From assembly GCA_011033025.1 (NCBI GenBank), contig WFMF01000051.1:62001-126000 (forward strand): 64,000 nucleotides of DNA, given 5' to 3'. Positions 1 to 64,000 of this stretch are shown here, piece after piece; the stretch's first letter is position 1; every line of letters begins with the position of its first letter. The DNA is from Beroe forskalii (lineage: Eukaryota; Ctenophora; Nuda; Beroida; Beroidae). A model generated the notes under the pieces. That model was not told the origin of the DNA. It was given only the letters and a program-made list of their open reading frames with translations, and did no database searches. Made by a program: the position numbers and the translations under genes.

Positions 1-353
1 TCATTCTCCACTATGTCTATTAAACTCTAGCTACCTGTGGAATATTGGAGTGTATTCTTCTGATGCCCAGTATCTTTAAAAGGAGTTATCGACTTGCAGA
101 CATGAGCATTGTGCCTATCGTGATTCATGAGAGGATTTTAAAAGGGATTATACGAGCCAGTAATTTATACCTTCACTCTACCAGCTTTTAAGCGTTCCAA
201 TCTTTGAGCCTCTCGAATGTTATGTAAATGTAATCTATTTAGCTTTACTAGTGCAATGTTCATAATCGCCTTTCTATTGGACAATTTTTCTAAAAGAGTA
301 AAAGGCTTTACGTTAAAATACGAATGAATCCGTAGTTTAGCTTCGGTGGAACA

Positions 354-523
354 GACATTTTATCTCACGACATTTTATCTCACGGCACTTTATCTCACGG
401 CACTTATCTGTAAACTCTGAACAAAGGCTGGCGTCTGGGTTACTGGGTTAGATTTTCGTTTAAGGTTAGGGTGACTGTAAGGATTTGGGTCTAGGCAATG
501 ATGTGTCCTGAGATGAAATGTCG
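354..523. mobile_element. MITE with ATCTCACGACA ends and TTAGGG-like core
   Basis: A short foldback element. The left end has repeated GACATTTTATCTCACG motifs; the right end reads CCTGAGATGAAATGTCG, its inverted complement. The middle contains GGGTTAGA, AAGGTTAGGG and GATTTGGGT, which are telomere-like hexamers. Copies of the same family lie at 13281-13458 (sister copy) and 15567-15742 (nested in another element). Confidence 0.7.
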
Positions 524-1376
524 TACAAACGAGCTTCAGCCTCTGAATTCCGAGGCCTTAAGGTCAGTTGCGCAGATTGATATTTTCCATGCAATGCTGC
601 AAATTTAAACGAATAGATTACTGGCATTGGCATTCCTTTCCTCCTGGAATTCTCTGATTTTCTAATTTTCAAACTGTTAGATTTAGATTCCAGATAGTAG
701 AACTATTGTACGTCGTGTTGATAAAATTTACCTGTAAATAAGTAAATATAATCGTTTGATAACAGATTTTACATTTATTCTGTGGTTTCTCTTGTTTTGT
801 GACACCAACTTTACTTTGCGTGTTTGTAATCCATCGGCCCTTTGACGTCATCATGGCGTTACCGACGGGTTACTAATGCGCCGACATTTGGATTGCCGTA
901 GCTCCTGGATTAATTGTTTATTGTTCAAGTCATGGTATCAACGATGCCTAAACTCAGTCATAACACGTTACTGATCATAACTATTATTTTAATCTACAAA
1001 CCACAGTACAGAAGTGCTGTGATTTGATCCGTTCAAATTGGTAAATATGAAAATACATACATTTATTTAGTACTAGCACTAGTAGGCAATCTGAATAGCC
1101 GTTTATAATGTCGTTTCAGAAATGAAATTATATCTATAAAATTTACTACTACTATCAGTCGTGTGAACTGATGATAAAGTAGTAATAATTGCAGTACACC
1201 AAAGAAACAGTGAGTCAATTATTGAATATGTCCGAGCAGCTATTGTGTCAAATGTTGGTATATATTAAGTGTGTTTCTCAACATAATCCCAGATTCATTT
1301 TGAAATTGTCTATCAATCTATTTCTGATAAAGCTCTGCAATTATTCAGTTTGCTCGATCACATACACTAGCTTACT

Positions 1377-1853
1377 GTGTACAACATGAATCAGTTTCGG
1401 ACCGAAAGTGCTGCGCGCAAATTTTGACCATTTCACTCATGAATCCTTTGTGAATGTCCGATTATAAAAAAATTGCTGCAGGAATATATATTATATAGTT
1501 TATGGCATATTGATATTTAATGGCAGCGTAGACTGTGAAAATTAGAAGCATTCTCATCAACAAATGACGAAGCTATTGCAAAATGAATTCGGTTTCGGAC
1601 CGAATCTGGCAGTTTTGGTCCGAAACTGACTAAATTTCGCTATATCTACGTCATTCTTGCATGAAAATGCTTCAAATTTTCACTGTCACAGACGCTGCAT
1701 AGTGCATTATGCCATAAACTGTATCCATGCAAATTTTGGTATTGGTAATGACGTAATGTTTGGACATTCAAAAATGGTGAATGGAGTGAGTAAAATGGAC
1801 AGAATTTGCGCACAGCACTGTCGGTCTGATTCTGAAACCGATTCATGTTGTGC
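1377..1853. mobile_element. Foldback MITE with TTTCGGACCGAAA motifs
   Basis: The ends are inverted: ACAACATGAATCAGTTTCGG at the left and CCGATTCATGTTGTGC at the right. The pairing continues inward through CAAATTTTGACCATTTCACT. The self-complementary TTTCGGACCGAAA occurs near the left end and variants recur near 1590 and 1615. Sister copy at 16402-16842. Just outside its right end (1875-1897) is a perfect GC-rich hairpin, GCGCGGCGTAT with a 1-nt loop. Short ORFs on both strands here are palindromic shadows. Confidence 0.75.
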
Positions 1854-2341
1854 GTGGACTCGGAATCTTTTGAGGCGCGGCGTATAATACGCCGCGCTTT
1901 TTTAAATTTAATACGCGTCGCACTGAAAGTATTTTGCGCGCTGTCACGCGCAGCAAAATAGCACCCAGGTCGAGACACCTGGGTTAGAGTTTGGGGTCAC
2001 TGTCAAGTCAGTCTTTCAGCTAATAAATTTTTCCATATTCTAAAATATCCTTGGATGGAAAAAGAGAACAATTCAACGTCATGTGATACGACTCACATGT
2101 TTTTCCTTCTGTTTTTCTAGTACTCAAGTTACGAATTTATGTTCGTATTCATATTATTGGTTGGAATATGGTACATTATGAAGTTCATTCCTAATACTCT
2201 AAAGTCTAATATCATAACACTTCCTTCTATTCCCTGCTCTCGACTCTTCTCCTCTTTCACTGTTCGTGATACTACATTCACAATTCAGATAAGAAAGTAA
2301 AACACCAAAACATAGCTGAATCCTTTAACTTTAAGTTTATC

Positions 2342-2747
2342 GGCTAAATACTTCAGGCGGAATCGACTCCGCCGCGGAACTGATCCGATAAATTCCACCA
2401 ATTTTTTTTGTGGAATTTAGTGGACCCGCTGCGGACCCGCCGCGGATTTTCCGGAGCCTGGTGGATCTGGAAATTCCGCCGCGGAATCGTTAAAAATTCC
2501 GCCAAAAAATTCCGCCGCGAAGTTTTCGAAATTCCACCGCGGAGTTTCGAAGTCCGCCGCGGAGCCTTAGTCCGTCAGTAAAATCGCCAGTGGACTCCGC
2601 TGGCGGAGTCATCCCCTTAAAAATTTAGCCGGGCTAAGTCGGTCTAGCCTGGCTAAAATGAGTCTTACTCTTTTAGTTTTAGCCCGGCTGCTTAGACAGC
2701 CGGGCTCCAATGGCTGAGTGAAGTCCACTGGCACCGAGTATTTAGCC
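2342..2747. mobile_element. Foldback element with CCGCGG palindromic body
   Basis: Begins GGCTAAATACT and ends AGTATTTAGCC, an 11-bp perfect TIR. The body is many copies of TCCGCCGCGGA-like motifs centred on the palindrome CCGCGG. Flanks AGTTTATC (left) and CCTTTATC (right) match at 6 of 8 positions and may be an old 8-bp target duplication. An AGCCGGGCTAA foldback block at about 2625-2710 is absent from sister copy 18596-18906. Confidence 0.7.
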
Positions 2748-3118
2748 CCTTTATCCTTCTGGGGTTTGGTCAAATTCTCAATCAACTAAATATTTCTAAA
2801 GAAAACTTCCAATATTGCATTTTTGAAATGGTATATGTCAACGATGATCAAAAGTCACCACACTAAATGTCAGCAGTTCCTGCCATTGAATTTCACAGTC
2901 TCAAGTATATTTTAAAGTGCTCACTTGCTTACGGCCCCTCAAGATCGATTAATTTCATTTTATGTTAATTTGTGAATTTGTCAATTGGGCAATATTTTCT
3001 ACTTAAATAAGTAATAACTATTTTCTAGCATACTGATACTGTTTTTGAAAGTACTTGCAGTTTGAATTTTCCCTGGTCATGCAAATGTTTTCTTTAATTT
3101 CAGTTCACCAAAATATCC

Positions 3119-3949
3119 GGTAAAAGTGTCACAAGAGTTGTGATTTTTGTCCAATGGATCCATTGGATCCATCATGTCCAATGGACATGTCCAATGGACG
3201 TCCATTGGACATCCATTTGACATCCATTGAACATGATGTCCATCGGTAAAAACGTCCAATGGTGTTCGATGGATCCAATGGATCCATTGGATCCATTTTT
3301 GATGTTCAATGGACATGTTCAATGGATCCAATGGATGTTCAATGGATCCATCTGAGTGGATCCAATGGACACAATCACCAAAAATGGTTTGGTAGATGGA
3401 CATCAGACTGGTATTTTTGTTCAATGGATCCATTGTGTCCATTGGATCCAATGGATCCATTGTGTCCATTGAACACCATTGAACATGTCCATTGGATCCA
3501 TTGGATCCATTGTACATGGTGTCCATTGGATCCATTTTGTCCGATGGATCCATTGTGTCCAATGGACAAAATGGATCCATTGGGTCCAATGGAAACAGTG
3601 TGCAATGGATCCAATGGACATGTCCCTAATGTTGTTTAATGGACACAATGGATCCAATGGACACAATGGATCCATTGAACAAAAATACCAGACTATGTCC
3701 ATCTATCAAACCATGTTTTGGTGATTGTGTCCATTGGATCCACCCAGAACATCCATCTGATCCATTGAACATGTCCATTGGACATCAAAATGGATCCATT
3801 GAACACCATTGGACGTTTTTACCGATGGACGTCATGTTCAATGGATGTCCAATGGATGTCCAATGGACGTCCATTGGACATGTCCATTGGACATGATGGA
3901 TCCAATGGATCCATTGGACAAAAATCACAACTCTTGTGACACTTTTACC
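3119..3949. mobile_element. Foldback element with ATGGATCCAT/GGACATGTCC array
   Basis: TIRs start GGTAAAAGTGTCACAAGAGT and end with the exact complement at 3930-3949; pairing continues inward into the array. The body is about 750 bp of self-complementary decamers (ATGGATCCAT, TTGGACATGTCCAA, TTGGACGTCC). AATATCC flanks it at 3112-3118 and 3951-3957. Copy B has an empty site at about 19261-19270 (TAATTTCCTA), so this is a true insertion. The long overlapping ORFs on both strands (runs of MDPMDP and WIQWIHW) come from the repeat and are not genes. Confidence 0.85.
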
Positions 3950-6466
3950 TAATATCCTATGGGAATTTCGAAAAATCCTCATACAATATTTTCGTATCTC
4001 CAAAATTTCGATCTCCAAAATTATTTCCCCCTTAACGATTTTTTGCTGATTTATGACTTTAAATCTTGGCTATAGATGAAGCTCCACATTGCATAAAATA
4101 TGGTATTCAGACAAAATAAGTAAAACAGTGCTTGATAATATTTTGAATTTGAAAATAATTAAATAACTAGGGACATTGTTATAGAAATTCTACTAGATCG
4201 ATAACCACAGTGATATTTGCCTGTCTGATCTGTAGCAAAATTTTTCTTATTTTTTCAAATTTAAAAAAAGGGAGAAAACCGGCCCCTTTAATCAAATTTA
4301 ATTTGAAGTATGAAATTTGGGGATTTTTGAACTTTTGAAAAGAAATCCTACTTCTTTGCTTTCGATTTAAAGAATTGTCCCATAATATTTTGTCTTGTAA
4401 AGTAACATAGGTTAAGGTATCGCCAGTTACATTTACTTAGGTATTGTTGATGTTCAACTTCAACCATCACATCGCATAGCTGGCTCTTATTCAATTAAGC
4501 ATTTATTCAATCTCGGTCTGGTCAAACTCAAATAAAGCGAGTGAGGTGTAAGCTTGGAGTTCTCTTGTTTCCTTTTCAATTGTGACCGCCTCACGGCACA
4601 TTAACCCCCTACATCGTCACAATATGTTCCGACTCATTTAAAGCTTGAACTATAATTAACAAATAAAACTTGATATTTAGAAGCAGTGTAATATATTGTG
4701 TCTGGATAGCTCCTCATCTATCACGATGTGCAGTATAATTACAGGACTACACAAGCTGCAGCCGTGAATAATTCATGCACTTATTCAAATTCAGGGCATC
4801 CGCGTCATCATCCTCTGGTCGAGTTTGTTGATTCTCCCCGCTGGTTTTATTCATAAATTACATCTGCTCATGAGTCCGCTGCCTTTGTGTGTCTAATGTA
4901 GTCTCTGGAGCTGTCTCTGAGTAATTGGTCGAATTTTATCACGCTCAGTATTATATCGACACACAATTAATAATAAGCGCCTTTTGTAAGTGAAGATGTA
5001 GTAATCTTTGTATTTGTGTACAAGTGCCAAAAGGGTCGTGGATGTTGCCAAACGTTGCCTGACACTCATGCGCACCCAGACTCGGATTTAAAATATGGGC
5101 TTGACAACGTCAGGCAACGTGGATGCTGTTCACCGTAATGAATTTACCCATGTATTTGGTTTTGAATTGAATGACAGGTCCATTTAATGGAATAATCTTG
5201 TCTCATGTATAAAGTTTGATTACGTTTACTAGTCCTGCTGGTTGCCAGCTAACCAGTGCTCCAGTGGTGTCCCAGTTACTCAGTGCTAAGTGGGACAATG
5301 GTGTCCCAGTCGGACTTCTTAGATATTGCACTAGACTACCATTGCATCAAATATTAATATTCATGCAATTTTTTCTGGATATTTGATTCGATGCCATTTC
5401 AGGCTCTGGCAATGGACAATGGACATCCGCTGTTATATGGTCTAGGACATCAAATTTAAAGATTCAATAATTGCAAATAAATAGGTATTTTCTTGATTAA
5501 TTTACATATCTATTTATTAGTTTTCTTGATTACTTTTCATTCATTCATTAGTTTCAAGGAAAGGTTGACTAGTCAGGTCCATTGGACAAGAGTTACATCC
5601 AAATAAAACTTTAATAATAGGTATGTTGTGAAACCTGGCAATTGACAGTGACATAGTATGTATAGGGGTGCGCTTCCTATAAGATGAGCAGTGTACCCAA
5701 TTAATATGAAAGAGGCAGAGTCACCAAGGTTGTCATATTTTGCGTGTTTTTTGTTTTCAGTATTATCTCATATCATCTTATCAAGGAGTTGCCATAATAT
5801 CGGTAATTGAGTGTGGGCATGGTAACGGTGGCAAGCATGACGCTATATTGCAGTGGGAGGATATGTCAAAGTGTGTGTATTACCTCTGCTGGAGGTTCTC
5901 TAGCTGTATATATAATGTATTTCTCTTGGGGTGATGACCACAATGCACACAACGGTGAAGTTACCCATTTAGGTAATATATTATTAAAGTATTAATATCC
6001 TTTTTGCCGTATTATATAAGTTTCTTATGGATGGTTCATTAATGAAAGTGATATAATTTGCCGTGCTGCATCAATTTGTAGTTTCTTAGTTAATGACACA
6101 GCTTCGACAAGCATCCTATTCCCAGGAATTACTATTTAATCCGCTGCCATTTGTCAGAGCCAATAATTTTATAGCACAAGGCTTTGGCGTAGAGGCAAAA
6201 TTCGTATCATGTATATTATGATCTAATGAATTTCGGTAGTCGTATGTTTTTAGAGATGATTGATGCTCTTATTACTTTCAGAAATTGATTTCTTATTTCG
6301 TTTATTCTAATTTAATAATTTTCATGTCTTTTGCCCCAGAGGCCAGATGCATCTGTTATGATGAAATTCATATTTTGGCACCAACTGTAACGATTTGCTA
6401 TCGACTTTAATCTCAGCCTTTCATAGCAGAATCAGTTAATTTCTCAATTTGTAATTTAAGACTGAC
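3950..6466. other. Duplicated non-coding DNA, no gene seen
   Basis: This stretch aligns with about 19265-21950 of copy B with small indels. Short ORFs of 60-80 codons are not conserved in length between the copies, which argues against coding. No RNA gene or element ends were recognised apart from AT-rich runs. Confidence 0.6.
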
Positions 6467-6672
6467 CTTGCTTGCTTTGTTTGGATATCATCAGTCAGCT
6501 TCAGCGATTTCAGGAGTTTTTATTAAGGGCCGTAGCCTCTCAGTTATTTTTAAATGCCTTCTCCCCAGCAGCTGATTGGGGCTTTAAAATAACTGAGTGG
6601 GTGCTTTTAAGCTTTAAAAACGCCCTGAAATCGCTGAAGCTGACTGATGATATCCAAACAAAGCAAGCAAAC
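6467..6672. mobile_element. MITE with about 50-bp TIRs
   Basis: The left arm TTGCTTGCTTTGTTTGGATA continues through ATCATCAGTCAGCTTCAGCG; the right arm is its near-perfect complement ending in CAAAGCAAGCAA. The pairing covers about 47-50 bp on each side. No coding capacity. Copy B has only TTGCTTGCTTTGTTT at about 21949 and then jumps to sequence matching about 6937, so B looks like a deletion there rather than a clean empty site. Confidence 0.8.
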
Positions 6673-6674
6673 TT

Positions 6675-6874
6675 ATAGTGATAGATATCCCAAAATGGTC
6701 AATACATTTATAAAAGAGCCTTAAAAAGTCGCAATGAAGTCTAAAAGTAATCATTGTGACTAATCTCAGTCTGTAGAATCCCTAAACACGATCATGCCCT
6801 TTAAATTAAAGGGCATGATCGTGTTTAGGGCTCTTTTATAAATGTATTGACCATTTTGGGATATCTATCACTAT
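6675..6874. mobile_element. MITE with internal perfect 51-nt palindrome
   Basis: Ends ATAGTGATAGATATCCCAAA and TTTGGGATATCTATCACTAT are inverted complements, and pairing extends about 44 bp to AAGAGCC/GGGCTCTT. Inside, 6780-6830 is a perfect inverted repeat: 25-nt arms beginning CCCTAAACACGATCATG around a single A. The right arm of this MITE is also the start of the 290-bp direct repeat 6833-7122. Confidence 0.8.
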
Positions 6875-7122
6875 GAAGATTATTTTGCCTAAAAATTTGC
6901 CACTTTGCGCCACACTAAAGACATCTTTTTACTAGTAATTTTGAGGATTTTGAGGCTCTGTCGACTAAAATTGGAAAATCACCTGAGTGGCCAGATTCTG
7001 CAGCTGCTGTGAAGTTAGCCTGCCTTCAAATGAAACAGCTTCAAGTTCATATGATGAAAATTGAAAAATCGCGGCTAAGTCCGTGAAGTGGCTTTAGTGA
7101 GCTACTGTTTCACTAAAATGGT
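6833..7122 (+). repeat. Direct repeat, left member (about 290 bp)
   Basis: Starts TTTTATAAATGTATTGACCA and ends CACTAAAATGGT. It is repeated in the same orientation at 9654-9948 with a few single-base indels, and brackets the large foldback element 7159-9639. Confidence 0.85.
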
Positions 7123-7158
7123 TAGTCAGGTCAAATCTGCCTCAAATTGGACGAAAAT

Positions 7159-9639
7159 GTGGACAAATTCTACACCAAGCGATTTTGGTTGTTTTCTATG
7201 GTTTTTTGCATGAAAAATCGATCTAGAAACTTTCCAGAACTTTCCAGCGTGGGGAAAGTGCCGAAAATCGATTTTAAGTTGAGCGGCAGCCGAGCGACTA
7301 TGAAAATTCGTATCTCAGTCCAGGAAGGTCGTAGAGACTTCGTTTGGGCGCAAAGAATCGCAATGGCCATGTTTATATACGACTTGCTAATAAACATATG
7401 CCCTAAAATGCTCACAAACCGAGTAATGGGCGAAAAACTGATTTTTGGGCCCCTGCGAGCCATCGCTGGGCGATTTTTGTAACTTGCTCCTGGAAGGTCG
7501 TAGAGACTTCTTTTTGGGCGCAAACAAATCGCAATGACCATGTTTTTATACAACAGTTCATAAACGTATGCTCTAAAATGCTCACAAACCGAGTTATGGG
7601 CGAAAAACCGATTTTTGGGCCTTTGGAAGCCATCACTAAAGCGATTTTTGTAACTTGGTTCAAGAAGGTCACAGAGACTTCGTTTTGGGCGCAAACAAAT
7701 CGGAATGGTCATGTTTATACACAACTTGTCAATAAACGTATGCCCTAAAATGCTTAAAACTGGTTTGTGGGCGAAAAAACGATTTTTGGGCCCTTGTGCT
7801 CATTGCTAGGACGATATTTGTAACTTGATTCAGGAAGGTCCTGGAGACTTCGTACGTTTTGGGTGCAAACGACGGCAATGGGCATGTTAATATACGACTT
7901 GTTTATATTCATATACATAAAATGCTCTAAGCCGATTTTTGGTTGTAAAACCGACCGATTTTTGGGGCCCTCACAAGCTGAAGCGATTTTTTTAACTTGA
8001 AATGCCCTGAAATGCTCACAGAGTTATTAAGTTATGGGCTAGAAACCGATTTCTTGGGCACCTGCAAGTGGTTGCTAGAGAAATTTTTGTAACTTGCTCC
8101 AGGAAGGTCTAAGGTCGTATAGACTTAGTTTTGGGCACAAACAGATTGAAATGGTATTTTGAAAACCGATAGTAGGTTTGGCAGCAATGTGCTTTACTTT
8201 TGTGGCTGATGGTGTGTCAGTTTTTTTTAATGAATCTCCCGATTTAGGAAGGTTACGTTAGTGGACTTTTCACAAATTAAATGGGATCAAGATATTTCAG
8301 ACTCACGCAATTACAGTACTGTTGTTACTTGTGAAGGACCTTTGGACGTTAGCTTTAGGCTGTTAGGTTGGAGACCACTGTTTCGTTTGAGCCCAAAACG
8401 AAGTAAGACGAAGACTCTGCGATCTTCCTTGACCAAGTTACAAAAATTGCTCAAGCAATGGCTTGTGAGGGCCCAACAATTTTTTTCTGCCCATTACTCG
8501 GTTTGTGAGCATTTTAAAGGATATTTTTTTAACAAGTCGTATATAACCACGCACATTGTAATTCATTTGCGCCCAAAACGAAGTATCTACGACTTTCTTG
8601 ATTTCTTGAACCAAATTATTAAAAAAACCCTGGCGATGGGTGATAGCTTGAATGAGGGCTCAAAAAATCGGTTTTTCGCCGATGACTTGGTTTGTGAGCA
8701 CTTAAGGGCATATGTTTATGAACTTGTCGTATATAAATAAACATGGCCATTTCGATTCATTTGCACCCAAAACGAAGTCTCTATGACCTTCCTAAATCAA
8801 GTTACAAAATTCGTCCTAGCAATGGCTTGCAAAAAATCGGTTTTTTGCCCACAACTCAGTTTGTGAGCATTTTAGGGCATACGTTTATTGACAAGTTGTG
8901 TATAAACATGGTCATTGCTATTTGTTTGCGCCCAAAAAGAAGTCTCTACGACCTTCCAGGAGCAAGTTACAAAAATTGCCCAGCGATGGCTCGCAGGGGC
9001 CCAAAAATCAGTTTTTCGCCCATAACTCGGTTTGAGAGCATTTAAGAGCATACGTTTATGAACAAGTTGTATATAAACATGGTCATTGCGATTTGTTTGC
9101 GCCCAAAACGAAGTCTCTACGACCTTCCTGGACCAAGTTACAAAAATCGCCCCAGCGATATTTTCATGAGGGCCCAAAAATCAGTTTTTCGCCCATAACT
9201 CGGTTTGTGAGCATTTTAGGGCATATGTTTATCAACAAGTCGTATATAAACATGGTCATTCCGATTTGTTTGCGCCCAAAACGAAGTCTCTACGACCTTC
9301 CTGGACCAAGTTACAAAAATCGCCCCAGCGATGGCTCACAGGGGCCCAAAAATCAGTTTTTCGCCCATAACTCTGTTTGTAAGCATTTTAGGGCATATGT
9401 TTATTAACAAGTCGTATATAAACATGGCCATTGCGATTCTTTTGCGCCCAAAACGAAGTCTCTACGACCTTCCTGGACTGAAATACGAATTTTCATAAGT
9501 CGCTCGGCTGCCGCTCAACTTAAAATCGATTTTTCGGCACTTTCCCCACACTGGAAAGTTCTGGAAAGTTTCTAGATCGATTTTTCATGCAAAAAACCAT
9601 AGAAAACAACCAAAATCGCTTGGTGTAGAATTTGTCCAC
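7159..9639. mobile_element. Large foldback element with about 172-bp subrepeats
   Basis: Outer ends GTGGACAAATTCTACACCAA and its complement at 9620-9639 are inverted. Each arm then carries tandem subrepeats with the landmark AGGAAGGTCGTAGAGACTTC: left arm near 7320, 7490, 7661 and 7832, right arm near 8580, 8774, 8939, 9110, 9283 and 9459. Spacing is about 170-176 bp, axis near 8.3-8.4 kb. Each subrepeat also holds GCCCTAAAATGCTCACAAAC and CCCATAACTCGG-type motifs. ORFs of 80-180 codons on both strands are repeats of the same peptide in shadow frames. I recognise no protein. Confidence 0.8.
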
Positions 9640-9653
9640 GAAAAAATTAGGAT

Positions 9654-9948
9654 TTTTATAAATGTATTGACCATTTTGGGATATCTATCACTATGAAGAT
9701 TATTTTGCCTAAAAATTTGCCACTTTGCGCCACACTAAAGACATCTTTTTTACTAGTAATTTTGAGGGATTTTGAGGCTCTCTGTCGACTAAAATTGGAA
9801 AATCACCTGAGAGTGGCCAGATTCTGCAGCTGCTGTGAAGTTAGCCTGCCTTCAAATGAAACAGCTTCAAGTTCATATGATGAAAATTGAAAAATCGCGG
9901 CTAAGTCCGTGAAGTGGCTTTAGTGAGCTACTGTTTCACTAAAATGGT
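9654..9948 (+). repeat. Direct repeat, right member (about 295 bp)
   Basis: Second copy of 6833-7122, same orientation, ending CACTAAAATGGT and then running into sequence shared with copy B (about 24670 onwards). Parts of the same sequence occur singly in copy B near 21955-22013 and 24538-24670. Confidence 0.85.
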
Positions 9949-12296
9949 CATTGAAACGCCCTATTGGGGTACAAACTAGCAACAGGTTTAAGAGCCTATT
10001 CCATCAAAAATCTGCTCCTATTAGGTAAAATTGTAAGGGAGACAACATGAGGAATTTCGCTGAAGTATCAGATGTGCCATGCAGAATGATTTTTTCCTGA
10101 CTTCAATGGGCAATAATGTTTTTGTTTTTTGACATAGCGCAAAAGCTTTAATTTCGTTGAAAAGAGGAGACATTAATCTACCAGATAAGATTAAAAAGAA
10201 TGCATTTTATAAAAGTCAAATTTTTGCCTAAAGTTACATGGAGCCCCACTCACCACAGGGGAAGGGGGCCTTCAGGGGCTTTTAGGGAAGAAACGTGGAA
10301 GTGGAATGCTGGCATTGGCTATCATCAGGGGAGGCATGACAGCATGATTGTTAACACTGATCTTTATCAGTTTATGGTCACCAATATGTGGGGGAGACAG
10401 TTTCAGTTCTATTTCTGTTTTTGCCATGGTGGAAGACAGTCACAGTCACATGTTGCACTCAGATTTCGTGCATGGCCATACTATTAGAGGGGGTTGCGTT
10501 AGACGTTATAAGTTGGGGGCAAGACATAGTTAAGAGGCTTAGTGAAATTGTAGTGAGAGTGGAACCCCTTTTGAAATGTGAAATACTCTAGAATTCATAC
10601 GCGTTTTTTTCTGTTTCCCTGAAGCTTCAGACTGCAGACCTCCCGCTAAGTGGGTTATATAATTATATTTCGCTAGATGGCAAAATGAAACTCACACAGT
10701 TAAATGCTTCTTGCTTTCCTTATATTTGGGTGCTGAGAATAAAACTTATATTAAACGAGACATTCCGAGTAATATAAGCCTGCTCCGCAACCCCCTCGAT
10801 CTGAGTATATGAGAGAGTATGTCATGCGGGGGTCTGACAGGTCAACTATTTAGTAGGTGGTCAGAACTCCAGACGTTTACCAGACGTTTTGTACCACGCG
10901 GAAAATGGGTCCATTTGCATCATACATCCTACTAGCCTAGAGCCTGTTGTGCTACAATATTTGTTACCTTTTCATATCCGTTGTGTTCAAGTTGACAAAT
11001 CTGGTTCAGTTTTAACTTCTGACGATTTTGATAGCATTTGTTTATTGAACAATTTAACAGTAATAATTCAAGGTATCTTTATGGCGATGAATACAACAGT
11101 TCCAGCACCTCACTGTTCTTAGCAGTAGAATTATTAATTAGGTATTAATCTTTACCTTATCATCGTTATCATTTTATTATCACTTATTATGATTATTATC
11201 ATCATCATTAATTTTGATTATAGTTCTGAGTTATTCCCTCCCTGGCCAGGGAGGTAACCCCCCGCGGAATAAAAAAAAACTGGCCAGGGGTATAAGTTAG
11301 ACATTTCAGTGTCACAGGGTGTATAATATTAATAATCTATTATTATAATCGAGAGAGGTAGTTATAAGTAGGAGTCTCCGCTCTCCCAGAAAATCTGACA
11401 AACCAGGAGTTGAAAAACCGCCATTTTTTGCAGGGTGGTAGAAAAAGGTGTCTTCGTATTGCTACATTCTTCTTTTTTGCGTAAAGGCTTCCAGATTTTT
11501 GTGGTTAACGCTCAAAGTTGGAAAAAGGGTCGCGAAAAACATGATCGAGTTTTAGATTTGATTCACCAGTTGAGCGCGTTGCTATGGATACATGGGCGCA
11601 AAACGCGCAAAATGCACGTGCATTTTCACGAAGAATCTGCCATTTCGTTGTTGTATATTTTGGAAACGTTTCCACTGTTGAAATTCATAATTTATACTTT
11701 CCCAATAGAATTTTCGAGTTCGGTAAAAATTTTGACCGAAGACTAACTATCACGGCTGGTAGCGGCACCCCTGTCCTCACGGACTGGACTTCCTCGCTAC
11801 CTTCTCCTAATCAGGAATAATGTAAACAGAGCCCCCTGTGTATAGACCGACTATTTATGTAAAGATCAGCGTGTAGAAAGAGTATATTGTGCATATGTAT
11901 ATCTGGATAATATATCCGAGTAACAATACGTGCAGCTCTGAGGAGCGTTTAAATGTGACAATGTCATTGTAATGGATGTCAATATAAGTTATTTGCTTGT
12001 GTTTGGAAACTTTGGAAGCGTTTGATAATAACTCAGAATGATAGTGAGATAGTAGAAGGCATATATATACAGCTATATGTACTGTTGACGTTTGCTAAGT
12101 ACCTACTTCTCATACCTTGCCTTATGTTGAGTATACTGCATCCATCAGAAGCCCCTATACTCCTATAGTGTTGCTCTGTTATCTGCAGTCATCATAGCAC
12201 CTTCCTTCCTAGCATGCTTTAGTAATTACCAAACGCTTGCCTTTTATTAAACTTCCAGAGAATTGTGCATGTAATAGAAACTATGTCAGACAAGCT
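9949..12296. other. End of copy A and unique spacer, no gene seen
   Basis: Bases 9949-10794 match 24665-25505. The ORFs around 10200-10590 correspond to ORFs of similar wording in copy B but are interrupted differently, so coding is unlikely. Bases 10795-12296 are single-copy in the window. They contain an 18-bp palindrome CCTCCCTGGCCAGGGAGG near 11237 and an ORF at 11435-11746 (103 codons) with no motif I recognise. Confidence 0.5.
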
Positions 12297-12427
12297 ATAC
12301 CTTATCGGACATAATCATCACGGACCTAAAACTCACGGACCTGAAACTCATGCCTCACGGACATAATTTTCACGGACATATTCACGCTCAGCATGACTGT
12401 AACGTGATAATTGTATTCGATAAGGTA
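12297..12427. mobile_element. Short MITE, CACGGACATAA family
   Basis: Left end TACCTTATCGGACATAATCA, right end complement of TACCTTATCGAATACAATTA. Several CACGGACCT and CACGGACATA motifs lie between. The start sequence recurs at about 63508, followed by the same CACGGAC motifs. Confidence 0.6.
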
Positions 12428-13280
12428 TTTAAAATGCATTGCCAGGGTCTGATAGTGGTAACACTGAACACAGTGAACCTTTCAACAAACATCTGTAGAT
12501 GTTTGTTGACCTTTTCTGCCCTTATCCAAAATTTCAACCGCCAAAGAACAAATCGTATAACTTTTGAACCATTTCTTCCAACCCTTTGGGTTTGGACCAA
12601 ACCTTTTTCATCGCTCCATTGGTCACCAGATTAACATTAAATACCTGATTAATCAAGCTTTAATCTTATTACCGGAATAATATTTTTCATCATAATTTTC
12701 TGAATTTCGCTTTTATCAATACAAGACTATTGGAGTATTGGGTAATTCTATGCCAATTATATGCCCAATACTAAATCCGTCATGGGACCCAATTAACATT
12801 GCCAGGGGCCCTTAATTTCATCGGCTTTTTAACCAGCCCACTGGATCAAATTGAAGTGTATTTGATCCTTGAGAGATGGCTATTACATAAATAAGGGCCG
12901 ATGATGTATTCCTTTGATTCTACCTCATGGCACAATTCTCTGCTCCACTATGTCTATTAAACTCTAGCTACCTGTGGAATATTGTATTCTTCTGATGCCC
13001 AGTATCTTTAAAAGGAGTTGTCGACTTGCAGACATGAGCATTGTACTATCATTGATTCATGAGAGGATTTTAAAGGGATTATACGAGGCAGTAATTTATA
13101 CCTTCTCTACCAGCTTTTAAGCGTTCAATCTTGAGCCTCTCAGAATGTTATGTAAATGTAATCTATTTAGCTTTACTAGTGCAATGTTCTAATCCTTTCT
13201 ATTGGACGATTTTTTCCTAAAAAGAGTAAAAAGGCTTAACGTTAAAGCCGAGATAGATCCGTGGTTTATTCGGGTCAACA

Positions 13281-13458
13281 GACATTTATACTCTCTCGAC
13301 ATTTTATCTCACGACATTTTATCTCACGGCACTTATCTGTAAGTGTAAACTCTGAACAAAGGCTGGCGTCTGGGTTACTGGGTTAGATTTTCGTTTAAGG
13401 TTAAGGTTTCTGTAAGGATTTGGGTCTGGGCAATGATGTGTCCTGAGACGAAATGTCG
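13281..13458. mobile_element. ATCTCACGACA MITE, copy B
   Basis: Counterpart of 354-523 with the same ends (GACATTT... and ...AAATGTCG) and the same telomere-like core. It predates the segmental duplication because both copies have it at the same place. Confidence 0.7.
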
Positions 13459-13761
13459 TACAAACGAGCTTCAGCCTCGGAATTCCGAGGCCGTGGTCAG
13501 TTGCGCAGATTGATATTTTCCATGTAAAATGCTGCAAATTTAAACGAATAGATTACTGGCATTCCATTCCTCCTGGAGATCTCTGATTTTCTAATTTTCA
13601 AAATGTTAGATTTAGATTGCAGATAGTAGAACTATTGTACGTCGTGTTGATAAAATTTACCTGTAAATAAGTAAATATAATCGTTTGATAACAGATTTTA
13701 CATTTATTCTGTGGTTTCTCTTGCTTTGTGACACCAACTTTACTTTGCGTGTTAGTAATGG

Positions 13762-15816
13762 GGGGGGGGGCAACCTCGAAAAACCCCGGGTGGATATAAA
13801 AATTGGCAAATGGGGGTCTTATTTTTCGGGGTTTATGAGGGTTTAAGGAGGTTAAATAAAAATAGCCGTTTTTCGATCGGAAAATTCGATTTTTTTTTCT
13901 CAAAATGATACTACTCTAGTTGTGGATTTTCGGCTCTTCTCTCAAATGGTACCGGTGTTTCAGGTGACTGGTGAGGATTTTCGACCCTTTTTTGAAATGG
14001 TACCATTTTTGCTGATGATTTTCGACCCATTTCTGAAATAGTACCCTTTTAGTTGAGGAATATCAGCCCTTTCCTGAAATGGTACCATTTCAGTTCAGGA
14101 TTTTCGACCCATTTCTGAAATGGTACCATTTTTGCTGTAGATATTTGACCAATTTCTGAAATGGTACCATATTTAGATATTTGTTGAGGATTTTTGGCCC
14201 TTTTATGAAATGGTACCATCTTCGTTGTGGATTTTTGGCCCTTTTCTGAAATGGTACCGTTTTTGAAGATTTTTGGCACTTTTCAGAAATGGTTCCATTG
14301 TTTGTTGAAGATTTTCGACCCTTTTCTGAAATGGTGCCATATTTGTTGAGGATTTTTTGGCCCTCTTCTAAAATGATACCATTTTTGTTGAGGCTTTGAG
14401 GATATTCGACCCTTTTCTGAAATGGTACCATTTTGTTGAGGAATTTTTGCCCTTTTCTGAAATGGTACCATTTTGTTGAGGATTTTTGGCCCTTTTATGA
14501 AATGGTACCTTTTTTGTTGAGGATATTCGACCCTTTTCTGAAATGGTACCATTCTTGTTGAGGATTTTTGGCCCTTTTCTGAAATGGTACCGTTTTTAAA
14601 GATTTTTGGCACTTTTCAGAAATGGTTCCATTGTTTGTTGAAGATTTTCGACCCTTTTTTCTTGAAATGGTGCCATATTTGTTGAGGGATTTTTTGGCCT
14701 CGTCTAAAAATGATACCATTTTTGTTGAGGCTTTGAGGATATTCGACCTTTTCTGAAATGGTACCATTTTGTTGAGGAATTTTGCCCTTTTCTGAAATGG
14801 TACCATTTTGTTGAGGATTTTTGGCCCTTTTATGAAATGGTACCTTTTTTGTTGAGGATATTCGACCCTTTTCTGAAATGGTACCATTCTTGTTGAGGAT
14901 TTTTGGCCCTTTTCTGAAATGGTACCGTTTTTGAAGATTTTTGGCACTTTTCAGAAATGGTTCCATTGTTTATTGAAGATTTTCGACCCTTTTCTGAAAT
15001 GGTGCCATATTTGTTGAGGATTTTTTGCCCTCTTCTAAAATGATACCATTTTTGTTGAGGCTTTGATGATATTCGACCCTTTTCTGAAATGGTACCATTT
15101 TGTTGAGGAATTTTTGCCCTTTTCTGAAATGGTACCATTTTTGTTGAGGATTTTTGGCCCTTTTCTAAAATGATACCATTTTTTTAGAAAATTTCCTGAA
15201 TTCTTTCAAATGGTACCATTTCTGTTGAGGATTTTCGACCCTCATCTGAAATGGTACAATTTTTGTTTGAGGAATATTGGCCCTTTTCATAAATGGTACC
15301 ATTTTTGATGGGGAATTTCGACCCTTTTCTAAAATGGTACCATTTTCTGTTGATGATTTTTAGCCCTTTTCTGAAATGATACCATTTCTGCTGAAAATTT
15401 TCGGCACTTTCCTGAAATGGTACCATTCTTGTTGAGGATTTTCGACCCTTTTCTGAAATGGTACCATTTTAGTTGTGTCATTTTGACCCTATTTTGAAAT
15501 GGTACCCAGAAACTTCAAATTTCAACCCCCAAAACCCCAAAGTGGGAATAAAAAAGCCGGGGAACGGACATTTCATCTCACGACACTTCATCTCAGGATA
15601 CTTTATCTCGCAATATGTCAGCTCTATGCAAAGGTTAGGGTTAGGGTCAGGGTCAGGGTTAGGGTTTGGGTTACGGCTATGGTTGGGGTCAGGACAGGGA
15701 GATGAAGTGGCCTGAGATGAAATGTCGTGAGATGAGATGTCGCCCACCCAAAAAGCCAAATAGGGGTTTAATTTTTCGGGGTTTACGGGTTTTTTTCGAG
15801 GTCCCCCCCCCCCCCC
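13762..15816. mobile_element. G-run-ended element filled with GGTACC minisatellite
   Basis: Left end is a G-run then CAACCTCGAAAAA; the right end, read inverted, is a longer G-run then ACCTCGAAAAAAA. The sequence TAGTAATGG stands on both sides (13753-13761 and 15817-15825), and copy A has a single related site, TTGTAATCC at 824-832. This is therefore an insertion with a 9-bp target duplication. The body (about 13.92-15.51 kb) is a tandem array whose units carry the 14-bp palindrome AAATGGTACCATTT separated by GATTTTCGACCC/GATTTTTGGCCC spacers, with a longer internal repeat of roughly 350 bp. The minus-strand ORFs are unit translations. No transposase is present, so the element is non-autonomous. 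Confidence 0.85.
15567..15742. mobile_element. Nested ATCTCACGACA MITE with telomere-like core
   Basis: Lies inside the GGTACC-array element. Ends GACATTTCATCTCACGACAC and the complement of GATGAGATGTCG. The core reads GGTTAGGGTTAGGGTCAGGG followed by TTAGGGTTTGGGTTA, i.e. TTAGGG variants. It shows the family was active after or together with the host element. Confidence 0.7.
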
Positions 15817-16401
15817 TAGTAATGGGCCGGCCCGTTGACGTCATCATGGCGTTACTGACGCGATACTAATGCGCTGACATTTGGATTGCCGTAGCTTTTG
15901 GGTTAATTGTTTATTGTTCAAGTCATGGTATCAAAAATGCCGAAATTCAGTCATAGCACGTAACTGATCATAACTGTTATTTCAATCTACAAACCACAGT
16001 ACAGAAGTGCTGTGTTTTGATCCGTTCATATCTCTGTGCTACAATTGGTACATATGAAAAATACATACATTTATTTAGTACTAGTACTAGAAGGCAATCT
16101 GAATGGCGTTTATAATGTCGTTTCAGAAATGAAATTACATCTATAAAATATAATTTACCACTACTATCAGTCGTGTGAACTGATGATAAAGTAGTGATAA
16201 TTGCAGTCTACTGTCTAGTACACCAAAGAAACAGTGAGTCAATTATTGAATATGTCCAGCAGCTATTGTGTCAAATGTTGGTATATATAAAGTGTGATTC
16301 TCAACACAATCATTTTGATTCATTTTGAAATTGTCTATCAATCTATTTCTGATAAAGCTCTGCAATTATTCAGTTTGCTCGGTCACATACACTAGCTTAC
16401 T

Positions 16402-16842
16402 GTGCACAACATGAATCAGTTTCGGACCGAAAGTGCTGCGCGCAAATTTTGACCATTTCACTCATGAAACCATTTGTGAATGTCCGATAATTCCGATAAT
16501 TGATACCAAAATTTGCTGGAATATAGTTTATGGCGTAAACTGTGAAAATTAAATTTTTATCATCAAATGACTAACAACTAAGATATTGCAAAATGAATTC
16601 AAGAATTCAGTTTCGGACCTAATCTGGCAGTTTCGGTCCAAAAGTGACTAAATTTCGCTATATCATCCTTATTTTTGCATGAAAATGCTTCAAATTTTCA
16701 CTGTCACAGACGCTGTATTATGCCATAAACTGTATCCATGCAAATTTTGGTAATGGTGAAGTGGTGAATGGAATGACTATGAGTGAAATGGACAAAATTT
16801 GCGAGCAGCACTGTCGGTCCGAAACCGATTCATGTTGTGCAC
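16402..16842. mobile_element. TTTCGGACCGAAA foldback MITE, copy B
   Basis: Sister of 1377-1853: begins GTGCACAACATGAATCAGTT and ends AACCGATTCATGTTGTGCAC. It has lost some internal bases relative to copy A. Confidence 0.7.
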
Positions 16843-16854
16843 AGCAACCGTGGT

Positions 16855-18095
16855 GGCTAAATCCTATAATATGCAAACCACCGAAGAACGCCGAATCGGC
16901 GCCTATAGTTTTTCTAAGGCGCCTAACCGGCACCTATAGGCGGTACGGCTTTTAGGCGCCTATAGTTAACATGTGTCGGTGAATAGGCGCGGAAAAGCGC
17001 CTTTACACCGCCTATCGGCGCCGTCAGCGTTTTTTTACGCCTATAGGCGCCTACGTTTTTCATCGCCTATAGGCGCCGATACTGGTTTTTGTTTTCAGCG
17101 TTGTCCTAAGTATCGGCGCAGATATTGATCTCTAGCAATCTGTGTTCTTCCTTCTTTTCTCGGCGCTTATAGGCGCCGATGAATTAAGGCAGCGCTGAAT
17201 TGGCAAGGACGAGTTTTATTAGCTGAGCTTCGAGTCAATTATTAGCCAAAGTACTAAATTCATTGTCCTAAATTGGGCTAGAGTTAGGGTTTGGGTTTGG
17301 TTCAGGGTTTGGGTTAGGGTTAGGGTTTGGGTTAGAGTTTGGGTTAGAGTTTGGGTTAGGGTTTGGGTTAGGGTTTGGGTTAGGGTTTGGGTTAGGGTTT
17401 GGGTTAGAGTTTGGGTCTTGAACCCAAACTCTAACCCAAACCCTAACCCAAACCCTGACCCAAACTGCAAACCCGGCCCTAACCCAAACCCTAACCCGAA
17501 CCCTAACCAAAACTCTAACCAAAACGCAAACCCAAACCCTAGCCCTAACCCAAACCCTAACCCAAACCCTAACTCTGGCCCAATTTAAGAGTTTAGGACT
17601 GCTTTATTTCATCGGCGCCTGTAGGCGCCTATAGAATTTAGGACGATGAATTTAGTACTTTGGCTGATAATTGACTCGAAGCTCAGCTAATAAAACTCGT
17701 CCTTGCCAATTCAGCACTGCCTTAATTCATCGGCGCCTATAGGCGCCGAAAAAAGAAGGAAGAAGACAGATTGTTAGAGGTCAATATCGGCGCCTATAGG
17801 CGCCGACACTTAGGACATCACTGAGGACAAAAACCAATATCGGCGCCTATAGGCGATGAAAAACGAAGGCGCCTATAGGCGGTCAAAAAAACGCCGACGC
17901 CGCCGATAGGCGGTGTATAGGCGCCTTTCGGCGCCTATAATATAGCCGCCGATAATTCGATACCTATTACTTATTAACTATAGGCGCCTTTAGGCGCCTA
18001 AAAGCGGTACCGCCTATAGGCGCCTAAAAATTTATAGGCGCCAATTCGGCGCTTTGCGGCGCCAAATCGGCGTTTTCCATGAATAGTATTTAGCC
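16855..18095. mobile_element. Foldback element with GGCGCCTATAGGCGCC arrays
   Basis: A 1.24-kb near-palindrome. Ends GGCTAAATCCTATAATATGC and the complement of GGCTAAATACTATTCATG. Both arms hold many copies of the self-complementary GGCGCCTATAGGCGCC, mirrored landmarks (AGCTGAGCTTCGAGTCAATT on the left, its complement on the right) and a central telomere-like inverted array. Copy A lacks it: A goes directly from GTTGTGCGTGG (1847-1857) to AATCTTTTGAGGCGCGG. A clear target duplication could not be settled. Relatives lie at 43581-44239 and 63149-63470. Confidence 0.85.
17281..17580. repeat. Head-to-head TTAGGGTTTGGG array
   Basis: The left half is (TTAGGGTTTGGG)n with TTAGAG variants on the + strand. 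At about 17417-17423 it flips, through GGGTCTTGAACCC, to the CCCAAACCCTAA complement, which runs to about 17578. It is the loop-proximal core of the foldback element 16855-18095. The track ORFs (runs of NPNPNP or RVRVRV) are translations of the array. Confidence 0.9.
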
Positions 18096-18595
18096 GAGAC
18101 ACCACCGTGGTGTCTCAATCTTTTAAGGCGCGGCGTATAACGCCGCGCTGGGCGCTTTATTAAATTTAATACATGTTGCACTGAAAGTATGTTGCGCGCT
18201 GTCACGCGCAGCAAAATAGCACCCAGGTCGAGACACCTGGGTTAGAGTTTGGGGTCACTGTCAAGTCAGTCTTTCAGCTAATAAATTTTTCCATATTTTA
18301 AAATATCCTTGGATGGAAAAAGAGAACAATTCAACGTCATGTGATACGACTCACATGTTTTTCCTTCTGTTTTTCTAGTACTCAAGTTACGAATTTGTGT
18401 TCGTATTCATATTATTGGTTGGAATATGGTACAATATGAAGTTCATTCCTAATACTCTAATATCATAACACTTCCTTCTATTCCCTGCTCTCACTCTTCT
18501 CCTCTTTCACTGTTCGTGATACTACATTCACAATTCAGATAAGAAAGTAAAACACCAAAACATAGCTGAATCCTTTAAGTTTATCGGCTAAATAC

Positions 18596-18906
18596 TTGGC
18601 GGAATCGACTCCGCCGCGGAACTGATCCGATAAATCCCACCAAATTTTTTTTGTGGAATTTAGTGGACCCGCTGGGGACCCGCCGCGGATTTTCCGGAGC
18701 CTGGTGGAAATTCCGCCGCAGAATCGTTAAAAATTCCGCCAAAAAAGTCCGCCGCTGAGTTTTAGAAATTCCACCGCGGAGTTTTGAAGTCCGCCGCGGA
18801 ATTCCGTCAGTGAAATCGCCAGTGGACTCCGCTGGCGGAGTCAATTCCACTGGCGGACTCCAATGGCGGCCGCGGAGTGAAGTCCACTGGCACCGATTAT
18901 TTAGCC
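18596..18906. mobile_element. CCGCGG foldback element, copy B
   Basis: Counterpart of 2342-2747, starting GGCTAAATACTTGGCGGAAT and ending GATTATTTAGCC. About 95 bp shorter because it lacks the AGCCGGGCTAA block of copy A. Confidence 0.7.
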
Positions 18907-21900
18907 CCTTTATCCTTCTGGGGTTTGGTCAAATTCTCAATCAACTATCTATTTCTAAAGAAAACTTCCAATATTGCATTTTTGAAATGGTATATGTCAA
19001 CGATGATCAAAAGTCACCACACTAAATGTCAGCAGTTCCTGCCATTGAATTTCACAGTCTGACGTATTTAAAGTGCTCACTTGCTTACGGCCCCTCAAGA
19101 TCGATTAATTTCATTTTATGTTAATTTGTTAATTTGTCAATTGGGCAATATTTTCTACTTAAATAAGTAATAACTATTTTCTAGCACACTGTTTTTGAAA
19201 GTACTTGCAGTTTGAATTTTCCTTGGTCATGCAAATGTTTTCTTTAATTTTAGTTCACCATAATTTCCTATGAGACTTATGAAATTCGGGGAATTTCGAA
19301 AAATCCTCATACAATATTTTCGTATCTCCAAAATTTCGACCTCCAAAATTTCGATCTCCAAAATTTCGATCTCCAAAATTATTTCCCCCTTTACTTAACG
19401 ATTTTTTTGCTGATTTATGACTTGAAATCTTGGCTATAGATGAAGCTCCACATTGCATAAAATATGGAATTCAGACAAAATTCAATATGAATAAGTATTA
19501 CTTAAAGTAAAGTATTACTTAAAATAAAACAGTGCTGAAAACCATTATATACACTCTTGATAATATTTTGAATTTGAAAATAATTGAATAACTAGGGACT
19601 ATTATTATAGAAATTGTTATAGAAATTCTACTATATCCTTATATCGATAACCACAGTGATATTTGCCTGTCTGATCTGTAGCAAAATTTTTCTTATTTTT
19701 TCAAATTTAAAAAAGGGAGAAAACCGGCCCCTTATCAAATTTAATTAGAAATATTAAATTTGGGGATTTTTGAACTTTTGAAAAGAAACCCCCATCTTTG
19801 CTTTCGATTTAAAGAATTGTCCCATAATATTTTGTCTTGTAAAGTAACATAGGTTAAGGTATCGCCAATTACATTTACTTAGGTATTGTTGATGTTCAAC
19901 TTCAACCATCACATCGCATAGCTGGCTCTTATTCAATTAAGCATTTATTCAATCTCGGTCTGGTCAAACTCAAATAAAGCGAGTGAGGTGTAAGCTTGGA
20001 GTTCTCTTGTTTCCTTTTCAATTGTGAGCGCCTCACGGCACATTAACCTTCTACATCGTCACAATATGTTCCGACCCATTTAAAGCTTGAACTATAATTA
20101 ACAAATAAAACTTGATATTTAGAAGCAGTGTAATATATTGTGTCTGGATAGCTCCTCATCTATCACGATGTGCAGTATAATTACAGGACCGCAGGCTGCA
20201 GCCGTGAATAATTCATGCACTTATTCAAATTCAAGGCATCCGCGTCATGAATCATCCTCTGGTCGAGTTTGTTGATTCTCCCCGCTGGTTTTATTCATAT
20301 ATTACATCTGCTCATGAGTCTACTGCCTTTGTGTACCTAATGTAGTCTCAGGAGCTGTCTCTGAGTAATTGGTCGAATTTTATCACGCTCAGTATTATAT
20401 CGACACACAATTAATAATAAGCGCCTTTTGTAAGTGAAGATGTAGTAATCTTTGTATTTGTGTACGGTATACAAGTGCCAAAAGGGTCGTGGATGTTGCC
20501 AAACGTTGCCTTGCACTCATGCGCACCCAGACTCGGATTTAAAATATGGGCTTGGCAACGTCAGGCAACGTGGATGCTGTTCACCGTAATGAATTTACCC
20601 ATGTATTTGGTTTTGATTTGAATGACAGGTCCATTTAATGGAATAATCTTGTCCCATGTATAAAGTTTGATAACGTTTACTAGTCCTGCTGGTTGCCACT
20701 GCCAGCTAACCAGTACTCCAGTTGTGTCCCAGTTACTCAGTGCTAAGTGGGACAGTGGTGTCTAAGTCGGGCTTGTTAGATATTGCACTAGACTGCCATT
20801 GCATCAAATATCAATATTCATGCATTTTTTTCTGGATATTTGATCCAATGCCATTTCAGGCTCTGGCAATGGACAATGGACATCCGCTGTTACATGGTCT
20901 AGGAAATCAAATTTAAAGATTCAATTTTTGCAAATAAATAGGTACCTATTTTCTTGATTAATTTACATAGATTTACATAGTTTCCTTGATTGCTTTTCAT
21001 TCATTCATTAGTTTCAAGGAAAGGTTAACTGGTGAGGTCCATTGGGCAAGAGTTACATCCAAATAAAACTTTAATAATAGGTATGTTGTGAAACCTGGCA
21101 ATTGACAGTGGCAATTGACAGTGACATAGTATGTATGGCTAGGTGCCCTTCCTAAGATGAGCAGTGTACCCAATTAATATGAAAGAGGCAAAGTCACCAA
21201 GGTTGTCATATTTTGCGTGTTTTTTGTTTTCAGTATTATCTCATATCATCTTATCAAGGAGTTGCCATAATATGGGTAATTGAGTGTGGGCATGGTAACG
21301 GAGGCAAGCATGACGTGCTATATTGCAGTGGGAGGATATGTCAAAGTGTGTGTATTACCTCTGCTGGAGACGTTCTCTAGCTGTATATATAATGTATTTC
21401 TCTTGGGGTGATGACCACAATGCACACAACGGTGAAGTTACCCATTTAGGTAATCTATTATTAAAGTATTAATATCCTTTTTGCCGTATTATATAAGTTT
21501 CTTATGGATGGTTCATTAATGAAAGTGATATAATGTGCCATGCTCCATCAATTTGTAGTTTCATAGTTAATGACACAGCTTCGACAAGCATCCTATTCCC
21601 AGGAATTACTATTTAATCCGCTGCCATTTGTCAGAGCCAATAATTTTATAGCACAAGGCTTTGGCGTAGAGGCAAAATTCGTATCATGTATATTATGATC
21701 TAATGAATTTCGGTAGTCGTATGTTTTTAGAGATGATTGATGCTCTTTTACTTTCAGGAATTGATTTCTTATTTCGTTTATTCTAATTTCATAATTTTTC
21801 ATGTCTTTGGCCACAGATGCATCTGTTATGATGAAATTCATATTTTGGCATCAACTGTAACGATTTGCTATCGACTTTAATCTCAGACTTTCAGAGCAGA

Positions 21901-22013
21901 ATCAGTTGATATCTCAATTTGTGATTTAAGACTAAACTTGCTTGCTTTGTTTTAAATTTTGAGGGATTTTGAGGGCTTGAGGCTCTTTGTCGACTAAAAT
22001 TGGAAAATCACCT
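18907..22013. other. Duplicated non-coding DNA, no gene seen
   Basis: Matches 2748-6466 of copy A minus its private insertion. ORFs here are short and not conserved between copies. At about 19335-19380 there is a small tandem of CCAAAATTTCGATCT (three units, one unit in copy A). Confidence 0.6.
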
Positions 22014-22287
22014 TTGGTACATTATTATGGATCATACGGCCATAGATTGACTTCTTTTGTGGTGATAAATGGCCCAAAACAGAAAAATTGATGAATTCTG
22101 GGCTTTTTTGTGCCTTCGTGTCCCATTTTGATGATTTTGTAGAAATTTCACAGAAATTGGCTTTTAAAACCCAGTGACAGAATACCTCTTGTGGGTCGTC
22201 GAGCGCAGATTTTCACTACTCAATTTGGTCGCCACCGTTACAAGAATTTTTTATCCGTTGAAAATTGAAAAATTTCATGGTATTTCC

Positions 22288-22985
22288 CATCTGAATCTGC
22301 TTCTAAGATCAATTTGGTAATGTATAACTTGATCACGACATCCCGCAGCAGGCGAAAAATTTTAGGGTATTTCCTATCTGAATCTGCCTCTGAGATGAAT
22401 TTGGTAATGAAGAATTCGATCACAACAGCCCCTCGCTGGTGAAAAATTTCATGGTATTTCCCATCTGAATCTGCTTCTAAGATCAATTTGATAATGTATA
22501 ATTTGATCACAACAGCCCGCCGCAGGCGAAAAATTTAAGGGTATTTCCTATCTGAATCTGCCTCTGAGATGAATTTGGTAATGAAGAATTCGATCACAAC
22601 AGCCCGCAGCAGGCGAAAAATTTCAGGGTATTTCCTATCTGAATCTGCCTATAAGATGAATTTGGTAATGAAGAATTCGATCACAACAGCCCGCCGCAGG
22701 CGAAAAATTTCATGGTATTTCCCATCTGAATCTGCTTCTAAGATCAATTTGATAATGTATAATTTGATCACAACAGCCCGCCGCAGGCGAAAAATTTATA
22801 GGTATTTCCCATCTGAATCTGCCTCTGAGATGAATTTGGTAATGAAGAATTCGATCACAACAGCCCGCCGCAGGCGAAAAATTTCATTGTATTTTCCATC
22901 TGAATCTGCTTCTAAGATCAATTTGATAATGTATAATTTTATCACAACAGCCCGCCGCAGGCGAAAAATTTTAGGGTATTTCGGA
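22288..22985 (+). repeat. 87-bp tandem array, two alternating subtypes
   Basis: Eight units at exactly 87-bp steps (22288, 22375, 22462, 22549, 22636, 22723, 22810, 22897). Type 1 carries GCTTCTAAGATCAATTTG and GTATAA; type 2 carries GCCTCTGAGATGAATTTG and GAAGAATTCG. Order 1-2-1-2-2'-1-2-1. As 87 is 29 codons, both strands stay open (the 183-codon ORF at 22569-23120 encodes a 29-residue repeat around ITTARRRRKI). I treat this as a by-product, not a gene. Confidence 0.85.
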
Positions 22986-23119
22986 CGTTCATCTTCCAGA
23001 GAAAAAAATAATTTGGAAGAAATATCGATCAGACGAGGTGTTAGAGCCAAAACTTATTTTTTCATAAACTTAATATTTCCTTGTGTTTCAACAGTTGGTT
23101 GGCATTGCTCAATTATTTA

Positions 23120-23690
23120 AACATATTTAGAACCTTCGAAACACATTCATCTATCAAAGGAAAAAAGAATTTTGAAAATATATCAATCAGACGCAATGTT
23201 TCAGCCGAAAGTTAGCTTTTAAAACTAAACATTTCCTTGTGTTTCAACCACTTTTTATTGCTACTCAGCCTCTGAAGCATTATGAAAAATTTCATGGATT
23301 ATCTATCAACATGATAAAAAAAAGAATTTAATAGATATATCGACCAGGCGCAATGTTATAGCCAAAACTAGATTTTTTCATAAACTGAATATTTCCTTGT
23401 GTTTCTACAGCTTGTTATTAATAATCGACACATTTAAGCATGTTTATAATCTTCGCAAAACAAACATCTACCAGAGGGAAAAAGAATTTTGAAAAAATAT
23501 TGCTCAGACGCAATGTTATAGCTAAAACATTGATTTTCGTAAACTAAATATTTACTTGTGTTTCAACAGTTTGTACTTAATAATAAACATATTCAAGCAT
23601 ATTTAGAATCTTCGTAAATCATTCATCTACCAGAGGAAAAAAGAATTTTGAAAAAATATCGATCCGTTCTCAAGTGATAGCCAAAACAGT
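23120..23690. repeat. Diverged tandem array, about 150-bp units
   Basis: Recurring landmarks GGAAAAAAGAATTTTGAAAA, ATATCGATCAGACG-like and CTTGTGTTTCAACAG appear about every 150 bp (near 23000, 23157, 23310, 23478 and 23634). Diverged and AT-rich; no coding signal. Confidence 0.6.
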
Positions 23691-25584
23691 GAATATTGTA
23701 AGTATTTATTTGCCGGCGACCACACATCGAGCGCAGCCCTGACGACCAGCGAGCGTAGGATGATTTTACCTGTAATTGTATTGTGGTCGTCGAGCATGGC
23801 GACCACCAGCCATGAGCGTAGCTTTTTCAGCTTTTTTCTGACGACCAGCACATTTTAGAGCTGCGTGTGCCGTTATCATTTGGACTAACATTTGAACGAG
23901 ACTACTTTGAAGTTTCCCCACGTGCTCAAACATCACAAATAATTAACGTATGGTTTATACAAGTTTATTTCAAACACAAGCAAATATCCCACGCATTATT
24001 ATAGATGTTTAGAGTACGTTATCACAAGTTTTGCGGTACAATACAGCTGCGAGGGCTTGAGGCAGTCTTCGTAAATGTACTACAGACTTTTGTCAGGATG
24101 ATTCTTACTCTCCACGACATAGATAAAGCTGTACAATTGTCAAACACAATGAAATACTAAGTTATTATAAGTTACGGTTATAATTTGGCGGCTTTTGAAC
24201 ACTATCGTAAGTAATTAATTGCCAATTTGGTTTTGTTTATGCTAATTTCATAGGGAATTTCAATGCTAATTTCAATGAAAATTCGGTCGTTTGGACGTTT
24301 GGGTCGCCACTAACTTGGCTGTTGGTTGTCGAGCGACGCTCTCTCGCTCGCTAGGGTTCTGTCACTGGGTTTTAAAACTTGATTTTTCAGCAGTAGAAGT
24401 CTCAATTTTCCTTTGAAATTTAATATTATGGTATATTTTGCTACTATTAAGTGACATGACATTGCTAAAGTCTGAAAGTTGCATTTCACTCAGTAAAATT
24501 GAGTGAAAATACAGTGGTTAGTTTCGCTGAGTGTGGCCAGATAGCCAGATTCTGCAAACTGCTGTGAAGTTAGCCTGCCTTCAAATGAAACAGCTTCATA
24601 AGATGAAAAATCGTGGCTTTAAGTCCGTGAAGTGGCTTTAGTGAGCTACCTACTATGTCACTATAATGGTCATTGAAACGCCCTATTGGGGTACAAACTA
24701 GCAATATGATATTCCATCAAAAATCTGCTCCTATTACGTGAAATTGTAAGGGAGACCACATGAGGAATTTCGCTGAGGTACCAGATGTGCCATGCAGAAT
24801 GATGTTTTTCCTGACTTTAATTGGCAATAACGTTTTTGTTTTTTGAGATAGCGCAAAAACGTTAATTTCGTTGGAAAGAGGAGACATTAATCTATCAGAT
24901 AAGATTAAAAAGACTGCATTCTATAGAAGTCAAATTTTTGCCTAAAGTTACATGGAGCCCCACTCACCACTGTGGAAGGGGGCTTTTAGGGGCTATCAGG
25001 GAAGAAACGTGGAAGTGGAAAGCTGGCATTGGCTATCATCAGGGGAGGCATGACAGCATGATTGTTAACACTGATCTTTATGGTCACGCAATAAGTGGGG
25101 GAGACAGTTTCAGTTCTATTTTTGTTTTTGCCATGGTGGAAGACAGTCACAGTCACATGTTGCACTCAGATTTCGTGCATGGCCATACTATTAGAGGGGG
25201 TTGCGTTAGACGTTATAAGTTGGGGGCAAGACATAGTTAAGAGGCTTAGTGAAATTGTAGTGAGAGTGGAACCCCTTTTGAAATGTGAAATACTCTAGAT
25301 TTCATACGCGTTTTTCTCTGTTTCCCTGAAGCTTCAGACTGCAGACCGCCCGCTAAGTAGGTTATATAATTATATTTCGCTGATCATGGCAAAATGAAAG
25401 TCACACAGTTAAATGCTTCTTGATTTCCTTATATATTTGGGTAGCTGAGAATAAAACTTATATTAAACGAGACATTCCGAGTAATATAAGCCTGCTCCCA
25501 ACCCCAAAAACCCCTTTTTTGGAGTTTTTTAATAATTAATGGTTTCCAATTTTGCCCGGGGTCCTTTTTACATCCCCAAACTTC

Positions 25585-27149
25585 ACACTCAAAATTAATG
25601 ATTCTTGTGAGTAAGGTTACTGCGAATGATTCGCCCAGGTTGCTGTCAGGGTTAGGAGGCTGTGCATCCTTTCTTCTTCTTCACAGCGGAAGAGTAACGT
25701 TCCGTTCTGGTTCTTCCTGAACTCGTAGAAGGAAGCACCATCAATGCTCAACTTCTTCTTCCCCGTTGAAGTTGGAAGAGTGGTGAAGGCTGGTTGAGGC
25801 CTTCCAGCCAACCCAGAAGTTGCAGGGACAGCTGTCGGAGGTCGGGGGATAGGACGGTGAGCAGCAGGGGTGAAGATGGGCAGTAGGTCATTGGTGAAGG
25901 GCAGGCAGTCACGGGAGGTGATGGGGAGTAACGCTGAGGCAGCTCTGCTGGGCAGCTTCTGTTGCAGTGTCGGCAGCAGTTTCGGGAGCTGTAGCGGTGT
26001 CACTGGAGGCTGCAGCGGCAATGTCGGCATTGTCAGCAGGAGGAGGAACAGGCAGGAGTGTTGCTCTAAGTCAACATCAGGGAAGGGATTGATGGATGGT
26101 TGTTGGGGAGACGCAGTTGGTGTGGTAAGGGACGGACAGGTTGAAGCAGCTTCACGGGAGTGGAGTGGGGGGAGATGAGGCAGGGGAGTTCAGCATTGAC
26201 AGGAAGGTTTCTCCATTGGGGTTAAGTTGTGGGTGTCGAAACAATACTGTAGAAACGATGAAAGATAATATCATTGCATTTGCTGGGTGTATATATACCG
26301 ACATGACATAACTTCAGTGCTCGTTACTGACAGGATGATATGTGATCTGAGAGCTTATTCAGACTTTGAGCCTTAGGTGTGTCAGCGGCATTAACAGGGT
26401 TCGGATATCCTACATGATATGGAACAGATCACATGACCCAATCTACATCGATCTACATCAATGTCATTTTCACACCTTCTGCGTGTGAATCGACTCGTGA
26501 TACAGTATGAATTGAATTGTATTGCGTATTGCGCCCTTGTTGGGCTGAGATTAAATTTTCTTAACACTTAGATTCGCCCAGTTGAGCCGCTCATTTGCGC
26601 TCAATTATCGTTTAGTTAGAGCATTTCGGGGGTCATAAAGCGCAAAATTTATTTGAAATAAGCTGATTTGAGTCAGAGTGCAACTGAGTGGTGACTAAGC
26701 GCAAATTTTCGCTCAGTTACTCTAACTCAGTTAAAAAAACCTTGCGCTGAAGAGAACTTCCGATTTGCGAATTGTTTTCAGCAGGAATTTACTCTTATTT
26801 GGATGAAAATTCATCCTGCACGCATAATGCATATAAAATCAATAATGGTCTATAAGTTAAATAATATATTATCAATGAATATGATAGTTCTATTGTTATA
26901 CTTCTATTATAGTTTCAAGGGTTCCATGGGAGTATCAGTATGGGTCTCCCAACATTCCCACTCCAAAGTATTATAGTTTGGAGCCGCTGTGTTCCCAGAA
27001 TGAGGGACAAAGGTGGGGACAAGGTGGGGACAAAAGTGGGGACAAGATGGGGACAAAAGTGGGGACAATCGGTCGCCCCGACCGTGGGATGCCTAACGCT
27101 CTCTCGGCTCACGCAGTACTTGTCCCCATTCTCGGAGATTGTCCCCTTC
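25585..27149 (-). repeat. Left arm of the 1.57-kb inverted repeat
   Basis: Reverse complement of 45776-47351 along its whole length with a few small indels. The outer edge is ACACTCAAAATTAATG at 25585; the inner edge is GATTGTCCCCTTC at 27149. It contains a decayed FLYWCH ORF reading outward (minus strand), its TATA-like promoter (GTATATATAC near 26290) and, near the inner edge, a GGTGGGGACAA tandem of 11-12-bp units at about 27005-27070. The transposase-like gene starts 50 bp beyond the inner edge. Confidence 0.93.
25595..26216 (-). pseudogene. FLYWCH ORF, frameshifted left-arm copy
   Basis: Aligns with the intact ORF 46706-47341. The start codon (26214-26216) and stop (25595-25597) are at corresponding places. 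By-eye differences include a lost CT in the zinc-finger region (CGCTGTGAAG here, CGCTGTCTGAAG on the right), a shorter C-run (TTACTCCCCATC versus TTACTCCCCCATC) and a one-base loss near the N-terminal coding part. The longest remaining frame (25617-26030) loses the second Cys and the C-terminal His pair, so this copy should not make a functional FLYWCH finger. Confidence 0.85.
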
Positions 27150-27198
27150 TTGTGAGTATATATTCAAAATTGCCAAGAGTTCCGACACACTTCTAACC

Positions 27199-30100
27199 AT
27201 GGTTTCATTCAGTTCACTCGTTGGGTCACCTCAGGCTTTTCAGTCAGATCGCTTGTTGACCTCCCGAGAAGTCATGAGGCTCTTCCTATTCGAGAAGCAG
27301 CGTTTGGCTACCTCTTCTAACGACGCTGTTTTTTCCTCAGTTGCTGACATCATTGTGCCTTATCTTCAGTCCCGGGGATATACTACCGTCCAACATCGTA
27401 ATGTTCACAGGTGGGTAAACAATAACTGAAATGCTGAAGGAAAATTATAGTATAACTGGGTCCGACTTCAATTTACCGAAGTTTCTTCGTTTCGTTTGTA
27501 CAGAATACCGTGAAATAATTGAATAATTCATGATTTATCATTTCAGGGCGGTGGACAAGTTGTTCCAGTCTGTACGTCAAGCATGCAAGTGGAAGAATCA
27601 GCAGAGGGTGACAAGCTTCGAGCTCAATCTTCTCAACCTCTTCATGGTCAACAACTCCAACTTTGGTACACCCAAGCCGTGGTGAGTACCATTTATATCA
27701 ACTCATTTATAGATTGAAATGAGGACGCGTAATTATCATATTTACATCTATTTCCATGTTCTATCTCTGATCATTGACATGTTTTGGGTTTGTTAATATT
27801 TCGGAAAATACCTAGTCTAATGTTATTGTTATACCTGTCTTCCCGTACCCATCGTTATACTCTTCCCTAATATTATATCGTTTTTCAGTGGGGCGAGTGC
27901 TGGTGGGGGCAGTGTTGGCACCACACCTGATGCGAGCAGCTGTAGTGAACAGGACGACTTCGATGCTGCTGAGGAACCTCCAAGCGACCCTGACTCTGAG
28001 GTTTGTGTTCATCACTGTAGAAATAGCTTAAAATAGATAATTTACTTCAAATGAAAAATGACCGATTGTAGCGTAGAGTTAATTTGCCTTTGTACAATAT
28101 TATTATATTATGCAGGCTGCAATACCTAACTATGATTTTGAATATCAAATTCCAACTTCTATAATTTCAATAAAATACTCATCAACTGTTTGAAACATCA
28201 CCATAATCAGTACCAATATAAGTTCATTATTCTATGCCTTTGGTGAAATCATGACTCTTATTTACAGGAGGAGTATCGCCCGGAGGATCATCCCGAGGAC
28301 ACACCACGGCGGAAGAAGTGCAGAATCCGCCTTCCGGAGACAGCCAAGATGCTTGACCGGATGGACGTGGGCCCGGAGTGTGGAGCAAAGATCCTGTCTT
28401 CACTCTGCAAGGACATGGATGTCAGGGACGAAGACGGACATCGGGTGGTTCTCACAGCTTCCAAACTACGAGGGGAGACAGACCGGCAGGGGAAGGAGTG
28501 CTACAAGCAGCTGCAGAATCTCAAAATACACGGTACTCTTTTCATTATTTCTTATCATTTTATATCAATGATAGAATTCATGTATGATTTCCAGTGGTCA
28601 TTATGGCCCGTATCTGAGTGTATCATAAGAAATTGAAAGCTTATAAGTTATCCAAGTTAATAGAACTTTATATCATGGAACAGTGGCTAGCCTGAACAAT
28701 TGAAATATTATATCGTCCCAAACGCCCTTATTTGACTATTGAGTTATTGATTGATAATAAAAATTGAATAATAGTTTCAGGTTGCGTCTTTATTTTGTTT
28801 CACACACATTATTACCTCATGAATTCACAGTCATAACTCACTCATACATTCACGATACACCCATGTCACACCATGAACTCACGCTAGATCACACCCATGA
28901 ACTCACGCTCAGATACACATACACTCACGATACACTCATCTACCCACTCACGCTACATCATCTGTACACATACATACACTCATCTACCCATATACTCACT
29001 ACATCGTCTCTACACTCAATACACTCATCTACCCTACATCGATATACCCATACACTCACGCTACATCCATCATCCCATACACTCACCCTAAATCCATCAA
29101 CCCATGAGCTCACGCTACATCCATCATCCAATACACTCACGTTACACTCATCTACCCATACACTCGTGCTACATCCATCATCCCATACACTAACATAAAT
29201 CCTATACCCATACACTCACGCTACATCCATCATACCCATACACTCCATACCCATACACTCAAGCTACACTCATCTACCCATACACTCACGCTACACTCAT
29301 CTGCCCATACACTCACGCTACATCCAATAAACTCACCCACTCACCTACCCATTCACTCATCTACATCCGTTTTACCCATACACTCAAGCTACACTCATCT
29401 ACCCATACACTCACGCTACACCCATAGACCCATACACTCACGCTACATCCATAAACCCATACGCTCACGATACACTCATCTACCAATAAACTCACGCTAC
29501 ATCCTATACCATAACTCACCTAATCCCATATACCACTCACGCTACACCCATCTACCCATACACTCACCCTAAATCCATCAACCCATGAGCTCACGCTACA
29601 TCCATCATCCAATACACTCACGATACACTCATCTACCCATACACTCGTGCTACATCCTTATACCCATACACTCAAACTAAATCCATCAACCCATGAACTC
29701 ACGCTACATCCATCATCCCATACACTCACGATACATCCGTATACTCATACACTCACGCTACACTCATCTACCCATACACTCACGCTACACTCATCTACCC
29801 ATACACTCACGCTACATCCATCTACCCATACACTCACGATACACTCATCTACCCATACACTCAAGCTACACTCATCTACCCATACACTCACGCTACACCC
29901 ATATACCCATACACTCACGCTACATCCATAAACCCATGCGCTCCATCCATCTGCCAATAACTCACTACATCATCTACCCATATACTCACGCTACACCCAT
30001 CTACCCATACACTCACGCTACATCCATCATCCCATATACTCACGATACACTCATCTACCCATACACTAACGCTACATCCATATACCAATACACTCACGCT

Positions 30101-33100
30101 ACATCCATATACCCATACACTCACGCTACACTCATCTACCCATACACTCACGCTATACCCATATACCCATACACTCACGCTACATCCATATACCAATATA
30201 CTGATATACCCCACATACACAATCTGCCGCTACATCCATCATCCCATACACTCACGCTACATTCATCTACCCATACACTCACCCTACTACCATCATCCCA
30301 TACACTCACCCTAAATCCATCAACCCATGAACTCACGCTACATCCATCATCCCATACACTCACGATACACTCATCTACCCATACACTCACGCTACATCCA
30401 TATACCAATACACTCACGCTACATTGATATACCCATACAATCACGCTACATCCATCTACCCATACACTCACGATACACTCATCTACCCATACACTCAAGC
30501 TACACTCATCTACCCATACACTCACGCTACACCCATATACCCATACACTCACGCTACATCCATAAACCCATACGCTCACGATACACTCATCTACCAATAA
30601 ACTCACGCTACATCATAATATGTACCCATATACTCACGCTACACCCATCTACCCATACACTCACGCTACATCCATCATCCCATATACTCACGATACACTC
30701 CGCCCTACTACTACCCATACTACCCTTGCTACATCCATCATCCACACTCACCACGCTCACATCCATATACCCCATACACTCACGCTACACTCATCTGCCC
30801 ATACACTCAAGCTACACTCATCTACCCATACACTCGCTACACCATCATGCCCATACACTCACGCTACATCCATAAACCCATACGCTCATGATACACTCAT
30901 CTACCAATAAACTCACGCTACATCATAATATGTACCCATATACTCACGCTACACCCATCTACCCATACACTACACTCCATCGTTCCATATGCTCACGATG
31001 CTCGTCTGCCATACGCTCATCTACGTCCATATGCCAATACCTCACGCTACATCCATATGCCCATACACTCATACACTCGTCTACCCATACACTCCGCTAT
31101 ACCCATATGCCATGCACTCACGCTACATCCATCTACCCATACACTCACGCCAGCCTGACCCATATCCATCCCATACACTCACGCTGCGTTCATCCACCCA
31201 TACACCAAATAAACCCCTACCACATCCGCTACACTGATATACCCATACAACTCACGCTACATCCATCATCCCATACACTCACGATACACTCATCTACCCA
31301 TACACTCACGCTACATCCATATACCAATACACTCACGCTAAATCCATCCAACCCATACAATCACGCTACATCCATCATCCCATACACTCACGCTACATTC
31401 ATCTACCCATACACTCACCCTACATCCATATACCCTTACATTTTATACGTCAATGATATGCCCATAATGTATGATTTCAGTGGTCATTATGGCCCATATC
31501 TGAGTGTATCATAAGAAATTGAAAGCTTATGTTATCCAAGTTAATAGAACTTTATATCATGGAACAGTGGCTAGCCTGAACAATTGAAATATTATATCGT
31601 CCCAAACGCCCTAATTTGACTATTGATTTATTGATTGATAATAAAAATTGAATAATAGTTTCAGGTTGCGTCTTTATTTTGTTTCACACACATTATTACC
31701 TCATGAATTCACAGTCATAACTCACTCATACATTCACGATACACCCAGACACACATGTCACACCCATGAACTCACGCTAGATCAATCTACCCATACACTC
31801 ACGCTACATCATCTGTACACATACACTCACGATACACTCATCTACCCATACACTCACGCTACATCATCTGTACACATACACTCACGATACACTCATCTAC
31901 CCATACACTCACGCTACATCGTCTGTACACATACACTCACGATACACTCATCTACCCATACACTCACGCTACATCGATATACCCATACACTCACGCTACA
32001 TCCATCATCCCATACACTCCCGCTACATCCATCATCCCATACACTCACACTAAATCCATCAACCCATGAGCTCACGCTACATCCATCATCCCATACACTC
32101 ACGATACACTCATCTACCCATACACTCGTGCTACATCCATCATCCCATACACTAACGCTACATACCTATACCCATACACTCACGCTACATCCGTATACCC
32201 ATACACTCACGCTACACTCATCTACCCATACACTCAAGCTACACTCATCTACCCATACACTCACGCTACATCCATAAACCCATACGCTCACGATACACTC
32301 ATCTACCAATAAACTCACTCTACACTCACCTACCCATACACTCACGCTACATCCGTTTACCCATACACTAACGCTACATCCATCTACCCATACACTCACG
32401 CTACATCCATCATCCCATACACTCACGATACACTCATCTACCCATACACTAACGCTACATCCATATACCAATACACTCACGCTACATCCATATACCCATA
32501 CACTCACGCTACATCCATATACCCATACACTAACGCTACATCCATCATCCCATACACTCACCCTAAATCCATCAACCCATGAACTCACGCTACATCCATC
32601 ATCCCATACACTCACGATACACTCATCTACCCATTCACTCGTGCTACATCCTGATACCCATACACTCAAACTAAATCCATCAACCCATGAACTCACGCTA
32701 CATCCATCATCCCATACACTCACGATACACTCATCTACCCATACACTCACGCTACATCCATCATCCCATACACTCACGCTACATCCATTATCCCATACAC
32801 TCACGCTACATCCATCTACCCATACGCTCACGATACACTCATCTACCAATAAACTCACGCTACACTCACCTACCCATACACTCACGCTACATCCATCTAC
32901 CCATACGCTCACGATACACTCATCTACCAATAAACTCACGCTACACTCACCTACCCATACACTAACGCTACATCCATATACCAATACACTCACGCTACAT
33001 TGATATACCCATACACTCACGCTACATCCATATACCCATACACTAACGCTACATCCATCATCCCATACACTCACCCTAAATCCATCAACCCATGAACTCA

Positions 33101-36100
33101 CGCTACATCCATCATCCCATACACTCACGATACACTCATCTACCCATACACTAACGCTACATCCATATGCCAATACACTCACGCTACATCCATATACCCA
33201 TACACTCACGCTACATCCATATACCCATACACTAACGCTACATCCATCATCCCATACACTCACCCTAAATCCATCAACCCATGAACTCACGCTACATCCA
33301 TCATCCCATACACTCACGATACACTCATCTACCCATACACTCACGCTACATCCATATACCAATACACTCACGCTACATTGATATACCCATACAATCACGC
33401 TACATCCATCATCCCATACACTCACGCTACATTCATCTACCCATACACTTACGCTACATCTATCATCCCATACACTCACGCTACATCATATGTACCCATA
33501 CACACACGCTACATCCATCAACCCATGAACTCACGCTACACTCACCTACCCATACACTCACGCTACACTCACCTACCCATACACTCACGCTACATCCATC
33601 ATCCCATACACACACGATACACTCATCTACCTATACACTCACGCTTCATCCATATACCCATACACTCACCCTAAATTCATCAACCCATGAACTCACGCTG
33701 CATCCATCATCCCATACACTCACGATACACTCATCTACCCATACACTCATGCTACATCCATATACCAATACACTCACGCTACATCGATATACCCATACAC
33801 TCACGCTAAATCCATCAACCCATACACTAACGCTACATCCATCATCCCATACACTCACGCTACATCCGTTATCCCATACACTCACGATACACTGATCTAC
33901 CCATACACTCGAGCTACATCATATGTACCCATACACTCACGCTACACTCACCTACCCATACACTCACGCTACATCCATCAAACCATGCATACACTCACGC
34001 TACATCCATCTGTACCCATACACTCACGCTTCACTCATCTACCCATACACTCATGCTACACTCATCATCCCACACACTCACGCTACATCCGTAAACCCAT
34101 ACACTCACGATACACTCATCTACCCATACACTCACGCTGCATCCATCTACCCATACACTAACGCTACATCCGTATACCCATACACTCACGCTACATCCAT
34201 CTACCCATACACTAACGCTACATCCATCTACCCATACACTAACGCTACATCCATCATCCCATACACACACGCTACATCTGTATACCGATACACTCACGCT
34301 ACACTCATCTACCCATACACTAACGCTACATCCATATACCCATACACTCACCCTAAATCCATCAACCCATGAACTCACGCTACATCCATATACCAATACA
34401 CTCACGCTACATCGATATACCCATACACTCACGCTACACTCATCTACCCATACACTCACGCTACACTCATCTACCCATACACTAACGCTACATCCATCAT
34501 CCCATACACACACGCTACATCCGTATACCCATACACTCACGATACATCGATATACCCATACACTCACGCTACACTCATCTACCCATACACTCACGTTACA
34601 TCCATTATCCCATACACTCAAGCTACATCCGTATATCCATACACTCACGTTACATCCATACACTCATCTACCCATACACTCACGATATACTGATATACCC
34701 ATACACTCACGCTACACTCATCTACCCATACACTAACGCTACATCCGTATACCCATACACTCACGATACACTCATCTACCCATACACTCACGCTACATCC
34801 ATCAACCCATACACAACGATACATCCATCTACCCATACACTAACGCTACATCCATCATACCCACACACCACACGATACACCATCTACCCATACACTCAAC
34901 GCTACATCCATATACCAATACACTCACGCTACATCCATATACCCATACACTCACGATACAGTCATCTACCCATACACTCACGCTTCATCCATCTGTACCC
35001 ATACACTAACATGCAACATCCATTATCCCTATAACTCACGCTACATCCATCATCCCCATACACCACGCTACATCCATCAACCCATACACTAACGCTACAT
35101 CCATCACCCATACACTCATCCCATACTCACCATATCCCATACCCTACACCGCTACACTCATCTACCCATACACTAACGCTACATGCATTATACCCATACA
35201 CTCACGATACACTCCATCTACCCATACACTAACGCTACATCCATCTACCCACACCACGCTACATCCATTGATATACCCATACACTCACGCTACATCCGTA
35301 TACCCATACACTCACGATACACTCATCTGCCACGCTAAATCCATCAAAACCATACACTCACGCTACATCCGATATACCCATACACTCACGCTAAATCCAT
35401 AAACCCATCTCACGATACACCCATCTCCCATACACTCACGCTACATCCATATATCCCATACACTCACGATACACTCATCTACCCATACACTCGAGCTACA
35501 TCATATGTACCCATATACTCACGATACACTCATCTACCCATACATTAACGCTACATCCATCTACCCATACATTAACGCTACATCCGTATACCCATACACT
35601 CATGCTACACTCATCTACCCATACATCCTACCCTACATCCACATACCCATACACTCACGTTACACTCCATCATCCCATACACTCACGATACACCCTAAAT
35701 CCATCAACCCATGAACTCACACCACATCTCATCTACCCATACACTAACGCTACATCCATCTACCCATACACTCACGCCATCACCCACACTGACGCTTCAT
35801 CCATCTTACACTCACGCTAAATCCATATACCCATACACTCACGCTACACTCATCTACCCATACACTAACGCTATATCCATCATCCCATACACTCACGCTA
35901 CATCCGTATACCCATACACTCACGATACACTCATATACCCATACACTCATGCTACACTCATCTACCCATACACTAACCATATACCCCACACTCACGATAC
36001 ACTCATCTACCCATACACTCACGCTACATCCATCTACCCATGCACTAACGCTACATCCATCATCCCATACACTCACTCATACCCATACACACTCCATCTA

Positions 36101-39100
36101 CCCATACACTCACGCTACATCCATCTACCCATACCAAAACGCTACATCCATCATCCCATACACTCACGCTACATCCGTATACCCATACACTCACGATACA
36201 CTCATCTACCCATACACTCACGCTACATCCATCAAACCATACACTCACGCTACATCGATATACCCATACACTCACTAAATCCATCAACCCATACACCAAC
36301 GCTACATCCATCATCCCATACACTCACGCTACATCCGTTATCCCATACACTCACGATACACTCATCTACCCATACACTAACGCTACATCCGTATACCCAT
36401 ACACTCAAGCTACATCCATATACCCATACACTCACGATACACTCATCTACCCATACACGCAACGCAACATCACCCATACATCCTACATCCATCTACCCAT
36501 ACATAACTTCGTCCATCTGCCCATCACGTTATATCCATACACTGCACGATACACTCATTATCCCATACACTCACGCTACGTCCGTTATCCATCATCCCAT
36601 ACACTAACCATGCCATCCATACACTCAGATACTCATATGTACCCATACACTCACGCTACATACACCTACCCATACATCCATCAAACCATGCACTCACGAT
36701 ACATCCATCTACCCATACACTCACGATACATCTACGTACCCCATACACTCACGCTACATCCATTATCCTTACACTCACGCTACACTCATCTACCCATACA
36801 CTCACGATACACTCATCATCCCATACACTCACGCTACATCCATCATCCCATACCTCACGCTACATCCATGTACCCATACACTCACGCAACATCCATTATC
36901 CCATACACTCACGATACACTCATCTACCCATACACTCACGCTACATCCATCATCCCATACACTAACGCTACATCCATCATCCCATACACTCACGCTACAT
37001 CCATCTACCCATACACTGACGCTTCATCCATCTACCCATACACTCACGCTTCACTCACCTACCCATACACTCACGCTACATCTATGTACCACACTCACGC
37101 AACATCCATTATCCTATACACTCACGATACACTCCATCTACCCATACACGACCCTACATCCATCATCCCATACACTAACGCTACATCCATCATCCCCATA
37201 CACTCACATCCATCTAAACACTCATCTCATCCATCTACCCTCACACGATACACTCATCCTACCCATACACTCACGCTACACTCATATACCCATACACTCA
37301 CGCTACATCCATCAAACCATACACTCACGCTACATCCATCTGTACCCATACACTCACGATACACTCATATACCCATACACTAACGCTACATCCATCATCC
37401 CATACACTAACGCTACATCCATCATCCCATACACTCACGCTACATCCATCTACCCATACACAAACGCTACATCCATCATCCCATACACTCACGCTACATC
37501 CGTATACCCATACACTCACGATACACTCATCTACCCATACACTCACGATACACTCATCTACCCATACACTAACGCTACATCCGTATACCCATACACTAAC
37601 GCTACATCCATCATCCCATACACTCACGCTACATCCGTATACCCATACACTCACGCTACATCATAATATCCCATACACTCACGATACACTCATATCTACC
37701 CATATGAACTCGTAGCTACATCACGTATACCCATACACTCACGATACACTCATCTACCCATACACTCACGCTACATCCATCAAACCATACACTCACGCTA
37801 CATCGATATACCCATACACTCACGCTAAATCCATCAACCCATACACTAACGCTACATCCATCATCCCATACACTCACGCTACATCCGTTATCCCATACAC
37901 TCACGATACACTCATCTACCCATACATCCGATACATCATATGTACCCATACTCACGATACACCCATTACCCATAACGCTACATCTACCCATACATTAACG
38001 CCCATCCGTATACCCATACACTCACGCTGTCATATGGACCCATACACTCACGCTACATCCATTACACTCATCTACCCATACACTCACGATACACTCATCT
38101 ACCCATACACTAACGCTACATCCATCTACCCGCCACACTCAAACTACATCCATCATCCCACACTCACGCTACATCCGTATACCCATACACTCACGATACA
38201 CTCATCTACCCATACACTCACGCTACATCCATCTACCCATACACTCACTACATCCGTCATACCCATACACTCATCAACATCCCACCTCACACTCACGATA
38301 CACTCATCTACCCATACACTCACGCTACATCCATACCCATACACTCACGCAACATCCCATACTCCATACACTCACGCTACATCCGTATACCCATACACTC
38401 ACGATACACCATCTACCCATACACTCACGCTACATCCATACCCACACCTCACACACTCATCTACGCAACATCCATCTACCCATACACTGACGCTTCATCC
38501 ATCTACCCATACACTCACGCTTCACTCACCTACCCATACACTCACGCTACATCCATGTGTACCCATACACTCACGCAACATCCATTATCCCATACACTCA
38601 CGATACACTCATCTACCCATACACTCACGCTACATCCATCATCCCATACACTAACGCTACATCCATCATCCCATACACTCACGCTACATCCATCTACCCA
38701 TACACTGACGCTTCATCCATCTACCCATACACTCACGCTACATCCATATCTACGCATACACTCACGCTACACTCACCTACCCATACACTCACGCTACATC
38801 CATCAAACCATACACTCACGCTACATCCATCTGTACCCATACACTCACGATACACTCATATACCCATACACTAACGCTACATCCATCATCCCATACACTA
38901 ACGCTACATCCGTATACCCATACACTCACGATACACTCATCTACCCATACACTCACGCTACATCCATCTACCCATACACTAACGCTACATCCATCATCCC
39001 ATACACTCACGCTACATCCGTATACCCATACACTCACGATACACTCATCTACCCATACACTCACGCTACATCCATCTGTACCCATACACTCACGCAACAT

Positions 39101-42100
39101 CCATTATCCCATACACTCACGATACACTCATCTACCTATACACTCACGCTACATCCATCATCCAATACACTCATGATACACTCATCTACCCATACACTCA
39201 CCCTACATCCATATACCCATACACTCACGCTACATCGTATATACCCATACTCCCATATACTCACGCTACACTCACCTACCCATACACTCACGCTCCATCC
39301 ATAAACCCATACACTCATGCTACATCTATCTGTACCCATACACTCACGCTACACTCATCTACCCATACATCCATCTACCCATACTCCTTTGATTCACCCA
39401 TATAGTACGCCCATCTGCCAATTTACACACGATAAATCCATAGTTATACACTCACGATACAATCTTCCTACACTCATACGCTCACGATACAGATGATCTA
39501 GGTAAACTCATACAATCACTGTACAAAGATATACTCATGGTACACGCACTCATAGGTACACATATGGTACACTCATTCACTATACACACATATTTTATGT
39601 TTTTACCATATTATCTGTATGATTGTGTACCTGCCATTAACTCATTAATGTATGTTCATATGATGAGTGCATACACTCATTGAATGTAAACCTACACTCA
39701 TGTACACATGTTCACTCACCAATCGCCATACTAACATTATACAATCATGGTACCTACACAAATGTACTCATGGTAGGTTCTCTCATATCACTCACGATAC
39801 ACTCACAAACGGGCATCATCTTATCGTAACTCTGTTTTGTTTTCAGGTCTGTTCTTTGACGGAAAAAAGGACAAGACAGCAGTTCGGAACAAAGAGGCTA
39901 AGCGGAATGACATAGAGACAGAGAGTCACTGTTCGCTGGTTCTTCACTACCCTGACAGGACGATGGAGGAGAAGCAGGAAGGCAGATACATCGGGCACAT
40001 CAACCTGGAGAATGGCACCGGTTTGTAGTAACAGTAACTTATTGCCTTGTTCCTCTCACATTGGATGCAACTCATCAGCTCGCTGCCACGAATTAATGTC
40101 GAGTCGATTGCTTTGATTCTAACGAGAAAATAATTTTTAAACTTTGAAGGTATCATTTGACTATTTAAATTTATACTTTGTCTATCTCAGGGGTGAACAT
40201 AGCGTGTGGTATCATGGATTATGTGGAGGCAGCCAAGCTAGACCTTTCGCCGTGGGAACTGCTGGGCTGTGATGGCACAGTGTCGAACACTGGTCATTTG
40301 GTAAGTTATTATATTAAAGCAATAAATTATAATTTCTAAAACCTAGATATTGTTGAGATTAATAGGTTGCGATCTATTTTCAGGTGAAATAGCAATCCTT
40401 TACCACATTTTAGGACTTTTTACAAACTTCTATTTCAGGAAGGAGTGCATGCACACCTGCAGCGCATTTTGAAGAAGCCCCTATTCCTCTCCGTATGTTT
40501 GCTTCACCATGTTGAGCTTCCCCTTCGCCACCTGGTTGAGGAGATTGACGGACCAACCTCAGGTAAACACAGTTCTTCATTAACCAGTACCTGAACCAAT
40601 AGTTTTTGGTACCACTTCACCTATGAAACACTCATACAATCACGAAAGGTGTATTATACGTGTTAATATAATGTCCTATACTGAAAGTTGAAATCCCCTG
40701 TAGGCCTCTATTCAAACTTTTTAAGAGCTATCTTCTACTCGTTTAGTTTCCTCTTTAAACAAAAAGCTACATTCAATAACTCATCAGGTCCCGAGCAGTT
40801 CAGCGGCTGTATTGGAAAGCTCTTGAAGACAGATGTGTGGGAGCTCCCTGTCGCTGATAACTTCGAGACGTTCACTGTCCCGGATTTTCCTGATGTGCCA
40901 CAAGCAGTGAAGAAGGAGCTGTCCAACGATGCACTCTACCTCTTACGAGTGTGTATCGCCATCATCACAGGTAAGTTCTAGTGCAGTTCAATTACTTTTG
41001 ACTTGAAAAATAGATCATATTAACTTCTAATACATTCTTTTATCTTTATATCATATTGCCATGTTCAAAATTGACTGCAGTCATCACCCGAAACAGGACA
41101 TGTCCTGTTTCGGGTGATGTCTCTCAAAGATACTTCCGAAGTAAATCTGTATTCTGATTTCTAAACTTCATTTTATATCTAACCAGAGTTCTCCTCAGGA
41201 ATCGTTCCAGCTGATCTGAAGCATGCAAAGATTGGCAAACTCTGTCAGAGCCGGTGGCTGACATTGGCGAGTCGTTTGTGCCGGTTACACATTTCTGGGA
41301 CATGCACTGACCCTAATCTACGCTTGTTGGTGAACTACATCGTCCAGGTGTACTACAAGGTACCTAAACAATAAGTATATTTTATAAAATATTCCTTTGT
41401 GGCGCTCTCCTGGATAGCCATCTCATAGTACTACCTAAACGATAGTTATATAGATTACGAGAAATTTACCTTTGCCTAGAGTAACTTAATGAATTTCAGT
41501 ACTTTCTTGAAACAGCTCCATGGATAACCGTTTCAGACTTATGCCAACATAAAGATGAAGTGCACGCTCGTGTCGGGACCAGGGCACTTACTCAACGAGA
41601 TCCAGATGATAAGGGAACACTGTGAGGCTCGGGAGAGGGACATCGCTCTGAAGACAGTGGAGTATAACAACTACTTCGCACATCCTGAGGCGATCCTGCT
41701 GGCTATGCTTGGTAACTATAATGCAAAATACAATCATAATATGATTGTATTATAAAGTTACGATCATATTACGATCATATTACGATCATATTACGATCAT
41801 ATTACGATCATATTACGATCATATTATTTAATTAAGCATATTTAATTAAGCATGGACTGATCGGACTACAGCACTTCTGTACTGTAGTTCGTAGATTAAA
41901 ATACATGTCTCTGGACTTTTTTAAGAAAATAAACCTATCAGATTAAATCATCAACTACCTATTTACTATTTTAACTCCTTCAGGATCCGACGATGAGTCT
42001 GACCGCAGGAAAGCTATCAGCATTATCAGTGACATACGAGGATTCTCACGGCGGACAACCAGAGTTTTCCTAAAGCCAGTCCTCAACCGCACTGCCGTCA

Positions 42101-42841
42101 CAGTTTTCCAGCTGGCCAACATCAAGAAGGTAAGCACTATTGTAATTTATACAGGATAAATCCCTTGAATATATGTAGGTATAGGAATTCAATGAAGGTA
42201 ATTATGTTATGACGAATTGTGGGAGTGGGACTGGTCAGTGCAGTCTCGGCAGATTGTCATATTGATATTCATAATGGTTCGCTCTGCACCTTCTGGTGAT
42301 AATGTTGCGATGTATACGCCTCATTGTTGTACTAAAGTACTAAGAGTATCTGAGTAGGTATATTGATATTGAACAGAGCAAGTGGCTGATCAAATCATGT
42401 TTAAAATTTTATCAAAACATGAAAATTCATTAGTTCATTGCAGTTTATTTCATGACCAATAATACCTCACTCTTGATAAATCAGCCATTTACTAATTTCT
42501 TTTTGATATTGATAAACTATAATTAAGTAATCGATATATTTCAGTTCACTAGTGGGAAGGGCCGGCTCTCAGGACAGTGGGTCTTTCTTACGCAGTCGAA
42601 GGGCTGGCAGCTGGTGACTGAGCCTCCGATGACACTCGGCAAGCCCCTGGACGAGTATCTCACCACGCCGCTGAAGATCAACTACCCTTGCCACAGCCAG
42701 TCAGTTGAGAGAGCAGTTGCACTGACATCATCATCAGTCAAGAGGAAGGTTGGCTACGAGAAGCAGAGAAACTTGGGGCTTGTGAAGTACAACAGCAGGA
42801 AGGAGTACAAAGGAAAGGTGGCTGTGAAACGGTTTGGATGA
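27199..42841 (+). CDS. Spliced transposase-like protein, 12 exons, 701 aa
   Basis: Exons with GT-AG borders and matching phases: 27199-27410, 27547-27681, 27889-28000, 28268-28532, 39847-40020, 40191-40300, 40439-40562, 40788-40970, 41187-41359, 41537-41711, 41984-42129, 42545-42841 (2106 nt, 701 residues plus stop). The start ATG (AACCATGG) has a good context. Visible blocks: N-terminal helical region (1-116), acidic/Pro-rich linker (about 120-170), LFFDGKKD at 243-250, GCDGTVSNTG at 325-334, HHVELPLRHL at 359-368, SRWLT at 460-464, NNYFAHPEAILLAML at 540-554, and a C-terminal PCHSQSVERAV block. I recall the same block order from a widespread family of uncharacterised insect and cnidarian proteins. 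D246/D250, D327 and the following C..H and RW blocks resemble an RNase H-like, hAT-type transposase plan; that is inference. No frameshift or stop was found, so it may be functional. It lies between inverted arms, suggesting it is the transposase of that element; a domesticated host gene is the alternative. Confidence 0.85.
28566..28860 (+). repeat. Unique intron block, first copy of a 2.88-kb duplication
   Basis: Contains TGTATGATTTCCAGTGGTCA, then TGGAACAGTGGCTAGCCTGA and GGTTGCGTCTTTATTTTGTT. The same 290 bp recurs at 31450-31745, also running into 27-bp units, so a segment of about 2,885 bp including non-repetitive intron was duplicated in tandem. Confidence 0.9.
28840..39500 (+). repeat. 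10.7-kb minisatellite, 27-bp unit, inside intron 4
   Basis: The unit is close to CCCATACACTCACGCTACAT plus a variable 7-nt tail (CCATCAT, CCATATA, TCATCTA and similar). It repeats about 390 times. Units keep 27-bp register for long stretches, so all frames stay open and produce 9-residue repeats on both strands (SVWVDGCSV-like on -, THTLTLHPS-like on +). The + strand is very poor in G and has one CpG per unit (CACGCT). Register is clean at 31.7-34.8 kb and ragged at about 34.8-38.5 kb. The array is wholly contained in the 11.3-kb intron between exons 4 and 5 of the transposase-like gene. Confidence 0.95.
31450..31745 (+). repeat. Unique intron block, second copy of the 2.88-kb duplication
   Basis: Interrupts the minisatellite. 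Nearly identical to 28566-28860, differing by a handful of substitutions and small indels (for example AAGCTTATAAGTTATCC versus AAGCTTATGTTATCC). The low divergence indicates a recent unequal exchange, or an assembly duplication. Confidence 0.9.
41082..41119. repeat. Perfect 38-nt palindrome in intron 8
   Basis: Two 19-nt arms, CATCACCCGAAACAGGACA and its exact complement, meet with no spacer. It lies in the intron between exons 8 and 9. Could be a tiny foldback insertion. Confidence 0.9.
41760..41825. repeat. 11-bp tandem repeat in intron 10
   Basis: ACGATCATATT repeated six times just after exon 10, followed by a duplicated ATTTAATTAAGCAT. A simple minisatellite. Confidence 0.9.
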
Positions 42842-43580
42842 CTTTGATGTACTAGGCATATAACGTATTGAATTTGTATAATGTATATTGTATTTGAATT
42901 TGATGTATTTGTATATACTTAAATGAGATTATAGAATAGTAAGTATTATAGACTAGTGTTTTGGAGGTTATAAGCAGATTTATGATAGGTTGATACCTAT
43001 TTAATGTAATACTATAAATAGATTGTAAATATTTGCATAGTTTTAACTTTTATAACGTGACAATGGGAATGAATTAATTGATTCATTTTTTCGGCAGATT
43101 AGGTATGTTATTATACTTATATAGTTGTCTCTATCACAGATATATTTTTTCAAGATAGAAATTTGTTGCGATTAAGTTAGTAAGTTAATAAGCTTAAAGT
43201 TAAACCAAATTAGGTAAATAGTAAAATTAGTTATATTTCAATGACAGTTGCTTTACTTAAAATTTAAGTTTATATTCGAGAACCTTGTACCTAATTATAC
43301 TATATAATTATGTATGTTTCTACATTGTAATGATACATAGGTACGCTAACTAATTGATTATTTTTCAGAATGACATTTCTTATTTGACATTTATCTCCAG
43401 TGGTTCACCGGGGACGGGATTTCGCCGGGTATTTTTGACTCCTCAATTTTGCTGGGGCCGGGATAAACCGCATCATTGAAGTTGAACTTTTGCCAGAGCC
43501 GGGATTGAAAATGAAAAATTATGCCGGGGATGGTATTTAGAATTTTGTACAAAATTTACTGCACTATAGATATAATTATT
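42842..43580. other. AT-rich DNA downstream of the transposase-like gene
   Basis: Presumed 3' UTR and spacer. No canonical AATAAA was seen close to the stop. At about 43395-43540 there is a small cluster of GCCGGGAT/GCCGGGGAT motifs of unknown nature. Confidence 0.4.
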
Positions 43581-44239
43581 GGCACAATCCCACCTATGCA
43601 AACCACCGATTCGGTGCGCATTCGGCGCTTATAAACACGAATAAGCACCGATAGGCGTCATCGTTTATAGGCGACTAAAGGCGCCAAAAATTAATATATA
43701 TATTTTTTTTATCGGCGGTCGTCGCCGCTGATGAGCGCCTATGCAACGCCTATCGGCGCTTTCGGTGCTTTTCGACCGCTTATCAGCGCCTATGTTTTCA
43801 ACCGCATTATAATTATATAGGCGCCGATATTGATTTCAAGCAATCTATGTTATTCCTCTTTTTTGATGAATTAAGAGAATGAGTTTAATGAGCTGAGCTG
43901 CGAGCCCATTATCGGCCAATGACCTAAATTCATTGGTTCAAATTCTATTGGGTCAGGGTTTATTTGGGTTAGGGTTTGGCTTAGGATTTGAGTTAGGCGC
44001 CTATATAGGCGGTTGTTAAAAACGTAGGCGCCGATAAGCGGTCGAAAAGCGCCACCAGGCAGTGCATAGGCGTTAATCGGAGCCGAAGATCGCCCATAAA
44101 ATTAAAAATATAAATTTTTGGGCGTCTATATGCGCCTATAAGTATAAGCGGTGACGCGTATCGGCGCCAAAAAACTTACAGGCGCCGATTCGGCGCTTAT
44201 CGGCGCAGAATCGGCGATTTGCATAAGTGGGATTTTGCC
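43581..44239. mobile_element. GGCGCC-family foldback element
   Basis: TIRs GGCACAATCCCACCTATGCA and the complement of GGCAAAATCCCACTTATGCA. The body has GGCGCC/TATAGGCGC motifs in both orientations and a reduced TTAGGG-like core (GGGTTAGGGTTTGGCTTAGG near 43970). Same family as 16855-18095, more diverged. Inserted between the transposase-like gene and the right inverted arm. Confidence 0.8.
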
Positions 44240-44474
44240 TTATTATCAGACCTATAATTACAGGCGCCAACCGGCACCCAATCGGTGATCTAGCTGGATA
44301 TGGAATGAGAACGGACAATTCCTCTAAGACAATTCAACTCCCGACACTTCGACGCATACCATAATATTTCACCTCTATAAGTAAAACGTCAGGGTAAGGG
44401 TCTGTGCTACAGTTCGGTTAGGGTAAGTATCTGGGTTAACGTCAGGGCTTTTCGTTATAAGGTTAGGATTATGG

Positions 44475-45151
44475 TAATACTAGCAGGCCCGTTGGGCTCG
44501 CTAGATAATACAGAACCAAATACTAAGCTCATAAAAAAGTTTATGAAGGAGCAAATTCGTTGGTTACTTTTAGTATCATGCTGGACCGGGCAAGTTTTGA
44601 TAATTATGATTTTCGATTGTATGATGAAGTCAAATCTGAAAATTAAAACCGAGTATCGTACTCATATTGAACGTTGAATTAATCATTGATTCAAAGGCAA
44701 GAGCAGTTTTCCAAATTCGCAATGTACTATGCCCAAATCCGATTCAATTTGATTTTGCTTTTGGCCAATCTTGAATTGCTCTAAATTCACACTAATTATT
44801 TCCGTTTATATTATCAACTCAGCATTGATTTAAATCGACTGAAATCTGCCACAGATCTATGAGATGCCATCGGAAATAACCTCCACGATGCCAGCCATAC
44901 CCGTTCTCTATCTTTAGATCTTGAATTTGAAATGAAAAACAGTAAACACGTCGTTCTTTTAAACGCTACAACGCAGCAGTTAACAACGTATCAGAAAGCA
45001 CTCTCATAGAACTGAGCTTAACTTGCACGTGCAGAATATCTGTATCCATAGCAACGGCGCTACTTAGCCCGGCTTAGCCTTTGTTTCTCTTGATATCATC
45101 TTGGCAAGCTCAAATTTAATTGTATACGGCGGCACAAACATTATTCACGTG
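44475..45151 (+). repeat. Interspersed repeat, inverted relative to 51929-52710
   Basis: Starts ATACTAGCAGGCCC and ends CATTATTCACGTG. Matches 51929-52710 in reverse orientation, with strong identity in the last 200 bp (for example TTGGCAAGCTCAAATTTAAT and GTTTCTCTTGATA) and weaker identity inward. Short inverted motifs ACAATTCAACTCCCGACACT (44330) and its near complement at about 45190-45212 bracket it. No intact ORF. Confidence 0.65.
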
Positions 45152-45225
45152 TGACTTTACTTTATGTAATAGATGCAGGACAGAGAGATAAAGTGCCGGG
45201 AGGTGAATTATCGTTGTTGAAACAG

Positions 45226-45540
45226 GTCCGTAGCAAGGAATTTTCCGGGGGCCCTGCGAAGTGAACAAGCTTCGGCCGGAGTTTGGGGGCGCAGCCCCCA
45301 AAAGTGTACCGGGGCCCCAGAAATATTTTTGAAAACTATGGTGTTCTGGACTGTTTTTACAATAAAATTGACCGGAAGTCCGGAAGGCAGTTTCTTCTGT
45401 CAAAATTAGAGCAAAATTGTCGCAGTTTCCTTTTTTGTGAGGGGGCCACAGCCCCTTATAGTTATACGGCCCTCCCCCTAAATACATGCCTGTGTTGAAA
45501 TGTCGGAATCTCGTCCACCGGGCCGGGGATAGAATTGTCA
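45226..45540. repeat. GC-rich dispersed repeat fragment (tentative)
   Basis: Begins CCGTAGCAAGGAATTTTCCG, contains GGGGGCGCAGCCCCC (hairpin) and ends near a CCGGGCCGGGG run. The opening and the hairpin resemble a repeat type common in invertebrate genomes, from memory only. Its overlapping ORFs are not credible genes. Confidence 0.4.
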
Positions 45541-46623
45541 AAAAAAAGATCCCGAAATAAAACCTACGGCAATTCTTGAAGTACGCTGTCTGCGATGTCT
45601 AGTATCCACTAAGCTCTAACAGAGCCTGCTGAGCTTACATATATAGAAATAGAATTGCAATTGGATAACACTTAAGTATAAGTCGATTCATAATACTCGA
45701 TTAGTCTATAACTCGATTAAAACTGTATCGATGCTTGATTCATAATATATTAAAATTTAAATCATCCCGTTCATTGAAGGGGACAATCTCCGAGAATGGG
45801 GACAAGTACTGCTTGAGCCGTGAGAGCCTGAGGCATCCCACGCTCGGGGCGACCGATTGTCCCCACTTTTGTCCCCACCTTGTCCCCACCTTGTCCCCAC
45901 CTTGTCCCCACCTTTGTCCCTCATTCTGGGAACACAGCGGCTCCAAACTATAATACTTTGGAGTGGGAATGTTGGGAGACCCATACTGATACTCCCATGG
46001 AACCCTTGAAACTATAATAGAAGTATAACAATAGAACTATCATATTCATTGATAATATATTATTTAACTTATAGACCATTATTGATTTTATATGCATTAT
46101 GCGTGCAGGATGAATTTTCATCCAAATAAGAGTAAATTCCTGCTGAAAACAATTCGCAAATCGGAAGTTCTCTTCAGCGCAAGGTTTTTTAACTGAGTTA
46201 GAGTAACTGAGCGAAAATTTGCGCTTAGTCACCACTCAGTTGCACTCTGACTCAAATCCGCTTATTTCAAATAAATTTTGCGCTTTAGACCCCCGAAATG
46301 CTCTAACTAAACGATAATTGAGCGCAAATGAGCGGCTCAACTGGGCGAATCTAAGTGTTAAGAAAATTTAATCTCAGCCCAACAAGGGCGCAATACGCAA
46401 TACTATTCAATTCATACTGTATCACGAGTCGATTCACACGCAGAAGGTGTGAAAATGACATTGATGTAGATCGATGTAGATTGGGTCATGTGATCTGTTC
46501 CATATCATGTAGGATATCCGAACCCTGTTAATGCCGCTGACACACCTAAGGCTCAAAGTCTGAATAAGCTCTCAGATCACATATCATCCTGTCAGTAACG
46601 AGCACTGAAGTTATGGCATGTCG

Positions 46624-46633
46624 GTATATATAC
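46624..46633 (+). promoter_or_regulatory. TATA-like element before the FLYWCH ORF
   Basis: GTATATATAC lies about 73-82 bp upstream of the ATG at 46706. It is mirrored in the left arm near 26290. Position and sequence suit a core promoter; no experimental support. Confidence 0.5.
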
Positions 46634-46705
46634 ACCCAGCAAATGCAATGATATTATCTTTCATCGTTTCTACAGTATTGTTTCGACACCCACAACTTAA
46701 CCCCA

Positions 46706-47341
46706 ATGGAGAAAACCTTCCTGTCAATGCTGAACTCCCCTGCCTCATCTCCCCACTCCACTCCCGTGAAGCTGCTTCAACTCCGTCCGTCCCTTACCAC
46801 ACCAACTGCGTCTCCCCAACAACCATCCATCAATCCCTTCCCTGATGTTGACTTAGAGCAACACTCCTGCCTGTTCCTCCTCCCTGCTGACAATGCCGAC
46901 ATTGCCGCTGCAGCCTCCAGTGACACCGCTACAGCTCCCGAAACTGCTGCCGACACCGCAACAGAAGCTGCCCAGCAGAGCTGCCTCAGCGTTACTCCCC
47001 CATCACCTCCCGTGACTGCCTGCCCTTCACCTCCAATGACCTACTGCCCATCAACTTCACCCCCTGCTGCTCACCGTCCCATCCCCCGGCCTCCGACAGC
47101 TGTCCCTGCAACTTCTGGGTTGGCTGGAAGGCCTCAACCAGCCTTCACCACTCTTCCAACTTCAACGGGGAAGAAGAAGTTGAGCATTGATGGTGCTTCC
47201 TTCTACGAGTTCAGGAAGAACCAGAACGGAACGTTACTCTTCCGCTGTCTGAAGAAGAAGAAAGGATGCACAGCCTCCCTAACCCTGACAGCAAACCTGG
47301 AGCGAATCATTCGCAGTAACCTTACTCACAAGAATCATTAA
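46706..47341 (+). CDS. FLYWCH-type zinc-finger protein, intact right-arm copy
   Basis: 211 codons, single exon. The first about 150 residues are low-complexity, rich in Pro, Thr, Ser and Ala, with no recognisable fold. The C-terminus fits the FLYWCH finger: KKLSIDGASFYEFRKNQNG, then C181, C188 and the terminal H208-K-N-H211, giving the C-x6-C...H-x-H metal-ligand pattern. The usual aromatic W/Y before the first Cys is replaced (LLFRC). The protein stops at the last ligand. FLYWCH fingers bind DNA or protein and are known as accessory domains in some animal transposons, notably MULE-type; a role in binding the element's own ends is inference. ATG chosen as the first in-frame Met matching the left-arm start. 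Confidence 0.8.
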   Translation: MEKTFLSMLNSPASSPHSTPVKLLQLRPSLTTPTASPQQPSINPFPDVDLEQHSCLFLLPADNADIAAAASSDTATAPETAADTATEAAQQSCLSVTPPSPPVTACPSPPMTYCPSTSPPAAHRPIPRPPTAVPATSGLAGRPQPAFTTLPTSTGKKKLSIDGASFYEFRKNQNGTLLFRCLKKKKGCTASLTLTANLERIIRSNLTHKNH

Positions 47342-47351
47342 TTTTGAGTGT

Positions 47352-48012
47352 TATTTATATCTTACTTATATTTTATGTGTGCTTGCGATAAATCTATAAA
47401 TTTTCTGATTACATCCGACCTACACAAGTCTACAGTTACACACCGACACTACACACGGGAGTACAATGTACATTGTCCCCTAGTGAGCAGGATTGTCCCC
47501 TGTCGTTCTACATGCTCAGCAGCATATCATACTGGTCCTGTCATTTGCTTCATCCCACCCCAATAGCCCATACTATGTCGATCAGTTTATCAAATGCTCA
47601 GCATCATCACCAGGCAAGGCCACTTCACCCTCATTAACATTCTGAGCTAGTGTCAGTGTGTGATATTTCAATAAACACGGCCTTTGTTGAAAACTATATT
47701 TGAATTCCTTGAAATATTGGTCAAGTACACCCTACTTCGATCTAGCAAATATCGGTCAAGTACACCCTACTTCAATGCATATCTCGCGGAACTGCAGCAG
47801 AATCTTGCGCGCGCGGATATAAGCGCGCGCGTAGAATCCGCGGATGGTCACGCCATTCGCGCCTTCCATACAAGTATGGCCGATACAAATCGTCAACGCT
47901 CCAGGGGTTCCCGGGGTCCAATTTCAAAAAACCGGATATCCTCGGTCTTGTCTCACCGAGATCTATCGCTCAGGGGTTGAGCACCAAAAATTTATTTTTT
48001 TTGGTGCACCCT
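47352..48012. other. Spacer after the right arm, candidate poly(A) site
   Basis: AATAAA at 47670-47675, about 330 bp after the FLYWCH stop, could serve that gene. A direct repeat containing CGGTCAAGTACACCCTACTT occurs twice near 47722-47782, and a GCGCGCG-rich hairpin lies near 47810-47835. The 98-codon ORF at 47684-47980 runs across these repeats and is not a credible gene. Confidence 0.4.
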
Positions 48013-49735
48013 AAGACTATGATATTTCCTTCTCCAAAGATGATGTCATCGCAGCAATTCATTCCATTAAAGCAGATGCTGCAGCAGGACCAGATGGAGT
48101 GCCTGTGATTGTGCTCAAAAATTGTGCTGCAGAACTTTCTGAGCCCATCACAAATATTTGGTCTGAGTCCTATAGGCTAGGCATTGTCCCTGAGTACTAC
48201 AAATGTAGCCATGTGACACCCTTGTACAAGAAGGGTGACAGAGCCAGAGTCATCAACTACAGGCCAGTGACTCTCACTTCACATGTTGTGAAGATATTTG
48301 AGCGTATCCTACGCAAAGTAGTTGTGGATTACCTTGAAGAAAATAACATCCTAAGTAGCAAGCAGCATGGGTTCCGGTCTGGTAAAAGCTGTCTCACGCA
48401 GATGTTAAGCCACTTTGATGAGATCATTGAAGGCCTTACCCCTTGGTAAGGACACTGATGCAATATACTTGGACTATGCAAAAGCATTTGACAAAGTGGA
48501 TCACCGGCTGCTACTTGAAAAGCTGAAACGGTATGGTTTCAGCCAGCAATTCATTGAATGGATCAAGTCATTCCTCTCCAACCGGCCTCAGAGTGTAGTT
48601 CTAAATGGAGTCCATTCTGTTCTTAGCCATCATCATAAGTGGTGTTCCCCCAGGGAACCGTCTTAGGCCCTATCCTTTTCATCATTTTCATGAATGATAT
48701 GGAAAATGGCATCATACACTCCAAAATCAGTTTCTTTGCTGATGACACTCGTGTATCCAAGCAGATATCTTCTGAACTGGATGTCCATCTGCTTCAAGAG
48801 GATCTAGACTATGTCATTGACTGGTCGAAATCCAACAATATGATGCTCCATGAAGACAAATTTGAACTCATAATCCATAAAAATAAGCCTAAATCAGCTA
48901 TCTATGAGTTACCATTCATGCCAGAAGTCATGTCATACAATGTCTCCACTGGGGAAACCATCACCCCAGTTGAACAACTCAAAGACCTAGGGGTTATTGT
49001 TTCAGCATCTCTCTCTTGGCGCCCTCACCTGAGTAGTATTGTCCAGCGAGCTCGTTCTGTTGCATCTTGGGTCCTTAGTGTTCAGATCAAGGGATTCAAC
49101 AACAATGGTAACGCTCTACAAGTCTCTTGTCCGCTGCCACTTAGAATACTGCTGTCCACTTTGGCATCCGTCAGCAATCCAAGACATAAAGCTCATTGAA
49201 GGGGTACAGCGATCATTCACCTCTAAGATCAATGGTGTTCAACATCTCAATTACTGGCAGCGGCTTAAATGTCTTGGACTCATGTCACTTCAACGCAGAC
49301 GTGAGCGATACATCATAATCCAAATGTGGAAAATACTCCATGGCCTCTGTCAAAATGATGTTAATGTTCAGTTCTCAGCACCATCCCGTAATGGCATCAA
49401 GGCTAAGATTCCTAGTCTTTCGAGGCACAGCAGTCAGCATAATCAGTCTCTGTATGATCCTTCATTCGCTGTGATCGGCCCAAAATTATGGAACTGCCTC
49501 CCTAGCAGCTTGCCACAAATAGCAGACCTGAGCAGTTTAAGCAAAAAAATTAACAAAATTTTTGCTTACATTCCCAGACAACCCGCCAACGGGAGACTAC
49601 ACAACAGTGAATAATAATTCGCTGTTAGATTGGTGCATGAACAAAGCAGAGGCGAATCTGCTAGGGCAGTCGCGGACACATGTGATGACCCAGTAGAAGT
49701 TCTACGAAACAGACGCAAGTAACGCAAGTAAGTAA
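48013..49735 (+). pseudogene. CR1/Jockey-like retrotransposon, 5'-truncated, frameshifted RT
   Basis: Near-identical to the copy at 56353-58900 but on the other strand. Starts within the N-terminal part of the RT coding region and keeps the RT blocks in pieces: HGFRSGKSCLTQM, LDYAKAFDKVDH, the PQG turn and FADDT. Frames are broken by an extra C near 48440 (TTACCCCTTGG), an extra C near 48650 (TTCCCCCAGG) and a 2-nt loss near 49080, with further changes near the C-terminus. The 3' end is ACGCAAGTAACGCAAGTAAG rather than poly(A), as in CR1-type elements. Not functional. Confidence 0.9.
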
Positions 49736-50285
49736 ATTAATTATACTAGCAAAACCCGCGACCTCCGGTCAGGTGCTCGACTGGGTTCTGCTAGAAAGCA
49801 GTACCTGAGACCTTATTTCAAAACGCTCATAACATACTGTGAATTTCAGAGGGGGGCGGTCGCCTAGTACTGCGACATGGCGCAGCCAGTCTCAGTCAGA
49901 CCGTCTCGTGCAAGCCCCTGTCGTAGCAGATGATCGAGAGTCCCTGCGGCCCCATCGTCGATCTTTGTGGTAGACTGGCATGGGAGTTGGCCCCTCGTAC
50001 CCAGTGTCCTCTGCGGCGGGACTGCTGCTGATGTCCCATGGCAGCCGGAATGCCGCAGATACAGCCTAGTCCATAGCGGACATAGCACCAGCGTGCACCA
50101 GAGTCCAGATCTGGACTCTGGCCAGACAACCTTGCCATAGCGGCAATAGTCCCGAGTGGACAACTTCCATATTCCATAACCCCTTGCCATTGCGGCAAAA
50201 CGGATTGATACCCATCTGATCCACTTAAAACACAAAATTCCCAAAAGACATCAACTCGCCACATCAAATTGCCACACCAACTCAA
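49736..50285. other. Unassigned DNA with a 24-bp perfect palindrome
   Basis: CCAGAGTCCAGATCTGGACTCTGG at 50098-50121 is perfectly self-complementary. Two overlapping minus-strand ORFs of about 125 codons cover the area, with no recognised motif and irregular composition. I would not call a gene. Confidence 0.4.
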
Positions 50286-50289
50286 GGGT

Positions 50290-50830
50290 CACACATCAAC
50301 TCAAGGGTTCTGAAGCCCCATAGCGGGATACCAGTCCCACCCCTAGGATCTGAAGCCCCCAAGTAGGATCTGAAGCCCCAAGTGATACCAATTACTAGTC
50401 CTTCCCTTGGATGAAGCCCAAGATACCAGTCCCACCCTTACCAAGGATCTGAAGCCCCAAGGGATACCAGTCCTTCCCTTACCAAGGATCTGAAGCCCCA
50501 TAGCGGGATACCAGTCCACCCTACCAAGGATCTGAAGCCCCAAGGGATACCAGTCATTCCTTACCAAGGATCTGAAGCCCCAAGTGGGATACCAATTACC
50601 AGTCCCTCCCTTACCAGTCTGAAGTGGATGATAATTACCAGTCCTTCCCTTACCAAGGATCTAAAGTTGGGATACCAGTCCTTCCCTTTATCAAGGATCT
50701 GAAGCCCAAGCAGGATACAAGTCCATCTCTTATCATGGTTCTGAAGCCCCACAGCGGATACCAGTCCTCCCCAACCAAGGGTTCTGAAGCCCCACAGCGG
50801 GATACCAGTCCCTTAGTCTGACTCTAGCCT
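50290..50830. repeat. Minisatellite, about 40-bp units
   Basis: Units contain AAGGATCTGAAGCCCCAAGG and GATACCAGTCCTTCCCTTAC, repeated roughly a dozen times with many small deletions. ORFs on both strands simply read the unit. Confidence 0.85.
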
Positions 50831-51143
50831 CAGTTAAGATGCTTAAAATCCTGAAACTTTTTCGTATATGCTTACAATCTTGACACTTGTCCCACGTTTT
50901 TTTCTTCAAATACACTCTGTTCTGCTTTCTGAAGCAAATACCAGGCATCGTACGGATATTGCATCATTAAATATACTTTCTAAAACATATCTAACAATTA
51001 TTTGAGTACCTAAGACCGCCTTGGAGTCATAAAATTCCCCTTTCACGTAGAATTTCATTGAAAATGACTTGAAAATCGTCTAAAACTATAAAGTCCTTGC
51101 CCTCAAATATAAGTCATTTCACATCAAAGCAATCTCAAAAAGA

Positions 51144-51877
51144 TCAAGAAGCATCTGCAGTCCGTGGTTTTTCACAGATCTTATCCCCTGAGGTAAAACA
51201 CACGGTCAGGAAACTCCTCACGGCGCTTCTTCAGAGCTTCCACACGCTCCTTGTGAGCAGATCGCTCTTCCCTCGTCCTGTCAGGGGCAAGGAAAACAGA
51301 AGAATACTTCGCAGTGACCTTCAGACGCCTTGCCCTGGCCAGCAGCTCCAACACACAGTCCTTCCTTTTCATTCTTACCTTCATGGGGACGAATGAACCC
51401 ATCTTTCCGTTCACCAACTCGTTCAATCTATGCAACGAGGTTAGGAGACACATTCAGCTCTCTGACAATCTCCTCCACCATCCCTTCGTCCTCGGCGTCG
51501 TGGACATCGTCCTCCTCTTCAACTTCAAGCTCCTTCAGCCCAAACAGCATCACGTTGTTAAGTCTGTCCTCTTCACTGACTGCAGATTTGACAGCCTCCT
51601 TAATCTTCCGTGGGTTAACAGTACTGGAACTCTTCTCGCAGTTCTTCTTCACGACTTCTGACCAACTTTTCATTTCTGTTGCTACGGTGTCTTTGACAAC
51701 AGTCATCTGCTCGTTCTTTATCGACAGGAGCTCTTGATTAGCATCCAAAAGAGCCTGTTGTTGCTTGATCTGCTGCGTCTTGAAATTGTCTACTTTGATA
51801 GCAGCATCCTTCAGCATAACTTGGCTGCGAGAGAGCGCACCAGAAAGCGTGGTGACCAAAGACGTTACTACGTACAA
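51144..51877 (-). pseudogene. Non-LTR retrotransposon ORF1-like protein, two frameshifts
   Basis: Reading down the minus strand, 51877-51428 encodes a coiled-coil-like segment (TQQIKQQQALLDANQELL), then WSEVVKKN and RLNNVMLFGLKELE. The frame shifts near 51440, and 51453-51181 continues with MKVRMKRKDCVLELLARARRL, FLAPDRTREER and FPDRVFYLRG. A second shift near 51183 gives the tail KICEKPRTADAS. This block order is typical of the RNA-binding ORF1 proteins of CR1/Jockey-like elements. It is not upstream of either RT copy in the window in the correct orientation, so it belongs to a separate insertion. Broken. Confidence 0.75.
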
Positions 51878-51928
51878 AAAAGAATAACAGTACAGAGGTT
51901 GCGAAATTATTTTAGAGATTTCGTAAGA

Positions 51929-52710
51929 GCACGTGAATAATGTCTGTACACAATTAAATTTGAGCTTGCCAAGAAATTATCAAGAGAAACGAAGGCTTAA
52001 CCGGGCTAAGTCGCGCCGTTGCTATGTAAACCAATTTTTTGCAAGTGCAGATTATGATCAGTTCTATGCGAGTGCTTTCTGATACGCTACTACTGTTTAA
52101 TGCTGTGCTGTAGTTTTGGAAAATTTTGCCGTTTTCTTTACTTCAAATTCAAGATCTCTAGACGGAGAAAGGACATAACTTGAATAACAGATGGAGAAAG
52201 GACATAACTTGAATAACGGAGGATATTTCAGATGAATTGTTTTCTGTGGCAGACTTTGGCAGTCTATAGTCAATGCTGAGTCGGTGATAACAATAGTAAC
52301 TATAGTTTCGAAATTAGCCGTTTAGTTTACAAAAGTGTACAATTCAATCGAGTCGAATATAGGTGTAGCAGATTATGTTCCTGTCCTGGATGTGAACAAA
52401 ACAACATGGTGCAATGTCAGTATCAGTATGAGAATAAACATAGGCTTCTTGCAATCAAAACGGAACGCTGGAACAAAACTCACATGGTTTAGCATAACTA
52501 AGACTAACCGACGCCGTTCTATTTTCCACTCTGCTCCTTCATAAAATTGAATAATGATTTAATTGATTTAGTTACGAATAACTTTTAATCTAACTGGAAT
52601 TTTTGATGCGGCAAAAAGTATGCAATCAATTTGAATGGTAGTCTTAAAAATTTGCGAACGAGGTGCTGCGTAGCTGTGTGATTTGTGTATATGCATGGGC
52701 CTGCTAGTAT
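51929..52710 (-). repeat. Interspersed repeat upstream of the ORF1 remnant
   Basis: Reverse-oriented relative of 44475-45151 (ends CACGTGAATAATG and GGGCCTGCTAGTAT). Read on the minus strand it ends about 50 bp before the ORF1 start, so it could be the 5' region of that retrotransposon. Contains a duplicated GGAGAAAGGACATAACTTGA near 52160-52215. The alternative is an independent non-autonomous element. Confidence 0.6.
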
Positions 52711-53240
52711 CATTATAATATTTTTATTTAAGTTCTGGAATAGGTTACTTTGATTCTCTGAGGAGAATATTATGTTATTAGTATGTTGATTGTTGAAGTA
52801 ATGGGTTGATGGAATTTTTTTATCAAAATAATTATAGAAATTCGAACCGTAAGATTAGGTGGTTTAACACAATCAATCCAACTTGTGTGGTAGCAGAATC
52901 AGCGGCGTATTTGCTTCGTTAATTGGACAATTTATAGTTATTGAAGGATACTGCTGCGGGTTGTTCAGTGCGCATTTACAATTTGTTCACCTATTGAACC
53001 ATAAAACTAAACATGATTAAGTTTCAAACACCTGCTTATTGTTTAAAAAGTCACTTATTCGAATGATGTTTATTAAGGTTGTCATTACCATAGCAATAAG
53101 TAATAAGTTGACGACGAACAACGGACTTTTTCGTGCGCGCGTCTTAGTTTTATATTGGAGTATTGGGCCTTTAGAGTTTTATTCTTTTATGCTCAACACA
53201 TGTGAGTTTTATAATTTATTATTCATCATCATGCTTCTGA
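52711..53240. other. Unassigned AT-rich DNA
   Basis: No element ends, tandem structure or credible gene. The 96-codon ORF at 53039-53329 runs into the neighbouring G-run element and is not supported. Confidence 0.5.
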
Positions 53241-54455
53241 GGGGGGGGGGCAACATCAAAAATAACCCGAGTGAGTATAAAAATTGTCAAACGGGGTTTA
53301 ATTTTTTTTGGGGTCTAAGGCTAATCTGATAAAAATCGCCGTTTTTTGGTCGGAAAATTCGATTTTTTTTCGGAATAGTACCACTTTAGTTGTGGATTTT
53401 CGGCTCTCAATTCAGATGGTACCAATACAGGTGATGATTTTTGACCCACTTTTGAAATGGTACCACTTAAGTTGAGGACAATCGAAGCTTTCCTGAAATG
53501 GTACCATTTCAGTCCAATGTCTTATCTATAGAGGTGTATGGGTATACTAAAATCATAAAAAAATACTGCAATAGGTTAGAATTTTTGGCCCTTAAATTCT
53601 GAAATGTTACTATTTCAATTGAGGATTTTCGACCCTTTTTGAAATGGTACCATTTTTATTGATGATTCTTGACTGATTTCTAAAATGGTTTATGGTACCC
53701 TTTTAGTTAAGGATTTCTGCCCTTTGCTGAAATGGTACCATTTTGCTTAGGACTTTTACCCATTCTGAAATGGTACCCTTTCAGTTGATGATTTTTCAAT
53801 TGAATGCTACCATCTTACCATTTTATTAAAAGACTTTGGACACTTTTTTGAAATGGCACCATTTTCTGTTGTTGAGGAGATACGACACTATTCTGAAATG
53901 GTACCTTATTTGGTCATTTGGTGTGTGGGGTATTTGATCCTATTCTGAAATGGTGCCATTTAATTGAGGATGTTTTAGCCCTTTCTGGATTGGTACCATA
54001 GTCCATAATTGTCAAGTTCTTCTACACTTCTCTGAAGTGGTACCATCTCTGTTTGGTATTTTTGAATTTTGACCTCTTTCTGAATTAAATTGACGATTTT
54101 CTACGTCTTTCCGAAATGTTTCCATTTTAGTTTGGGATTTTCAACCCTTTCCTGGAATGGTACCATTTCTTTTTGGTCTTTATGACCCCTTTCTAAAATG
54201 GTACCATTTTAATTAACGATTTTCTACGTATTTATGAAGTGGTAACATTTTATGAAGTGGTAACATTTCTGTGTTTTGTCTCAATCTAGAATTGGTACCT
54301 TTTTATTGAGGTTTTTTGACCCTTATTATTCAGAACTTATTATCATTCAGAAATGGTTCCTTTTTTGCTACGATTTTTGGCCTGGATTTCTGAAATGGTA
54401 CCATTTTTGTTGAGGATTTTCGACTCTTTCCTGAAATGGTGCCATTTTAGTGCAT
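53241..54455. mobile_element. Second GGTACC-array element, diverged, right end missing
   Basis: Starts with a G-run then CAACATCAAAAATAACCCGA, aligning with the left end of 13762-15816 (including ATAAAAATTG, CGGGGTTTAATTTTT-like and GTCGGAAAATTCGATTTTTT). The body again has GAAATGGTACCATTT units separated by GATTTTCGACCC-like spacers, but more diverged. No C-run right terminus was found before 54.5 kb, so it is truncated or decayed. Confidence 0.8.
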
Positions 54456-54651
54456 TGGTGCAATTGATTATTGTCTATTATTTATTTTTCAACAATTTGA
54501 AGAACTTCTTAACTTAAATGATATCAGTGAAGTTTGCCGTTTGACTACCACGGTTTGTAGCCCACTTAATTTCAACCCAATCATTGATCAGGGCGCTGGC
54601 AGCCACGTTATCGGGTCTCCGGACGAGGGCATCTGCCCGAAGGGCCGAGGG

Positions 54652-54690
54652 CAGCAGTCCCGGCCCGAAGCCTTCGGGCCGGGACTGCTG
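54652..54690. repeat. Perfect 39-nt hairpin
   Basis: Arms CAGCAGTCCCGGCCCGAAG and the exact complement around one C. Weaker flanking inverted motifs (GGGCGCTGGCA near 54591, TGCCAGCGCCC near 54778) suggest a small foldback element of about 200 bp. Short ORFs on both strands here are its shadows. Confidence 0.85.
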
Positions 54691-55142
54691 GCCAGACACA
54701 GTAAAAGAGCCAAGAGTACAAGCACGAAGTGCTGAAAGTCGTAGCGGGACAAATTTTCAAGTCTTGAAAATGAGTTTGCCAGCGCCCACTCTATAAAAAT
54801 AGTGATTTGCGAAAATCGCGATTTTCGAGTCGCGTTTAAAGCATGTTAACGAGCTCTGTTGGACGTGAAAATTTGCACAGTTGTATTCCTTGGTACGATG
54901 AACATTCGCTGAAAATTTCATGAAAATCGGCCGCACCGTTTGTACAATAAATTATCAAAAAAATCCAATTATGCCAAAAATTAGTGTTATGGACGGTACG
55001 ACGACTCCTCCTCCACCGACCACAAAACGTGAAAACACTTCAAGGGAGAAGATAGAACCGTAATCTAAACGGCATATGAAACTTTAGAATGGTGTGCGTG
55101 CACTAGGCCATGTTAAAAATATTTTAGCCAAATCCTTAATTG

Positions 55143-56312
55143 GATAATTGACCAATTAAAGTAATTATCGCTTTTAACTCAGAAGGTAAAAATGATAGCG
55201 ACTTAATTCCAACGGCATCATTAACTAAAGCCAAAGTAACGTCATATGCGTTTAATTTGCGTACCGGTCCTCAACCGCCTAATGAGATAATTGACCAATT
55301 AAAGTAATTTTTGCGTATAAATCAGAAAGTAGAAATGATAGCGACTTAATTCCAACGGTTTAATTAACCAGAGCCAAAATTACGTTATACGTGTCTATTT
55401 TTCGTACCGGTTCTCAACCGTCTTATGAGATAATTGTCCAATTAAACTAATTATCGCGCATTACTCAGAAAGTAAATATGATAGTGACTTAGATCCAACG
55501 GTATCATTAACTAAAGCCAAAGTAACGCCATATGCGTTTAATTTGCGTACCGGTCCTCAACCGCCTAATGAGATAATTGACCAATTAAAGTAATTATTGC
55601 GTATAAATCAGAAATTAGAAATGATAGCGACTTAATTCCAACGGTTTTATTAACCAGAGCCAAAATTACGTTATACGCGTTTATTTTTCGTACCGGTTCT
55701 CAACCGTCTAATGAGATAATTGTCCAATTAAACTAATTATTGCGCATTACTCAGAAAGTAAATATGATAGTGACTTAGATCCAACGGTATCATTAACTAA
55801 AGCCAAAGCAACGCCATATGCGTTTAATTTGCGTACCGGTCCTCAACCGCCTAATGAGATAATTGACCAATTAAAGTAATTATTGCGTATAAATCAGAAA
55901 GTAGAAATAATAGCGACTTAATTCCAACGGTTTTATTAACCAGAGCCAAAATTACGTTATACGCGTTTATTTTTCGTACCGGTTCTCAACCGTCTAATGA
56001 GATAATTGACCAATTAAACTAATTATCGCGCATTACTCAGAAAGTAAAACTGATAGTGACTTAGATCCAACGGTATCATTAACAAGAGCCAAAATAACGT
56101 TATATGAGTTTTTATAATTTGCGTACCGGTTCACAACCGCCTAATGACATAATTGGCCAATTAAAGTAATTATCGTGTATAACTCGAAAAGTAAAGATGA
56201 TTGCGACTTAATTTTAACGGTATGATTAACTAGAGCCAAAATATAGTGTTATATGTTTGATTTGTGTACCGCCTAATGAGATAATTGACCAATAAAAGTA
56301 ATTATCTCAACT
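55143..56312. repeat. 143-bp satellite with dimeric organisation
   Basis: GATAATTG starts units at 55143, 55286, 55429, 55572, 55714, 55858, 56001 and about 56147 and 56280 (steps 142-146, last 133). Two subtypes mostly alternate: GACCAATTAAAG with GTACCGGTCCTCAACCGCC, and GTCCAATTAAAC with GTACCGGTTCTCAACCGTC, giving a higher-order period of about 286 bp. It abuts the 3' end of the retrotransposon at 56353. Confidence 0.9.
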
Positions 56313-56352
56313 TGTACTGAATGTAGTAAGTTTTTTATGCCAAAAAAGGGTG

Positions 56353-58900
56353 TTACTTACTTGCGTTACTTGCGTCTGTTTCGTAGAACTTCTACTGGGT
56401 CATCACATGTGTCCGCGACTGCCCTAGCAGATTTGCCTCTGCTTTGTTCATGCACCAATCTAACAGCGAATTATTATTCACTGTTGTGTAGTCTCCCGTT
56501 GACGGGTTGTCTGGGAATGTAAGCAAAAAATTTGTTAATTTTTGCTTAAACTGCTCTAGGTCTGCTATTTGTGGCAAGCTGCTAGGGAGGCAGTTCCATA
56601 ATTTTGGGCCGATCACAGCGAAGGAAGAATCATACAGAAACTGATTATGCTGACTGCTGTGCCTCGAAAGACTAGGAATCTTAGCCTTGATGCCATTACG
56701 GGATGGTGCTGAGAACTGAACATTAACATCATTTTGACAGAGGCCATGGAGTATTTTCCACATTTGGATTATGATGTATCGCTCACGTCTGCGTTGAAGT
56801 GACATGAGTCCAAGACATTTAAGCCGCTGCCAGTAATTGAGATGTTGAACACCATTGATCTTAGAGGTGAATGATCGCTGTACCCCTTCGATGAGCTTTA
56901 TGTCTTGGATAGCTGACGGATGCCAAAGTGGACAGCAGTATTCTAAGTGGCAGCGGACAAGAGACTTGTAGAGCGTTACCATTGTTGTTGAATCCCTTGA
57001 TCTGAAAGCACTAAGGACCCAAGATGCAACAGAACGAGCTCGCTGGACAATACTACTCAGGTGAGGGCGCCAAGAGAGAGATGCTGAAACAATAACCCCT
57101 AGGTCTTTGAGTTGTTCAACTGGGGTGATGGTTTCCCCAGTGGAGACATTGTATGACATGACTTCTGGCATGAATGGTAACTCATAGATAGCTGATTTAG
57201 GCTTATTTTTATGGATTATGAGTTCAAACTTGTCTTCATGGAGAATCATATTGTTGGATTTCGACCAGTCAATGACATAGTCTAGATCCTCTTGAAGCAG
57301 ATGGACATCCAGTTCAGAAGATATCTGCTTGGATACACGTGTGTCATCAGCAAAGAAACTGATTTTGGAGTGTATGATGCCATTCTCCATATCATTTATG
57401 AAAATGATGAAAAGGATAGGGCCTAAGACAGTTCCCTGGGGAACACCACTTATGATGATGGCTAAAAACGAATGGACTCCATTTAGAACTACACTCTGAG
57501 GCCGGTTGGAGAGGAATGACTTGATCCATTCAATGAATTGCTGGCTGAAACCATACCGTTTCAGCTTTTCAAGTAGCAGCCGGTGATCCACTTTGTCAAA
57601 TGCTTTTGCATAGTCCAAGTAGATTGCATCAGTGTCCTTACCAAGGGTAAGGCCTTCAATGATCTCATCAAAGTGGCTTAACATCTGCGTGAGACAGCTT
57701 TTACCAGACCGGAACCCATGCTGCTTGCTACTTAGGATGTTATTTTCTTCAAGGTAATCCACAACTACCTTGCGTAGGATACGCTCAAATATCTTCACAA
57801 CATGTGAAGTGAGAGTCACTGGCCTGTAGTTGATGACTCTGGCTCTGTCACCCTTCTTGTACAAGGGTGTCACATGGCTACATTTGTAGTACTCAGGGAC
57901 AATGCCTAGCCTATAGGACTCAGACCAAATATTTGTGATGGGCTCAGAAAGTTCAGCAGCACAATTTTTGAGCACAATCACAGGCACTCCATGATCTGGT
58001 CCTGCTGCAGCATATGCTTTAATGGAATGAATTGCTGCGATGACATCATCTTTGGAGAAGGAAATATCATAGTCTTTGAATGGAATGTGCTTTTCTGGAC
58101 AGTTGAAACTTGGCATTTTAAGTTCTGGATTGTTTGGATCACTAAAAACAGATACATTTGACATATTTGTAGGAGTTTAAGGGTGAATAGAATAGGGAAT
58201 TCCTCAAAAGTAGTCATTTCCCTCATCTCCTGCCAATTCACTTCAGAAAGATTGCGGTTGATTTCTTCAAAATCTGCTCTGTGGAAGTTCAGTGCCTGGA
58301 ATGAATTAGGCTCAAAATCAACTTTTTGCTTCTTGAGTTGGCTCATGTTTAGAGGATTAAAGGACAGCATGATATCGACAATATTATGGTCTGACAGTTC
58401 TGTTGGAGTAGAGGAAATGTTGGAGACAAGTCTATCATTACCAGTTAAGAACAAGTCAAGTATATTGTTCTTTCTGGTTGGGACTAGAACATGCTGGTTG
58501 AGGAGATGGTCTGACATGAAGTTCAAGAGAAGATTAGCAGATCTCTGGTCATCCAAGGTACCCCCAGCAAGTACAGTATTCGAATTCCAGTCTATACCAG
58601 GCAAGTTGAAGTCTCCAGAAATACAGATTTCGTAGGAGTCATTGTTCATCAGCTGGATCTGGTTTTCAAGGAACTTGATGACTGAGGAAAAACTTGAACA
58701 GGATGCATTTGGTGGCCTGTAGGCAGTGACCATGCAATGTTTAATGTTATCAAAGCGGCAGAAAAGTGCTTGGCATATGCCATCATCAAACTTTGCTTCA
58801 TTACTTATAGGAAGAGATGAATGTGAGTAGAGTAGGACCCCTCCACCTATTCTCTTGTCCCGGTCACAACGAGATATTTCATATCCCGGTATGTGATATG
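56353..58900 (-). mobile_element. CR1/Jockey-like retrotransposon, 5'-truncated copy
   Basis: Minus-strand element with the C-terminal two-thirds of the endonuclease, a linker apparently shortened, a full open RT region and a 3' end of ACGCAAGTAACGCAAGTAAG type. The 5' side is cut where the MITE 58900-59209 begins. It is tail to tail with the broken copy at 48013-49735. Confidence 0.9.
56392..58164 (-). CDS. Reverse transcriptase region, CR1/Jockey-like
   Basis: 590 open codons. RT landmarks: NYRPVTLTSHVVKIFERI (112-129), HGFRSGKSCLTQ (149-160), motif A LDYAKAFDKVDH (183-194), motif B SGVPQGTVLGPILFIIFINDM (from 239), motif C FADDT (271-275), then the thumb region and a C-terminal EYCCPLWHPSA/LMSLQRRRERY block usual in these elements. 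Catalytic aspartates are present. Compared with the other copy it has one extra residue (PDHG against PDG). The Met at 58164 is only the first Met in the frame; the natural protein would be an endonuclease-RT fusion, and a frameshift or deletion near 58165-58185 separates it from the endonuclease frame. It is unlikely to be mobile as it stands. Confidence 0.9.
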   Translation of the reverse strand: MSNVSVFSDPNNPELKMPSFNCPEKHIPFKDYDISFSKDDVIAAIHSIKAYAAAGPDHGVPVIVLKNCAAELSEPITNIWSESYRLGIVPEYYKCSHVTPLYKKGDRARVINYRPVTLTSHVVKIFERILRKVVVDYLEENNILSSKQHGFRSGKSCLTQMLSHFDEIIEGLTLGKDTDAIYLDYAKAFDKVDHRLLLEKLKRYGFSQQFIEWIKSFLSNRPQSVVLNGVHSFLAIIISGVPQGTVLGPILFIIFINDMENGIIHSKISFFADDTRVSKQISSELDVHLLQEDLDYVIDWSKSNNMILHEDKFELIIHKNKPKSAIYELPFMPEVMSYNVSTGETITPVEQLKDLGVIVSASLSWRPHLSSIVQRARSVASWVLSAFRSRDSTTMVTLYKSLVRCHLEYCCPLWHPSAIQDIKLIEGVQRSFTSKINGVQHLNYWQRLKCLGLMSLQRRRERYIIIQMWKILHGLCQNDVNVQFSAPSRNGIKAKIPSLSRHSSQHNQFLYDSSFAVIGPKLWNCLPSSLPQIADLEQFKQKLTNFLLTFPDNPSTGDYTTVNNNSLLDWCMNKAEANLLGQSRTHVMTQ

Positions 58901-58914
58901 GATAGCCAAAAACA
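58180..58914 (-). pseudogene. AP-like endonuclease domain, 5'-truncated
   Basis: In the minus frame the open reading starts at the truncation point with GYPYHIPGYEISRCDRDKR, then IGGGVLLY, MVTAYRPPNAS, SGDFNLPGIDW and ELSDHNIVDIMLSF. These are the APE-type endonuclease blocks of CR1/Jockey elements, including the GDFN and SDH catalytic motifs. The first part of the domain (with the E of the first catalytic motif) is missing. After MREMTTFEEFPILF the frame no longer matches the family and the true sequence continues in the RT frame, so the EN-RT linker is broken. Codons read past this point to 57978 are shadow sequence. Confidence 0.85.
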
Positions 58915-59209
58915 ATTGAAATTGTTTGGGTTTCGCAGCCACTACAGTACCTAAAATTATACGTTTAATGAATTTTAATCGCAGACCGTCTTTGACTTTG
59001 TCAGGATTGAGCTGTACCTAAACACAGAAATGACCGTTTAATAACTTTGAAAAACGTGTATCTATAAATCGCCTTGCTTTGCAACCAATATGCACCGCCA
59101 CGACCGGGCTGCGATTAAAATTCATATATATCTATACTTTTAAACGTATAATTTTAGGTACTGTAGTGGCTGCGAAACCCAAACAATTTTCAATTGATTT
59201 TGCCTATCC
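58900..59209. mobile_element. 310-bp MITE with about 70-bp TIRs
   Basis: Left end GGATAGCCAAAAACAATTGA, continuing through TTTGGGTTTCGCAGCCACTA and CAGTACCTAAAATTATACGT; the right end is its complement, ending CAAAATCAATTG-type and CCTATCC. No ORF. It sits exactly at the 5' break of the retrotransposon. Confidence 0.85.
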
Positions 59210-59502
59210 TATTTATATTTTTCTTTAGAGTCATTACTCACACAATGATATATTGTCGAGTTCTAGAAATGGTAGGAAGTTCCATAAAACCCCACTTAAA
59301 TAGTTGGCGGTCCTCAACAGCAGTGACGTCATATTCATGGTTTAAAATGGTCAAATATTGACCCCCAACCGCTTCTTTTTCTTCTATTCCCCGTCTAGAA
59401 TATGTGTGCGGCACGTAGCAATGAAACAGACTACTAATTGCTAAGGATATCGAATGTGAACATTCGTCTAACCGTATTATATTCGTTCGGTGTTTACATG
59501 CT
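59210..59502. other. Unassigned DNA
   Basis: No repeat, element end or gene recognised. Confidence 0.5.
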
Positions 59503-60188
59503 CACGGTTTCCACCATCTTCTGAATAGTGAACCTACGAGAAAACACGTGCTCATATCACCGTTTCCACCATCTTCTGAATAGTGAACCTACGAGAAAAC
59601 ACGTGCTCATATCACCGTTTCCACCATCTTCTGAATAGTGAACCTACGAGAAAACACGTGCTCACCGTTTCCACCATCTTCTGAATAGTGAACCTACGAG
59701 AAAACACGTGCTCATATCACCGTTTCCACCATCTTCTGAATAGTGAACCTACGAGAAAACACGTGCTCACCGTTTCCACCATCTTCTGAATAGTGAACCT
59801 ACGAGAAAACACGTGCTCATATCACCGTTTCCACCATCTTCTGAATAGTGAACCTACGAGAAAACACGTGCTCATATCACCGTTTCCACCATCTTCTGAA
59901 TAGTGAACCTACGAGAAAACACGTGCTCATATCACCGTTTCCACCATCTTCTGAATAGTGAACCTACGAGAAAACACGTGCTCATATCACCGTTTCCACC
60001 ATCTTCTGAATAGTGAACCTACGAGAAAACACGTGCTCACCGTTTCCACCATCTTCTGAATAGTGAACCTACGAGAAAACACGTGCTCATATCACCGTTT
60101 CCACCATCTTCTGAATAGTGAACCTACGAGAAAACACGTGCTCACCGTTTCCACCATCTTCTGAATAGTGAACCTACTAGAAAACACG
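59503..60188. repeat. Minisatellite with 55-bp and 50-bp units
   Basis: Thirteen units start at 59503, 59558, 59613, 59663, 59718, 59768, 59823, 59878, 59933, 59988, 60038, 60093 and 60143. Long (55) and short (50) units differ only by CATAT at the end; the order is L L S L S L L L L S L S plus a partial last unit. Units are otherwise almost identical and each full unit contains CACGTG. Confidence 0.97.
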
Positions 60189-62681
60189 GGAATATATATC
60201 AGTTGGGAATGACGTCATTATCAAGATGCAGTATGGTGATTTGATGATGTCGAACATCATCTTGTAACTTTTCTCGTGCTATCAGTGGTGTACTTATGAA
60301 AAACAAGATGATCCTGAAGAAGCGTGTGTTAGTTCACGATCTCTTCTCCCGGAAGGAAAATAAGGAAATATAACTACGGATGTTGGGAATAATGAATATA
60401 AATGTTTTGTTTTAACAAATGAAAACCAGTTTATATAGGTCCCGCGCGTATATGATAAAATAGGCGGTCCTATATGGGTGACGTCATGATTATCTTGGTT
60501 AAAAATGGTGTATTCGTGACATCAATCCGACTATGTTATCTTGAGCACAAAATGGATCACCTAAACGGGTGAGCTACTGAGCTATCATTTTGTTTAGTCT
60601 GATTTTCTATCGGCCAAAATTATCAGCCTTCCAATATTCTGAATCATCTTATCGTCCACGTACTGTTTACTAGTTTTGCACAACAGCAACAAGAATTGCG
60701 CCTGCACCGACACAATTTTTGTTGTTCCCGTAGGCCGTATGCAGGCGCTTAATTTCCCTCCCCACGGTGCTTGATGTTACCTTAGCATCATAATAAGATA
60801 ATACAAAACGCAGTCGTTATAAAGTAATATGAGTATAAATATTTTTCCGGTGCGCGTGCTGCGCGCGACCATCGAGAACACGAATTGGCCCGTGCCATTT
60901 CTTCTAAAATTCTTGCGCGCGCGTTCGTTTTTGTACTCAGTTCGTTGTAGATTTCGCGCCATTTTGTTGAATTGGTTTACGTTTCGCATCAAATTTTGTC
61001 ACCGTTTATTCACGCGATGTATTTTCTTGAATGTTTATACTAAGTTGATATCACTTTTTATCTGATTTTCAAATTTCGTGCTTTTGTTTTGTTTCAATGC
61101 TGTCTCTTGTTCCAAAAAGCAATATTCGTCTTTCACAGCGAATAGTATTTCTCAAACTTAGTAGAATTCAGTTGAAAGTCTAATAGTTATGCAGTTTGGT
61201 ACTAAACCTAATACAAAACCGAAGCCATTTCCTTTAATCCACCGCCCAACTCACACCTAAGATTTTAAGTTTTTAAGACACGAATTCTTCAACAGCCTTA
61301 TCAAATTTAGAACTTATCATAAGTTAGGAGTTCGAACATGCAGCACGGATTTATACTTTTGACAACCGACAGCTCCATGAATTATGAAATTCGTTTTTTT
61401 GAAGATTTATGTGATGAGGGGACGGAGGGACGGAGGGAGGGACATTTTCGCGACTGATATTATAAAGGAGCAATCCGGGCACTTTCCAGAAATTACAGTA
61501 GTTGTATTGCAAAACTGGACCTGATATACACATATCCTATTTCTCACGCTCCCAGACCACGATCTCTGCCAACCCTCTCATTTGCCTTTTTGTATTCACA
61601 AAAAGGCCAATGGGGAGGGAAAAAATTTGAAATGTTGTCGTTGAAAGATAAGTGACACAGTGTAGACACTTGATTACATCCAATTTACACCCTTGACACC
61701 ATTTTATATTATTGACAACAGTTTACATTCTTGACACTGTTTTTATCTTCGGCACCTTCCCTTTGACTCCTCTTCACCCCCTTTGCCCCCTTCTCAGTTA
61801 GAGCACGGTGATTCAGGCATTTCATCAGCTTTTTCACTCACAGCCCACACCTTGATGTCCAGGGCTCTATCTTAATCTGATCACATGCTCAACTTATCAC
61901 CGCATCACCTACTCAGCACCCATTAACTCATTAACATGCTTTTGAGTATGTATGATTTGAATAACAATGCATTTGTTACAAATTATATTTGAAAATTCCT
62001 TGAAATTCCTTGAAAAAAAAAATTTACATCCTTAACACCAGTTCATGATTTATATCATTGACACTTGTTTTCATTCTTGACACCAGTTTACATTCTTGGC
62101 GATAGTTTGCGTCCTTAACACCAGTTTGTATCCTAGACACTTGAACAGTGTTGTTGTTGAATAATGAAATTATTGAACTACCCAATGAAATGCTTGTCTG
62201 ACAAACTTCCTCCTGCCAGGTTTTCATTAATGGCGAGTGATCGATGAACAGGAATGATATGCATGTTCGTGCTACTGCTACTGAACTTGCTGCCCAATGA
62301 AGTCTCTGCGGATTCCTGTGAGTACAAAAGAAAAATAAAATTTCAGAAGAAAAAGTAAATTTCATTTTGCATTTCGTTGTATTTATCTATTTACAACAAA
62401 TACCAAAGAAAAATATTAAAGATTATTATAAATTGTACCTAATCATTGATCATAAATGGTAACCTTAAATTAAGAAATTAGTTGGTTTTTATTAATATCA
62501 GATAGCTGTTCTTCAATCTATCCATATTCCAAATTGAGGCTTCATTTAGGTACAGAATTAGCTCACATTCCCAATAAGAAACTGATCGCACGAAAATAGC
62601 ATCTTTTCACATTTTTGTACTTTTACTTATTGATTGTAACGCGTTATATATTCTCCCATGGTTGATTGGGGTAAAAATCTT
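60189..62681. other. Unassigned DNA with minor repeats
   Basis: No gene recognised. A GCGCGC-rich patch lies near 60850-60955. Around 61680-61750 and 62020-62140 there are loose repeats of TTTACATTCTTGACACCAG (about 20-25 bp spacing). A short GGGACGGAGGGA run lies near 61420. ORFs of 60-113 codons here have no motif and partly read these repeats. Confidence 0.5.
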
Positions 62682-62917
62682 GCGACAAAATGAAATAAAT
62701 CTGATTTGATAAACTGACATCGGGAATATTTTCGGAATTATACTCCGTCATCAACCTCACATTTGATTGTATACTAAATAGTGTTGTAAATGTAAAGTTT
62801 AAACTTTATACAATCAAATTTGAGGTTGATGATGAATAGAATTCCGAAAATATTCCTAGGAAGTCGGTTTATTAAATCAGATTTATTGATCAAAATAGAC
62901 TTCTTTCATTTTGTCGC
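62682..62917. mobile_element. 236-bp MITE, GCGACAAAATGAAA ends
   Basis: Left arm GCGACAAAATGAAATAAATC runs through GAATATTTTCGGAATT and ATCAACCTCA; the right arm is its complement with a few indels, ending TTTCATTTTGTCGC. The arms cover nearly the whole element around a short AT-rich loop (near 62795). Confidence 0.8.
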
Positions 62918-63148
62918 AGAGACTATAATCATCATCAATCAGTATCAGTATGCGACTAACACTGATCCGATCATTCAGTTCAGTAAAAATCTTGATGCGT
63001 TTTTTTAATTTCTGACCTTTTTCCCACCCCAGGCTGCAATCAAATATTAACAGATGGTTCAGGTTTTGCTTCGTTAAAAGACCCTGAAATTCCAAGTTCA
63101 GGTACCATTTTCTTGAATTAAATTGTAATTACAAAACAATCATCATTT

Positions 63149-63470
63149 GGCAAAATCCTATTTATCAAAAGCGCCGATCCGGCGCTGATAAGCATCGAAT
63201 CGGTGCCTATACACTATAGTTTTTCATAGGCGCCGATTTTCGTCACCGCCTACAGGCGCCTACAGGCATCGAGAATGAGTCATTTTCCATTTATCGGCGC
63301 CGATGCTAATTTGTGGTCCTCAGCGATTTCCTACGTATCGGCGCCTATAGACGCCGATATTGATTTCTGGTAATCTCTGTTTCCTTCTTTTTTGCGTCTC
63401 AAGACGCCGATGAATTAAAACAACTCCTTAACTGTCCAGGACGATTTTTATTAGCCGAAACAGTCTTAAA
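63149..63470. mobile_element. GGCGCC-family foldback element, left arm only
   Basis: Starts GGCAAAATCCTATTTATCAA, then AGCGCCGATCCGGCGC and several GGCGCCTATAG-like motifs, up to GACGATTTTTATTAGCC, matching the left arm of 16855-18095. No right arm follows before 63.5 kb. Confidence 0.7.
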
Positions 63471-63504
63471 TTGGTGCATACCGTCTTTTTACGGTATTTC
63501 TCCC

Positions 63505-63930
63505 ATATACCTTATCGGACATAATCATTACGGACTAAAGTTTCACAGACCTAAAATTTCACGGACATTATTAATATTCTCGCTCGATCCTGCCACCTCA
63601 AATTTCAAGAAAATCTCGAAATTTTCGGTTCGATTTCTTCCATTTTTTCCACGATTTAATTATACTTGATTTCAAGATTTTTTCAATATATTTCGTTAAT
63701 TAATATGTTAAATTTCCATATTGCAGGTTCTAAGCATAAAAAAGAAGTATGATTTCCTTAAAAATTATTATTATTATTGCGTTTAAAGCGATGAAATCAG
63801 AAATTTTCCGTCTTATTAGATACCGGACTTAATTTCACGGACCTGAAAATTACGGACATTAGTATCACGGACAAAATTTTCACGGACATTAATATTCACG
63901 CTGATGTGCTCAGCGTGAATTTAATGTCCG
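63505..63930. mobile_element. CACGGACATTA-family repeat
   Basis: Begins ATACCTTATCGGACATAATC, like the MITE at 12297. Many CACGGACATTA/CACGGACCT motifs occur at both ends (63518-63570 and 63830-63895), followed by a hairpin ATTCACGCTGATGTGCTCAGCGTGAAT-type at about 63892-63920 and TAATGTCCGTGATAATTA. The right terminus is uncertain. Confidence 0.55.
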
Positions 63931-64000
63931 TGATAATTAGATTATATTTTGATTCTAGTACACTCTCTGGAAGGCACTCACATGGGAAAAAGCAGTTTTC

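What the first reader, a model, noticed from the sequence alone, without database searches (positions are those of the whole stretch)
25585..47351. Candidate 21.8-kb DNA transposon with a FLYWCH ORF in each long inverted arm
Two 1.57-kb arms, inverted and nearly identical, face outward around an apparently intact spliced transposase-like gene that begins 50 bp inside the left arm. Each arm carries its own promoter-like site and FLYWCH ORF, intact on the right and frameshifted on the left. A terminal repeat that encodes a DNA-binding protein, with a multi-intron transposase in the centre, would be an unusual architecture. I know of no described element with this layout. No target duplication was seen at the outer edges, so exact ends remain open.
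Basis: partly seen in the sequence, partly recalled or inferred. Interest (0 to 1): 0.88.

Follow-up and report, generated by a model that had tools for sequence, protein, structure and literature searches.

The report
Foldback transposon with DNA-binding-protein gene arms

Summary
Two inverted 1.57-kb arms surround a spliced 12-exon, 701-residue gene; the right arm has an intact FLYWCH ORF. The arms belong to a repetitive foldback-type DNA transposon family (20 further loci examined) ending in TAGGGTGCACC, with 9-bp target duplications in 6 of 10 loci that show both ends and 8 bp in 2 more. The left end is lost, so this copy shows no duplication. In the fetched stretches none of the 20 has the 701-aa gene or a complete FLYWCH domain, yet they share its arm modules, inner junction (19 of 20) and intron-4 minisatellite (20 of 20), as internal-deletion derivatives would. 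No MULE match lies within 30 kb of any of 60 copies of the terminal 15-mer. The 701-aa protein shows an inferred D-D-CxxH-E pattern without database support; its own-genome protein search did not complete. Best reading: a split transposase, FLYWCH binding the ends and the 701-aa protein cutting. A FLYWCH gene on another contig lies between inverted copies of the terminal 15-mer, which suggests, but does not show, that this is the FLYWCH site.

The parts
25585..27149 (.). left arm, truncated just past the FLYWCH stop codon; family terminus and flanking LINE half missing
25595..26216 (-). left FLYWCH ORF, broken by several indels; frame open for 48 of the 63 domain residues
26282..26306 (-). TATA-like stretch upstream of the left FLYWCH ORF; no match to it in the 20 other loci
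   Evidence: sequence; PROM matches of the 20 loci never begin before q24
26307..26568 (.). conserved upstream block (PROM), left
26569..27149 (.). inner arm modules MID and INN, left
27199..27410 (+). exon 1 of 701-aa gene
27547..27681 (+). exon 2
27889..28000 (+). exon 3
28268..28532 (+). exon 4
29034..39369 (.). 27-bp minisatellite in intron 4 (28533-39846), same unit as in the arms of the other copies
39847..40020 (+). exon 5 (candidate D1, residue 246)
40191..40300 (+). exon 6 (candidate D2, residue 327)
40439..40562 (+). exon 7 (CxxH, residues 356-359)
40788..40970 (+). exon 8
41187..41359 (+). exon 9
41537..41711 (+). exon 10
41984..42129 (+). exon 11
42545..42841 (+). exon 12 with stop codon (candidate catalytic E, residue 658)
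45583..45775 (.). inner junction block (JUN), kept wholly or in part in 19 of 20 other loci
46706..47341 (+). intact 211-aa FLYWCH ORF
47379..48013 (.). terminal block of the right arm, ending ...GGTGCACCCTA at 48013
47949..47963 (-). terminal 15-mer GATCTCGGTGAGACA, candidate FLYWCH site
48014..49735 (+). LINE part into which the right end is inserted; uninterrupted copy at 56353-58076 (-), whose ORF matches RVT_1

Best explanation
The locus is the left-truncated, gene-bearing member of a foldback-type cut-and-paste DNA transposon family. Shown: common termini, 8-9-bp target duplications, long inverted modular arms, many copies. Inferred: the central spliced gene encodes the DDE-type catalytic protein (D246, D327, C356xxH359, E658). 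Inferred: the FLYWCH protein, encoded outward from its own TATA-like promoter inside each arm, is the separate end-recognising subunit and binds the terminal motif GATCTCGGTGAGACA. The other copies are non-autonomous, with an internal deletion, broken FLYWCH and minisatellite in the arms, and are served in trans. This copy has lost its left terminus, so it could supply proteins but probably cannot move itself.
For: Family with inverted arms; exact 9-bp duplications in 6 of 10 loci with both ends, exact 8-bp in 2 more; inner junction in 19 of 20 and the 27-bp minisatellite in 20 of 20; of the first 100 listed of 223 exact minisatellite 27-mers, 95 lie in arm-bearing loci, counted by eye; a complete open FLYWCH domain in only one arm of the 21 loci scanned, the window's right arm, that is, in the one copy with the 701-aa gene; no MULE match (0 of 46) within 30 kb of any of 60 copies of the terminal 15-mer; the 15-mer flanks the C202 FLYWCH gene on both sides; FLYWCH dN 0.24, dS 1.39 against C202 over 57 codons; complete 12-exon frame; CxxH is conserved in several transposase superfamilies (PMC4763223, passages).
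Against: No database hit for the 701-aa protein: Pfam to E 10, PDB only one hit at E 0.59, viral contigs none. Its alignment to hAT pieces is weak: score 47 with piece 1 (shuffles 37.5 +/- 5, 30 of 500 as high) and 40 with piece 2, which is chance (148 of 500), so E658 rests on the eye alone. The gene is absent from the fetched stretches of 20 of 20 relatives, and no second copy of its exons was listed at DNA level, though only 40 of 904 candidates were scored. Own duplication untestable, left end lost. The window's FLYWCH, PROM, INN and JUN modules match the other copies at only about 72-94% in most pieces.
Confidence: 0.58

Rival explanations
1. Captured host gene: a foldback element mobilised by FLYWCH-MULE (Phantom-type) transposases elsewhere in the genome picked up an unrelated 12-exon host gene between its arms, as MULEs tend to acquire host gene fragments (PMC6446971, abstract start in a listing).
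For: The genome holds 46 MULE and 65 FLYWCH matches, 18 of the 46 MULE matches within 3 kb of a FLYWCH match. Target duplications of 8-9 bp fit the Mutator range. The gene is in none of the 20 other loci and no second DNA copy was listed (40 of 904 candidates scored).
Against: 0 of 46 MULE matches within 30 kb of any of 60 copies of the terminal 15-mer. The gene's intron 4 carries the family's own minisatellite. The protein has an in-order D, D, CxxH, E pattern by eye.
Confidence: 0.22
2. Nested element: the 701-aa gene is the transposase of a different DNA transposon that inserted into the foldback element, as a hAT did in the C359:544-554 kb copy.
For: Nested hAT proteins seen in L047. The gene lies 50 bp from one arm and about 2.9 kb from the other.
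Against: No second pair of inverted termini around the gene is among the 25 longest of 55 inverted pairs shown by the repeat search (arms under 60 bases were not sought). Intron 4 bears the family minisatellite.
Confidence: 0.12
3. Chance or assembly artefact: inverted duplication around an unrelated gene, with the left arm mis-assembled.
For: Indel-rich left FLYWCH and an abrupt left edge; lost LINE half.
Against: Paired inverted arms are usual in this family: in 18 of 20 fetched loci both arms are in view, so a left arm is expected at this place.
Confidence: 0.05

Closest known systems
Tm1 Mutator/Foldback family of root-knot nematodes (PMC3169594; abstract and passages read)
   Same: Composite repetitive inverted repeats, 9-bp duplications, FLYWCH involvement, a single intron-bearing gene copy in the isolates examined among many non-autonomous ones
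   Different: Tm1-A has FLYWCH and MULE domains fused in one 496-aa protein; here FLYWCH is a separate gene inside each arm and the central protein has no MULE match
Phantom MULEs (PMC6446971, passages)
   Same: FLYWCH in some, 8-10-bp duplications, minisatellite in some
   Different: No MULE domain here; FLYWCH not fused to the central protein
Rehavkus (PMC6446971, passages)
   Same: 9-bp duplication, minisatellite, long inverted repeats (26-400 bp there)
   Different: No PHD finger and no MULE-like domain found by Pfam; arms far longer; minisatellite in the arms and in an intron; no Rehavkus sequence could be compared
Tetris and Galileo foldback elements of Drosophila (PMC4079207 passages; PMC3688188 abstract start in a search listing)
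   Same: Modular long arms with tandem repeats; 8-9-bp duplications in the complete Tetris copies; internal binding sites in Galileo arms
   Different: Tetris copies lack conserved ORFs; Galileo has a P-type transposase with its own THAP domain; no gene in the arms is described in what I saw
hAT elements
   Same: TAGGG-type terminus (recalled); D2 and CxxH align in register with a hAT protein piece, weakly
   Different: mostly 9-bp, not 8-bp, duplication (8 bp recalled as the hAT rule); no hAT dimerisation domain by Pfam

Membership tests
Foldback elements | long inverted arms made of modules with tandem repeats | tested here: met
   (output cut in the middle)
Mutator superfamily (MULE/Phantom) | 8-11-bp target duplication | tested here: met
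   6 of 10 loci 9 bp, 2 of 10 8 bp, 2 of 10 none or ambiguous, for the family; not testable for the window copy itself
Mutator superfamily (MULE/Phantom) | MULE catalytic domain PF10551 in the element | tested here: not met
   no Pfam match in the 701-aa protein; 0 of 46 genomic MULE matches near a family end
Phantom | FLYWCH domain fused N-terminally to the transposase | tested here: not met
   FLYWCH is a separate 211-aa ORF in the arm
Rehavkus | 9-bp duplication and minisatellite | tested here: met
Rehavkus | PHD finger in the transposase | tested here: not met
   no Pfam match
Rehavkus | transposase homology | not testable with these tools
   no Rehavkus sequence held
hAT | 8-bp duplication | tested here: not met
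   9 bp in 6 of 10, 8 bp in 2 of 10
hAT | hAT dimerisation domain PF05699 | tested here: not met
   the same library finds it in a real hAT piece
DDE/RNase H-like transposases | D, D, E triad with CxxH after the second D | tested here: inconclusive
   positions D246, D327, C356, H359, E658 by eye; hAT piece 1 alignment: 30 of 500 shuffles as high; piece 2: 148 of 500
FLYWCH zinc-finger proteins | PF04500 over cut-off | tested here: met
   27.3 bits against 23.6 for the right-arm ORF

The most novel reading that the evidence does not exclude
A DNA transposon with a split transposase whose end-recognition subunit (FLYWCH) is encoded by the terminal repeats themselves, one gene copy per end, while the catalytic subunit belongs to an undescribed DDE lineage; a host FLYWCH gene on C202, bracketed by the same terminal motif, would be a domesticated subunit still carrying its binding sites.
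Probability: 0.3. Interest if true: 0.78.

Novelty: new variant of a known kind. Interest (0 to 1): 0.55.

Why it matters
In the nearest described elements (Phantom, Tm1) the FLYWCH domain is fused to the catalytic protein. A binding protein encoded inside each inverted end would mean that the ends carry their own reader, and would give one reason why long foldback arms are kept. The shared 15-mer makes the FLYWCH-site prediction directly testable by a simple binding assay, and the C202 gene offers a possible case of a transposon subunit kept by the host together with its sites.

Tried and rejected
MULE transposase as the linked enzyme: rejected by position. Interior of the larger C359:544-554 kb copy as a second autonomous copy: its longer ORFs are a nested hAT. 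Left terminus hidden elsewhere: no terminus-like match just left of the arm or elsewhere in the window's left part, apart from telomere-like repeats at 15.6 and 17.3-17.6 kb that match a repeat stretch of the terminal block; the joined duplication-plus-terminus 21-mer, up to 1 mismatch, has 0 matches in the genome. Other FLYWCH loci as arms of sister elements: of five fetched (L048-L052, out of 65 FLYWCH matches) only L049 resembles the arm FLYWCH; a DNA search with 1 kb of it finds only itself. Relatives of the 701-aa protein: Pfam, PDB, viral contigs without result. PDB search with the FLYWCH ORF: one chance-level hit, E 0.97. From memory only, the 701-aa protein resembles a widespread uncharacterised predicted family of arthropods; this could not be tested.
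Full report
OBSERVATION. The two arms are real: 25585-27149 and 45776-47340, inverted, about 98% identical. Between them a 12-exon gene gives a 701-residue protein with GT-AG at all 11 introns, its start 50 bp inside the left arm. Intron 4 (28533-39846) is almost wholly a 27-bp minisatellite, 29034-39369; 341 bases of the intron's 5' part (28551-28891) recur at 31435-31784, 93% identical, so the array has also grown by larger duplications. The right-arm ORF (46706-47341, 211 aa) passes Pfam's FLYWCH cut-off; the left one is broken.

THE FAMILY. The genome (216 Mb, 1134 contigs, unnamed) holds many partial copies of the arm, mostly as inverted pairs (each of which scored 40 of 86-87 candidates, so the counts are lower bounds). 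I fetched 20 loci (L027-L046). Their outer ends share TAGGGTGCACCAAAAAAATTAAATTTTTGGTGCTCAACCCC with small variations. In 10 of the 20 both ends reach the terminus (within 4 bases); of these 6 have exact 9-bp duplications (L027, L032, L033, L037, L040, L042), 2 have exact 8-bp duplications one base out of register (L030, L034), 1 is ambiguous because one end is trimmed (L041) and 1 has none (L028). The usual module order is terminal block, FLYWCH remnant, upstream block, 27-bp minisatellite, interior, then the mirror image; exceptions are repeated modules in L039 and L042, a missing right FLYWCH in L031 and L032, and L044 and L046, where only one arm lies in the fetched stretch. All 20 have the minisatellite, 18 of them on both sides.

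THE WINDOW COPY. It sits inside a non-LTR retrotransposon: the LINE goes on at 48014, and a copy at 56353-58076 on the other strand, whose ORF matches RVT_1, runs uninterrupted through the site. On the left neither the terminus nor the other LINE half is present in the window, and the joined duplication-terminus 21-mer is nowhere in the genome at up to one mismatch. So the left end has been deleted or rearranged, or mis-assembled, and the copy's own duplication cannot be seen.

WHY THE GENE AND THE ARMS BELONG TOGETHER. (a) The block next to the right arm's inner edge (45583-45775), which is not arm, recurs wholly or in part in 19 of 20 other loci. (b) The minisatellite of intron 4 is the family's: the consensus 27-mer has 223 exact matches in the genome; of the first 100, which is all that the tool lists, 95 lie in arm-bearing loci and 5 at C358:279 kb, where no arm match was listed, counted by eye. 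The other copies show no match to the TATA-like stretch or to the N-terminal half: their FLYWCH matches never go beyond position 351 of 636 and their upstream-block matches never begin before position 24. (d) None of 46 MULE-domain matches lies within 30 kb of any of the 60 copies of the terminal 15-mer. Against: the 701-aa gene is in none of the 20 fetched stretches, and in the DNA search with its 3' half no second copy of an exon appears (41 matches, of which one is the gene itself, 39 are short repeats confined to introns 10 and 11, and one is a 44-bp match inside the gene's own stretch; only 40 of 904 candidates were scored, so a diverged copy could be missed).

THE PROTEIN. No family matched, PDB gave only one hit at E 0.59, viral contigs none; the large protein database was off and the own-genome protein search did not complete (15 calls). 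By eye it has D246 and D327 in short DG contexts, C356-x-x-H359 and E658 in a VER context. The best local alignment with the first hAT piece from L047 puts D327 and the CxxH in register, but 30 of 500 shuffles score as high; the second, C-terminal hAT piece aligns no better than chance (148 of 500) and not at E658. CxxH is described as conserved in several transposase superfamilies and needed for hairpin formation in Kat1 (PMC4763223, passages). I take it as a probable DDE transposase of unassigned lineage.

THE FLYWCH LINK TO THE ENDS. The 15-mer GATCTCGGTGAGACA lies about 50 bp inside the family terminus. It occurs exactly 60 times in the genome, 30 on each strand; the reversed control has 0 and about 0.4 are expected by base counting (the expectation is my arithmetic). 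Counted by eye, 46 of the 60 lie at loci with arm matches, 12 are single sites, and 2 flank one gene on C202. Four of the 12 single sites were fetched and all four are family termini; the other eight were not examined. The C202 pair brackets, in inverted orientation within 850 bp, a FLYWCH ORF that is 65% identical to the arm's over 60 residues, passes the Pfam cut-off, has no second DNA copy, and shows dN 0.24 against dS 1.39 with the arm over 57 codons, by one simple method near saturation. Of 65 FLYWCH matches in the genome only two lie within 3 kb of a 15-mer: the arm ORF and C202; the decayed FLYWCH remnants of the other copies are not among the 65. The left C202 site matches the terminus over about 44 bp (score 42, best of 1000 shuffles 26); the right one matches only over the 16-mer (score 32, reached by 1 of 1000 shuffles). 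Inference: the FLYWCH protein binds this motif. C202 may be a domesticated relative or an old relic; I could not fetch its surroundings.

PLACE AMONG KNOWN THINGS. It works like a foldback element and most resembles Tm1 (PMC3169594; abstract and passages) and, in its minisatellite and 9-bp duplication, Rehavkus (PMC6446971; passages). It fails defining tests for Phantom or MULE (no MULE domain, FLYWCH not fused), for Rehavkus (no PHD finger found) and for hAT (mostly 9-bp duplication, no hAT domain). My paper searches - Rehavkus (8 papers), FLYWCH with inverted repeat and transposon (3 papers), FLYWCH with DNA transposon (8 papers), foldback with minisatellite terms (20 of 65 listed), foldback with NOF and transposase (1 paper) and six phrases for a gene inside the TIR (0 papers) - showed me no element with a FLYWCH gene in its arms; most of these papers I saw only as listings, and the library is open-licence only.

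VERDICT. A real, repetitive foldback transposon family with an unusual gene-bearing copy. Mechanism confidence 0.58; the split-transposase reading with the FLYWCH site is the bold but testable part.

Noticed in passing
window 48014-49735 and 56353-58076: Two inverted, 98% identical copies of a LINE part with 6.6 kb between them; the right one has a 594-aa ORF with RVT_1, the left one is interrupted by the transposon end.
   Followed up: partly
L049:1600-2560 (C202:280599-281559): FLYWCH gene without a second DNA copy, bracketed by inverted copies of the transposon's terminal 15-mer; possible domesticated subunit or old relic.
   Followed up: partly
L047 (C359:546400-551650): hAT transposase pieces (Dimer_Tnp_hAT, DUF4371) nested inside another foldback copy.
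   Followed up: partly
window 17266-17590: Back-to-back inverted arrays of a degenerate TTAGGG-like 12-bp repeat; a similar stretch lies in the terminal block of some family copies.
   Followed up: no
window 7159-9639: Cluster of inverted and tandem copies of a roughly 172-bp unit.
   Followed up: no
G000:C358:278986-279504: Family 27-bp minisatellite where no arm match was listed; possible relic or escaped satellite.
   Followed up: no
genome-wide (C247, C184, C191, C913, C603, C450, C1, C176 and others): FLYWCH and MULE matches close together (18 of 46 MULE matches within 3 kb of a FLYWCH match), as in Phantom elements; not near this family's terminal 15-mers.
   Followed up: partly
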